From a virus, in the IMG/VR virus record IMGVR_UViG_3300009605_003067, positions 1 through 37,572 of that record: a stretch of DNA of 37,572 bases; one strand, 5' to 3'. Below the pieces are notes generated by a model. The model made no database searches, was not told where the DNA came from, and saw only the letters and a list, made by a program, of their open reading frames with translations. Shown one piece after another: positions 1 through 37,572 of the stretch. How positions within the stretch are numbered: position 1 is the first letter of the stretch; each line of letters opens with the position of its first letter. A program made the position numbers and the translations under genes.

Positions 1-1
1 C

Positions 2-202
2 GGGAACACCCTCACGATTACCTGTCAGGATGTGACCTCGACAGACACTGTGCATTGGCTCGTCGTCGCTGACCGCTATGACGACCACATGCAACCACCG
101 CGCATGGAGATTGACGAGGCGACGGGTCGTCCATTGGTGGAACGACTCCAGCCTGATGATGTGAGCGACCATGACCCAGAGGAGGATGATGATGGCGAAT
201 GA
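2..202 (+). CDS. C-terminal end of a tail/fibre-like structural protein (partial)
   Basis: An open frame enters from the left edge and stops at 200-202, giving 66 residues of a C-terminus. The first half has alternating hydrophobic and Thr/Ser residues followed by HWLVVADRYDDHM, which resembles the last beta-strand of many phage fibre or tail-tip proteins (a ...VdWLVVAER... ending). The rest is an acidic tail ending DPEEDDDGE. The stop codon overlaps the next gene (ATG at 192). Family and role are inferred from this ending and from the position just ahead of the lysis genes. Confidence 0.6.
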   Translation, partial: GNTLTITCQDVTSTDTVHWLVVADRYDDHMQPPRMEIDEATGRPLVERLQPDDVSDHDPEEDDDGE

Positions 203-410
203 GCAGCAACCAGCAGATGGACTTCCGCAGATCAGCATCGACGACCTGTTGAAGATGATTGGCGACAGGGACGTGACGATTCAACGGCAAGGAATACTGA
301 TCGCACAACAGCACGCACGACTGGCAGAATTGGACAAGGGCAACGGCAAGGCCAGTGACGTGACCGCAACGGCGTTCGATACCAGCACACTGACCGGTGT
401 GGCGCAGTGA
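192..410 (+). CDS. Small coiled-coil protein, function unknown
   Basis: This frame encodes 72 residues from ATG 192, which sits a few bases after AGAGGAGG; in-frame ATGs at 186 and 189 and an upstream one at 171 are less well placed. The middle (DDLLKMIGDRDVTIQRQGILIAQQHARLAELDK) is a heptad-like amphipathic helix, and the C-terminus is a Ser/Thr-rich tail. Small proteins of this build often follow phage tail fibre genes, but I recognise no family. It overlaps both neighbours by a few bases, so it is probably translationally coupled. Confidence 0.6.
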   Translation: MANEQQPADGLPQISIDDLLKMIGDRDVTIQRQGILIAQQHARLAELDKGNGKASDVTATAFDTSTLTGVAQ

Positions 411-1828
411 CTCGTGTGCTCGCGATCCTGCGATGGCTGGTGTCTGTGCTTGGAGGGAAGGGTGCGGCGAGTCTCCCGGTGACGACTGACCCGTCACCGT
501 CGACAGACTCCTGCCCTGTCGTCGCTGTGCCCGACCCTCCCTCTCTCCCTGACCCAACACCGACACCAGAACCACCACCAGACCCGCCTGTTGTCGCTGT
601 ACGCCACGATCTACCAGTGCTGTGTGTGCAACATCACTCGCCGTTCTTTCACACGCCTGACGGTGCTGTGGTCGACTACCGAGAATCAACAGCGATGGGT
701 CTGTACCGTCTTTGGCTAGACGATGACCGCACACGAGTTGATGCCTTGCTGTCGTATTTCAAGCGTCGGAAGATCAACGCGATCCGACCGCTGTTCAACC
801 TGACCTCGACGTACTGGATGGACAAAGGTCGACAGAACTCGCACGTGGATGACGGTGATCATTTCTGGGGGCAGTTGGTGGGGTTCATCAATCACTGCGC
901 CTCGTTTGGTATCTATACCAGATGCTGTCTGTTCGGTGGCATTGAACGATTCGTCGGACGCGAACTGGACTGGACGAGACGACCGGACGTTGTTAGTCGC
1001 CATCCTGATGTCATCGCCAAGATGCACGCCTATACCGAGCAGTTCGTTGGGACAACCCGCGACCTACCGTCGGTGCTGTATGAGGTGGCGAATGAACCAA
1101 GCCAAATTGGATTTGGCTACGACAGTGATGTGGTGAAAGCACTAGGGAAGCGTATCAAGACGTTGGCACCGAACCGCTTGATGAATTTTGGCGCAGCCTG
1201 TGATGAGGACAACACCTTTTACTGCGACCAGCCAGCCGACTTCTTCGACGAGCATCTTAGGAGAATGCGGGACTGGGATTATCTGGCGTCGTGCAAGCGA
1301 CTCATTGAACACACGGCTGTCGACTACGCGACAAATCGCATGCCGTTTATCAGTGGCGAGTGGATGAATCTTGGCAACATCACCAGAGCGGGAGGCCGAC
1401 TGGCTGACGGGACACCCAGTACCGCAACAGCGTTCTGTTCCGCTGCGATGCTGAGACTCAAGCGGTCGATTCCGACGTTCCATGCACATGGGCTGTTGTC
1501 GTGTGACGTACCAGATGGTGCGACTGATGAGGCGCTGGTCGCATGGTCGCGTGCGCTTGATCTGATTCCGATGACGTTTCCCGGTCGTGGCATCAACGGT
1601 CACTGGACACAGTCGCCGTTCGACAAGGACATCTTTCCGCGCACGGACGAAGGCACAGACGCATGGTATGGACCAGTAAGAATCTTCGGACTTGATGGGG
1701 ATGAAGGCTACATCGGTGTCTCGATACGCGAACCAAAGGACTACAACCTTGTCGGCGACAAGCGACCGATTCAGACGCTGCATCTGGAACAATGGGGTGA
1801 GTGGCAGAGCCGGATCATGAAAGCATGA
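407..1828 (+). CDS. Clan GH-A-like glycoside hydrolase (TIM-barrel) with proline-rich N-terminal linker
   Basis: This is a 473-residue protein starting at a GTG that overlaps the previous stop (GTGA). Residues 1-25 form a hydrophobic/basic segment, about 26-65 a Pro/Asp/Thr linker, and the rest looks like a cellulase-type (beta/alpha)8 barrel. VLYEVANEPS carries the expected acid/base Glu (E230) after strand 4, and PFISGEWMN carries a candidate nucleophile (E318) near strand 7, a spacing typical of clan GH-A families such as GH5. Its place after a fibre-like gene suggests a virion-borne or released enzyme that cuts a surface polysaccharide. The N-terminal segment could be a signal or an assembly tag. 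The substrate cannot be told. Confidence 0.72.
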   Translation: MTRVLAILRWLVSVLGGKGAASLPVTTDPSPSTDSCPVVAVPDPPSLPDPTPTPEPPPDPPVVAVRHDLPVLCVQHHSPFFHTPDGAVVDYRESTAMGLYRLWLDDDRTRVDALLSYFKRRKINAIRPLFNLTSTYWMDKGRQNSHVDDGDHFWGQLVGFINHCASFGIYTRCCLFGGIERFVGRELDWTRRPDVVSRHPDVIAKMHAYTEQFVGTTRDLPSVLYEVANEPSQIGFGYDSDVVKALGKRIKTLAPNRLMNFGAACDEDNTFYCDQPADFFDEHLRRMRDWDYLASCKRLIEHTAVDYATNRMPFISGEWMNLGNITRAGGRLADGTPSTATAFCSAAMLRLKRSIPTFHAHGLLSCDVPDGATDEALVAWSRALDLIPMTFPGRGINGHWTQSPFDKDIFPRTDEGTDAWYGPVRIFGLDGDEGYIGVSIREPKDYNLVGDKRPIQTLHLEQWGEWQSRIMKA

Positions 1829-2184
1829 CCAGCGATGGTATTACATGGCGCTTTCCCATGCGATCCTGTCGGGTTTATGACGCGGACACGCTGATGGAGA
1901 TGGCTCTCGACCTCGGGTTCGGTGTGTCTATCGTTGTAACTGGTCGACTGTTTGGAATCAATGCGCCTGAGGTGCGGGGAACGCAACGGGCGCGAGGCGT
2001 TAAGGCGCGTGACTGGTTACAGGCAAGATTGGACATCGCTAAAACCATCATCGTGGAAACGCAACCTTCGGACGACAGACAAGTGGGCAAGTATGGACGG
2101 TGGCTCGTAACCATCTGGGCAGACAACGAAAACATAAACGAAGCATTGGTGAGACATGGGTATGCCAGAGCAGCCAACTATTAA
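1825..2184 (+). CDS. Staphylococcal-nuclease-like (TNase/SNc) domain protein
   Basis: The protein has 119 residues from ATG 1825, which overlaps the upstream TGA as ATGA; a GTG at 1801 is a less likely start. The order VYDADTL, VTGRLFGINAPEV, KARDWLQARL, KYGRWLVTIW, INEALVRHGYAR matches the SNase OB-fold: D in the first motif for metal binding, R in the RLFGINAPE strand, and the C-terminal LVRHGYAR helix. SNase domains are calcium-dependent phosphodiesterases acting on DNA or RNA. The usual second catalytic Glu-Arg pair is only partly evident, so activity is uncertain. No signal peptide is seen, which points to use inside the infected cell or in the particle. Confidence 0.75.
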   Translation: MTSDGITWRFPMRSCRVYDADTLMEMALDLGFGVSIVVTGRLFGINAPEVRGTQRARGVKARDWLQARLDIAKTIIVETQPSDDRQVGKYGRWLVTIWADNENINEALVRHGYARAANY

Positions 2185-2446
2185 GTACATGCAGAAAAAG
2201 GTGGTCGTCAGGAATCTGCAGGAGCTGGCTGACTTGCTGGACTTGCCTGAACCTAAACGCACACCTGTAAACCCTGCAACGGTTGCATCGGCTCAGATAG
2301 GAATGTTTGAGGATGTCGACAACGAACGGAGACTGGACAGAGATGAAACGGTTGGTACTCGCCAGAATGGACGAGTATCAACACAAGCTAGAGGGTCTCG
2401 ACGACAAGGTGGCCGAGATCAATACTCGACTGGCGGTGCTGGCTGA
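2162..2446 (+). CDS. Small unknown protein, long overlap with next gene
   Basis: ATG 2162 (or 2156) opens a frame of about 94 residues. The first 60 look natural (MPEQPTIKYMQKK, then a Leu-rich RNLQELADLLDLPEP). The last 35 are Arg/Gly-rich and lie out of frame over the next gene from 2313 onward. Either the two genes really share about 130 bases, or the true end is nearer and a frame error extends it. It overlaps the nuclease gene by about 23 bases. No known family. Confidence 0.45.
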   Translation: MPEQPTIKYMQKKVVVRNLQELADLLDLPEPKRTPVNPATVASAQIGMFEDVDNERRLDRDETVGTRQNGRVSTQARGSRRQGGRDQYSTGGAG

Positions 2447-2567
2447 TCGGGAGATACGCGAATTGGCGATGGCGAAGTCGACGTCCATGAAAGTCGCGGC
2501 GACGATCGGCACGGTCGTGTCGGCGGTTGTTGCTGGACTGGTTGGAGTCTTCGGCGCAGGAGAATGA
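2313..2567 (+). CDS. Holin-like protein: coiled coil plus C-terminal membrane segment
   Basis: From ATG 2313 the product is 84 residues; ATG 2343 is an alternative start giving 74. The first part is an amphipathic coiled coil (VLARMDEYQHKLEGLDDKV, then INTRLAVL). A Gly/Val/Ala-rich membrane helix (VAATIGTVVSAVVAGLVGVFG) ends the protein. This is the plan of XhlA-type and related small phage holin-associated proteins. Its place two genes before an endolysin supports a lysis role. The membrane topology is predicted by eye only. Confidence 0.6.
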   Translation: MSTTNGDWTEMKRLVLARMDEYQHKLEGLDDKVAEINTRLAVLADREIRELAMAKSTSMKVAATIGTVVSAVVAGLVGVFGAGE

Positions 2568-2568
2568 C

Positions 2569-2883
2569 ATGCCTGAAATGGTGACAGTGGTTTCAAGCGG
2601 CGTGATGGTTGTGGCAGTGTTCATCGTGTGTGGGTTTGCGTGGCTGCATGTTGAGGCACAAGAGCGTGTGCCCATCTTGCGTTGTTTCCACGGCGGCGAG
2701 GTTGTGGTGTCTGTCCCAATACCAGCACCGCCAGACTTCCGTGTCCAGATGTCTGCCGGATCAGTCACGTCGGCAGAGTGGACATTGGCAAACGGTCAGA
2801 GACAAGTGCTCGCCTCGACTGCGCCGTGTGTCTATCTGGTCACGTCTCCAGTGCCGGGATCAACGGGAGCAGGAAACGAGTGA
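2569..2883 (+). CDS. Small membrane protein in the lysis group
   Basis: ATG 2569 follows AGGAGA at a good distance, giving 104 residues. Residues 4-25 (VTVVSSGVMVVAVFIVCGFAWL) form one membrane helix. The remainder is a soluble domain with two Cys, VVVSVPIPAPP, and a Ser/Thr-rich end. The single N-terminal anchor with an exported domain would suit a spanin-like or accessory lysis role, but no lipobox or spanin motif is visible. The stop overlaps the endolysin GTG start (GTGA at 2880-2883), a sign of coupled translation. Confidence 0.6.
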   Translation: MPEMVTVVSSGVMVVAVFIVCGFAWLHVEAQERVPILRCFHGGEVVVSVPIPAPPDFRVQMSAGSVTSAEWTLANGQRQVLASTAPCVYLVTSPVPGSTGAGNE

Positions 2884-3386
2884 CGGTTGACGACATCCTT
2901 GAGGCAGTACTGGACCGTGAAGGATGGCCAGAGTATACCGAGCACCCCAACGACAGGGGTGGTCCCACGAAAGGTGGCATCACACTTCGGACATTGGAGT
3001 CATGGCGTCAGCGGCGATGCACCCGTGCGGAGCTCAAGAGGTTAAGCAAGGGTGAAGCCCTATCGATTTTAACCAGACGGTATGTCGAGACGAACGGCAT
3101 ACACACACTCTCGGACCTTGACCTTCGGACGCAGGTCATTGATAACTCGGTGCTCTCCGGTCCGGTGTTGTCCGTGAAGGATTTACAAAAGGTGTTAAGC
3201 GTTTCGGTCGATGGCATCATCGGGCCAAAGACGTTGGCAGCCGTTGAGAAGGTCACGCCTGTGATAGCAAGTCGGCAGTTGGCCGTTGAGCGTTCGCTCC
3301 GTTTGGCACGGCACGTTTCCAAGCACCCAGACCAAGTTGTGTTCCTTGTTGGCTGGCTTCGCCGTTGCCTGTCCTTTGTTACCTAA
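2880..3386 (+). CDS. Endolysin, GH108 muramidase with C-terminal peptidoglycan-binding domain
   Basis: GTG 2880 gives 168 residues; the frame is open further upstream but that part shadows the previous gene. The N-terminus fits glycoside hydrolase family 108: ILEAVLDREG with catalytic E14, then PNDRGGPTKGGIT, the family's DPxDxGGxTxxGIT signature. The second half (SVKDLQKVLSVSVDGIIGPKTLAAV) matches the PG_binding_3 domain that follows GH108 in phage lysozymes. It would cut glycan strands of peptidoglycan at the end of infection. There is no signal peptide, so export should depend on the holin-like proteins just upstream. It closes this gene block. Confidence 0.88.
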   Translation: MTVDDILEAVLDREGWPEYTEHPNDRGGPTKGGITLRTLESWRQRRCTRAELKRLSKGEALSILTRRYVETNGIHTLSDLDLRTQVIDNSVLSGPVLSVKDLQKVLSVSVDGIIGPKTLAAVEKVTPVIASRQLAVERSLRLARHVSKHPDQVVFLVGWLRRCLSFVT

Positions 3387-3696
3387 CCTAACCGACACCT
3401 ACCCAACCATTCCCTTCCCGTTCCCAACCAAAACCTAAACGCCTAAGACGTTCCTGACCAGAGACTCGGGCCAACGTTCCACAGGCTCTCGACCATCCGT
3501 TTTTGTCGGGTCAAGACAGACGCATGCCCCAACTTTTTTGGTGCCCCTTCATATCGTCAACGTTTACAGGGGTGTTTTCGACCAGATAATTCTCGCCCTC
3601 CCTGTTCAGCGTATGAGAAAAGATGGGATAATTATGTTGTTGTTGTTGTTTGAAACCAACAGCAAACGAGAGTTCTTTAACAACTGAATAACGTTT
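3387..3696 (+). other. Non-coding stretch between endolysin and structured RNA
   Basis: No credible gene is present. The first part is rich in C and A with repeated cc-aacc steps. A (TTG)5 microsatellite lies near 3634-3651. A weak promoter-like pair, TTCAGC 3605-3610 and GATAAT 3627-3632 with a 16-base spacer, precedes the folded RNA region and could drive it on the + strand. This is a guess from consensus only. Confidence 0.4.
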
Positions 3697-4440
3697 CATC
3701 TCTGGGGCGCGAGCTTCGCAGCCACGACCGACTCAGAGTAGCGGGGCGACAGCCTTCGAAAGCGGGACCCGCGCTAACGTTCTAAATGTCAGCAGTTCGG
3801 TGGCAGCGAAGATCTCTGTCCCTGCCCCGCAGTTGAACGACAACTCGCCTCGGCTCTTGTCGACCTCGACACTGCCCTAACGCTGGGTCGCTCCCTGACA
3901 GGATGCACCTACGCCACAAAGCAGAAACGCGGAACGCACAACATGTTGGTAACTCCAACGAACTGCTGGCGAGTCTAAGCCGGAGGACAATAAACGTCTG
4001 GCAAACATAGCAAGTTGGCAACCTCGCCACACGAGGTTCATCAGTAGCGAAACAGCAAGGTGAAAGCTAACGTCCCGGCCCCGTCCGAGGAAGAACAGAC
4101 TCGGGCGACCGGCGACCCTCGTTGCTTGCGTTCCATCATTCTTATAGTGCGATACGCGCCAAGCGGTTCATGCACTAGAGCGAGGATGACTGGAACGGGC
4201 AACGTTGAGACTGAGGAACCCACGATGGACTTTGTGCGAAAGCGAGGTAACTGCCCTGACCGAGACAATCGGTCCGGACGCACGGCTGAGGAACTCTAAC
4301 GAGTGAAGGCAGCGGGGGCACCCCACCGGGGGGCGAGAGTAAGACCAGCGCGGGCAGTGACACCCACGGCTATGCTCCGACTGTTGTTCGGGCGTTCCGC
4401 TTCTGCGGAGCGTCCTCTAGAGCATTCGGCTCTACTCGGA
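3697..4440 (+). ncRNA. Candidate giant structured non-coding RNA (GOLLD/ROOL-like)
   Basis: About 740 bases lack any convincing reading frame but are full of complementary segments. Perfect or near-perfect helices include 3790-3799 with 3959-3968 (10 bp, long-range), 4021-4026/4032-4037, 4082-4089/4100-4107 (one G-U), a rod at 4120-4125/4199-4204 plus 4129-4135/4191-4197 plus 4145-4150/4172-4177, 4250-4256/4352-4358 (7 bp long-range) enclosing 4258-4263/4269-4274, 4393-4400/4405-4412 and 4418-4423/4429-4434. GNRA-like GCGAAAGC at 4236-4243 favours the + strand. Size, phage setting and multi-helix design resemble the GOLLD and ROOL classes; membership is inference. Exact ends are unknown. Confidence 0.7.
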
Positions 4441-4469
4441 AACATCACCGTTCTTCAAAGGAGAACACA

Positions 4470-4856
4470 ATGAATTGGATCAGACCAAATACCCGACTCG
4501 CCATCTATTTAAGAGATGGCCTCGCTTGTGCATGGTGCGGACAGTCTGTTGAGGACGGCGCACAGTTGACGTTGGATCATTGCAAGCCCAGAAGCAAGGG
4601 TGGCAGCAACTTGCCCACCAACCTCGTGACTTCCTGTTTCAAGTGCAACACCAGTCGCGGCACTCGTTCGATCAAGGCGTTCAGCATGGTCGTTGCGGAT
4701 TACGTTGACCACGGGGTTGACGTAAAGGACATCCAAGCCCACATCGCTTCCTGCCGTCGTCGCAGTCTGAAGACCTACAAGGCTGAAGCCAAGGCGCTGA
4801 TGAACCGTCGGGGCAAGGCTGGAACAAAGATGGCATCGGCGCTTGCTGGAATGTAA
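4470..4856 (+). CDS. HNH endonuclease
   Basis: ATG 4470 follows AAAGGAGA, giving 128 residues. The zinc-ribbon HNH core is complete: CAWC at residues 20-23, LDHCKPRSKGGSN with the catalytic D36-H37, and SCFKCN (C56, C59) followed by TSRGTR. The C-terminus is basic (RRRSLKTYKAEAKALMNRRGKAG) and could bind nucleic acid. Such small HNH proteins are homing endonucleases or nicking enzymes for phage recombination and packaging. It sits directly after the structured RNA and may share its transcript. It is far too short to be an IscB/IsrB RNA-guided nuclease. Confidence 0.85.
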   Translation: MNWIRPNTRLAIYLRDGLACAWCGQSVEDGAQLTLDHCKPRSKGGSNLPTNLVTSCFKCNTSRGTRSIKAFSMVVADYVDHGVDVKDIQAHIASCRRRSLKTYKAEAKALMNRRGKAGTKMASALAGM

Positions 4857-4869
4857 AACCTCTCAGCTT

Positions 4870-4881
4870 GGAGGGGTGACG
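4870..4881 (+). repeat. Recurring intergenic 12-mer GGAGGGGTGACG, copy 1
   Basis: This exact 12-mer recurs at 5855-5866, 11199-11210 and 18415-18426, with a one-base variant at 8796-8807. Here it lies between the HNH stop and the next gene, just before the palindrome at 4886. Its function is unknown. The GTG inside is too close to the GGAGG to be a good start codon. Confidence 0.7.
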
Positions 4882-4885
4882 AACT

Positions 4886-4899
4886 GTTAATCAATTAAC
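4886..4899 (+). promoter_or_regulatory. Palindromic operator-like site GTTAATCAATTAAC
   Basis: GTTAAT-CA-ATTAAC is an inverted repeat 15 bases upstream of the ATG at 4914. Its exact reverse complement occurs at 28255-28268 next to a probable promoter, so the two are likely binding sites for one regulator. No clear -10 box lies beside this copy. Confidence 0.55.
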
Positions 4900-4913
4900 C
4901 GAAGGACAAAACA

Positions 4914-5240
4914 ATGGCAGAACTAAGCGCAGCAGAAAAGCGATGGATGGACGGCGGACGCGAAATGAAAGTGACAGTAAGAAAGTTAAGCAAACGAATG
5001 AGCGATACCAGCACCGAGCCTTGCGGTTGGGGAAGACGGGGCAACGGTTACACGCAAGCGGCAACGTGGGCGCTGCTAGTAGACGGGGAGCATGTAGCAA
5101 CGACAAGCAGTAACGGAGATTTTTGGGTGATCAGTACTCCGACAGGCAGGCTGTTGGCTGGGGTGCAGAACAAGCAAGCGGCTGTGCAGTGGGTGCAAAA
5201 CAAGAAGTGCTACCTACTACGCCTACATTTCTACGCATGA
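4914..5240 (+). CDS. Hypothetical protein
   Basis: ATG 4914 follows GAAGGA and gives 108 residues. The N-terminus is basic (EKRWMDGGREMKVTVRKLSKRM). The core WALLVDGEHVATTSSNGDFWVI reads as beta-strands, and TGRLLAGVQNKQAAVQWVQNKK as a helix, so it is probably a small soluble alpha/beta protein. No family is recognised. It stands alone between structured intergenic leaders, and may be controlled by the palindrome at 4886-4899. Confidence 0.6.
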   Translation: MAELSAAEKRWMDGGREMKVTVRKLSKRMSDTSTEPCGWGRRGNGYTQAATWALLVDGEHVATTSSNGDFWVISTPTGRLLAGVQNKQAAVQWVQNKKCYLLRLHFYA

Positions 5241-5267
5241 TGTTTCAGTAGGTAAACGTTGCTCGGG

Positions 5268-5338
5268 CAGTGGAGCGTTTAACGTTCCACTGTCTCATGG
5301 AACGCTTACGTTCCCACCCATGCAGCCAAGGCGCTGCA
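5268..5338 (+). promoter_or_regulatory. Three tandem stem-loops in the leader of the next gene
   Basis: The first hairpin spans 5268-5292 (CAGTGGA paired with TCCACTG and continuing inward for about 11 bp). The second is 5299-5314 (GGAACG-CTTA-CGTTCC). The third is 5321-5338 (TGCAGC paired with GCTGCA). They fill the gap between two genes and end 16 bases before the ATG at 5355. There is no T-tract, so a leader RNA structure or processing site is more likely than a terminator. Confidence 0.55.
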
Positions 5339-5354
5339 ATAAAGGACAGACATC

Positions 5355-5843
5355 ATGATCGATCATATTAGCTCCAGACAGATCACTTGGAACATCAATG
5401 TCACGGCAATCAGGACAAACGGTTCACCAGTTACTCAGCAGTTCATGTTGCGGTTTGGCGATGAGGCTGTGGTCGAGGCGACGATTGACGCAATTACATC
5501 GACGCTCACCCACTGGACGAACGACACCCACTTGGGTGGCGTTGTTCGATTCTTCGTGAACCTGACCGACCGTCGTTTCAACAACAGCGAAACGTTGGAG
5601 TTCAGCGACGTGGCTGGTGTGCGTTTGTATTTGAAAGAGTACGACGACAGCAAGGTGGTGATTGAATCAACGGGTGTGATGGCAGTGTGGACCGTCGTCG
5701 AAGCCCCGAAGCCTCCGGTCAGACTGACCTCGGACATCAAGTCACCGCACGGATTCAAGGTCACGGAACCCCTCATTGTCCTGTGTGACGTATGCGGTTA
5801 CGACATTGAAGGGGACGACCCAGCCTTTGCATGTAACTGTTGA
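5355..5843 (+). CDS. Hypothetical protein with C-terminal zinc knuckle
   Basis: ATG 5355 follows AAAGGACAG and gives 162 residues. Most of the protein reads as alternating beta-strands and one helix (DEAVVEATIDAITSTLTHW). The last 25 residues hold CDVCGYDIEGDDPAFACNC, a CxxC...CxC set that should bind zinc. No family is recognised. The many polar strands and the acidic zinc tail suggest a small regulatory or adaptor protein. It is preceded by three hairpins in its leader and followed by another strong hairpin. Confidence 0.65.
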   Translation: MIDHISSRQITWNINVTAIRTNGSPVTQQFMLRFGDEAVVEATIDAITSTLTHWTNDTHLGGVVRFFVNLTDRRFNNSETLEFSDVAGVRLYLKEYDDSKVVIESTGVMAVWTVVEAPKPPVRLTSDIKSPHGFKVTEPLIVLCDVCGYDIEGDDPAFACNC

Positions 5844-5854
5844 TCGCATAAAAC

Positions 5855-5866
5855 GGAGGGGTGACG
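5855..5866 (+). repeat. Recurring 12-mer GGAGGGGTGACG, copy 2
   Basis: Exact copy of the 12-mer at 4870, placed 11 bases after a gene stop and upstream of the strong hairpin at 5900-5945. Confidence 0.7.
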
Positions 5867-5899
5867 GTGAAACGTTGAGGCTACGCGCGCGGTACGTAC

Positions 5900-5945
5900 G
5901 TACGTACAAGAGGAGAACGCACCAAGCGTTCTTCTCCGTACGTAC
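5900..5945 (+). promoter_or_regulatory. Long stem-loop between genes
   Basis: GTACGTAC 5900-5907 pairs with 5938-5945, and GAGGAGAACGC 5910-5920 pairs with 5926-5936 (one G-U). The result is a 19-bp stem with a small internal loop and a five-base loop. The flank contains further TACG repeats (5892-5907). A loose TTCCTTTTATTT run follows, so it may act as a weak terminator or an RNase III-type processing site. Confidence 0.6.
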
Positions 5946-5980
5946 TTCCTTTTATTTGAAAACCATGAGGAGATTCCAGA

Positions 5981-6541
5981 ATGACCAAGAACTACATCAC
6001 CCATTACCCGAAGCCTTACGAACTGATTGCCGCTGCCATTGAGTATGCAGAGGAGCACCTTGACGACAGCACGTTTCGGCATTCAATGCGTATCGGTGTT
6101 CTCGCATCTGGCGCTGGCGACAGCATCGGACGCGGCGTCGAGGCTATGGTGGTCGGTATTCTTCACGATGTCCTTGAGGACTGGGACCCAATTCTTCTTG
6201 GTAGGAAATCGCAAATGCGGTCGTGGCGACCGTCCAGTGACGTGGAAGACATGCTGAAAGAGATGTCCAATCTGTTTGGACAGAACATTGTCGATACGGT
6301 GATCGTCCTCACTCGCCGTCAAGGGTCATGGTTTCCGTCTGGCGGTGAGACCTACTCTGAATACATCGGGCGCGTCTTGGAGTCTGAACTGGCGAGTGTG
6401 GTGAAGTGCTGCGACATCCAAGATCACCTCGCGGAAGAAAACGCCGCAACGTTGCTCCCGTCGCTTCGCCCTCGTTACGAGATAGCACTAGACCGGCTTC
6501 ATGAATCGCTGGACGCTCGATGGAATGAGGTGAACGTATGA
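5981..6541 (+). CDS. HD-domain phosphohydrolase (SpoT/Mesh1-like)
   Basis: ATG 5981 follows TGAGGAGA, giving 186 residues. The HD superfamily metal ligands are in order: H34 in STFRHSMRIG, H62-D63 in VGILHDVLED, and D145 in VVKCCDIQDHLA, which copies the vvKlaDl.dN motif of RelA/SpoT-type HD hydrolases. The length matches small alarmone hydrolases. It might remove ppGpp or another nucleotide during infection. Specificity cannot be read from sequence and other HD nucleotidases are possible. The stop overlaps the next start (ATGA). Confidence 0.75.
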   Translation: MTKNYITHYPKPYELIAAAIEYAEEHLDDSTFRHSMRIGVLASGAGDSIGRGVEAMVVGILHDVLEDWDPILLGRKSQMRSWRPSSDVEDMLKEMSNLFGQNIVDTVIVLTRRQGSWFPSGGETYSEYIGRVLESELASVVKCCDIQDHLAEENAATLLPSLRPRYEIALDRLHESLDARWNEVNV

Positions 6542-6660
6542 CAGATGAGTGGTTACGTGAGACGGAGATGTGGCTGGCGCTGTATTGCGCGGCAGCGGTG
6601 TTCTTGTTTGGTTGGTTACTGCAATTGCTTGGAGAGCTGTACGACGGAAGGAGGAAGTGA
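6538..6660 (+). CDS. Tiny single-pass membrane protein
   Basis: ATG 6538 overlaps the previous TGA and opens 40 codons. The peptide has an acidic N-terminus (MTDEWLRETE), one membrane helix (MWLALYCAAAVFLFGWLLQLL) and a basic end (YDGRRK), consistent with a C-terminus in the cytoplasm. A strong GGAAGGAGG for the next gene lies inside its last codons and the stop overlaps that start. The function is unknown; it could be a holin-like or host-membrane effector. Confidence 0.6.
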   Translation: MTDEWLRETEMWLALYCAAAVFLFGWLLQLLGELYDGRRK

Positions 6661-6956
6661 TGAGTGAGGCGCGAAGATTCACAACGGCCTCAAGGAGCGA
6701 CAAGCTCCGATGGGCTGCGGAGTTGGTTCGGTCTGTATTAGCGAACTTGGATTCTGGTGGTGAGCGTTGCGAGGCATGTCATGCCTTGCGGCGAAACAAC
6801 TGGGTCGAGTTCAGGGTCAGCGACATGCTGAAACATTTACCAGCGAAGCTGGACGGTCTTGCCGATGACCTTGCAGAAGCGACTGGCGAGCCAGTGCCAG
6901 TGAAACGATTACGGCTAGAAGAAAACGAAAGCGAATACCCCTCGGTAACTCGGTAA
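6660..6956 (+). CDS. Hypothetical protein with CxxC
   Basis: ATG 6660 follows GGAAGGAGGAAG and gives 98 residues; the frame is open upstream but that part overlaps the membrane peptide. Features are a basic N-terminus, a helix AAELVRSVLANL, a CEAC pair, and a helical LKHLPAKLDGLADDLAEATGE. The single CxxC could be half a zinc site or redox active. No family is recognised. It is the last small gene before the AAA+ cassette. Confidence 0.6.
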   Translation: MSEARRFTTASRSDKLRWAAELVRSVLANLDSGGERCEACHALRRNNWVEFRVSDMLKHLPAKLDGLADDLAEATGEPVPVKRLRLEENESEYPSVTR

Positions 6957-6975
6957 CTTTATTCTGGAGACTGAA

Positions 6976-8550
6976 ATGGAATCCAAAAACAACGCAATCA
7001 CCAAGCAGTTCCTCTCGGCTCGCGCAGTAAGCACACCGATCGTGGCAATCGAAACGCCTGACCCGGGCGCAACGAGGAAGCGTCTCATCACTGGCGTGGA
7101 GGGTGTATGTCAGAAGCGGCAGGTCGCAGTGGCCTCGATGTTTGTATGGGACGCCGCATCGGGTATGCGTCCAGTGAACGATGAGGCGCAAGCAGTCTTC
7201 GGCAACATGCTAGAGCCGTTCGGTGGTGAGCAGATGGCAACAATACAACCACAGAATGCGTTGATGGTTGCAGCGTCCTCGCCAGATTCGTCGATGACCA
7301 TTATGTCGAACCTGCATCGCTTCTGGGAAGATGCTCGATTGGACCCTGCCGTGTTGCAGGGCATCTGGAATCTGCGCGACCAGTTCAAGGTGAGTGGTCG
7401 TACGTTGGTTCTCACGATGCCGGATTGCACGTTGCCACCCGAGCTTCGGAATGATGTTGTGGTGTTGTCTGAGGCGATGCCTACGCCTGACGAGCTACGG
7501 CCGGTCGTTGTGAAGATCCACGAGAATGCTGGACTGCCTAAGCCGTCAGCCAGTGTTCTGGAAAACGCGACTGATGCGTTGGCTGGCTTGGCAATGCAAC
7601 AGGCAGAGCAGGTCACCGCGATATCGCTTCGGAAGTCTGGTCTGGACCTTGAGTCTCTTCGGCAGCATCAACGGCAGCAGATTGAACAGACCCCGGGTCT
7701 GTCGATCTTTAGTTCCGATGCAGCCTTCGACAAACTCAAAGGACTCGGTGCGTTGACCAAGTTCCTGCGCGGCATCATCAAGGGCAAGCGTCCTCCGAAG
7801 GCGATTGTCTTCATCGATGAAATAGAAAAGATGTTGGCCGGAGCGTTTGGAAGTCAGGGTGATTCGTCTGGCACATCCCAAGAGCAACTTGGTTACTTCC
7901 TGCAGCACATGCAGGACGAGAACGCACGGGGCGTCTTGGTGCTTGGCCCTCCGGGAACTGGTAAGAGCGAACTGGCGAAAGCGACTGGCAACGAGGGTGA
8001 CTGCTGGACAGTTGGTCTTGACGTTGGTGGCATGAAGGGGTCGTTGGTTGGGGAGTCTGGTGCGATGACCCGTCGAGCCTTGAATGTAATCAAGGCGCTT
8101 GGTCAGGGTGATTGCTTCTGGATCGCAACCTGCAATTCCATCGAGAGTCTGCCGCCTGAACTGCGGCGTCGGTTCTCGTATGGCACATGGTATGTCGAGC
8201 TTCCGAATGCCGATGCTCGAAAAGCCATGTGGAAACTCTACGGAGAGAAGTATGACGTGGACCCGGGTAGCGTTGCGGACGAGGGCTGGACTGGCGCAGA
8301 GATTAAAACATGCGTGACGATGGCAGCGGACATGGACACTACGGTCGAGGAGACTGCAAGGTTCATCACGCCGGTGTCTCGTTCCAGCGCCGAGTCGCTA
8401 GCGCGTCTCCGGTCGTTGGCGTCTGGTCGTTTCTTGGATGCGTCGAGCGGAGACTTCTACCAACAGTCGTCGAAGCCAGTCTCCACACCAGAGGGGATGA
8501 AACAGATTCCCAAGGATGCTGGTCGCATCTTCGACATGGACGAATCGTAG
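6976..8550 (+). CDS. AAA+ ATPase, Ycf46-like, with rearranged core order
   Basis: This is a 524-residue protein. Residues about 1-190 resemble the N-terminal domain of Ycf46-type AAA+ proteins (NALMVAASSPD, SNLHRFWEDARL, MPTPDELRPVV). The ATPase motifs are all present but in unusual order: the Walker B strand AIVFIDEIEKM (276-286) and its helix EQLGYFLQHMQDEN come before the Walker A loop GPPGTGKSE (324-332). Walker A is followed by LDVGGMKGSLVGES, sensor-1-like WIATCN (382-387) and PPELRRRF. Usually Walker B lies between the GSLVGESE helix and sensor 1. The DUF1257 and DUF2997 genes downstream match the known partners of Ycf46-like ATPases. It is probably a remodelling ATPase of unknown target. 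Confidence 0.85.
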   Translation: MESKNNAITKQFLSARAVSTPIVAIETPDPGATRKRLITGVEGVCQKRQVAVASMFVWDAASGMRPVNDEAQAVFGNMLEPFGGEQMATIQPQNALMVAASSPDSSMTIMSNLHRFWEDARLDPAVLQGIWNLRDQFKVSGRTLVLTMPDCTLPPELRNDVVVLSEAMPTPDELRPVVVKIHENAGLPKPSASVLENATDALAGLAMQQAEQVTAISLRKSGLDLESLRQHQRQQIEQTPGLSIFSSDAAFDKLKGLGALTKFLRGIIKGKRPPKAIVFIDEIEKMLAGAFGSQGDSSGTSQEQLGYFLQHMQDENARGVLVLGPPGTGKSELAKATGNEGDCWTVGLDVGGMKGSLVGESGAMTRRALNVIKALGQGDCFWIATCNSIESLPPELRRRFSYGTWYVELPNADARKAMWKLYGEKYDVDPGSVADEGWTGAEIKTCVTMAADMDTTVEETARFITPVSRSSAESLARLRSLASGRFLDASSGDFYQQSSKPVSTPEGMKQIPKDAGRIFDMDES

Positions 8551-8589
8551 TTCGGTGTTTGGTGTTGCCCGTAGCGGAGAGGAGGCACG

Positions 8590-8805
8590 ATGAAAGCAGC
8601 AACGGTAGTAGTGAGACTTGGCGATCATCGCTACGCTGTAGCGACAGATTACGGACAGCCGCTTGGCATGGGTCGGTCTGGGGTTTGGGTGCCACAGCAG
8701 TCTGGAGGATGGTGGACTGGCTCAGGCTCGGTCGAGCGGATCGTCCGCTCATGTCCTGATCCCGTAATTTACCGCACTAAGCAAGAAGCCCTCAGCGAGG
8801 GGTGA
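8590..8805 (+). CDS. Small hypothetical protein
   Basis: ATG 8590 follows GGAGAGGAGG and gives 71 residues. It has a beta-rich start (ATVVVRLGDHRYAVATDYG), a Gly/Trp/Ser loop (GVWVPQQSGGWWTGSG) and a short end with IYRTKQEALSEG. The EALSEG end, similar to the ALnaE helix of the gene at 9487, suggests a related small fold in this cassette. The stop lies inside the variant repeat at 8796-8807, which also forms a CCCTC-AGC-GAGGG hairpin. Confidence 0.6.
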   Translation: MKAATVVVRLGDHRYAVATDYGQPLGMGRSGVWVPQQSGGWWTGSGSVERIVRSCPDPVIYRTKQEALSEG

Positions 8806-8807
8806 CG
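8796..8807 (+). repeat. Variant of the recurring 12-mer (CGAGGGGTGACG), copy 3
   Basis: It differs from the other four copies only in its first base. It covers the stop codon of the upstream gene and lies 28 bases before the next ATG. With upstream bases it forms the hairpin CCCTC-AGC-GAGGG (8790-8802). Confidence 0.6.
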
Positions 8808-8834
8808 GTCATTCGTATTCCTTAGGAGATAAAC

Positions 8835-9287
8835 ATGTCTCATGTGGCAAATGTTGAGGTTGAGATTCAGGACATCGGTTCGCTGAAGGCGGCTTGCACC
8901 AAGCTCGGCTTGACGTTCAAGGAAGGACAACAAACGCATCGGTGGTATGGAAAGTTCATGAACGACTGGGACACTGATGATTCGGCTGTGGCAAACGGGT
9001 ATGACCCGAAGACGTTTGGGACATGCGAACACGCCATCGAAGTGCCGGGGTCGGATTACGACATCGGCGTGGTGAAGAACCCAAAGGGCAGTGGCTACCG
9101 TCTCATCTATGACACGTGGGGTCATCAAGGCGATGCGATTGCAAACAAGCTCGGCGGGATGAAGCTCACCAAACTCAAGACTGAGTATGGCGCCTCCAGA
9201 GCCACGAAGTATTTACAGCGTAGCGGTTACCGTGTTGTCCGTCGCGTGTTAGCGAACGGGCAGGTCAAGATTTCTGGAGTGAAATAG
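8835..9287 (+). CDS. DUF1257 family protein (Ycf35-like)
   Basis: ATG 8835 follows TTAGGAGATA, giving 150 residues. The opening MSHVANVEVEIQDIGSLKAACTKLGL matches the DUF1257/Ycf35 signature (MSHft.ietki.d...L..AL..LG). The mid part (AIEVPGSDYDIGVVKN, GYRLIYDTWGHQ) and the C-terminal basic strand also fit. In plastids, cyanobacteria and some phages DUF1257 proteins travel with DUF2997 and a Ycf46-type AAA+ protein, which is exactly the arrangement here. The biochemical role is unknown; a substrate adaptor for the ATPase is an inference. Confidence 0.8.
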   Translation: MSHVANVEVEIQDIGSLKAACTKLGLTFKEGQQTHRWYGKFMNDWDTDDSAVANGYDPKTFGTCEHAIEVPGSDYDIGVVKNPKGSGYRLIYDTWGHQGDAIANKLGGMKLTKLKTEYGASRATKYLQRSGYRVVRRVLANGQVKISGVK

Positions 9288-9295
9288 GAGACATC

Positions 9296-9484
9296 ATGAG
9301 CCAAATCATTGAGGTCATTATCGACACGGACGGCAACATCGAAGTCCAAACGCAGGGCTTCTCCGGACCAGACTGCAAGAAGGCAACAGCGGATCTGGAA
9401 CGTTCACTTGGAAAGGTTACTGGCGACAAGGTGACCAGCGAGTACTACAGAGCCAGTCCCGTTACTGTGAAAGCGAGAGGCTAG
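9296..9484 (+). CDS. DUF2997 family protein
   Basis: ATG 9296 follows TAGGAG, giving 62 residues. IIEVIIDTDGNIEVQTQGFSGPDCKKATADLERSLG matches DUF2997: an amyloid-like beta hairpin, then GxxCxxxTxxLxxxLG. The conserved Cys is present (C26). It lies 8 bases after the DUF1257 gene and completes the AAA+/DUF1257/DUF2997 trio. Function unknown. Confidence 0.82.
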   Translation: MSQIIEVIIDTDGNIEVQTQGFSGPDCKKATADLERSLGKVTGDKVTSEYYRASPVTVKARG

Positions 9485-9486
9485 AC

Positions 9487-9741
9487 ATGACAACTATCGA
9501 CATCACGGTCCAAGGTGACCGTCTGGAGTTCATCTATAACGACGCGGTCGCGTCATTGTTGGATGAGGGTACGGCAACGGTGAAGCGTGTTAGCCACGTC
9601 GAGCCATCGCTGGTTGATGGTCGACATGGCTGGACGGCAGACATGTCTCCGGTTCAGGGTCCAGTGCTTGGACCCTATGAAACACGAGCCGAGGCGTTGA
9701 ATGCAGAACACGAATGGTTGCAAGCCGAGAGGGGACTGTAA
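9487..9741 (+). CDS. Hypothetical protein of the AAA+ cassette
   Basis: ATG 9487, two bases after the previous stop and with GAGAGG upstream, gives 84 residues. The C-terminal part GWTADMSPVQGPVLGPYETRAEALNAEHEWL has a pattern common in small phage proteins, a WxADmspvxGpxLGpFxTRxxALxxE motif. The N-terminus is a beta hairpin. Function unknown. Its constant company with DUF2997-type genes suggests a shared process. Confidence 0.65.
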   Translation: MTTIDITVQGDRLEFIYNDAVASLLDEGTATVKRVSHVEPSLVDGRHGWTADMSPVQGPVLGPYETRAEALNAEHEWLQAERGL

Positions 9742-10238
9742 TGCCCAAGATTAAAGGACCGTTCAAGGTGCTTGGTCGTTTCAATTCATCAAGGACGCCA
9801 GAGGTAATCTACACCGTCAAGGAACACTTGGACGTTCCTGAAGAGACGGGCAAGAGAATCTCATGCTCCTGTCCCGGCTGGAGATTCTCGATTAGCAAGC
9901 GTGGGTTCTATGCCTGTAAGCATACGGAACACGTCAAGCTCTACGGCAGCGGGGTTATTGACGACAAGGTGAATGGTTCCTTGATCGCCAAGACTGTCAT
10001 CGAGGCAAAGAACGCGAGTCCGTCGAGTCGCCTGTCCATGAAGTTTGTGTTGGCGCAGGCACTCGATGAGTCTGGGGTTCATCTGTCCGATGTGGCATTC
10101 CGTAAGCTACTCAAGAAGCTCCGTCCCTACCTTCGGGCTGCTAAGCCTGAAGGCTTTACGCCGTTGCCTGACGCACCGTCGTCCTCAACATCAACTGTGG
10201 AAACCGATGATATTTTGCGTGTCATCACACTCGACTAG
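9741..10238 (+). CDS. SWIM-type zinc finger protein
   Basis: ATG 9741 overlaps the previous TAA and gives 165 residues. RISCSCPGWRFSISKRGFYACKHTEHV is a SWIM finger of the CxC...CxH type, which binds one zinc and usually contacts DNA or protein. A basic helical middle (MKFVLAQALDESGVHLSDVAFRKLLKKLRPYL) and a Ser/Pro-rich acidic tail follow. SWIM proteins are found with recombination and helicase factors and in phage early regions. It is probably an accessory DNA-binding protein. Confidence 0.72.
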   Translation: MPKIKGPFKVLGRFNSSRTPEVIYTVKEHLDVPEETGKRISCSCPGWRFSISKRGFYACKHTEHVKLYGSGVIDDKVNGSLIAKTVIEAKNASPSSRLSMKFVLAQALDESGVHLSDVAFRKLLKKLRPYLRAAKPEGFTPLPDAPSSSTSTVETDDILRVITLD

Positions 10239-10250
10239 GAGGTCACCCGA

Positions 10251-11150
10251 ATGACAATCAACAAGAAGTCCATCGCATCGTTGTCGGATCGTGCTGTGTA
10301 TTTGGTTCTCGATTGGAGCTTCATGGGAACGTGGAAGCGTGTGGAGACTCAAGACACCAACTCGGAAGTCAGGGCCAGAAAGCGAATCGTTAAGGCCGAG
10401 GCAATCAGTAAGATTCGGAAGCTGGCTGGTCGCCAGCGTCGAATGCTTCGGATGTATGCCCTGAACTCTCTGTTCCGTCCCGGTGTCTACGTTGTCCCGT
10501 TGGATTACATCGAGCAGGTAGACGACAAGCTGAAGGAAGCGAAGTCAGAGATGGAGCTCCTGAAGGATGAGCTAAAGGCTGAATGGAAAGCCATCATCGC
10601 AGAGGCTAAGAAGCGATTGGGAAAGCACTTCGATCCCAATGACTACCGGAGTGCCGACGCAGCAGCGGCTGCCTACGATCTGAACTATCGGTATGTGCCG
10701 ATCGCCGATACGCCAGAGATTCTGAAAACCATTGCGGCAGATGCGTACAAGGAGGACCTTGAGCGGTCACGTCAAGAAACCGAGAAGGAGTTGGAGCAGT
10801 TCAGGGATTCGCTTCGCCTTACCTTGCTCGGCATTGTCGAGAACATGCGACAGACCCTGACCAAGCCCGATGGAGAGAAGCGGGTGTTTGGTCAGCGGTT
10901 CTTCAAGCGTCTGGATAATTTCTTGGGGACGTTTGACAGTAAGAACCTCAGTGATGATGGGGCGTTGAAGAAGGTAGTGGAACAACTGCGGAAGGTGTCG
11001 CAGGGTGTGGACATCGGAGACTTGAAGAAGGACGCGGATATCCAAGCGGAAATGAATAGCAACCTGCACCAAATCACAAAGACGATGAAGGAGATGGTCA
11101 AAGAGGACGGGCGCATGATTGACCTGTCGATGGTCGAGGACGAGGCGTAG
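10251..11150 (+). CDS. Helical protein, possibly DUF3150-like
   Basis: ATG 10251 follows AGGAGGTCACCCG, a strong site, giving 299 residues. The protein is almost wholly helical and charged: KEAKSEMELLKDELKAEWKA, LERSRQETEKELEQFRD, VVEQLRKVSQGVDIGDLKKDADIQ. The run SLFRPGVYVVPLDYIEQVDDKL followed by a long helix and DPNDY resembles the DUF3150 layout found beside phage AAA+ or MoxR-type ATPases, though I hold this loosely. It ends the AAA+ cassette and could be a structural partner of the ATPase. Confidence 0.6.
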   Translation: MTINKKSIASLSDRAVYLVLDWSFMGTWKRVETQDTNSEVRARKRIVKAEAISKIRKLAGRQRRMLRMYALNSLFRPGVYVVPLDYIEQVDDKLKEAKSEMELLKDELKAEWKAIIAEAKKRLGKHFDPNDYRSADAAAAAYDLNYRYVPIADTPEILKTIAADAYKEDLERSRQETEKELEQFRDSLRLTLLGIVENMRQTLTKPDGEKRVFGQRFFKRLDNFLGTFDSKNLSDDGALKKVVEQLRKVSQGVDIGDLKKDADIQAEMNSNLHQITKTMKEMVKEDGRMIDLSMVEDEA

Positions 11151-11164
11151 GCGTTACATGTAAT

Positions 11165-11192
11165 GCCTGCTCTCCCGCTAGGGAGGGTAGGC
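11165..11192 (+). promoter_or_regulatory. 12-bp stem-loop between genes
   Basis: GCCTGCTCTCCC pairs with GGGAGGGTAGGC around a GCTA loop, with two G-U pairs. There is no T-tract after it, so it is a structured leader or mRNA end rather than a clear terminator. A copy of the recurring 12-mer follows at 11199. Confidence 0.6.
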
Positions 11193-11198
11193 GTTTCT

Positions 11199-11210
11199 GG
11201 AGGGGTGACG
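11199..11210 (+). repeat. Recurring 12-mer GGAGGGGTGACG, copy 4
   Basis: Exact copy of the motif, located between the stem-loop at 11165-11192 and the ribosome binding site of the gene at 11237. Confidence 0.7.
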
Positions 11211-11236
11211 TTATTAACCAAGCGAAGGAGACCAAC

Positions 11237-11476
11237 ATGCAGTGTTGTCTATGCAAGCAGGAGATTCCCGTCGAGCATGGTTCGTGGCACGAAGGTCATA
11301 ACGCTGACCCAGTGGCTGATGGTCGGTGCTGTCGTGAATGCAATATCAAGGAGGTGATTCCAGCGAGACTGAGAGGCTTGATTACCGATGATGCGTTACA
11401 GGCGATCATCGAGTTGGAATCTACGTGGTCGTCAACTAGACAGGTGCAGGGAGACAAAAAAAATGAAATCAACTAA
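11237..11476 (+). CDS. Small cysteine-rich zinc-binding protein
   Basis: ATG 11237 follows GCGAAGGAGA and gives 79 residues. MQCCLCKQEIPVEHGSWHEGHNADPVADGRCCRECNIKEVIPARL carries two CxxC pairs (C4/C7 region and C32/C35 region) plus His residues, and so should form one treble-clef-like zinc site. The pattern GHNAxPVAxGRCCxxCNxxxVIPARL is widespread in small phage proteins of unknown function. The end overlaps the next gene by 14 bases. Confidence 0.75.
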   Translation: MQCCLCKQEIPVEHGSWHEGHNADPVADGRCCRECNIKEVIPARLRGLITDDALQAIIELESTWSSTRQVQGDKKNEIN

Positions 11477-12689
11477 CGGTATCAGAAAGAAGTGTCGGTG
11501 CGCTCGGTCACAGTGGGAAACCACCTGCGTCCATGCGTGGTATCTCACCTTCGTCGTAGAGGGGAAAAAGTATGAACGGTCATTGCGGAAGCTGGCGTTG
11601 GCGCGTCGGCTGTCAGACCCGAGGACGTTTGAGGAAGCGACGGAGATGAGCGCGTCTCTTCGGGACGAACTGATGGTGGAGGCGTTCAAGGAGAAGCACA
11701 ATAACGTGTCTGTTCCTGAAGCGGCGGAGCTTAATGATTCGCCAAGCCTGCTGCCCACGATGACAACAAGCCAAGCAGTGTACGAAGGTGCTCTAAAGCG
11801 GAGGCGCACCATGCCGACCATCGTGCATGGGGTGTTGCTTCGTGGCGAGAGGGATATTCCTGTCGACCAACTAAAGAGCATTGGCATTGATGAGCGGTAT
11901 CAACGGATGAGGATTACGAATAAGGTGAACTCCCTCATCGTGGTCATCAAGAGCGGCGGGTTGATTCCCGATCCGGTGAGCCTCGTTGAACGACCAGACG
12001 GAACGTTGTGGATCGTGAATGGTCAACAGCGGTACTGGGCGCACTACGATACCGATAGTCCGATGCGGGCGAGGATCTATGCTATTGATCCTGAGTATTC
12101 TGCACTGGCGTTGGACATCGAGCGGCGGTTGTTCTCCGCATTGAATAACAGTCGGGCGCAGACAACTGGCACGACCATCAAGGCACATGCTGGATTGTCT
12201 GCCGAGATCCTTCGGCAACTAAACGAAGATCCGAACAGCACCATTTACCAGCGCGTCTTGTTTGAGAGTAGAGGTGGCACGAGGAAGAACGAACTATCGG
12301 CAGCTTCCCTTATTCGGGGAATGTTGTTGTCGGCTGCTGGTGCGCGTCCATCTGGTTCGCTTATGGAGCGAGTGTTGCCTCGGGCTGACTTGGAGATGGC
12401 GAAGCCTGACGCTCGATGTCGGGTTGATGCCTACTTGAGACTCGTTGGCTTGGTCTTTCCACCATTGGATGACGGAAGGGGTCTGGCTCCAGCGCTAGCA
12501 ATACGAGCGTTGGGTTCGATCTGTTACCAGAAGTGGAAGACCATCTCCTTGAGAGGTGCAGCACCGTTGCCAGATCATCGAGTTGTCAATAGGCTGCGCC
12601 GTATAAAGTGGAAGCGGATTGCCGAGTCCGTCGCGGAACGTTTCATGCCGTTGTATGAGGATGCGATCCTTAAAATCTGGAAGGAGTAG
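11463..12689 (+). CDS. ParB-like nuclease-fold protein with zinc/arm-type N-terminus
   Basis: ATG 11463 lies after CAGGGAGAC and an A-tract, giving 408 residues; the frame is open further upstream inside the previous gene. Residues about 8-45 (CRCARSQWETTCVHAWYLTFVVEGKKYERSL) have Cys/His residues and a beta hairpin like an integrase arm-binding domain. Residues about 100-220 contain DERYQRMRI, IVNGQQRYWAHY and ALNNSRAQTTGTTIKAHAG, the pattern of ParB/DGQxR-type (DUF6551-like) domains that bind CTP or act as nucleases. The C-terminus is helical and basic. The role is probably DNA binding in replication or partition; the fusion is unusual. Confidence 0.6.
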   Translation: MKSTNGIRKKCRCARSQWETTCVHAWYLTFVVEGKKYERSLRKLALARRLSDPRTFEEATEMSASLRDELMVEAFKEKHNNVSVPEAAELNDSPSLLPTMTTSQAVYEGALKRRRTMPTIVHGVLLRGERDIPVDQLKSIGIDERYQRMRITNKVNSLIVVIKSGGLIPDPVSLVERPDGTLWIVNGQQRYWAHYDTDSPMRARIYAIDPEYSALALDIERRLFSALNNSRAQTTGTTIKAHAGLSAEILRQLNEDPNSTIYQRVLFESRGGTRKNELSAASLIRGMLLSAAGARPSGSLMERVLPRADLEMAKPDARCRVDAYLRLVGLVFPPLDDGRGLAPALAIRALGSICYQKWKTISLRGAAPLPDHRVVNRLRRIKWKRIAESVAERFMPLYEDAILKIWKE

Positions 12690-12929
12690 ATGAGTACAGC
12701 AAGAAAGGCAGGCCCGGGAAGACCGACACGCTTCCCGGGCAAGCCTAACCAAACTCGACTCACTGTGTCACTCACCCCGGCCTGTCGTGATCGAATCACG
12801 GAGCTGTCTGGCCGGATGGCATGCAGCCTGTCCGATGTCGTGGAATATAGCGTCTGGCAGGTGTCGAAGCGTTTAGGTCATGCCCTTACCCAACACACCA
12901 TTACATCAACTGGAGGCGAACATGAGTAA
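12690..12929 (+). CDS. Ribbon-helix-helix DNA-binding protein
   Basis: ATG 12690 follows the previous TAG directly, with AAGGAG upstream, giving 79 residues. After a basic arm (RKAGPGRPTRFPGKPNQ) come TRLTVSLTPACRDRITELSGRMACSLSDVVEYSVWQVSKRL, the strand-helix-helix pattern of RHH (Arc/MetJ/CopG) repressors. It should dimerise and insert its strand into the major groove. It is a candidate binder of palindromes such as those at 4886 and 28254, but no direct evidence links them. Confidence 0.75.
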   Translation: MSTARKAGPGRPTRFPGKPNQTRLTVSLTPACRDRITELSGRMACSLSDVVEYSVWQVSKRLGHALTQHTITSTGGEHE

Positions 12930-13821
12930 GACAAAAGAACTGGCGGTGGTGGAACAAGAAGCACAGGTCGTGATGGCTCCATCAGCAGACGTTCTGGAGC
13001 AGAGTGTCCTGCAGTATCAGAACATGAAGAACACGCTGGACAGGTTGATGCCTGACCAGATTGTTCAGACGGGTTCCAATGCTGACGGGTCACCGAAACT
13101 CTTCAGGCGCAAGGGCTACTGGAAGGCTATCGCGCAGGGATTCACTCTGACAGTGGAGATGGTTCAGGAAGATCGTCAGGAGTACGGCGACGACTTTGGT
13201 TACTGCGTGACCTACAAGGCGACCGATCCACGCACGGGTCGCAGTGCTGATGGTGATGGTGCGTGTTTTGCAAGCGAGAAGGCGCAACGTCGTGGTGGCA
13301 TTGGCGGAACAGAACACAACGTCCGTGCCCATGCACACACTCGGGCTACCAATCGAGCGATTAGTAACTTGGTTGCGTTCGGAGAAGTCTCGGCAGAGGA
13401 GTTGGAGCAGGGTCAGCCGCAAGGCAAGCGGTCTGCGCCTCGACAAAAGGCTGCCAAACCGAAGCCGACGCTGGAGTCTCACGACGGTGATGAGTACATC
13501 CAAGAAGTCAACGCCGTGAAACAGTTAGCCAGCGGTGCCACCATTCACAAGATACAGTCCACCCGCAGGGTGTACACCTGTATCGATGATGATGTGGCGA
13601 GTATGTCTCAGACGGCTGTCGAGCGAAACTGCCCAGTGGAAATTGACTGGGAGGAGAAGCTCACCAAGGCTCGGAACGGCAATAAGGGAAAACCCTATAA
13701 CGCCATTAACGGTGTGACATTGCTTCAGGAAGCACCGACGATGGACGTTGAGGTTGTCGAGCCTGAGGTTGTTGCACCTGATGTAGACCAGACACCTGAC
13801 GAAGACACGATTCCGTTCTAG
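12922..13821 (+). CDS. Putative single-strand annealing/ssDNA-binding recombination protein
   Basis: ATG 12922 follows TGGAGGCG, giving 299 residues. A core with FRRKGYWKAIAQGFTLTVEM, SADGDGACFASEK and AHAHTRATNRAISNLVAFGEVSAEEL is a recognisable phage/archaeal family (AxTRAxNRAxSxLVGxGEVSAEE), commonly beside exonucleases and SSB. A second basic domain follows (about 200-270). The last residues, DQTPDEDTIPF, imitate the acidic tip of bacterial SSB (DDIPF type) that docks partner proteins. The RecB/Cas4-like nuclease gene lies downstream. Annealase function is inferred; it might be an SSB-like protein instead. Confidence 0.6.
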   Translation: MSKTKELAVVEQEAQVVMAPSADVLEQSVLQYQNMKNTLDRLMPDQIVQTGSNADGSPKLFRRKGYWKAIAQGFTLTVEMVQEDRQEYGDDFGYCVTYKATDPRTGRSADGDGACFASEKAQRRGGIGGTEHNVRAHAHTRATNRAISNLVAFGEVSAEELEQGQPQGKRSAPRQKAAKPKPTLESHDGDEYIQEVNAVKQLASGATIHKIQSTRRVYTCIDDDVASMSQTAVERNCPVEIDWEEKLTKARNGNKGKPYNAINGVTLLQEAPTMDVEVVEPEVVAPDVDQTPDEDTIPF

Positions 13822-13840
13822 GAATTCTGTTGTCCTCATG

Positions 13841-13875
13841 GCATGGACGTCCGCGCATGGGCGTCCATGCTTTTT
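13841..13875 (+). terminator. Rho-independent terminator
   Basis: GCATGGACG 13841-13849 pairs perfectly with CGTCCATGC 13862-13870 and is followed by TTTTT. It lies 20 bases after the stop of the putative annealing protein. Only 14 bases separate the T-run from the next ATG and no promoter is obvious, so it may act as a partial terminator inside the operon. Confidence 0.8.
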
Positions 13876-13889
13876 CTTTGGAGATAATC

Positions 13890-14492
13890 ATGACCGAACA
13901 ACCAGAAGGGCTGTTGCGGGTTACTAGTCTATTAAGATGGGCGGGCCTGACAACCAGCATCCCTGACACGCCAGCAGTTCGGGCTGCACTGAAACGTGGA
14001 ACGGCGGTGCATGAATGGTCATTACTGGTCGAAGACCTCCATGCCACAAACGACCAGTCTGTAATTCATCGAATGCCTTCAGACCTGCAAGGCTATGGCA
14101 CGGCTGTGGCTGCGTTCAATGAGCGGTATCAACCGCATTGGGATGAGCGGGAACAACGAAAGGACGATCAGGCTATCGGAATTACTGGCTGTCCTGATCG
14201 TGTCGGTGTTATTCAAGGTGAACGCGTGGTCGTGGACTTCAAGACTGGACATCGCTACGCATGGCACAGGCTCCAGCTTGCTCTCTATGCAATCTTAATC
14301 GAGCGGGTAGGGGTCACTGTCGATGGGGTTCTAGATCGGGACTACAAGCTGGACAAAAGGCTTGGCGTGTATCTATCCCCTGATGGCTCGTACAGTCTCA
14401 ACACCTATCGGAAGCAGCAGGACATTTTAGAAGCGTGGTCAATTATTACCAAGTATAGAAACGAGGTCACCCGCCATGACGACAACCAATGA
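13890..14492 (+). CDS. PD-(D/E)XK nuclease, RecB/Cas4-like
   Basis: ATG 13890 follows TTTGGAGATA, giving 200 residues. The RecB-family motifs are in place: GTAVHEW with H in motif I, ITGCPDRVGV with D103, VVDFKTGH with D116-x-K118, and RLQLALYAIL with the QxxxY-type motif IV. No iron-sulfur Cys cluster is visible, so it is a compact lambda-exonuclease or RecB-like enzyme rather than a full Cas4. Next to a putative annealing protein it would supply 3' single strands for phage recombination. Confidence 0.8.
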   Translation: MTEQPEGLLRVTSLLRWAGLTTSIPDTPAVRAALKRGTAVHEWSLLVEDLHATNDQSVIHRMPSDLQGYGTAVAAFNERYQPHWDEREQRKDDQAIGITGCPDRVGVIQGERVVVDFKTGHRYAWHRLQLALYAILIERVGVTVDGVLDRDYKLDKRLGVYLSPDGSYSLNTYRKQQDILEAWSIITKYRNEVTRHDDNQ

Positions 14493-15204
14493 TGCTCTTA
14501 CTAAGCCGACGTTCACTTCCATTGTTCAGCCTGAAAGCCTGCCCGAACAATTGGAGTCCGCTGATGATTCCCGATTATGCCAAATGGTTATCAGTGGCTA
14601 TCGAGCCTTGCGTGCCGACGCAGCAAAGACCTATAAGGCGATGCTTGATCCGTTGAACAAAAAGCGGGCAGTCATTAACAAGTGGAAGCGTGAGGACTTG
14701 GAGAGCATTGATGCGGTTGTGTCGTCGGCATCGACCAAGCTCACACAATACCGCGAACGGGTAGCCTTAGAACAGGAGGAAGCGGCACAGGCTGCACTGG
14801 AAAAGGCAACAGCGGTAGCACAACAGGAACGCGAAGAGGAGGTGGACTTCATGTTGGCCGCGGCTGACATGATTGGTGACGCCGACGTGGACGCAGCAGA
14901 AACCATGAAGCAGGAAGCGTCTGTTCTGAAGAACGAACCACCACCGCTGGTCGCTGTTCTTGATGATGTGTCCACGACAGAGGAACCAGCGCTTGTCTCT
15001 GAACGTCTGACCTATTCAGCCGAATGCGTGAGCGTCCTAAAGCTGGCGACCGCTGTTGCGAACGGAGAGATTCCACACGATGCGTTGAAGCCTAATCAGT
15101 CATGGCTCAATGGAAGAGCGAGAGCCGATCGTGAGGAGTTCAACGTTCCCGGGTGCGAGTTGATCTCCAAGTCATCTTACGCTCGGAAGGGCGGTGTTGG
15201 ATGA
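14476..15204 (+). CDS. Coiled-coil protein of the recombination/replication group
   Basis: ATG 14476 overlaps the nuclease end by 17 bases and gives 242 residues. A helix-rich N-terminal half (YKAMLDPLNKKRAVINKWKREDLESID) is followed by a long coiled coil (YRERVALEQEEAAQAALEKATAVAQQEREEE) and a C-terminal domain with LKLATAVANGEIPHDALKPNQSWLNGRA and FNVPGCELISKS. The last part matches a common phage protein type where VPGxxxxxxxs ends the chain. It may scaffold the neighbouring nuclease or helicase. Function unproven. Confidence 0.65.
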   Translation: MTTTNDALTKPTFTSIVQPESLPEQLESADDSRLCQMVISGYRALRADAAKTYKAMLDPLNKKRAVINKWKREDLESIDAVVSSASTKLTQYRERVALEQEEAAQAALEKATAVAQQEREEEVDFMLAAADMIGDADVDAAETMKQEASVLKNEPPPLVAVLDDVSTTEEPALVSERLTYSAECVSVLKLATAVANGEIPHDALKPNQSWLNGRARADREEFNVPGCELISKSSYARKGGVG

Positions 15205-16553
15205 TGGACACAGTGAACGAGTCTGGTGCACCCATGACCCTCCTGACGAATAGTGAGTTCGAGGAGGTAGTGCTTGGTCAGATCATCGTGTTCGATGCGT
15301 GGCAAATTTATGTGGCTTTGGGTATCACGCCAGAGTATTTCTGGACACCCGCACATAAGAAGATTGTCATGGTCGCCGCCAAGATTGCATCGTCTGGTGT
15401 CTCGCCCGATCCTGTTCTGCTTCGGCAGGGCGGGTGTTCGGCGATGGTCATTAGTCGTTGCATGGACAACACCGTTAAGGTGCGTGAGGATAATGCTCAG
15501 TTCATGATGGATCGCTTGCGTGAACTAGCTCGGGCGAGGCGCATCTATCATCAGACCCAGAATCTGGAACAGCGATTAGCCGAGGGCGGATCAACCGCAA
15601 AGGAGATTGTCCGAGAGCATCTGGATGCGGTAGAAGCGATTGTCCGAGAGTCTGCTACGGGCGGCGTGGTCATGGATGCGACAGCCCAACACAAGGCAGC
15701 GGTAGAGATGGCGAAGTCCAGAGAGTCGGGTCGTCGAGTCTGGACTGGACTGTTCGCGCTGGACAAGGTGATTGATGGATTGTCACCGGGTGAGGTGCTC
15801 GGCTTGGCAGCCCGTCCCGGTATCGGTAAGACACTGTGGATGGGACGGTACATGCGCGCGGTCATGGACTATGAGATTCCAGCGCTGATGTTCAGTCTGG
15901 AAATGCCTACGGCACAGATTGTCACACGGCTGGTGCAGCCAGAGTGGAATTGGTCGAGAACCAAAGCGTTGTCCTCCATGCGAGACGACACCCTGACCCT
16001 TGAACAGTACCGTGAGAAGTTTGGGTTGTTGCATATTTGCGATCGGGCTGGACTGTCAGTGGCTGAGATGGAGGCGACAGCCTTGCGAATGAAGAAGCAG
16101 CACAACATTGGCTTGGTGCTGATTGATCATCTCGGATTAGTAGGAGGTCATGGAAAGTTGAGACCGTATGAACGCACCTCTGTAAACTCCAGAGAGATTA
16201 AGGAATTAGCAAAGAGGTGTGAGGTGCCTGTTGTTCTGGCGTTGCAGGTAAGCCGAGAGGGTGGGGGCGATGGGTCGCTCCCGTTAACGCTTTCATCGAC
16301 TCGGGATTCAGGTGTCACTGAGGAGGTAGTGGACTACCTGATTGGGCTATACCGTCCAGACAGAAGTCCGAATCTGACGGCTACCCAGAAACATGAATAC
16401 GAAAACGTCGTGGTGGCTCGTGTCTTAAAGAACAGACACGGGGCGGTTGGTGGGGAAGTGTCGGTGCATATCGACCCGGAAAACCTAGAGTGGACAGAGC
16501 GTAACGACCTGAAACGAATCAACACGAGAAGGAGGGAGGCGAGCCATGACTAG
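15201..16553 (+). CDS. Replicative DNA helicase, DnaB family
   Basis: ATG 15201 overlaps the previous stop (ATGA), giving 450 residues. An N-terminal DnaB-type domain (SEFEEVVLGQIIVFDAWQIYVALGITPEYFWTPAHKKI) precedes a RecA-like motor: GLFALDKVIDGLSPGEVLGLAARPGIGKT with Walker A at 204-211, MFSLEMPTAQI, IGLVLIDHLGLVGG (Walker B), VVLALQVSREG and VARVLKNRHG. It unwinds DNA 5' to 3' as a hexamer at the phage fork. No primase domain is attached and I see no separate primase in the window, so priming may be borrowed from the host. Confidence 0.9.
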   Translation: MMDTVNESGAPMTLLTNSEFEEVVLGQIIVFDAWQIYVALGITPEYFWTPAHKKIVMVAAKIASSGVSPDPVLLRQGGCSAMVISRCMDNTVKVREDNAQFMMDRLRELARARRIYHQTQNLEQRLAEGGSTAKEIVREHLDAVEAIVRESATGGVVMDATAQHKAAVEMAKSRESGRRVWTGLFALDKVIDGLSPGEVLGLAARPGIGKTLWMGRYMRAVMDYEIPALMFSLEMPTAQIVTRLVQPEWNWSRTKALSSMRDDTLTLEQYREKFGLLHICDRAGLSVAEMEATALRMKKQHNIGLVLIDHLGLVGGHGKLRPYERTSVNSREIKELAKRCEVPVVLALQVSREGGGDGSLPLTLSSTRDSGVTEEVVDYLIGLYRPDRSPNLTATQKHEYENVVVARVLKNRHGAVGGEVSVHIDPENLEWTERNDLKRINTRRREASHD

Positions 16554-16932
16554 CAAACTATCGTCGCAGGGCTGGACAGATGACCAGTTGTCCTTGATTA
16601 ACATGACCAGACGGGACGAGACGCTCAATCCTAAAACACAGGCGCGTCGTACTGATCCGGAAACATCCCATGAAGCGGCTCGCAGTATCCAGACTGGGCA
16701 GTCCGAGAGCCATAGGCGAGTTCTTCACCTTCTCGGAATGTCTGGTGACGTAGGTATGACCGATGCTGAATTGTTGAACGCATGGCAGCGTATCTATGGT
16801 CGCGTGCCAGAGTCTACACCTCGAAAGAGGCGATGCGACTTGGTGCGCCTCGGAAAGATAGTCGAAGACGGTAAGCGAATGATCGATGGACGACGAAGGA
16901 TAGTGTGGAAAGTGCAGGACCGGTTTTGGTAA
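16546..16932 (+). CDS. Winged-helix-like phage protein
   Basis: ATG 16546 follows AAGGAGGGAGG and gives 128 residues. RRTDPETSHEAARSIQTGQSESHRRVLHLLG is a pattern found in many phage proteins (TDPxTSxxAA), followed by MTDAELLNAWQRIYGRVPESTPRKRRCDLVRLGKIVEDGKRMIDGRRRIVWKV, which reads as a winged helix (helix-turn-helix plus beta wing). It is likely a small DNA-binding factor tied to replication. A perfect 8-bp hairpin (16919-16939) overlaps its stop, and a terminator follows. Confidence 0.7.
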   Translation: MTSKLSSQGWTDDQLSLINMTRRDETLNPKTQARRTDPETSHEAARSIQTGQSESHRRVLHLLGMSGDVGMTDAELLNAWQRIYGRVPESTPRKRRCDLVRLGKIVEDGKRMIDGRRRIVWKVQDRFW

Positions 16933-16959
16933 CCGGTCCCCCGCCGTTGTAGTGCGACC

Positions 16960-16996
16960 GACCCTCACAGGCTTCTGCCTGTGGGGGTCTTTTTTT
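16960..16996 (+). terminator. Strong Rho-independent terminator
   Basis: GACCCTCACAGGC pairs with GCCTGTGGGGGTC (13 bp, one T-G) around a TTCT loop and is followed by seven T. It ends the replication operon after the gene at 16546-16932. A second hairpin at 16919-16939 precedes it. Confidence 0.92.
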
Positions 16997-17003
16997 AGGT
17001 CTA

Positions 17004-17031
17004 GGTGACGATAAGTTTGGCGTGGTATACT
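17004..17031 (+). promoter_or_regulatory. Promoter for the rusA operon
   Basis: TATACT at 17026-17031 is a near-consensus -10 box. GGTGAC at 17004-17009, 16 bases upstream, is a TTGAC-like -35. It sits immediately after the terminator at 16960-16996. Predicted initiation near 17038 leaves only about 10 bases before the ATG at 17048. Confidence 0.65.
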
Positions 17032-17047
17032 CGGCATACCTCATACG

Positions 17048-17464
17048 ATGATTCGTTTTCAAGTGGCGGGACAGGCGAGAGCGAAGGGATCGATGAGGGC
17101 GTTCGTGCCAAAGGGGTGGACCCGTCCCATAGTGACCTCCACAAGCACATCGGTAAAAGACTGGGAGCAAACGATTGGTCATGTTGCCCAGAAATTTTCC
17201 GGTAGCTACACCACAGGACCCGTTCGGGTGCGTTTGCATTTTGTGTTAGCGCGTCCGAAGAGTCTGTCCAGTCGGGCGTCCCGTGCGCATTGCAAGCGAC
17301 CCGACTTGGACAAACTCTGTCGGGCGGCCCTTGATGCTCTGACCGGAGTGTTATGGAAGGACGATTCGCAGGTCTACGCCTTGTCCGCCCTTAAAACCTA
17401 CGCAAAGGCAGGCGAACCGCCTCGCGTTATTGTGACCGTTCACAACAAAGGAGAGACAGCGTGA
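17048..17464 (+). CDS. rusA: RusA-like Holliday junction resolvase
   Basis: ATG 17048 gives 138 residues. RusA features are clear: FQVAGQARAKGSMRAFVPKG at the start, then CKRPDLDKLCRAALDALTGVLWKDDSQVYALSALKTY, with the catalytic acids D86, D88 and D105/D106 in the usual spacing and a conserved Lys in the last motif. It cuts four-way junctions made by phage recombination or replication. There is no Shine-Dalgarno before the ATG and the promoter lies very close, so the message may be (nearly) leaderless. The stop overlaps the next GTG. Confidence 0.9.
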   Translation: MIRFQVAGQARAKGSMRAFVPKGWTRPIVTSTSTSVKDWEQTIGHVAQKFSGSYTTGPVRVRLHFVLARPKSLSSRASRAHCKRPDLDKLCRAALDALTGVLWKDDSQVYALSALKTYAKAGEPPRVIVTVHNKGETA

Positions 17465-18060
17465 CCGAGATTCAAACCATTCCAGAGACAGTATCTTCCA
17501 TCGACCTAACCGAACGCACCTTTGACCTTGAGCGGTTCAAGTTCAGTCCAACGACGCTGGTTCCCGGTGATGAGTCCAAGAGCTTCTCCATAGATCAGTG
17601 GCAGCGGCTAGGTGACTTTATTAGGTTGACCAATCAGGCGTGCCAGTGGTGGTGGGGTGATTGGATGAACATGGGAGAGGATGCGTTCGGAGAAGAGTCG
17701 TCTCAGGCGTTGGAAACAACTCGGTGGGATGAGGAGACATTGCGGGTCTATGCGTGGGTGTGCCGCAAGGTCCCGACTGTTAATCGGCTAACAGGAGTTC
17801 CGTTTAGTCACTACTTGGACATTGCCAAGCTGCCTGTCGAGGAACAACACGTATGGGCATCCCGTGTGTCCGATGAACAATTATCCCGTCGCCAGTTGCG
17901 TCGAGCTTTACGGGATGAGAACGGTAGCGATACTCAACCGTGCGTTCTTATCCGATGCAAGTCTGAGGCTGACGCTGATACGGTCGAGGGGTTGTTGCCA
18001 GAGCAGGTGCGGTCGACATGCGTTGTGGAGCGGACATCCCGCAAGCGGAAAGGTGACTAA
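17461..18060 (+). CDS. Conserved phage protein, helical DNA-binding type
   Basis: GTG 17461 overlaps the rusA stop and follows AAGGAGAGAC, giving 199 residues. WQRLGDFIRLTNQACQWWWGDWMNMGEDAFGE and the later LRVYAWVCRKVPTVNRLTGVPFSHYLDIAKLPVEEQHVWASRVSDEQLSRRQLRRAL form a pattern recurring in actinobacterial and other phages (ac.WWxGDWLxxGE, then sfsHhxxVAxLxxexxxxwLxxA). It probably binds DNA through helical repeats. No enzymatic motif is seen. The rest is an acidic then basic tail. Confidence 0.6.
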   Translation: MTEIQTIPETVSSIDLTERTFDLERFKFSPTTLVPGDESKSFSIDQWQRLGDFIRLTNQACQWWWGDWMNMGEDAFGEESSQALETTRWDEETLRVYAWVCRKVPTVNRLTGVPFSHYLDIAKLPVEEQHVWASRVSDEQLSRRQLRRALRDENGSDTQPCVLIRCKSEADADTVEGLLPEQVRSTCVVERTSRKRKGD

Positions 18061-18424
18061 GTTTCCCAAGCCGACGCCTCGTTCTGTTGAGCGGCAGAGG
18101 AAGCGCCGCATGGAGAGAGCATGGATAGGGAAGGTGCGTCGAATTGTCGAGGCCCGAGACAGGGGTTGTCGGTCGTGTCGGCAGCTTGGCCTGTCACCTG
18201 ACAACGCGGGCTTGCCTGTGCAGATGCACGAATTGGTCTACAGGAGCAAGACTAGAGGTCGGCCCATAGAGGAACGGGTCAATACTCTGAACTGTTTGCT
18301 CCTGTGCCCATCCTGCCATCAGGCTATACATGCCAAGCGTTTGTCTGTCCATATCGTGAACAAGAACAAAGGCGCGGACGGGTTGTTGAGGTTCAAGCTA
18401 TGGAATCAAATTTCGGAGGGGTGA
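18053..18424 (+). CDS. HNH endonuclease
   Basis: The most likely start is GTG 18053, overlapping the previous stop by 8 bases, with AAGCGGAAAG just before; it gives 123 residues. An in-frame extension upstream lies inside the previous gene. A basic N-terminus (VERQRKRRMERAWIGKVRRIVEARDRG) leads into CRSC, QMHELVYRS (HE of the HNH motif) and NCLLLCPSCHQAIHAKRL, with zinc CxxC pairs on both sides. Roles could be homing, recombination or packaging nicking. It lies just after RusA. Confidence 0.8.
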   Translation: MTKFPKPTPRSVERQRKRRMERAWIGKVRRIVEARDRGCRSCRQLGLSPDNAGLPVQMHELVYRSKTRGRPIEERVNTLNCLLLCPSCHQAIHAKRLSVHIVNKNKGADGLLRFKLWNQISEG

Positions 18425-18717
18425 CGATTATATTGGCCTTGTTTGCTCTTGGCATGATTGTCGGTTGGTTGATCGCCACACGGGAATCCACCGACAGCAT
18501 CGAGCGATTCCGCTACAGTGACCAGAAGTTCTACGAACGGTGGAAGGCTTACTGTGAATTGGAAAAACGATTAGGGGAGAGACACGATGAACATTCTGGT
18601 CACAGGAGCAACGGGAGCACTGGGTCGGGCCGTTCTTCGTTATGCGTTGAGACAAAAGGAAACAACGAGAGTGGCAGCGTTCGCTCGGTCCGAGTCGAGA
18701 CTGACGGAACTGACTAG
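18400..18717 (+). CDS. Small membrane protein with coiled tail
   Basis: ATG 18400 gives 105 residues; GTG 18421 inside a recurring 12-mer is a possible alternative. FGGVTIILALFALGMIVGWLIAT is a membrane helix. It is followed by ESTDSIERFRYSDQKFYERWKAYCELEKRLGERHDEHS, a charged helix. The last 40 residues are Ser/Gly-rich and overlap the dehydratase gene (start 18587) out of frame by 131 bases. The true end may be earlier in evolution, or the overlap is real. Function unknown. Confidence 0.5.
   Translation: MESNFGGVTIILALFALGMIVGWLIATRESTDSIERFRYSDQKFYERWKAYCELEKRLGERHDEHSGHRSNGSTGSGRSSLCVETKGNNESGSVRSVRVETDGTD
18415..18426 (+). repeat. Recurring 12-mer GGAGGGGTGACG, copy 5
   Basis: Exact copy of the motif. 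It covers the stop of the HNH gene (TGA 18422-18424) and lies inside the small membrane protein gene. It is the only copy far from the 4.8-11.2 kb cluster. Confidence 0.7.
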
Positions 18718-19612
18718 CGAACTTGGACACTACAGCACCTTCCGTCCTTTTCTTGGCGACATACGAGACGAAGGTCGGCTCCGCGATGCCTGTGTCGGAG
18801 TGGACACAGTGATACATGGGGCAGCCCTCAAGAGAGTAGACGACGGCGCTTACAATCCGCTTGAGATGCACAAGACGAACGTAATGGGCAGCATCAACGT
18901 GGCGAACGCTGCGAGGGCTGAGGGAGTTCGGAATGTCGTGCTGGTCTCTTCCGACAAGGCGGTGTCTGCCATCAACACGTATGGCGGCAGTAAGTATCAG
19001 GCCGAGAATTGTCTGAGGGAATTGAACGCGCATTCTGCACCACGAGGCACACGGATTTCTTGTGTCCGGTATGGCAACGTGCTTGGCAGTACGGGGAGTG
19101 TGCTTACGCTCTGGCATAAACAACACCGGCAAGGTGGAAGACTGGTTCTGACTGACAAGCGGATGACCCGTTTCTGGATGACGCTCGATGAAGCGGTGCG
19201 CCATGTGTTTAAGGCGCTGCGAATAATGCGCGGCGGCGAGATTATTATTCCGATGATGCAAAGTTCAACGCTCTGGTTGTTAGCTCAGGCCTATCAGGAC
19301 GTAACTGAATGGGAAGATTGCGAGATACAGGAGATGGGCGTTCGTACTGGTGGCGAGAAACGACATGAGTCCTTAATCAATGAGGACGAGGCCACTAGAG
19401 CGATTGCCCAAAAGGGTGTCGTGGTAATTCCACCGGCTGTGCATTCGTGGACCGCTGATGAATGGAAGACCGATGGGACGGTGACTGTTCCACATCCATA
19501 CCATAGCAATGCGGTGAAATGCTGTACGCATACGCGGAAAAGTCTGCGCGGAGTTCTTGAGTCGATAGAGGGAGTGTGGAAAAGTCCCGAGGTCCGTTGC
19601 CAAGTCAGGTGA
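18587..19612 (+). CDS. UDP-GlcNAc 4,6-dehydratase-like enzyme (PseB/CapD type)
   Basis: ATG 18587 follows AGGGGAGAGA, giving 341 residues. It is an extended short-chain dehydrogenase: NAD-binding GATGALGR at the N-terminus, GDIRD, VIHGAALKRVDD, VLVSSDKAV, and the catalytic YGGSKYQAE (YxxxK). TDKRMTRFWMTLDEAV and RTGGEKRHESLI are PseB/FlaA1 signatures. Such enzymes make 4-keto-6-deoxy sugars, the first step of pseudaminic or related nonulosonic acid synthesis. It heads a sugar cassette running to 24807. The long C-terminal end (about 290-341) carries His/Cys residues of unclear use. Confidence 0.85.
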   Translation: MNILVTGATGALGRAVLRYALRQKETTRVAAFARSESRLTELTSELGHYSTFRPFLGDIRDEGRLRDACVGVDTVIHGAALKRVDDGAYNPLEMHKTNVMGSINVANAARAEGVRNVVLVSSDKAVSAINTYGGSKYQAENCLRELNAHSAPRGTRISCVRYGNVLGSTGSVLTLWHKQHRQGGRLVLTDKRMTRFWMTLDEAVRHVFKALRIMRGGEIIIPMMQSSTLWLLAQAYQDVTEWEDCEIQEMGVRTGGEKRHESLINEDEATRAIAQKGVVVIPPAVHSWTADEWKTDGTVTVPHPYHSNAVKCCTHTRKSLRGVLESIEGVWKSPEVRCQVR

Positions 19613-19806
19613 GCCTACCGTTCACGTTGACTCTGGTAGGGCGACTCACCCAATCGAGTCGTGGCGTGTGGCATGTGGTCGATAACGTAATGACCGGAGT
19701 GCGGTTTGGTTACTTCAAGGCCAAGTGCGGACTTGATACTCACTATACGTTCGACGGTCAAGCTGGAACGCTGTGTCGTAGGTGCAAAAAGTCTGGCACT
19801 GGGTAG
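19609..19806 (+). CDS. Small zinc-binding protein in the sugar cassette
   Basis: GTG 19609 overlaps the dehydratase stop (GTGA) and gives 65 residues. WHVVDNVMTGVRFGYFKAKCGLDTHYTFDGQAGTLCRRCKKSGTG contains KCG...H...CRRC, enough for one zinc site. Small proteins like this (H...C..H..CxxC) are common in phage genomes without known function. It sits 0 bases before the next ATG. Confidence 0.6.
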   Translation: MSLPFTLTLVGRLTQSSRGVWHVVDNVMTGVRFGYFKAKCGLDTHYTFDGQAGTLCRRCKKSGTG

Positions 19807-20700
19807 ATGGATAAGCAGGCCTTAGTCATTGGACTTGGTTCGATGGGTCAACGCCACCTGCAGTACATGGGAGAGCGTGCTGGTGTCTCACGGTTTGGCT
19901 GTGACAGGAGACCGGAGACGTTTCCAGACGGAGTGCCGTGTGTGCAGGACATTACACAGGCGCTTCACTGTTTCTCGCCGTCGCTTGTCGTTATTGCGTT
20001 GCCAGCGAGATATCACTTGGAAACGCTGTATCAGGTTCGACAGGCACATCCGGACGCGAGCATCTTGATTGAGAAGCCACTATCCGATCGTCCGTTGTCA
20101 GACGAGGACAAGGAACGATGTCTCAACATCGGGGGCATTGTGTGTGTCGGGTATAACTGGAGATTTCATCCGTTTGCCAAGATGCTGCACGGAGTTCGGG
20201 ATGCGATTGGGGATATCACTTTCCACGTAGGTAGTGACATGCGGACATGGCCCGGGAGTGATTACTCAGATCCGTTGCGGGAGTTTTCCCACGAGTTGGA
20301 CTTGGTTGCATATCTTACGTCCATGCCTCAGGTCACGGACGCAACCATGACTCCGCACGGTCGTTATGTTGTGGATGGATTTCATAGTCATGGTCGCTGG
20401 CGTGTTGTCATTGCTCCGTATCATGAGCCAGTCGAGCGATGGGTGAATGTGGAGATACGACCACCGGTAGGCAACGGGCGAGTAATGACATACCCGTGGG
20501 ATATGCAGTCACACACGCTGGAGGCAATGTATAGGGCGCAGTCGTTTCGGTTCCAGAGAATGTCTACGGTTGGTATCGCTTCGGCCATGGACTCATCGCG
20601 CCTGCTGTGTTCCGTGTCGGATGCGTTGATGACCACGGGGCTTATAGATAATGCCGAAGTGTTGCTGGCTCGAAAGGACAAGGGATGTCTCATTATGTAG
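19807..20700 (+). CDS. Gfo/Idh/MocA-family oxidoreductase
   Basis: ATG 19807 immediately follows the previous TAG, giving 297 residues. ALVIGLGSMGQRHLQ is the Rossmann NAD(P) loop, VVIALPARYHLE follows, and ILIEKPLSD is the hallmark EKP motif. The second domain has VGYNWRFHPFAK and a DPLREFSHELDLVAYL segment with the usual His for substrate binding. The family oxidises or reduces sugars; members sit in nonulosonate clusters next to NeuB, as here. At 297 residues it is slightly short but both domains are there. It overlaps the NeuB gene by 16 bases. Confidence 0.88.
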   Translation: MDKQALVIGLGSMGQRHLQYMGERAGVSRFGCDRRPETFPDGVPCVQDITQALHCFSPSLVVIALPARYHLETLYQVRQAHPDASILIEKPLSDRPLSDEDKERCLNIGGIVCVGYNWRFHPFAKMLHGVRDAIGDITFHVGSDMRTWPGSDYSDPLREFSHELDLVAYLTSMPQVTDATMTPHGRYVVDGFHSHGRWRVVIAPYHEPVERWVNVEIRPPVGNGRVMTYPWDMQSHTLEAMYRAQSFRFQRMSTVGIASAMDSSRLLCSVSDALMTTGLIDNAEVLLARKDKGCLIM

Positions 20701-21545
20701 AGCGTCTTGGCTTACGTGAGCGTCGGACCTATGTCATTGCCGAGGCTGGGTCATGTGGTGATGCGACTCCGAACAAGATGGCGGAACAGATCGACCGATG
20801 TGCCGATGCTGGATGCGATGCTGTGAAATTCCAGTGGACCTCAAGCGCAAAGGAGATGGCGCGCAGGCGTGGTCGTGCTACGGCAGATGGGTATGACCTC
20901 ATTTATCAGCGTTACCTTGAGTGGCCAGACGACTGGCACGCCATTCTTCAGGCTAAGTGTCAGGAGCGAGGAGTGGATTACCTGTGTTCGGTCTATCTTG
21001 CCAGCGATGTGTACGTGGTCAGCCCGTATGTCAGTCACTTTAAGGTGTCGAGCTTTGAGGCACTGGACTGGACGTTGCAGTCTCGGGCGATATCGGAATG
21101 CCTGCATTCGCTTCGGAAGTGTATGTTCGTTTCGGTAGGGATGTGCAGCGACGATGAGGTGGAAACATTGCGCCGTCAGTATGCGGCATCGCCGTTTGTT
21201 GCTTTGTTGCATTGCGTGACGGCTTACCCTACGCCCTTTGGCTCAATGAATCTGTCGTCTATTTATCGCAATGGCCTTGATGGGTTTTCCGATCACACTG
21301 ATCCCGCGATAACCATGACTGGTGCGCTAGCAGTAGCGGCCGGTGCGAGGATTATCGAGGCGCACATGCGTCTGGAGAATACAGACCCTTTGAATCCAGA
21401 CGCTGCTCATGCTATGACACCGGACCAGCTTTCGGACTACGTTTCTCGTATTCGGATGGTGGCACAGGCGATGAGTAGGCCGGAAGATGATGATGTCCAA
21501 GACAACATGCGGTGCTATCGAGTGGGAGATACCTTTGGAGACTAA
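20685..21545 (+). CDS. NeuB-family synthase (N-acetylneuraminate/pseudaminate synthase-like)
   Basis: ATG 20685 follows CAAGGG, giving 286 residues. It carries the NeuB barrel sequence: TYVIAEAGSCGDATPNKMAEQIDRCADAGCDAVKFQWTSS, HFKVSSFEALDW, MFVSVGMCSDDEVE, VALLHCVTAYPTPFGSMNLSSI, DGFSDHTD and ARIIEAHMRLENT. The enzyme condenses phosphoenolpyruvate with a six-carbon amino sugar to make a nine-carbon acid. The C-terminal SAF (antifreeze-like) domain of usual 340-350 residue members is missing, although the barrel appears complete. This might alter dimerisation or substrate choice. Confidence 0.85.
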   Translation: MSHYVERLGLRERRTYVIAEAGSCGDATPNKMAEQIDRCADAGCDAVKFQWTSSAKEMARRRGRATADGYDLIYQRYLEWPDDWHAILQAKCQERGVDYLCSVYLASDVYVVSPYVSHFKVSSFEALDWTLQSRAISECLHSLRKCMFVSVGMCSDDEVETLRRQYAASPFVALLHCVTAYPTPFGSMNLSSIYRNGLDGFSDHTDPAITMTGALAVAAGARIIEAHMRLENTDPLNPDAAHAMTPDQLSDYVSRIRMVAQAMSRPEDDDVQDNMRCYRVGDTFGD

Positions 21546-21981
21546 TCTGAGGCGGGCAACGATGGAGGACGCGGAAGCTGTTTACAACTGGCGCAACGAT
21601 CCGAAGGTGCGAGCGGTCTCCAGAAGCGTCGGCGAGATTGATTATGCCGCTCATGCGTCATGGTTCGCAGAACGTATTCCACTGACGCATCCAGAGACTG
21701 TGTGGATAATCGAAGCAGACGATGGAGTCGGGATAGGAAGCGCCCGTATCAATTGCTATGAGGACGATGATCGGGCAGAAATAAGTGTGGTGCTTGGTGA
21801 AGAGCATAGGAGTCGAGGTGTGGGTCGACAGGTGATTAAGCAGTTGGCTGACAAGGTTCGGGCAATGGGTCGGGTGCCAACTGCGTTCGTTCGACCTGAT
21901 AACAGGCGTTCCCTTAATACGTTTACGGCAGCAGGGTTCACCTATGTGCTTCCGGTGATTGAGTTACATGTCAGGGATTAG
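21493..21981 (+). CDS. GNAT N-acetyltransferase (PseH-like)
   Basis: ATGs at 21487, 21490 and 21493 lie in a row and the exact start is uncertain; the product is about 162 residues. LRRATMEDAEAVYNWRNDPKVRAVSR is the opening typical of PseH/RimJ-like sugar acetyltransferases. GIGSARINC and ISVVLGEEHRSRGVGRQVIKQLADKV carry the acetyl-CoA loop (RxxGxG). FVRPDNRRSLNTFTAAGFTY completes the fold. In this cassette it should acetylate the amino sugar precursor. It overlaps NeuB by about 50 bases. Confidence 0.82.
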   Translation: MSKTTCGAIEWEIPLETNLRRATMEDAEAVYNWRNDPKVRAVSRSVGEIDYAAHASWFAERIPLTHPETVWIIEADDGVGIGSARINCYEDDDRAEISVVLGEEHRSRGVGRQVIKQLADKVRAMGRVPTAFVRPDNRRSLNTFTAAGFTYVLPVIELHVRD

Positions 21982-23008
21982 CGTTAAGGAGAAAGAGTCG
22001 GTAAACGTGTACGGCAGGGAGATGTTTCGGAACAGCGAGACATGGGATGGGTTTGTTGATCGTCATCATGCTGGTTACTGGTGGCATCGACAGGCGTGGT
22101 TGGACTATTCGCTATCGTATGACCCGAAGGCAGTGGACCGATCGTTCGCTGTAGTCGTAAAGTCCAATGGATATCCGAGGGTGATGGCTGTCTGTCCTGC
22201 GATAGAACGGGACGCGATCATTTGCATGGGCGCAGGTGATGTGCCGTGTGCTGGTCCGTTAGTTATCGATCACCAAGACGAGACGTACACGTCGTGGTAT
22301 CGGGAAGTATTGTTAAGGAACATTCAATCACGTCTCGGTGGATGTCGCGGTTGGTGGTCGTGGAATCGAGAGCCAAGTGATTCGCGTGAACTGATTCAGG
22401 TGTTGGCAAAGCGTCTGTCCATGGGGCAGTCGGTGACAAGCACATCATTGGTATCGGTGCGGAACGAACGGGCGTGGTTTGGTTTACGTAAGAGCTATAG
22501 GTCGTTGGTGTTGTCTGCGGCTCGGGAGTACGACATCGGATACGGGTTTGCTGACCTCTGGCCGTATTACGAAATGTGCCATCGACACTGTGCCACCAGA
22601 GAGCGTGACGGTGATACCTATCTTCATCAGTTGCGATGGTTGCGTCAGGCGTCGGCGTTCGTGGTTGTAGCGTTGCCAAAGCATGGAGGGACAACGGGGG
22701 CAATGAACCCAGATGGTCGGGTGACCTCTTCATTGTCTTGGGTTGCGTCAGGTTCGGGTCCTGATCCCTCGTCTACATTGGCTGCTGCCTATGTTCTCGT
22801 GTATAAGGGGCGCGCCTACTATGCAAGTGGGCCGAGTGTGCAGAGTAACCTGCAACATGCTCTACAGTGGGCGGCGATACAGGCGGTAGCTCGACTCGGT
22901 GGACACACTTACGAGCTTGGACATCATACCGATGACGGTATCGGCTTTTTTAAGCGAGGGTTCAGTAAGGATGTTGGCAGCGTTGATGTCTTGAATGGGT
23001 ATATATGA
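21968..23008 (+). CDS. FemAB/GNAT-fold acyltransferase-like protein
   Basis: ATG 21968 overlaps the previous gene by 14 bases and gives 346 residues; GTG 22007 after AAGGAGAAAG is an alternative. The C-terminal part has AAYVLVYKGRAYYASGPSVQSNLQHALQWAAIQAVARLGGHTYELGHHTDDGIGFFKRGF, the pattern of FemAB-like or BioF2-like acetyltransferase folds (YYxxGas..., LqWxaI..A...G...YdlG, FKxgF). The N-terminal domain (SETWDGFVDRHHAGYWWHRQAWLDY) also fits. These enzymes transfer acyl or aminoacyl groups to sugars or peptides. It may decorate the sugar made by the neighbours. Confidence 0.7.
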   Translation: MSGISVKEKESVNVYGREMFRNSETWDGFVDRHHAGYWWHRQAWLDYSLSYDPKAVDRSFAVVVKSNGYPRVMAVCPAIERDAIICMGAGDVPCAGPLVIDHQDETYTSWYREVLLRNIQSRLGGCRGWWSWNREPSDSRELIQVLAKRLSMGQSVTSTSLVSVRNERAWFGLRKSYRSLVLSAAREYDIGYGFADLWPYYEMCHRHCATRERDGDTYLHQLRWLRQASAFVVVALPKHGGTTGAMNPDGRVTSSLSWVASGSGPDPSSTLAAAYVLVYKGRAYYASGPSVQSNLQHALQWAAIQAVARLGGHTYELGHHTDDGIGFFKRGFSKDVGSVDVLNGYI

Positions 23009-23688
23009 CCAGACAAGTGGTGGCAATCATACAGGCGCGCCTTGGAAGCTCTCGATTTCCTCGGAAGTCACTGGCTATGTTCAAGCATCGGCCGATGATC
23101 GAGCATGTGATCCAGCGTGTCCAGCAAGTGCCATTGATTGACGAGGTTGTGGTGACGATTCCAACGCTGGATAAAGCGTTGATTGATGTCGTTCGGGACT
23201 ATGGTTCTCGACTGGTGAACACGGATGTCGGGAATCGCCCAGTGCGTATCGCGTGTGGTCCAGAGCAGGACGTTCTTCTGCGGTACTGGTTGGCGGCGTG
23301 CGAGTATCAAGCCGATGTAGTGGTTCGCGTGACAGGCGATTGCCCGCTGTGGTCATCTAAGGCTGGAAATACAGTGGTGAAAGCCTTCCTTGAGGATAAG
23401 AAGCGTCGAGCGTTTTGGTCGAACGATACGACCTTGAGTGGGTGGCCAGACGGAACTGATGTTGAGGTGTTCTCGATGGATCTGCTCCGTCAGGCACGGA
23501 ACGCTCGGAGTACGCTAACGAATGACGATCGGGAACACGTTACGACGTGGATGAGGAGGCAACTGCATGGGAAGTGTGGTGTGGTCTATCGCAAGGAGGA
23601 CAACATCTCGTCCCTCAAGTTATCGGTCGACACGATTATGGATCTCTTGAGGATTGAGACATTCGATGAGGCGTTATTGCATGGATGA
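23005..23688 (+). CDS. SpsF/NeuA-like cytidylyltransferase
   Basis: ATG 23005 overlaps the previous stop (ATGA) and gives 227 residues. VVAIIQARLGSSRFPRKSLAMFKHRPMIEHVIQRV is the nucleotide-binding signature of the SpsF/NeuA family. GPEQDVLLRYWLAACEYQADVVVRVTGDCPL follows (D of the metal site), then SNDTTLSGWPDGTDVEVFS. It should activate the nonulosonic acid or a related sugar as a CMP derivative. Such enzymes stand next to NeuB and class III aminotransferases in glycan clusters. It overlaps the aminotransferase gene by 8 bases. Confidence 0.85.
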   Translation: MTRQVVAIIQARLGSSRFPRKSLAMFKHRPMIEHVIQRVQQVPLIDEVVVTIPTLDKALIDVVRDYGSRLVNTDVGNRPVRIACGPEQDVLLRYWLAACEYQADVVVRVTGDCPLWSSKAGNTVVKAFLEDKKRRAFWSNDTTLSGWPDGTDVEVFSMDLLRQARNARSTLTNDDREHVTTWMRRQLHGKCGVVYRKEDNISSLKLSVDTIMDLLRIETFDEALLHG

Positions 23689-24712
23689 AAGCAAATTATT
23701 GGAACGTGCGCGTCTGGTAACGCCCGGTGGCGCACAAACTTCCAGCCGGAGACATGGGAATGTTGGTCCCCGTTCTTATCCACCGTTTGCAACACGAGGA
23801 GAAGGAGCGTATTTATACTTCAACGACGGCACAAGAGCGATTGATTTGGCTGGGTCGAATGGCGCGGCGGCGCTTGGCTATGCTCATCCAGAGGTCGTGG
23901 CGTCCGTAGAGCGATACATAGGCAGTGGGTGTACCTTGTCGTTGCCGACTGGCCTTGAAGTTGAGGCATCGGAGGCGATGATCCGAGGCTTTGACTATGA
24001 TGTCGCGGTGCGGTGGGTTCGTACAGGAAGTGAGGCTGTATCTGCTGCGGTCAGCGTGGCGCTTGAGGCGACAGGTCGTGAGGCTGTTGCCGCGTTGGAA
24101 GGCTCCTATCACGGCTGGCATCCGTGGACCAGAAAGGTTTCTCGTTACGAGAGTGTGGATAAAGTGCCATTGGAGAATGTGGCAGCGTTGCTGATTGAGT
24201 CTCCTCGATGGCGTGAGGTTGATAACGATTACATTGTCTCCCTTCAACGGATACGGAACCTGTGCAATCGGCATGGTGCCTTGTTGATATTCGATGACGT
24301 AGTGTACGGATTTCGTTTTGCCGTAGGTGGATTAACCGAAACAACTGGCGTCCGGTCCGACCTGTCCTGTTTTTCTAAGGCGCTTGGCAATGGAGTGCCG
24401 GTTGGGTGTGTGGTTGGTTCAAGGGACCTAATGATGCGCACTGGTTATCGAGTTAGTAGCACGTTCGGTGGGGAGACAGTTGGCTTGGCGGCAGCCAGAG
24501 CGGTGCTGGCATTACATGCGGAGTTCGATGTATGCGGAGAGCTACGCGAGATGGGAAGACGATTACGATCTGACCTCGACGATGGCTTGCGGTCGTCTCC
24601 GATACGGGTGGAGGGAACACCGCAGCATTTCCGCTTCGTCTCTGACCACCCAAATACTTTGGAGCGTTTTTTGACTTTATGTATGCAGCAGTCAGGAGAT
24701 GCTCGGTGCTGA
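23681..24712 (+). CDS. Class III PLP aminotransferase (HemL-like), zero-frame product
   Basis: ATG 23681 gives 343 residues in the zero frame. It has LVTPGGAQTSSRRHG, DLAGSNGAAALGYAHPEV, WVRTGSEAVSAAVSVAL, EGSYHGWHPWT, LLIFDDVVYGFRFAVGG and CFSKALGNGVPVG with PLP-lysine K233: a glutamate-1-semialdehyde-aminotransferase-like enzyme. It would aminate a keto sugar of the cassette. The zero frame ends early (...LERFLTLCMQQSGDARC). The missing conserved C-terminus, VLIHRDANNINLMMNESI, is encoded in the -1 frame up to 24807. Slippage at 24667-24673 would give 375 residues. Confidence 0.85.
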   Translation: MDESKLLERARLVTPGGAQTSSRRHGNVGPRSYPPFATRGEGAYLYFNDGTRAIDLAGSNGAAALGYAHPEVVASVERYIGSGCTLSLPTGLEVEASEAMIRGFDYDVAVRWVRTGSEAVSAAVSVALEATGREAVAALEGSYHGWHPWTRKVSRYESVDKVPLENVAALLIESPRWREVDNDYIVSLQRIRNLCNRHGALLIFDDVVYGFRFAVGGLTETTGVRSDLSCFSKALGNGVPVGCVVGSRDLMMRTGYRVSSTFGGETVGLAAARAVLALHAEFDVCGELREMGRRLRSDLDDGLRSSPIRVEGTPQHFRFVSDHPNTLERFLTLCMQQSGDARC

Positions 24713-24717
24713 TACAT
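24667..24717 (+). promoter_or_regulatory. Programmed -1 ribosomal frameshift signal
   Basis: T TTT TTG (24667-24673) is in the exact register for -1 slippage, with zero-frame codons TTT and TTG. After a 5-base spacer, ATGTAT-(G)-CAGCA (24679-24690) pairs with TGCTG-ATACAT (24707-24717) as an 11-bp stem with one bulge. The zero-frame stop (24710-24712) is inside the stem. The -1 frame restores the family's C-terminus. A homopolymer sequencing error is the alternative. Confidence 0.72.
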
Positions 24718-24807
24718 CGAGACGCCAACAATATTAACCTGATGATGAATGAGTCCATACGGCAACGCATAGTTGATACGGTCTGTGCCGCTGCCAGTCA
24801 TATCTAG
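24673..24807 (+). other. -1 frame C-terminal extension of the aminotransferase
   Basis: Read in the -1 frame after the slippery site, this gives DFMYAAVRRCSVLIHRDAN followed by NINLMMNESIRQRIVDTVC and AAASHI, then TAG at 24805-24807. It joins ...NTLERFF smoothly and looks like the end of GSA-type aminotransferases (FMYAAVRRG...IHRDxNNINLxM). Neither an own start nor a ribosome binding site is seen, so it is part of the upstream gene. It ends 8 bases before the next ATG. Confidence 0.8.
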
Positions 24808-24815
24808 GAGGAGAC

Positions 24816-25364
24816 ATGGCAGATCAAAAGAAGCAGTGGCGCAATCGAATCATCGGTCAAGGCGAGGAGGTGCCAGATCAATTGCTGGCAAATCCTAAGA
24901 ACTGGAGAATCCATCCCAAGGAACAGCAGGAGGCGTTGGGTGGAGTGATGGAGCGTGTGGGTTGGGTGCAGCAGGTCGTGGTAAATAAACGGACAGGCTT
25001 CGTGGTTGATGGACACTTACGTGTCAGCATGGCGATTAGCAGGAGCGAGCCTATGGTCCCTGTGGTGTATGTGGATCTGTCTGAGGAAGAGGAGGCGTTA
25101 ATTCTTGCGACTATCGACCCGTTGGCGGCGCTGGCAAAAACAGACAACGACCAATTACGTGATTTGGTGACAGACATTGGGGTCAATGAGCAGATACGTG
25201 ACCTCTTGGCCGCTCTTCGCTTGCCCGTTGATGTTGCAGACGTGCCTCCTGACGAGTTTGATATGGTTGATCCCAATGCTCATTCAAAATTTCGGTGCCC
25301 AAAGTGCGCCTATGAGTGGGACGGCTCACCGACACCTCAAAAGGATGACCAATCAGCGCAATAA
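24816..25364 (+). CDS. ParB-like protein with C-terminal zinc ribbon
   Basis: ATG 24816 follows TAGGAGGAGAC, the strongest ribosome binding site of this region, giving 182 residues. LLANPKNWRIHPKEQQEALGGVMERVGWVQQVVVNKRTGFVVDGHLRVSMA is the ParB N-terminal fold, with VDGHLR (D65-R69) in place of the GxxRxxA box. LSEEEEALILATIDPLAALA is the following helix. The last 30 residues hold FRCPKCAYEW, half of a zinc ribbon. Such proteins often accompany phage DNA methyltransferases and may guide or regulate DNA modification. It opens the DNA-modification island. Confidence 0.75.
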   Translation: MADQKKQWRNRIIGQGEEVPDQLLANPKNWRIHPKEQQEALGGVMERVGWVQQVVVNKRTGFVVDGHLRVSMAISRSEPMVPVVYVDLSEEEEALILATIDPLAALAKTDNDQLRDLVTDIGVNEQIRDLLAALRLPVDVADVPPDEFDMVDPNAHSKFRCPKCAYEWDGSPTPQKDDQSAQ

Positions 25365-25408
25365 ACGAGATATTCGGCACGTTCGGTGCGTTGTCGGCGT
25401 TACGGCGC

Positions 25409-25540
25409 GCACCGAATGCACCAAATGAGCACCGAATCAGCACTGAATGCACCGAATCAGCACCGAATCAACCGAACTCGCACCGAACGTGCGCCGAACA
25501 TACCAAACGTGCGCCGAACACACCGCATACGCGCCAAACC
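25409..25540 (+). repeat. Iteron-like tract of about 13 imperfect 9-11 bp repeats
   Basis: Units follow the consensus GCRCCGAAYNN: GCACCGAAT, GCACCAAATGA, GCACCGAATCA (three times), GCACTGAAT, GCACCGAACGT, GCGCCGAACAT, GCGCCGAACAC and diverged ACCGAACTC/ACCAAACGT units. GTTCGGTGCG in inverted orientation lies just upstream at 25381-25390. An AT-rich stretch (ACTGTATTTATAGCCTTAAAC) follows. The 11-bp phase, about one helical turn, suits a protein-binding array such as a replication origin or an operator for the gene at 25578. Confidence 0.7.
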
Positions 25541-25577
25541 ACTGTATTTATAGCCTTAAACGGACCGTATAAGCCGA

Positions 25578-26384
25578 ATGAATGTTAGAGAGACCCTTGC
25601 TTCTTTAATCGAGCCACTACCTACGCCTCTGCCCATTGCAACATCTGGGGGAATAGACTCTTCGTCGCTGACATTAGCGGCTAGGGATGCAGGAAAGGAC
25701 CCGATTATTGTCTCTTTTACGTTGGCCGATCGGGAGTCGGCTGACTTTGTGGCAGGCCGTAAGCTCGCTAATCACTTTGGATTTGAGTTTCGGCCAGTGA
25801 TTCTTCCTGTGGATACAGATGTTATCTGTGGAGACGTGATTCGGCTCATTCGGCGCTACGGTGCTCGCCGTAAAACAGCCATCGAGTGTCTCTGGCCGTA
25901 TTTGCACGTCTTGGAAACCCTCAAGTCCTTAAATCATTCAGTCCTCCTTACTGGTAATTCCGCTGACGGACACTTCGCTCTGTCACGCAAGGCGATGGTT
26001 CGTTATAGGGTGCGAGAGTCTAAGGAGCAATTCCAGCTGTTCAGACAGCACTTCTACGCCAATCCCGAGTCATCCCAGATTGGCTTTTTGCATCGTATCT
26101 ATTCACAGGAGAACATTCAGGTCCATACCCCGTGGTTTGATCCAGCGCTGTTTGCCCTGTTTGAGGATTGCACGTGGGAAGAAGTGAATAAGCCGAGACA
26201 AAAGGAAGTTGTCCGCGTGGAATTTCCAGAGTTGGATACATTGCACATTGCTGGCTACTCGCCATTGCAGCTTGGCGATTCTGGGATCGCTTCAACGGTA
26301 GGCGATGCTGTCAGGAGGCGATATGCCCCAGAAGCCAAGTCTCCCATTCGCGCCTACAACCTAATCGCTCAGGCCTCATCATGA
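25578..26384 (+). CDS. Asparagine-synthase-like N-type ATP pyrophosphatase without glutaminase domain
   Basis: ATG 25578 gives 268 residues. IATSGGIDSSSLTLAA is the PP-loop (SGGIDSS, residues 23-29) of AsnB-type amidotransferases. IIVSFTLADRESADFVAGRKLANHFGFEF, VLLTGNSADGHFALSRKAM and TPWFDPALFALFED match the synthetase domain that adenylates a carboxylate. The N-terminal Ntn glutaminase domain of AsnB is absent, so it must use ammonia or another amine, or an unseen partner. It overlaps the methyltransferase by ATGA. In this setting it could amidate a carboxyl group on DNA; that is inference. Confidence 0.78.
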   Translation: MNVRETLASLIEPLPTPLPIATSGGIDSSSLTLAARDAGKDPIIVSFTLADRESADFVAGRKLANHFGFEFRPVILPVDTDVICGDVIRLIRRYGARRKTAIECLWPYLHVLETLKSLNHSVLLTGNSADGHFALSRKAMVRYRVRESKEQFQLFRQHFYANPESSQIGFLHRIYSQENIQVHTPWFDPALFALFEDCTWEEVNKPRQKEVVRVEFPELDTLHIAGYSPLQLGDSGIASTVGDAVRRRYAPEAKSPIRAYNLIAQASS

Positions 26385-27496
26385 AACCTGCCTATGTAGT
26401 GCCGACGCTTGCTGAAGTGGAATCGCTTTCATGGAATGGCCTGAATGTTGTGTCGACCTTTAGCGGTGGTGGTGGATCGTGTCTTGGGTTTCGCATGGCA
26501 GGCTATCGCACATTGTGGGCCAGTGAGTTTATTCCGCTGGCAGCAGAAACCTATCAACTGAATCATCCGAACGTGTTCTTGGACACTAGAGACATCAGGC
26601 AGGTGCATCCTGATGACATTCTCAAGCGAGTGCCGTCTGGTGAATCGGTGCATGTGCTGGAAGGCTCGCCGCCTTGCGCTGCATTCTCGTTGGCTGGCAA
26701 GCGAACAAAGGGATGGGGTCAGGTAAAGAAGTATTCCCAGACCGAACAGCGCGTTGATGACCTGTTTGAGGAGTTCCTTCGACTGGTCGCTGGCGTCCAG
26801 CCGTATGTTTTTATTATGGAGAACGTGAAAGGTCTTATCGGCGGTGCGTCGAGTGGCGTGCTGCAGGACACACTGGAGACGATGCGAGCGATTGGCTATC
26901 GCGTGCAGGCTCGGGTGCTAGATGCTCAGTGGTTGGGTGTCCCGCAGTCTAGGGAGCGTGTCATCTTTCAGGGTGTACGCCGTGACCTTAATCGTCAGCC
27001 GGTATGGCCTAAGCCGCTCAACTATCAGTATTCGATTAGGGAGGCTGTGCCTAGTCATGTGCTACGACATGCACATGGAGCTCCGTTCCCGAATCATGTC
27101 TTTGGCAAGACGTATGCTGGTGAAACCTTTGTAAGCAGTGTCGCTAATGATGTGCCTGAGCTTACAAAGAACGATCAGGCTCGGGTGCACTACGTGTTTG
27201 GTCATGGACATGCTAACTTCCTTCAACGTGGACAGCCCCTCTCGCTGAATAAACCAGCTCCGACTATCATGGCAACGGCCGATAGCGTCGAGAAGCACCT
27301 TAAAACCAACTGGGCAACCTATCGCCGTCGTCTAAGCATGGATGAATTGCGTCTCCTCTGTTCGTTCCCGTCAGACTTTCGATTGGCGGGCGAGAGTTAC
27401 ATCAGGCAATGGGAGCGTTTTGGTCGAGCGGTGCCACCATTGATGATGCGAGCGGTGGCAGAAACGATACGGGATAAGATTTTTGGCCCTGTATAG
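26381..27496 (+). CDS. C5-cytosine DNA methyltransferase with motif X Asn-to-Arg change
   Basis: ATG 26381 overlaps the previous TGA, giving 371 residues. Motifs: I VVSTFSGGGGSCLGF (27-36), IV EGSPPCAAFSLAGKR with catalytic C99, VI MENVKGL (E147), VIII LGVPQSRERVIFQGVR, and a target-recognition stretch before motif IX. Motif X reads ERFGRAVPP, where family members read xxxGNAVPP or GNSV: the near-invariant Asn is R349. From memory, engineered C5 enzymes with Lys/Arg at this site (M.MpeI N374) accept carboxy-SAM. With a CmoA homologue next door, transfer of carboxymethyl rather than methyl is likely. Ordinary methylation is the alternative. Confidence 0.9.
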   Translation: MKPAYVVPTLAEVESLSWNGLNVVSTFSGGGGSCLGFRMAGYRTLWASEFIPLAAETYQLNHPNVFLDTRDIRQVHPDDILKRVPSGESVHVLEGSPPCAAFSLAGKRTKGWGQVKKYSQTEQRVDDLFEEFLRLVAGVQPYVFIMENVKGLIGGASSGVLQDTLETMRAIGYRVQARVLDAQWLGVPQSRERVIFQGVRRDLNRQPVWPKPLNYQYSIREAVPSHVLRHAHGAPFPNHVFGKTYAGETFVSSVANDVPELTKNDQARVHYVFGHGHANFLQRGQPLSLNKPAPTIMATADSVEKHLKTNWATYRRRLSMDELRLLCSFPSDFRLAGESYIRQWERFGRAVPPLMMRAVAETIRDKIFGPV

Positions 27497-27511
27497 TCCG
27501 AGACGGGAAAT

Positions 27512-28249
27512 ATGATGAGGGATACAGTAGAGCCTGACGGTGCGTGGGTGTTCGACACTACGGTGGCAGCGTCCTTCGACGACATGTTGGAGCGTTCGAT
27601 TCCACAATATTCAGTAATGCGAGACGCTGTAACGGGAATCGGCTGTCGATTCATGGATAAGGTGCAGGGACACGGCACGATTATCGACCTTGGATGCTCT
27701 CGGGGAGCGGCCCTTGCCCCGTTTGTTGACCGTTACGGTCAGTCGGCTCGGGTGCATGGGATAGAAGTCAGCCAACCTATGCTCGACGAGGCGCGCACCC
27801 TGTTTGCTGAACCCATCAAGTCGGGCATCGTTACGTTGGAAGGGATTGACCTACGAACAGACTGGCCCACGATTGACACAACCGTCCACCCTAATTACCT
27901 CACACTGTGTATCCTGACGTTGCAATTCATCCCGATGGAACATCGGCAGCGACTCTTGGCTAGCGTCTTCCAGACGATGGAGTCTGGTGGCGCGTTCATC
28001 TTGGTAGAGAAGGTGCTCGGCGCAACCAGTTCGCTCGATACGGTCTTCAAAGGCGAGTATTACCAACTCAAGCGTGAGCATGGCTACTCACAGGAATCTA
28101 TCGACCGGAAGCGACTGAGCCTTGAAGGTGTGCTGGTGCCTGTCACGGCAGAATGGAATGAGGGCCTGCTCAGGCAGACAGGCTTTCAACAGGTCGATTG
28201 CTTCTGGCGCTGGATGAACTTCGCCGGATGGGTTGGAGTTAAGCCTTAA
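27512..28249 (+). CDS. cmoA: CmoA-like carboxy-S-adenosylmethionine synthase
   Basis: ATG 27512 (or 27515) gives 245 residues, the length of bacterial CmoA. WVFDTTVAASFDDMLERSIPQYS matches the CmoA opening (WtFDexVAeVFpDMIqRSvPgYs). DLGCSRGAA (59-67) is the SAM loop; TLQFIPMEHRQRLL and GGAFILVEK follow. KREHGYS (187-193) and DRKRLSLEGVLVP keep the Arg (R201) that equals E. coli R199, thought to hold the carboxylate of prephenate/Cx-SAM. CmoA makes Cx-SAM from SAM and prephenate, normally for tRNA wobble uridine by CmoB; no CmoB is seen here. It probably feeds the adjacent DNA methyltransferase. Confidence 0.88.
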   Translation: MMRDTVEPDGAWVFDTTVAASFDDMLERSIPQYSVMRDAVTGIGCRFMDKVQGHGTIIDLGCSRGAALAPFVDRYGQSARVHGIEVSQPMLDEARTLFAEPIKSGIVTLEGIDLRTDWPTIDTTVHPNYLTLCILTLQFIPMEHRQRLLASVFQTMESGGAFILVEKVLGATSSLDTVFKGEYYQLKREHGYSQESIDRKRLSLEGVLVPVTAEWNEGLLRQTGFQQVDCFWRWMNFAGWVGVKP

Positions 28250-28253
28250 CGTT

Positions 28254-28269
28254 CGTTAATTGATTAACG
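28254..28269 (+). promoter_or_regulatory. Palindromic operator next to promoter
   Basis: CGTTAATTGATTAACG is a perfect 16-base palindrome around TG/CA, and the reverse complement of the site at 4886-4899 plus flanks. It lies directly upstream of the TATCCT -10 box, where a repressor or activator would act. Confidence 0.65.
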
Positions 28270-28272
28270 TGG

Positions 28273-28278
28273 TATCCT
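28273..28278 (+). promoter_or_regulatory. -10 box of the packaging/head operon promoter
   Basis: TATCCT within CGTGGTATCCT resembles the CGTGGTATACT of the rusA promoter (17021-17031). A clear -35 is hidden by the palindrome. Initiation about 7 bases on would be near 28285, the foot of the leader RNA stem. Confidence 0.55.
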
Positions 28279-28283
28279 AGCCT

Positions 28284-28379
28284 TGCGTGTCGGACTTGCC
28301 TCACGTGTCGCCTCGCCATAAAACGCCTTGCGGCTCTAGTCGCCCTCATACCAGACTGAAGGGGCCTCTCCGACACGCA
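28284..28379 (+). ncRNA. Stem-closed structured leader RNA
   Basis: TGCGTGTCGGA (28284-28294) pairs perfectly over 11 bp with TCCGACACGCA (28369-28379). The 74-base interior can form smaller stems such as GCC-TTGC-GGC. The predicted transcription start coincides with the stem foot. No reading frame of note lies inside. Candidates are a riboswitch-like leader, an attenuator for the head operon, or a free small RNA. Confidence 0.55.
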
Positions 28380-28397
28380 TTTATTGTAGGTAGGGGT

Positions 28398-28565
28398 ATG
28401 CTGAACCTCACTCTCATTGTGAACTGTGCGGCGACGATAGGCTTGGCAGGCGCAGTCGTCTTGGGCGAGGAGACACTGGTGTCCATCGGACTGGCATATG
28501 TCTCCGGACTCTTGACCGCGTTCGCCAGTCGTTACCATGTAGCCCTTGAGTCGAACGGGTCTTAA
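28398..28565 (+). CDS. Small hydrophobic membrane protein
   Basis: ATG 28398 follows AGGTAGGGG and gives 55 residues; the frame is open upstream through the leader RNA but that part is not protein-like. MLNLTLIVNCAATIGLAGAVVLG and ETLVSIGLAYVSGLLTAFASRY are two membrane segments with a short turn, suggesting a helical hairpin. It could be a holin or an assembly factor. It is the first gene of the packaging operon. Confidence 0.6.
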   Translation: MLNLTLIVNCAATIGLAGAVVLGEETLVSIGLAYVSGLLTAFASRYHVALESNGS

Positions 28566-28597
28566 TGTAAGGGCTAAAATGCCACGCGAGGGTTAAC

Positions 28598-29053
28598 GTG
28601 GACACTATAAAAAAGACTCGGCGCAAAGGTGGACGCCCGAAGGGTAGTAAGGCGAAGGGATCGGGCGAGTGGAAGCCTGTGTTCCTGTCTGTCCTGCAGA
28701 CGATGCCAGTGGTGCGTATAGCGTGCCAGAAGGCGGGGATCTCTCGGTCGGAAGCGTACAAGGTGCGGTCGTCTGATCCAGAGTTTGCGCTGGCATGGCA
28801 ACAGGCGCTACAGGACGGCGTTGATATGATTGAGGCCACTCTTCATGCACGGGCGCGGAAGAGTGATACGGTTGCGGCCATCTTCCTGCTGAAGAACCTG
28901 CGACCTGAAGTCTACGGCGAGAATGTCAACGTGAACGTAAGTGGGTCGCTTTCCATCGAGGAAGTCAGTCAGGCGCGGGCCTCATTACATGCCAAGCTCA
29001 CCCAAATTGCCAGCACCGTCGCCCCCGGCGAGAGACGGATCACTGTCGAATGA
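28598..29053 (+). CDS. terS: Terminase small subunit
   Basis: GTG 28598 gives 151 residues. The N-terminus is basic (KKTRRKGGRPKGSKAKG). VFLSVLQTMPVVRIACQKAGISRSEAYKVRSSDPEFALAWQQALQDGVDMIEATLHARA is the helix-turn-helix plus oligomerisation helix found in many phage TerS proteins (VxxACxxAGISRxxxYxxRxxDPeFaxxWxxA). AIFLLKNLRPEVYGENV is a common continuation. It binds the packaging site and loads TerL. The large subunit gene starts inside its end. Confidence 0.85.
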   Translation: MDTIKKTRRKGGRPKGSKAKGSGEWKPVFLSVLQTMPVVRIACQKAGISRSEAYKVRSSDPEFALAWQQALQDGVDMIEATLHARARKSDTVAAIFLLKNLRPEVYGENVNVNVSGSLSIEEVSQARASLHAKLTQIASTVAPGERRITVE

Positions 29054-30455
29054 ATCACTGGCGGTACTGACGGCGGCTGACCAGAGTGTTACGCAAGAGA
29101 TCCTAGACAGTCTCACTCCAGCAGAGGCAGCCCTGCTTCGCTATGAGTGGAGGTTCTGGGCGCGACCAAACCAATTAGCTCCAGCAGGCGAATGGGGTAT
29201 CTGGTTACTGATGACTGGTCGAGGCTTTGGGAAGACCAGAGCGGGTTCGCAGTGGGTCATCGAACAGGCGCAACACCCGGGACATCGTATTGCCATCGTC
29301 GGTCGTATCCCTGCTGACTGTCGGGACGTCATGGTTAACGGCGAGTCCGGCATCTTGAGGTGCAGCCCTCCAGACTTCCGTCCGCTCTACGTGCCAAGTC
29401 AACGTCTCTTGAAATGGCCGAACGGGTCAGAGGCGAAACTGTTCTCCAGTGAGAAGCCTGCCGACTTACGTGGCCCAAACTTCCACTGTGCATGGATTGA
29501 TGAGTTGGCGAAGTATGACCAAGCACAAGAGACATGGGACACACTGGTCATGGCGGTGCGTCTCCCAGACGAGCCGCGCATCGTGGTAACGACTACGCCT
29601 CGGCCCATCCCTGTCATCAAACGATTAATGGACGACCCGGCTACCCACATCACGCATGGTTCCATTTATGACAATCGCACAAACCTAAGCGCCAAGTTCT
29701 TTGAACGTCTCATCAAACGGTATGAGGGAACCTATCTTGGTCGACAGGAACTAGAAGGACTCCTTATAACGGATCGTCCCGGGGCGCTGTGGGCGCGGTC
29801 GACCTTAGAGAACCAGCGGGTGTCTGTTGCGCCAGAGGAACTGTCTCGTATCGTCGTGGCGATTGACCCACCGGCAACCGCATCTGAGGATAGCTCCGAA
29901 GCGGGCGTCGTGGTTGTTGGTCGTGCGAGTGACGGAACGTCCTACGTCTTGGCTGATGGCAGTCTGCATGGCACGCCAGATGAATGGGGTCGACAGGCTG
30001 TGAGGCTGTATGACCAGTTTGAGGCAAACCAGATTGTGGGTGAGGTGAACAACGGGGGCGACATGGTGGGCTTCACTGTGCGGGAGTGTGCCAAGGCCCT
30101 ACATCGTGATGGTGAACGCGAGACCAGCGCAGTGCCATACGTGCCAGTGCGTGCTAGTCGCGGCAAGCTCACCAGAGCCGAGCCTGTGTCTGCTCTGTAT
30201 ACCCAAGGGCGAGTGAAGCATGTCGGCGTCTATCCAGAACTGGAAGACCAATTGACCTCATGGTTGCCGGGAGAACAATCGCCCGATCGCTTGGATGCAC
30301 TGGTGTGGGCGTTGACATCGTTGGTCATCTACAGCGGTGATGACATCGAGACATGGGGTGGCGCTGACACCGCGTCCGAATCGAGCGAACACGTTCGGGA
30401 TGTTGTGAAACATGAAGGGTCATGGTTTCCGTCTGGTGTCTCGTCTCGATGGTGA
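28989..30455 (+). CDS. terL: Terminase large subunit
   Basis: ATG 28989 overlaps terS by 65 bases and gives 488 residues; 28941 is an upstream alternative. The ATPase has WLLMTGRGFGKTRAGS with Walker A at 77-83, CAWIDELAKY with Walker B acids D171/E172, and VVTTTPRP as coupling motif III. The RNase H-like nuclease has VVAIDPPATASEDSSEAG (first Asp), VGEVNNGGDM and DRLDALVWAL (last Asp). It drives DNA into the prohead and cuts it. Sequence type is close to the large Terminase_6 family of HK97-like and transducing phages. Confidence 0.95.
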   Translation: MPSSPKLPAPSPPARDGSLSNESLAVLTAADQSVTQEILDSLTPAEAALLRYEWRFWARPNQLAPAGEWGIWLLMTGRGFGKTRAGSQWVIEQAQHPGHRIAIVGRIPADCRDVMVNGESGILRCSPPDFRPLYVPSQRLLKWPNGSEAKLFSSEKPADLRGPNFHCAWIDELAKYDQAQETWDTLVMAVRLPDEPRIVVTTTPRPIPVIKRLMDDPATHITHGSIYDNRTNLSAKFFERLIKRYEGTYLGRQELEGLLITDRPGALWARSTLENQRVSVAPEELSRIVVAIDPPATASEDSSEAGVVVVGRASDGTSYVLADGSLHGTPDEWGRQAVRLYDQFEANQIVGEVNNGGDMVGFTVRECAKALHRDGERETSAVPYVPVRASRGKLTRAEPVSALYTQGRVKHVGVYPELEDQLTSWLPGEQSPDRLDALVWALTSLVIYSGDDIETWGGADTASESSEHVRDVVKHEGSWFPSGVSSRW

Positions 30456-30499
30456 TGTCTTGGGTTGCGTCGTCCTAGACATTCTGCCATAGTCACGCT

Positions 30500-32914
30500 A
30501 TGCAACCACAGTCCCCATCTTTTGGCCAGCGTCTGTCTGTCGCGGCTAAAGCACTGGTTGGAATCTTTTCCGATGAGAGCGCGAGACAGGCGCACGGAAT
30601 GCTTGGTGGCATCTTCAACGGAAGCGCTGGTGATCCCCCTTACCGTGGGGCGTCAAGCATCCTGTCGGCCTATTCAACAATGCCGTGGCTTCGGGCTGTT
30701 GCCCAACGAGTCGCTACGTCCGTCTCCGCATCGACAACACAGTGGCGACTGTATGCGCCGTCATCAGGGCGGCGGAATGACGTGCGGGTCATACAGCGGT
30801 CGGGAGACTCGACGGCGCGTCGAGACATGATTCGGAAGGCCAACGCTGACCTCGTTGAGGTCGATAGCCATATCCTGCTCGATGCCTTGAACAAGGCGAA
30901 CAGTTACATGGTGGGCCAGTCGTTGTTTAAGCTCACCCAGTTGCACCTCGATCTCGTTGGTGAGTCGTTCTGGATAAAAGAGCGGAACGCTTTTGGAGCT
31001 CCTGTTGAGTTTTGGCCTGTTCCTCCCGACTGGATAGAAGCAACACCCACACCAGAGAGTCGGTCGTATCGTGTGAGCTTTGGCGCATGGCAGGGGACAA
31101 TACCGGAAACAGAGATTCTCTGGATGGCTGACCTTGACCCGTCGAACCCGTACGGCAGAGGCACCGGCATGGCCCGTTCACTGTCTGATGAGTTAGAGAC
31201 CGATGAGTATGCCGCGAAGCATACGCGCCAATTGTTCTTTAACCGCGCACGACCAGACATGATTATCTGGCCGAAGTCTCAAGGTGCTCACGATGTTGGT
31301 CTGCAACAGGATCAGGTCAGGCGATTAGAGGAACGCTGGCTTGATGGGCATCAAGGTTTCTGGCGAGCGTTCAAGCCGTTCTTCGTTGGGCGAGAGATTC
31401 AGGTCCATGAGGTGAATCAGTCGCTACAGGAATTGCAGCTGGTCGAGCTTCGCAAGCATGAACGGGACACGATTGTACAGGTCTTCGGTATACCGCCTGA
31501 ACTGCTAGGCATCCTTAACAATTCCAACAGGGCCACGATTGAGTCTGCGGACTATCTCTTCAGCCGATGGGTCGTAACGCCGCGTTTGGAATTTCTGCGT
31601 TCACAATTACAAGAACGGTTGGTGCCTGAGTATGACGAGCGATTGGTCTTGGACTTTGTGTCTCCAGTGCAGGAAGACCGCGAGCATATGCTGGAAGCGG
31701 CGAAGGCTGCGCCATGGGCCATGAAGGTTGATGAGTGGAGAACGTTGCAAGGCCAAGAGACGTTAGACGATGACGCTGGTCAGGTGCACATGATGCCGCT
31801 CAATCTGATTCCAGTGCGTTCCCCTAGCGTGCCTCCAGCGCCTGTACCTGCGACAGTAGCGGGTGAGACGCCCCCGGAAGGGGATGTAATCACTGACGCA
31901 TGGCGAGACGATCTGACGGTCTTAAAGGATGCCGGTGATGGTGAAGCCGTTGGGCAAGTGCAACGTGAGATTGCGGACAACATCGACGGCCTGTCTGGTG
32001 TCTGGGGTGATTTGGCTGAACAGGAACCCAAGCTCGCCCGTATGGTCGGTCGCCATATTCGTGGATTAAGCGAGCGGGTCAGCGCCGATGACCTGTCGTC
32101 GATTGCAACTGGGCCGCAGCTGGAACAGATGCTGGACTTCGAAGGCTGGATTCGGGAACTCGATGATGCGATGCGGCCGTATTGGAAACAGGGCTGGTGG
32201 ACGGGAGCAGAGTTCTCAGCAACGGATCTTGGCATCACGCTCCAGACCAGTGCTCATGCACCGATCGCCAAGCAGGAGTTGCCTGCGCCGACGATTACAC
32301 CAGTTGTGCCAGCCTTTGATTTTAACGTGATGAATCCGTATGCGGTGAACTGGGTGCAGACGCACGGCGCACAGTTTATCCAGCAGGTCGGTGATGCAAC
32401 CAAGGCGGCGATTCGGAGTTCGGTAGCGGACGCTGTAAAGATGGGCCTAAGCGTTAAAGCGGAAGCGCGGGAACTGTTGAAGCTCCAGATAGGTCTCACC
32501 ACAGAACAACGCACCTCTATCTGGCATTATCGACAGCGGTTGATGTCGACCAAGCCGCACCTGACGCCTGCTCAACGCATCGCAGACATTAAGCGGTATC
32601 GAGACTCTAAGGTTAAGCTACGGGCCATGACCATTGCTCGCACCGAACTGGCGTTTGCTAGCTCGGAAGGGCAGGAAGCGATTTGGGGCGAAGCGGCCAA
32701 GCAACAACTCCTAGACCTTGGCAGCATGAGCCGCGACTGGATTGGCTCGATTGACAAAAGCACCTGTCCCATTTGTCGCAATCTACACTACCAACAGCCT
32801 GTGCCGTTTGAGAAGTCCTTCACGGTAGGCATGCGTAGCTTTAAGAATGCACCCGCGCATCCAAACTGTCGATGCACCGTAGCGTTGACCAAGACCAAGA
32901 CACCGAAAGCCTGA
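30500..32914 (+). CDS. Portal protein fused to Mu gpF-like minor head domain
   Basis: ATG 30500 gives 804 residues, about twice a normal portal. Residues about 30-430 are an HK97-type portal: GASSILSAYSTMPWLRAVAQRVATSVS, DLDPSNPYGRGTGMARSLSDELETDEYAAKH, IQVHEVNQSLQELQLVELRKHERDTIVQVFGIPPELLGI and NRATIESADYLF. The C-terminal part (about 600-804) is a phage Mu gpF-like head domain ending MTIARTELAFASSEGQEAIWG, STCPICRNLHYQQPVPF and FKNAPAHPNCRCTVAL. Such fusions occur in some phages. No Shine-Dalgarno precedes the ATG and a CATAGT sits 7 bases before it, so initiation may be leaderless. Confidence 0.92.
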   Translation: MQPQSPSFGQRLSVAAKALVGIFSDESARQAHGMLGGIFNGSAGDPPYRGASSILSAYSTMPWLRAVAQRVATSVSASTTQWRLYAPSSGRRNDVRVIQRSGDSTARRDMIRKANADLVEVDSHILLDALNKANSYMVGQSLFKLTQLHLDLVGESFWIKERNAFGAPVEFWPVPPDWIEATPTPESRSYRVSFGAWQGTIPETEILWMADLDPSNPYGRGTGMARSLSDELETDEYAAKHTRQLFFNRARPDMIIWPKSQGAHDVGLQQDQVRRLEERWLDGHQGFWRAFKPFFVGREIQVHEVNQSLQELQLVELRKHERDTIVQVFGIPPELLGILNNSNRATIESADYLFSRWVVTPRLEFLRSQLQERLVPEYDERLVLDFVSPVQEDREHMLEAAKAAPWAMKVDEWRTLQGQETLDDDAGQVHMMPLNLIPVRSPSVPPAPVPATVAGETPPEGDVITDAWRDDLTVLKDAGDGEAVGQVQREIADNIDGLSGVWGDLAEQEPKLARMVGRHIRGLSERVSADDLSSIATGPQLEQMLDFEGWIRELDDAMRPYWKQGWWTGAEFSATDLGITLQTSAHAPIAKQELPAPTITPVVPAFDFNVMNPYAVNWVQTHGAQFIQQVGDATKAAIRSSVADAVKMGLSVKAEARELLKLQIGLTTEQRTSIWHYRQRLMSTKPHLTPAQRIADIKRYRDSKVKLRAMTIARTELAFASSEGQEAIWGEAAKQQLLDLGSMSRDWIGSIDKSTCPICRNLHYQQPVPFEKSFTVGMRSFKNAPAHPNCRCTVALTKTKTPKA

Positions 32915-32936
32915 CCCACACACAAGGAGGACGTTG

Positions 32937-33194
32937 ATGGGATGGATCACACTAGGGATGAAGATGTTGCCGTATATCGTCGAGGCGGTGCAATGGGTTG
33001 AGAAGTTCATCACGACCAAGGGTCAATACAAGCAGGATGCCGCCGTCTATCTCGTGAAGAGCGTGCTCGGCATTGCAGAAATTGGAACGGCAAAAGACCT
33101 CTTGGATGACGACGAGGTTGAGGCTGCAACCCGCAAAGTGATCGACGCGGTGGTGGCACTCCAGAACGTCGTGGCAAAGAAGCACGGTGAGTAA
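32937..33194 (+). CDS. Small helical head-region protein
   Basis: ATG 32937 follows AAGGAGGACGTTG and gives 85 residues. GWITLGMKMLPYIVEAVQWVEKFITTKGQYKQDAAVYLVKSVLGIAEIGTAKDLLDDDEVEAATRKVIDAVVALQNVV is nearly all helix. Proteins of this type appear between phage head genes, sometimes near lysis genes, and have no known role. It overlaps the next gene by 8 bases. Confidence 0.65.
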   Translation: MGWITLGMKMLPYIVEAVQWVEKFITTKGQYKQDAAVYLVKSVLGIAEIGTAKDLLDDDEVEAATRKVIDAVVALQNVVAKKHGE

Positions 33195-33864
33195 ACCTGT
33201 CCGTCCCTTCACGTTAAGTCCACACAACAGTCATGCGGTTATCCGTGACGGTCGTATCGTCGTGGAACCCAAGCGGCGTCGAGTCGTTATCACTGGTGCT
33301 GGCAATTCATTGCGTCTCATCCCGTGGAACGACGAGTCGTGGGAGATATGGGGCATCAATAATTTCTGGAACGCTATGCGTGATCCCGAGGGACGATTGC
33401 GCGCCGACCGATGGTTTGAACTGCATCCCCCAACCGAAGACATTCAAGACCCACATGACATGAATTGGCTGCGGGACTGCCCAGTGCCAATTTATACGAC
33501 CGAACCATTCCCAGAGAATCCACGCGCCGTCGTGTTCCCCGTTGATGACCTTGCGAAACATTACCGAGACTATTTCTCCTGCACGTTTGCCTACCAGATT
33601 GCCTTGGCTATCGCTGAGGACTTTCAAGAGATTGCGGTGCATGGCCTAGAACTAGCGTACGGCACGCAGCGAGAAGCGACAGTGGAACGGGCGTGCGTTG
33701 ACTGGTGGCTCGGCTATGCAGAAGGACGCGGGATGAAGGTTACAGTTCCCGAAGGCGACCATGTGATTACACACTGGTCGAGATATGGATTTGATTATTG
33801 GCGAGAGGCCAAGCTGGTCGAGCAATACGTTGGGTCGTTAATAGGCAGGAAAATTGCAGAGTAG
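33187..33864 (+). CDS. Conserved phage protein with Rossmann-like fold
   Basis: GTG 33187 overlaps the previous gene and gives 225 residues. RRVVITGAGNSLRLIPWNDESWEIWGINNFWN followed by DRWFELHPPTEDIQD, PVPIYTTEPFPENPRAVVFPVDDL, FSCTFAYQIALAIAEDFQEIAVHGLEL and ERACVDWWLGYAEGRGMKVTVPEGD is a pattern of phage proteins sitting near portal and capsid genes. The fold looks like a nucleotide-binding or glycosyltransferase-like Rossmann domain (related to DUF115-type proteins), but no catalytic residues can be named. Its retention in a head module suggests a role in assembly or capsid decoration. Confidence 0.6.
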   Translation: MSKPVRPFTLSPHNSHAVIRDGRIVVEPKRRRVVITGAGNSLRLIPWNDESWEIWGINNFWNAMRDPEGRLRADRWFELHPPTEDIQDPHDMNWLRDCPVPIYTTEPFPENPRAVVFPVDDLAKHYRDYFSCTFAYQIALAIAEDFQEIAVHGLELAYGTQREATVERACVDWWLGYAEGRGMKVTVPEGDHVITHWSRYGFDYWREAKLVEQYVGSLIGRKIAE

Positions 33865-33990
33865 CTATGGACAAGGCCGACCAAACGTGTCATGGTGCGA
33901 TTGGGTCGGTGTGGTGGTGGAGTTAGGGCGGGTCGCGTAACGTTACCTCCTGCGGAACGCGCCCGTCCTCTCCTGTTGAACGGAGCCACA

Positions 33991-35649
33991 ATGACAGAAC
34001 CAGATTTTGTAAAACAGACCGAAGACATCAGCACGTGGCGAACACAGGTAGCGTCTGGCAACGCGCCGGACGATGCCGTTGTGCGGAAACAGTTTGTCAG
34101 CGATGTTGAGGTGCATGATGACCGCACCGTAAAGTTTGTCATCACAACTGGTGACGCCGATCGGGAAAAGGACATCATAGATCCTGCCGGATGGGACGTT
34201 CGTGGGTATCTCAAGAACCCCGTGGTTCTGTTTGCCCATGATTATGATTCCCTTCCAGTTGCTCGCACCGTGAGTCTGGAACAACAAGGCGACAAGCTGA
34301 TTGCGGTCGCTGAGTTTGCCAGTCCTGAATTGAATCCCATGGCAGAGCAGGTCTACCAGATGCTGCGGCAGGGATTTCTGAAAGGTGCATCGGTGGGGTT
34401 TAGACCACTGGCGTTCACCTATAACGAGACGCGCGGCGGCGTGGACTTTGCCAAGCAGGAGCTCTTAGAGTTTTCCGTTGTTCCTATTCCGGCGAACGCT
34501 CAAGCGTTGATGGCTGCTGGCATGACCAATGACGCCGATGTCTCGCAGTGGACACAATGGGCGAAGACGGTCCTGTTGGCGCTTGACCCAGACGCCATCA
34601 ACACCAAAGCTCCCATTAGTGACCAGCTTGACGATTTCCTTGATGTTATTCGGAAGATGATGAACGACATCAAAGTCTCGGTGAAAGAAACGATTCGGAA
34701 CGTAGACGAGTTCCAAAACTCGTTTCAGTATTCCTCTCCAGCACGAGCGATGCCAACGCCGCCCGATTGGTCTACGCTCGACGTTAAGGGCATTTCTCCG
34801 AAGAATGTGTCGGAAGAGACTGCGCCAATGGAGGAATCATGGAGCAAGCCATCGCTTGGTGACTTCTCGGATAAGCCGTGGGGCGACCTGTCATCTGGAG
34901 AGCGTCGCAAGATTGCTGGACACTTCGCATGGGCAACGGCGGCTGCACCAGACACGTTTGGTGATATGAAGCTCCCGCATCATCGCGCCAGTGATGGGTA
35001 TGTTGTGTGGCGCGGTGTGGTTGCTGCGTCTGGTCGTCTTGACCAAACAGACTTTCCATCTGATGACATGGGCGCAGTCAAGAAACATTTGGCGGCCCAC
35101 TTCCGTGAGTTCGATCGGGAAGCGCCGTGGGAACGAGACGCTAGCGGCTGGTCAGCCTTTGTCAAAGCTCGCAATAGGCGAACGCTCAAGCGTGGCGAGC
35201 CGTTGCACGACAACGACATTGCCAGCTTGCTGGATGACTACGGGTTTGAGGATGAGGCGATTGTCATGGTGTTACCACCAGCAAACGCTATACAGTCCGC
35301 TTCAAACGAGGATGAGCTAGTTAAGGCTTCGGACAATGCGTCAGGTGAGGTCTTGGACTCTATTCTTGAATCCGTTAAACTTGTCCATGAGCAAGTCCAA
35401 CACTTGAGCGATCGGGTTGAGTCGCAGGAAGCGCAATCCGGCGAGATGGTTTTGGAAATGGACGACGCTGGTGGCTTCATGGTAATGGATCACTCAGAGG
35501 AACGTGCTGTAGCCGACGACCTGTCGGTCGATGTGAATCCGGCTGACTTGTCGCATGCCTTGCGCGATGCAATGCACGAAACAGTGAGCGCGGTCGTGGG
35601 CGCGGAAATCCGGTCTGCGGTTAATGCAATGCGTGGTCGTCTCGACTGA
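33991..35649 (+). CDS. HK97-type prohead protease with long C-terminal (scaffold-like) extension
   Basis: The start is probably ATG 33991 (GGAGCCACA before it), giving 552 residues; the track upstream is open to 33892. The N-terminal 190 residues are an HK97 maturation protease: VKFVITTGDADREKDIIDPAGWDV, VVLFAHDYDSLPVAR with catalytic H83, and GFLKGASVGFRP with S134, then EFSVVPIPANAQAL. A middle domain (LSSGERRKIAGHFAWATAAAPDTFGDMKLPHH, VVWRGVVAASGRL) accompanies protease domains in many phages. The C-terminus has a coiled coil (LESVKLVHEQVQHLSDRVESQEA), suggesting a built-in scaffold removed by self-cleavage. The capsid gene follows. Confidence 0.9.
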   Translation: MTEPDFVKQTEDISTWRTQVASGNAPDDAVVRKQFVSDVEVHDDRTVKFVITTGDADREKDIIDPAGWDVRGYLKNPVVLFAHDYDSLPVARTVSLEQQGDKLIAVAEFASPELNPMAEQVYQMLRQGFLKGASVGFRPLAFTYNETRGGVDFAKQELLEFSVVPIPANAQALMAAGMTNDADVSQWTQWAKTVLLALDPDAINTKAPISDQLDDFLDVIRKMMNDIKVSVKETIRNVDEFQNSFQYSSPARAMPTPPDWSTLDVKGISPKNVSEETAPMEESWSKPSLGDFSDKPWGDLSSGERRKIAGHFAWATAAAPDTFGDMKLPHHRASDGYVVWRGVVAASGRLDQTDFPSDDMGAVKKHLAAHFREFDREAPWERDASGWSAFVKARNRRTLKRGEPLHDNDIASLLDDYGFEDEAIVMVLPPANAIQSASNEDELVKASDNASGEVLDSILESVKLVHEQVQHLSDRVESQEAQSGEMVLEMDDAGGFMVMDHSEERAVADDLSVDVNPADLSHALRDAMHETVSAVVGAEIRSAVNAMRGRLD

Positions 35650-35673
35650 AGCGGACTGTTAGGAGAACATCAC

Positions 35674-36939
35674 ATGAGTAAAGGGATGACGAGGGAACAA
35701 CTCGCAGACTTCGTGAAGGAAACTTCTGTCCCGTTGATCAAGGATCAGCTTGGCAGCGAGATTTCACAGGTTGTGCGTGAGAACGTAGAAAAGATGGCGT
35801 CGGACCCAAACGGTCCGTGGGCAAGCAAGTGGTCTGATCGCTTGGTTGAACAGAAAGCGTCAACACCAACACGCGAGAAGGGTGCGGCGTTTGGTCGCGT
35901 CGTTCGTGCGATGGCCGCAGCCAAGATGAACAAGATGGGGTCGGAAGGCACTGTCGAGGTTCTTCGGGGTTGGGGCGATACCGATCTAGCGGATGCGCTG
36001 GCGGACGCTCGTTCCAAAGCGTTGGCCGCTGGTGATGCGACTGCTGGTGGCTTCCTCGTGCCGACACAGTTCAGCAACGAGGTCATCGAACTCTTGCGTG
36101 CACAGTCTGTCGTGAGACGACTTGGCGCGAGAACGGTGCAGATGCCAACCGGTACACTGAAGTATCCGAAGATCGCCACTGGCGCATCGGCGGCCTACAT
36201 CGGTGAGAACGTCAACATCGGTAAGTCAGAAGAGACGTTCGGTCAACTGACACTAACGTTCAAGAAGCTGGCAGTCCTCACGCCTATCAGTAACGACTTG
36301 CTTCGCTATAGCAGTCCATCGGCTGATGCGATTGTGCGAGACGACCTTGTGTCGTCGATGGCTACCAAGGAGGACTCGACGTTCATCCGTGGTGCTGGCA
36401 CAGACGCGACTCCGAAGGGTCTGCTGAACTGGTGTGTCGCTGACCAGAAGATTGCGGCGTCGGCTGCATCGCTGGCGAACATCACTGACAATCTTGGTCA
36501 GTTGGTCGTCAAGCTCAAGAACGCCGACATCCCGATGATTACACCGGGGTGGATCATGGCACCGAGAACAGAACAAAGCCTTGCCACCATTCAGAACGCG
36601 AACGGTGTGTTCGCGTTCCGTGATGAGGTTATCGCTGGCACGTTGTGGGGTTGGCCGATTGGCACCACGACCAACGTGCCAATCACACTCGACACGACTG
36701 GCGCGGGAAATGATGACGAGTCAGAAATCTACCTCGTCGATTTCTCGCAAGTCCTGATCGGTGAGTCGCAGAGCCTGCTTGTTGATTCATCGCAGGAAGC
36801 GGCGTATCACGATGGGTCGAACGTCCAAGCGGCGTTTAGCCTTGACCAAACTGTTGTGCGGGCAATTGCCGAACACGACCTTGGCATGCGGCATGACAAG
36901 GCTGTGGCAATGCTGACCGGCGTAACTTGGGCACCATAG
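35674..36939 (+). CDS. HK97-fold major capsid protein
   Basis: ATG 35674 follows TTAGGAGAAC, giving 421 residues. Residues 1-120 are a helical, charged delta-domain-like region. From about 125 come GDATAGGFLVPTQFSNEVIELLRAQSVVRRLGARTVQMPTGTLKYPKIATGASAAYIGENVNIGKSEETFGQLTLTFKKLAVLTPISNDLLRYSS in sequence order, then FIRGAGTDATPKGLLNW, the HK97 core. The end DLGMRHDKAVAMLTGVTWAP is a typical capsid finish. It assembles the icosahedral shell with the protease and portal encoded upstream. Confidence 0.95.
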   Translation: MSKGMTREQLADFVKETSVPLIKDQLGSEISQVVRENVEKMASDPNGPWASKWSDRLVEQKASTPTREKGAAFGRVVRAMAAAKMNKMGSEGTVEVLRGWGDTDLADALADARSKALAAGDATAGGFLVPTQFSNEVIELLRAQSVVRRLGARTVQMPTGTLKYPKIATGASAAYIGENVNIGKSEETFGQLTLTFKKLAVLTPISNDLLRYSSPSADAIVRDDLVSSMATKEDSTFIRGAGTDATPKGLLNWCVADQKIAASAASLANITDNLGQLVVKLKNADIPMITPGWIMAPRTEQSLATIQNANGVFAFRDEVIAGTLWGWPIGTTTNVPITLDTTGAGNDDESEIYLVDFSQVLIGESQSLLVDSSQEAAYHDGSNVQAAFSLDQTVVRAIAEHDLGMRHDKAVAMLTGVTWAP

Positions 36940-36996
36940 GATGAGCGGCCTGTATAGCGTTTCGCTTGGGTCTGGTGAGTAAAGCGAGGACATCAC

Positions 36997-37572
36997 ATGA
37001 TAACCAGAGACGTAGCACAGATCAGACCAGTCCACGCGGTAGACGTTGAATCTTACGACGCCTCCTGCGGTGGCAATGACGGGACGACTGACAACGAGGT
37101 CAAGGGTCGCATCATCGACCGTCTTGGTCTTGGTCGTTCCTATGTATCGGCGTTGCTTCATGCGTATGGATGGGGCGACATTGGCACCAGCACGGCTAGT
37201 GGCACCAAGTTCATGACTGTCGGCGCGCGGTTGTTGCATTCCAGCACAACCTGTGCCGATGATTTCGATGAACTGTCCACAGCGGACCGTCCAAGTAATC
37301 AGGCGCTGTTCCTGACTGGGAACACAACGTCCACGCTGGCAAGTGGCTTTATGGCGACAAGCACAAGCGTTGGAACGTTTGGTGTGTTCACTGCAACGGC
37401 AACAGGTAGTGCTGCTGGTGATGCGTTTGGGTTTTATGACATCACTGGTGCACAGCGGTTTATACAAGCCGCGTTGCTCTGGAATGCGAATGCGTCAAGC
37501 TCGGGTGGATCGGTCCTAGAGGCTGGTGTTGATATTGGCTTTGGTGAGGTAGACGTTGTTCCTCACCAGACG
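36997..37572 (+). CDS. Head-region protein, decoration or accessory type (partial)
   Basis: ATG 36997 follows AGCGAGGACATC and remains open to the right edge (192 codons), so the C-terminus is outside the window. The first residues (MITRDVAQIRPVHAVDVESYD) lead into a beta-rich, Thr/Ser/Gly-rich chain with little charge: TKFMTVGARLLHSSTTCADDFDELS, FLTGNTTSTLASGFMATSTSV, FGVFTATATGSAAGDAFGFYDITGAQRFIQAALLWNANAS. The position right after the major capsid gene suggests a decoration or head-completion protein. No family signature is recognised. Confidence 0.7.
   Translation, partial: MITRDVAQIRPVHAVDVESYDASCGGNDGTTDNEVKGRIIDRLGLGRSYVSALLHAYGWGDIGTSTASGTKFMTVGARLLHSSTTCADDFDELSTADRPSNQALFLTGNTTSTLASGFMATSTSVGTFGVFTATATGSAAGDAFGFYDITGAQRFIQAALLWNANASSSGGSVLEAGVDIGFGEVDVVPHQT

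Follow-up and report, generated by a model that had tools for sequence, protein, structure and literature searches.

Three adjacent genes at positions 25578-28249 of a 37,572-nucleotide viral DNA (IMG/VR record IMGVR_UViG_3300009605_003067; this whole stretch is referred to as the window) can with good confidence be regarded as a phage cassette for DNA hypermodification, of the CmoA–CmoX–CmoY type. Judged by analogy, the cassette very probably carboxymethylates cytosines in DNA and then caps the attached group with glycine or another small amine. The reference system is Synechococcus phage S-B43 (MN018232), whose enzymes SpCmoA, SpCmoX, and SpCmoY make 5-carboxymethylcytosine (5cxmC) and its glycine amide and in whose DNA 5gcxmC has been detected (PMC12783734). 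Gene content and order, the motif-X arginine, family membership, and the predicted fold were established for the window itself; all reactions proposed here are derived from those published enzymes. The CmoA-like protein would convert SAM and prephenate into carboxy-SAM; the CmoX-like methyltransferase would then transfer the carboxymethyl group from carboxy-SAM to C5 of cytosine in DNA, with C99 attacking C6 of the base and R349 holding the carboxylate of the cofactor. Which amine forms the cap, which sequence is targeted, and what the phage gains can only be inferred. Although the initial annotation took the modification to be new, its chemistry had already been published on 7 Dec 2025 (PMC12783734): this DNA disguise is known from S-B43, and the window is a further example of it.

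Organization of the locus

As predicted in the initial annotation, an AsnB-type ligase, a C5-cytosine methyltransferase, and a CmoA-like protein are encoded side by side by intact open reading frames, all on the + strand (Table 1). The ATGA overlap said to couple these genes is present between ligase and methyltransferase but not between methyltransferase and CmoA, which lie 15 bases apart. A search for cmoA beside a C5 methyltransferase elsewhere, proposed at the same time, recovered the same gene families together in many other contigs, and their association is therefore not due to chance. Among the matches listed, the clade that contains the window ligase has 47 rows; 43 of them show the order ligase–CmoX–CmoA, and the other four loci are cut short.

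Table 1. Features of the cassette and its surroundings in the window
Feature	Position	Strand	Remarks
ParB-like protein, upstream neighbour	24816..25364	+	182 aa; phrog_620, phrog_498
Degenerate GCACCGAA(T/C) repeat array	25372..25541		between the ParB-like gene and cmoY
CmoY-like stand-alone ATP-dependent amide ligase (putative)	25578..26384	+	268 aa; PF00733, phrog_26038
CmoX-like DNA cytosine C5-carboxymethyltransferase (putative)	26381..27496	+	371 aa; PF00145, 8yf3 match
R349 codon, motif-X Arg of the methyltransferase	27425..27427	+	aligned with SpCmoX R350
CmoA-like carboxy-SAM synthase (putative)	27512..28249	+	245 aa; TIGR00740, phrog_4752
R201 codon in the CmoA-like gene, equivalent of E. 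coli CmoA Arg199	28112..28114	+	alignment
Terminase small subunit	28598..29053	+	phrog_4044 6.1e-14
Terminase large subunit, ORF as listed	28941..30455	+	PF03237 3.7e-26, PF17289 7.4e-12

The window and S-B43 have in common the adjacency of the three families, the arginine in motif X, a stand-alone ligase devoid of a glutaminase domain, and the lack of a CmoB match. They differ in gene order, which is CmoA–ligase–CmoX in S-B43, and in sequence, identity amounting to 28-29% for the ligase, 35% for CmoX, and 29% for CmoA. The window cassette has ParB-like and terminase genes as neighbours and lies on a 37.6-kb contig (a sister contig measures 49 kb), whereas that of S-B43 belongs to a 214-kb cyanophage genome. 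In FastTree phylogenies, the nearest relatives of the three window proteins sit in different contigs; the cassette is therefore mosaic, and its components may have other partners than their S-B43 counterparts do.

The methyltransferase and its cofactor

The methyltransferase matches PF00145 (8.2e-49, Pfam), and its top match in the PDB is SpCmoX (8yf3; 2.1e-50), with M.HaeIII at 9.7e-25. An SPPC motif at residues 96-99 contains the nucleophile, C99. Motif X reads RFGRAVPP, in which R349 stands in place of asparagine and aligns with R350 of SpCmoX and the N304 position of M.HhaI, confirming the substitution fitting carboxy-SAM that had been noticed earlier. The SpCmoX cofactor residues F25, E47, F48, and D69 correspond to F27, E49, F50, and D71 in the alignment. 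R350 of SpCmoX is in contact with the carboxymethyl group of its cofactor, carboxy-SAM, the only one which that enzyme accepts (PMC12783734), and the exchange R350N is reported to cost SpCmoX its activity. A basic active-site residue likewise lets M.MpeI N374K, an engineered carboxymethyltransferase, use carboxy-SAM (PMC12783734). There the residue is an engineered lysine, whereas the arginine of the window enzyme is natural. We take N374 of M.MpeI to be the motif-X asparagine. A CmoX enzyme typically, though not necessarily, has a CmoA encoded nearby, as is the case here; it is further defined by acceptance of carboxy-SAM but not of SAM, by 5cxmC as its product, and by a GC target.

The arginine was followed through two sets of relatives, each scan covering the best 80 loci, so that no count is a census. 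The first set comprised 242 loci, reduced to 193 groups by merging identical core proteins, among the matches listed. Among the matches listed, 117 deduplicated loci combine a C5 methyltransferase with CmoA; in 116 of them arginine occupies the R349 column of the alignment, L005 being the single exception. Thirteen C5-methyltransferase matches fell into listed groups without CmoA; their motif X carries asparagine (four), leucine (one), cysteine (one), or arginine (four), or is unreadable (three: two cut, one a weak 31-bit match). In the first set, four Arg-type enzymes thus have no CmoA in their locus, and at L161 this holds with about 7 kb visible on each side: an Arg-type enzyme does not strictly need a CmoA gene close by. 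In a second scan, for which Asn-type enzymes served as seeds by way of control (80 loci, less seven duplicates, leaving 73, of which five lie on contigs of the first set, one of them a seed), arginine was found 50 times with CmoA and once without, asparagine never with CmoA and 22 times without (Fisher 9e-18, kinship ignored).

The CmoA-like protein matches phrog_4752 (2.4e-63), the PDB entries 1im8 and 4gek, and the CmoA model TIGR00740 (1.7e-40), the last with 139.2 bits and thus under the model cut-off of 193.3 bits. The biochemically proven SpCmoA, at 115.6 bits, also falls below this equivalog cut-off, which, in its NCBIfam form, therefore misses a phage enzyme of shown activity; by its sequence, the window protein is filed as CmoA-like. 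In E. coli CmoA, Arg199 forms a salt bridge with the carboxymethyl group (PMC3663124). Its equivalent is kept in the window protein as R201 and in 92 of 177 phage CmoA sequences among the matches listed (two of 179, shorter than 200 aa, were omitted from the alignment). Since the proven SpCmoA carries glutamate there, Arg199 was dropped as a decisive marker of carboxy-SAM synthesis.

The C5-methyltransferase family includes makers of 5-methylcytosine, and the CmoA family includes members that serve cmo5U formation in tRNA. The window genes might then yield plain 5-methylcytosine on the one hand and modified host tRNA on the other, a reading helped by the ability of E. coli CmoA to feed CmoX (PMC12783734), which means that carboxymethylation does not depend strictly on a phage CmoA and that this protein might serve elsewhere. 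Against this stand the replacement of the motif-X asparagine by R349, set beside the cofactor restriction of SpCmoX, and the way in which the arginine tracks CmoA. Furthermore, while the cassette shares a carboxy-SAM synthase with the bacterial CmoA/CmoB pathway, its neighbour is a DNA cytosine enzyme, and no CmoB (TIGR00452) was matched in the window record, which bears out the initial annotation, or in five more records (four possibly fragmentary IMG/VR contigs together with the S-B43 genome, which is complete). We therefore regard this division of labour as highly improbable. The earlier deduction that carboxy-SAM is used to form 5-carboxymethylcytosine gains support from homology to the crystallized CmoX and from the co-occurrence of arginine and CmoA, and by these comparisons the window methyltransferase very probably makes 5-carboxymethylcytosine in DNA.

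The ligase and the capping amine

The ligase matches PF00733 (Asn_synthase, 1.6e-8) and phrog_26038 (2.3e-31). Because a phmmer search against PDB sequences gave no match up to E 0.1, a fold search was run with an AlphaFold model (pLDDT 94.4), for which 63 of 83 ligases were aligned, the longer type, named phages, and near-identical rows being left out. The predicted fold resembles human asparagine synthetase (9b6c_B; VIA-align Z 22.8, 2.7 Å, 253 residues) and beta-lactam synthetase (1mc1_A; Z 22.4, 3.3 Å, 252 residues). Alignment with SpCmoY reveals common catalytic and family motifs, and this homology argues for the earlier proposal that the ligase acts on the carboxylate of the 5-carboxymethyl group. 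In a tree of the same 83 ligases (two of 85 were dropped as short; rows among the matches listed; midpoint-rooted for drawing only), the window enzyme and SpCmoY fall into one stand-alone clade of 74 rows (100/100), which excludes the nine longer glutaminase-type rows, and within it into a 54-row subclade (86/87). The window ligase has its own 47-row clade (100/99), separate from and next to that of SpCmoY.

The initial annotation had 5-carbamoylmethylcytosine as the final product, which would require the ligase to use ammonia. An AsnB-type fold, as modelled, is compatible with this, and glutamine-derived ammonia has been proposed for a cluster of CmoY-like ligases with a glutaminase domain (A0A7T0Q3R0 cluster; PMC12783734). 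Nine longer ligases (451-490 aa) also occur beside CmoX among the matches listed, and the three that were scanned with Pfam (L139, L112, and L103) all have a glutamine amidotransferase domain. However, the N-terminal domain of this kind that marks a glutamine-hydrolysing asparagine synthetase is absent from the 268-aa window ligase, and Pfam detected no glutaminase domain among 30 window ORFs. The ligase also carries the segment DG[HY][FY]xxS[KR]KA found in SpCmoY, where most longer ligases have DELFGGY. An ammonia-derived product is thus improbable; the missing glutaminase and the grouping with SpCmoY make an amino-acid amide (5-glycylcarboxymethyl-C, dC +115) more probable than 5-carbamoylmethyl-C (+57). 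Glycine could be replaced by a different amino acid, a polyamine, or an amino sugar. The low identity to SpCmoY and the well-supported separate clade speak for such an amine, as do the several ligase clusters described with distinct active-site residues and unknown amines (PMC12783734); the motifs shared with SpCmoY speak against it, and the seven sugar/amine genes upstream provide no linked amine source. We consider a non-glycine amine rather unlikely. Capping of 5-carboxymethylcytosine by an amine ligase is itself very likely on these comparisons, and glycine is the somewhat favoured amine, a choice that the sequence does not settle. Only tentatively may the 47-row clade be supposed to attach an amine without precedent in DNA, which would make the modified cytosine of the window phage a new DNA base.

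Neighbouring genes and repeats

The ParB-like protein matches phrog_620 (ParB-like, 1.2e-14) and phrog_498 (2.8e-17) and has no Pfam match; many of its relatives end in a CPxCxYxW tail (alignment of 98). Its cluster is present in 98 of the 117 CmoX+CmoA loci and a terminase in 68, among the matches listed. Both genes were considered as specific parts of the cassette and rejected, because they recur beside ordinary Asn-type enzymes: of the listed methyltransferases whose upstream DNA is visible, 12 of 17 Asn-type and 24 of 26 Arg-type enzymes have ParB no more than 1.5 kb upstream, and TerL follows no more than 4 kb downstream in seven of 14 and 14 of 37, respectively. The terminase large-subunit ORF overlaps the small-subunit gene, so that its true start probably lies further in.

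The repeat array has inverted copies at its left end. A role as general cassette operator is not supported by the gaps in the 98 loci with a ParB-like gene among the matches listed, where the next cassette gene follows at a median distance of -20 and 24 gaps exceed 150 bases. Nor could the nonulosonic-acid-like genes at 18587-24712 be upheld as the source of the amine: none of the seven has a blastp match (1e-5) in 305 other loci, with flanks of 4-10 kb at most, and hence no linked amine source emerges. Neighbour clustering reached 4 kb and covered four of the seven.

A second candidate enzyme outside the window

Following the CmoA of the window led to a phage group in which CmoA is present with a different candidate acceptor enzyme. 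Among the matches listed, no C5 methyltransferase was detected in 62 related CmoA loci, and 44 of these carry a ParB–ParB–class I methyltransferase fusion (for example L181, 4928-6517), which was found in none of 117 CmoX+CmoA loci. The fusion may represent a second type of carboxy-SAM-dependent enzyme. This reading may be more novel than the window cassette and is better evidenced than that of a new amine in the 47-row ligase clade. If the fusion uses carboxy-SAM, it would constitute a second route, one not found in the literature searched.

Implications

The window extends the chemistry described for a single cyanophage to a phage far removed from it, each of the three enzymes differing from its S-B43 counterpart at about two thirds of positions. 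The association of arginine with CmoA backs a simple sequence rule for recognizing carboxymethyltransferases. The cassette would be useful for mapping the amines that phages attach to their DNA and as a source of enzymes that place a reactive carboxylate on DNA.

The cassette and its precedent

The contig, recognizable as phage by its TerS, TerL, portal, protease and capsid genes, carries a trio of adjacent genes in which ligase and methyltransferase overlap by ATGA, CmoA starts 15 bases past the methyltransferase, and terminase genes begin about 350 bases downstream. The ligase and methyltransferase proteins recur at 100% identity in three further IMG/VR contigs, so the block cannot be put down to misassembly. 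The same trio has been reported for Synechococcus phage S-B43 by Yang and colleagues (Nat Commun, 7 Dec 2025; PMC12783734): CmoA supplies carboxy-SAM, CmoX yields 5-carboxymethylcytosine in GC motifs, and CmoY ligates glycine, the glycine amide being present in native phage DNA. The paper also reports 5,615 CmoX sequences with SPPC and Arg, and remarks on ParBc neighbours and glutaminase-bearing ligases. A literature search on the CmoA-CmoX-CmoY system found no second paper describing such a system in phages.

Features of the window and of related loci retrieved by the scans (L handles)
Feature	Location	Strand	Remark
Sugar-gene run	window 18587-24712		seven genes
ParB-like gene	window 24816-25364		upstream of trio
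Degenerate GCACCGAA(T/C) repeats	window 25372-25541		ParB-like/cmoY gap; inverted copies at left end
AsnB-type ligase (CmoY-like)	window, first of trio spanning 25578-28249	+	268 aa
C5-cytosine methyltransferase (CmoX-like)	window, middle of trio	+	371 aa
CmoA-like protein	window, last of trio	+	245 aa
L005 cassette	3308-5826		CmoA and CmoY-like ligase adjoin C5-methyltransferase without motif-X Arg or SPPC
L161 C5-methyltransferase	6950-7969		Arg-type; no CmoA in ~7 kb visible each side
L321 C5-methyltransferase, Erwinia phage pEa_SNUABM_5	MW366843 30052-32157		motif-X Arg (LGRVCVP); interrupted by insert
ParB-ParB-methyltransferase fusion, L181	4928-6520		fusion also at L227 and 42 further CmoA loci (among the matches listed)
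ParB-ParB-methyltransferase fusion, L227	5448-7004		

The motif-X arginine and CmoA

The best PDB match of the window methyltransferase is the SpCmoX crystal structure (8yf3, 2.1e-50), followed by M.HaeIII (9.7e-25). Its R349, in 'GRAVPP', aligns with the key Arg350 of SpCmoX, where the Asn-type enzymes examined read 'GNxVP', and all cofactor residues reported for SpCmoX are retained in the alignment. Among the matches listed, a C5-methyltransferase and CmoA occur together in 117 of the 193 distinct groups (loci retrieved with the three families), and 116 of these 117 align Arg at the R349 column; the exception, L005 of Staphylococcus phage vB-SscS-F1, reads 'VGGVIN' and lacks SPPC. The 13 listed C5-methyltransferase matches in CmoA-less groups have Asn (4), Arg (4), Leu (1) or Cys (1), or are unreadable (3). 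The Arg-type enzyme of L161 might be served by a host CmoA.

Because these loci had been selected by CmoX-like queries, a control scan took four aligned Asn-type enzymes as its seed. Its 73 distinct loci among the matches listed, five of them on contigs already in the first set, comprise 50 with Arg and CmoA, 22 with Asn and no CmoA, none with Asn and CmoA, and one with Arg and no CmoA (L316, whose gene begins at a contig edge); the association is strong (Fisher 9e-18, kinship ignored). Together with the SpCmoX match and the R349 alignment, this tracking of CmoA by Arg supports 5-carboxymethylcytosine as the main step, as the initial annotation had proposed. The insert in L321 splits the enzyme at precisely its catalytic motif, SPPC (SPPC-FLRD...VVHN-CKGF), and, by eye, looks like an intein.

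The window CmoA scores 139.2 bits against the equivalog profile TIGR00740, below the 193.3 cut-off; SpCmoA, of proven activity, scores 115.6. In E. coli CmoA, Arg199 salt-bridges the carboxymethyl group (PMC3663124), and R201 is its equivalent in the window. Among the 177 phage CmoA proteins listed, this position is Arg in 92, Glu in 73, SpCmoA included, and another residue in 12.

The ligase and its amine

The AlphaFold model of the window ligase (pLDDT 94.4, 63 sequences) matches asparagine synthetase (Z 22.8) and beta-lactam synthetase (Z 22.4) over the whole synthetase domain. Nine longer relatives (451-490 aa) are among the matches listed, and a Pfam scan of three of them (L139, L112, L103) showed a glutamine amidotransferase domain in each. 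In a tree of 83 rows, stand-alone ligases form a 100/100 clade separate from these nine; within it the window ligase and SpCmoY share a 54-row group (support 86/87), in which the former falls in its own 47-row clade (100/99). The stand-alone form and the grouping with SpCmoY make a free amino acid, glycine foremost, the likelier amine, and the carbamoyl product originally predicted less likely; that part of the initial annotation appears to be off. With the pattern used, a single relative was found in the bacterial genome collection (L322, Bacillus sp. M6-12; 33% identity).

Neighbourhood and origin of the block

Over the 117 CmoX+CmoA loci among the matches listed, a ligase occurs in 76, ParB in 98 and TerL in 68, and the window's order ParB-ligase-CmoX-CmoA-TerL in 35, counts that ignore contig ends and include many close kin. 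ParB and terminase genes also flank Asn-type methyltransferases, and so look like an older setting later joined by CmoA and CmoY. The repeats between the ParB-like gene and cmoY are possibly a binding array. FastTree places the nearest relatives of the three window proteins in different contigs. The block therefore probably came together from separate lineages, and this speaks for the three genes being used jointly.

The upstream sugar genes encode a Polysacc_synt_2 epimerase/dehydratase, a GFO_IDH_MocA oxidoreductase, a NeuB-type synthase, a GNAT protein, an ORF without Pfam match, a cytidylyltransferase and a class-III aminotransferase, a set resembling a pathway to CMP-nonulosonic acid. The seven genes had no matches in 305 other loci, and NeuB matched one of 50,697 phage records (E 1e-5).

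A methyltransferase fusion beside CmoA

Among the matches listed, 44 of the 62 CmoA loci without a detected C5-methyltransferase have upstream a protein of phrog_5475, a family annotated as of unknown function, in which a class I methyltransferase domain is fused to two ParB-like domains (about 505-560 aa when uncut); none of the 117 CmoX+CmoA loci has this fusion. Of the other 18, 11 begin no more than 1.2 kb from cmoA, which leaves the upstream site mostly out of view; four are Erwinia/Yersinia-type jumbo phages with a C5-methyltransferase elsewhere in the record; and three (L006, L189, L198) show neither in view. PF00145 had no match in the whole records of seven fusion loci, L006 and L189; L191, which is related to L189, does have such a match, at a distant position. 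The L181 fusion model (pLDDT 83.2; numbering of the modelled 504-residue piece) matches CTP-bound ParB (7bnr_A) at residues 2-117 (Z 12.1, 1.9 A, 93 residues) and METTL6 (8owx_A) at 222-462 (Z 13.8, 3.1 A, 188 residues). The window CmoA shares 51-56% identity with the CmoA proteins of these fusion loci, although in a FastTree tree its nearest neighbours are CmoX-bearing loci. PMC12783734 describes a search that gave no N6-adenine or N4-cytosine carboxymethylating candidates beside phage CmoA. From its CmoA neighbourhood and mutual exclusion with CmoX, the fusion is a candidate second type of carboxy-SAM-dependent enzyme.

Judged by sequence, and with the TIGR00740 cut-off as a caveat, the window trio belongs to the CmoA-CmoX-CmoY kind and would work like it; it is a good further example of the published system.
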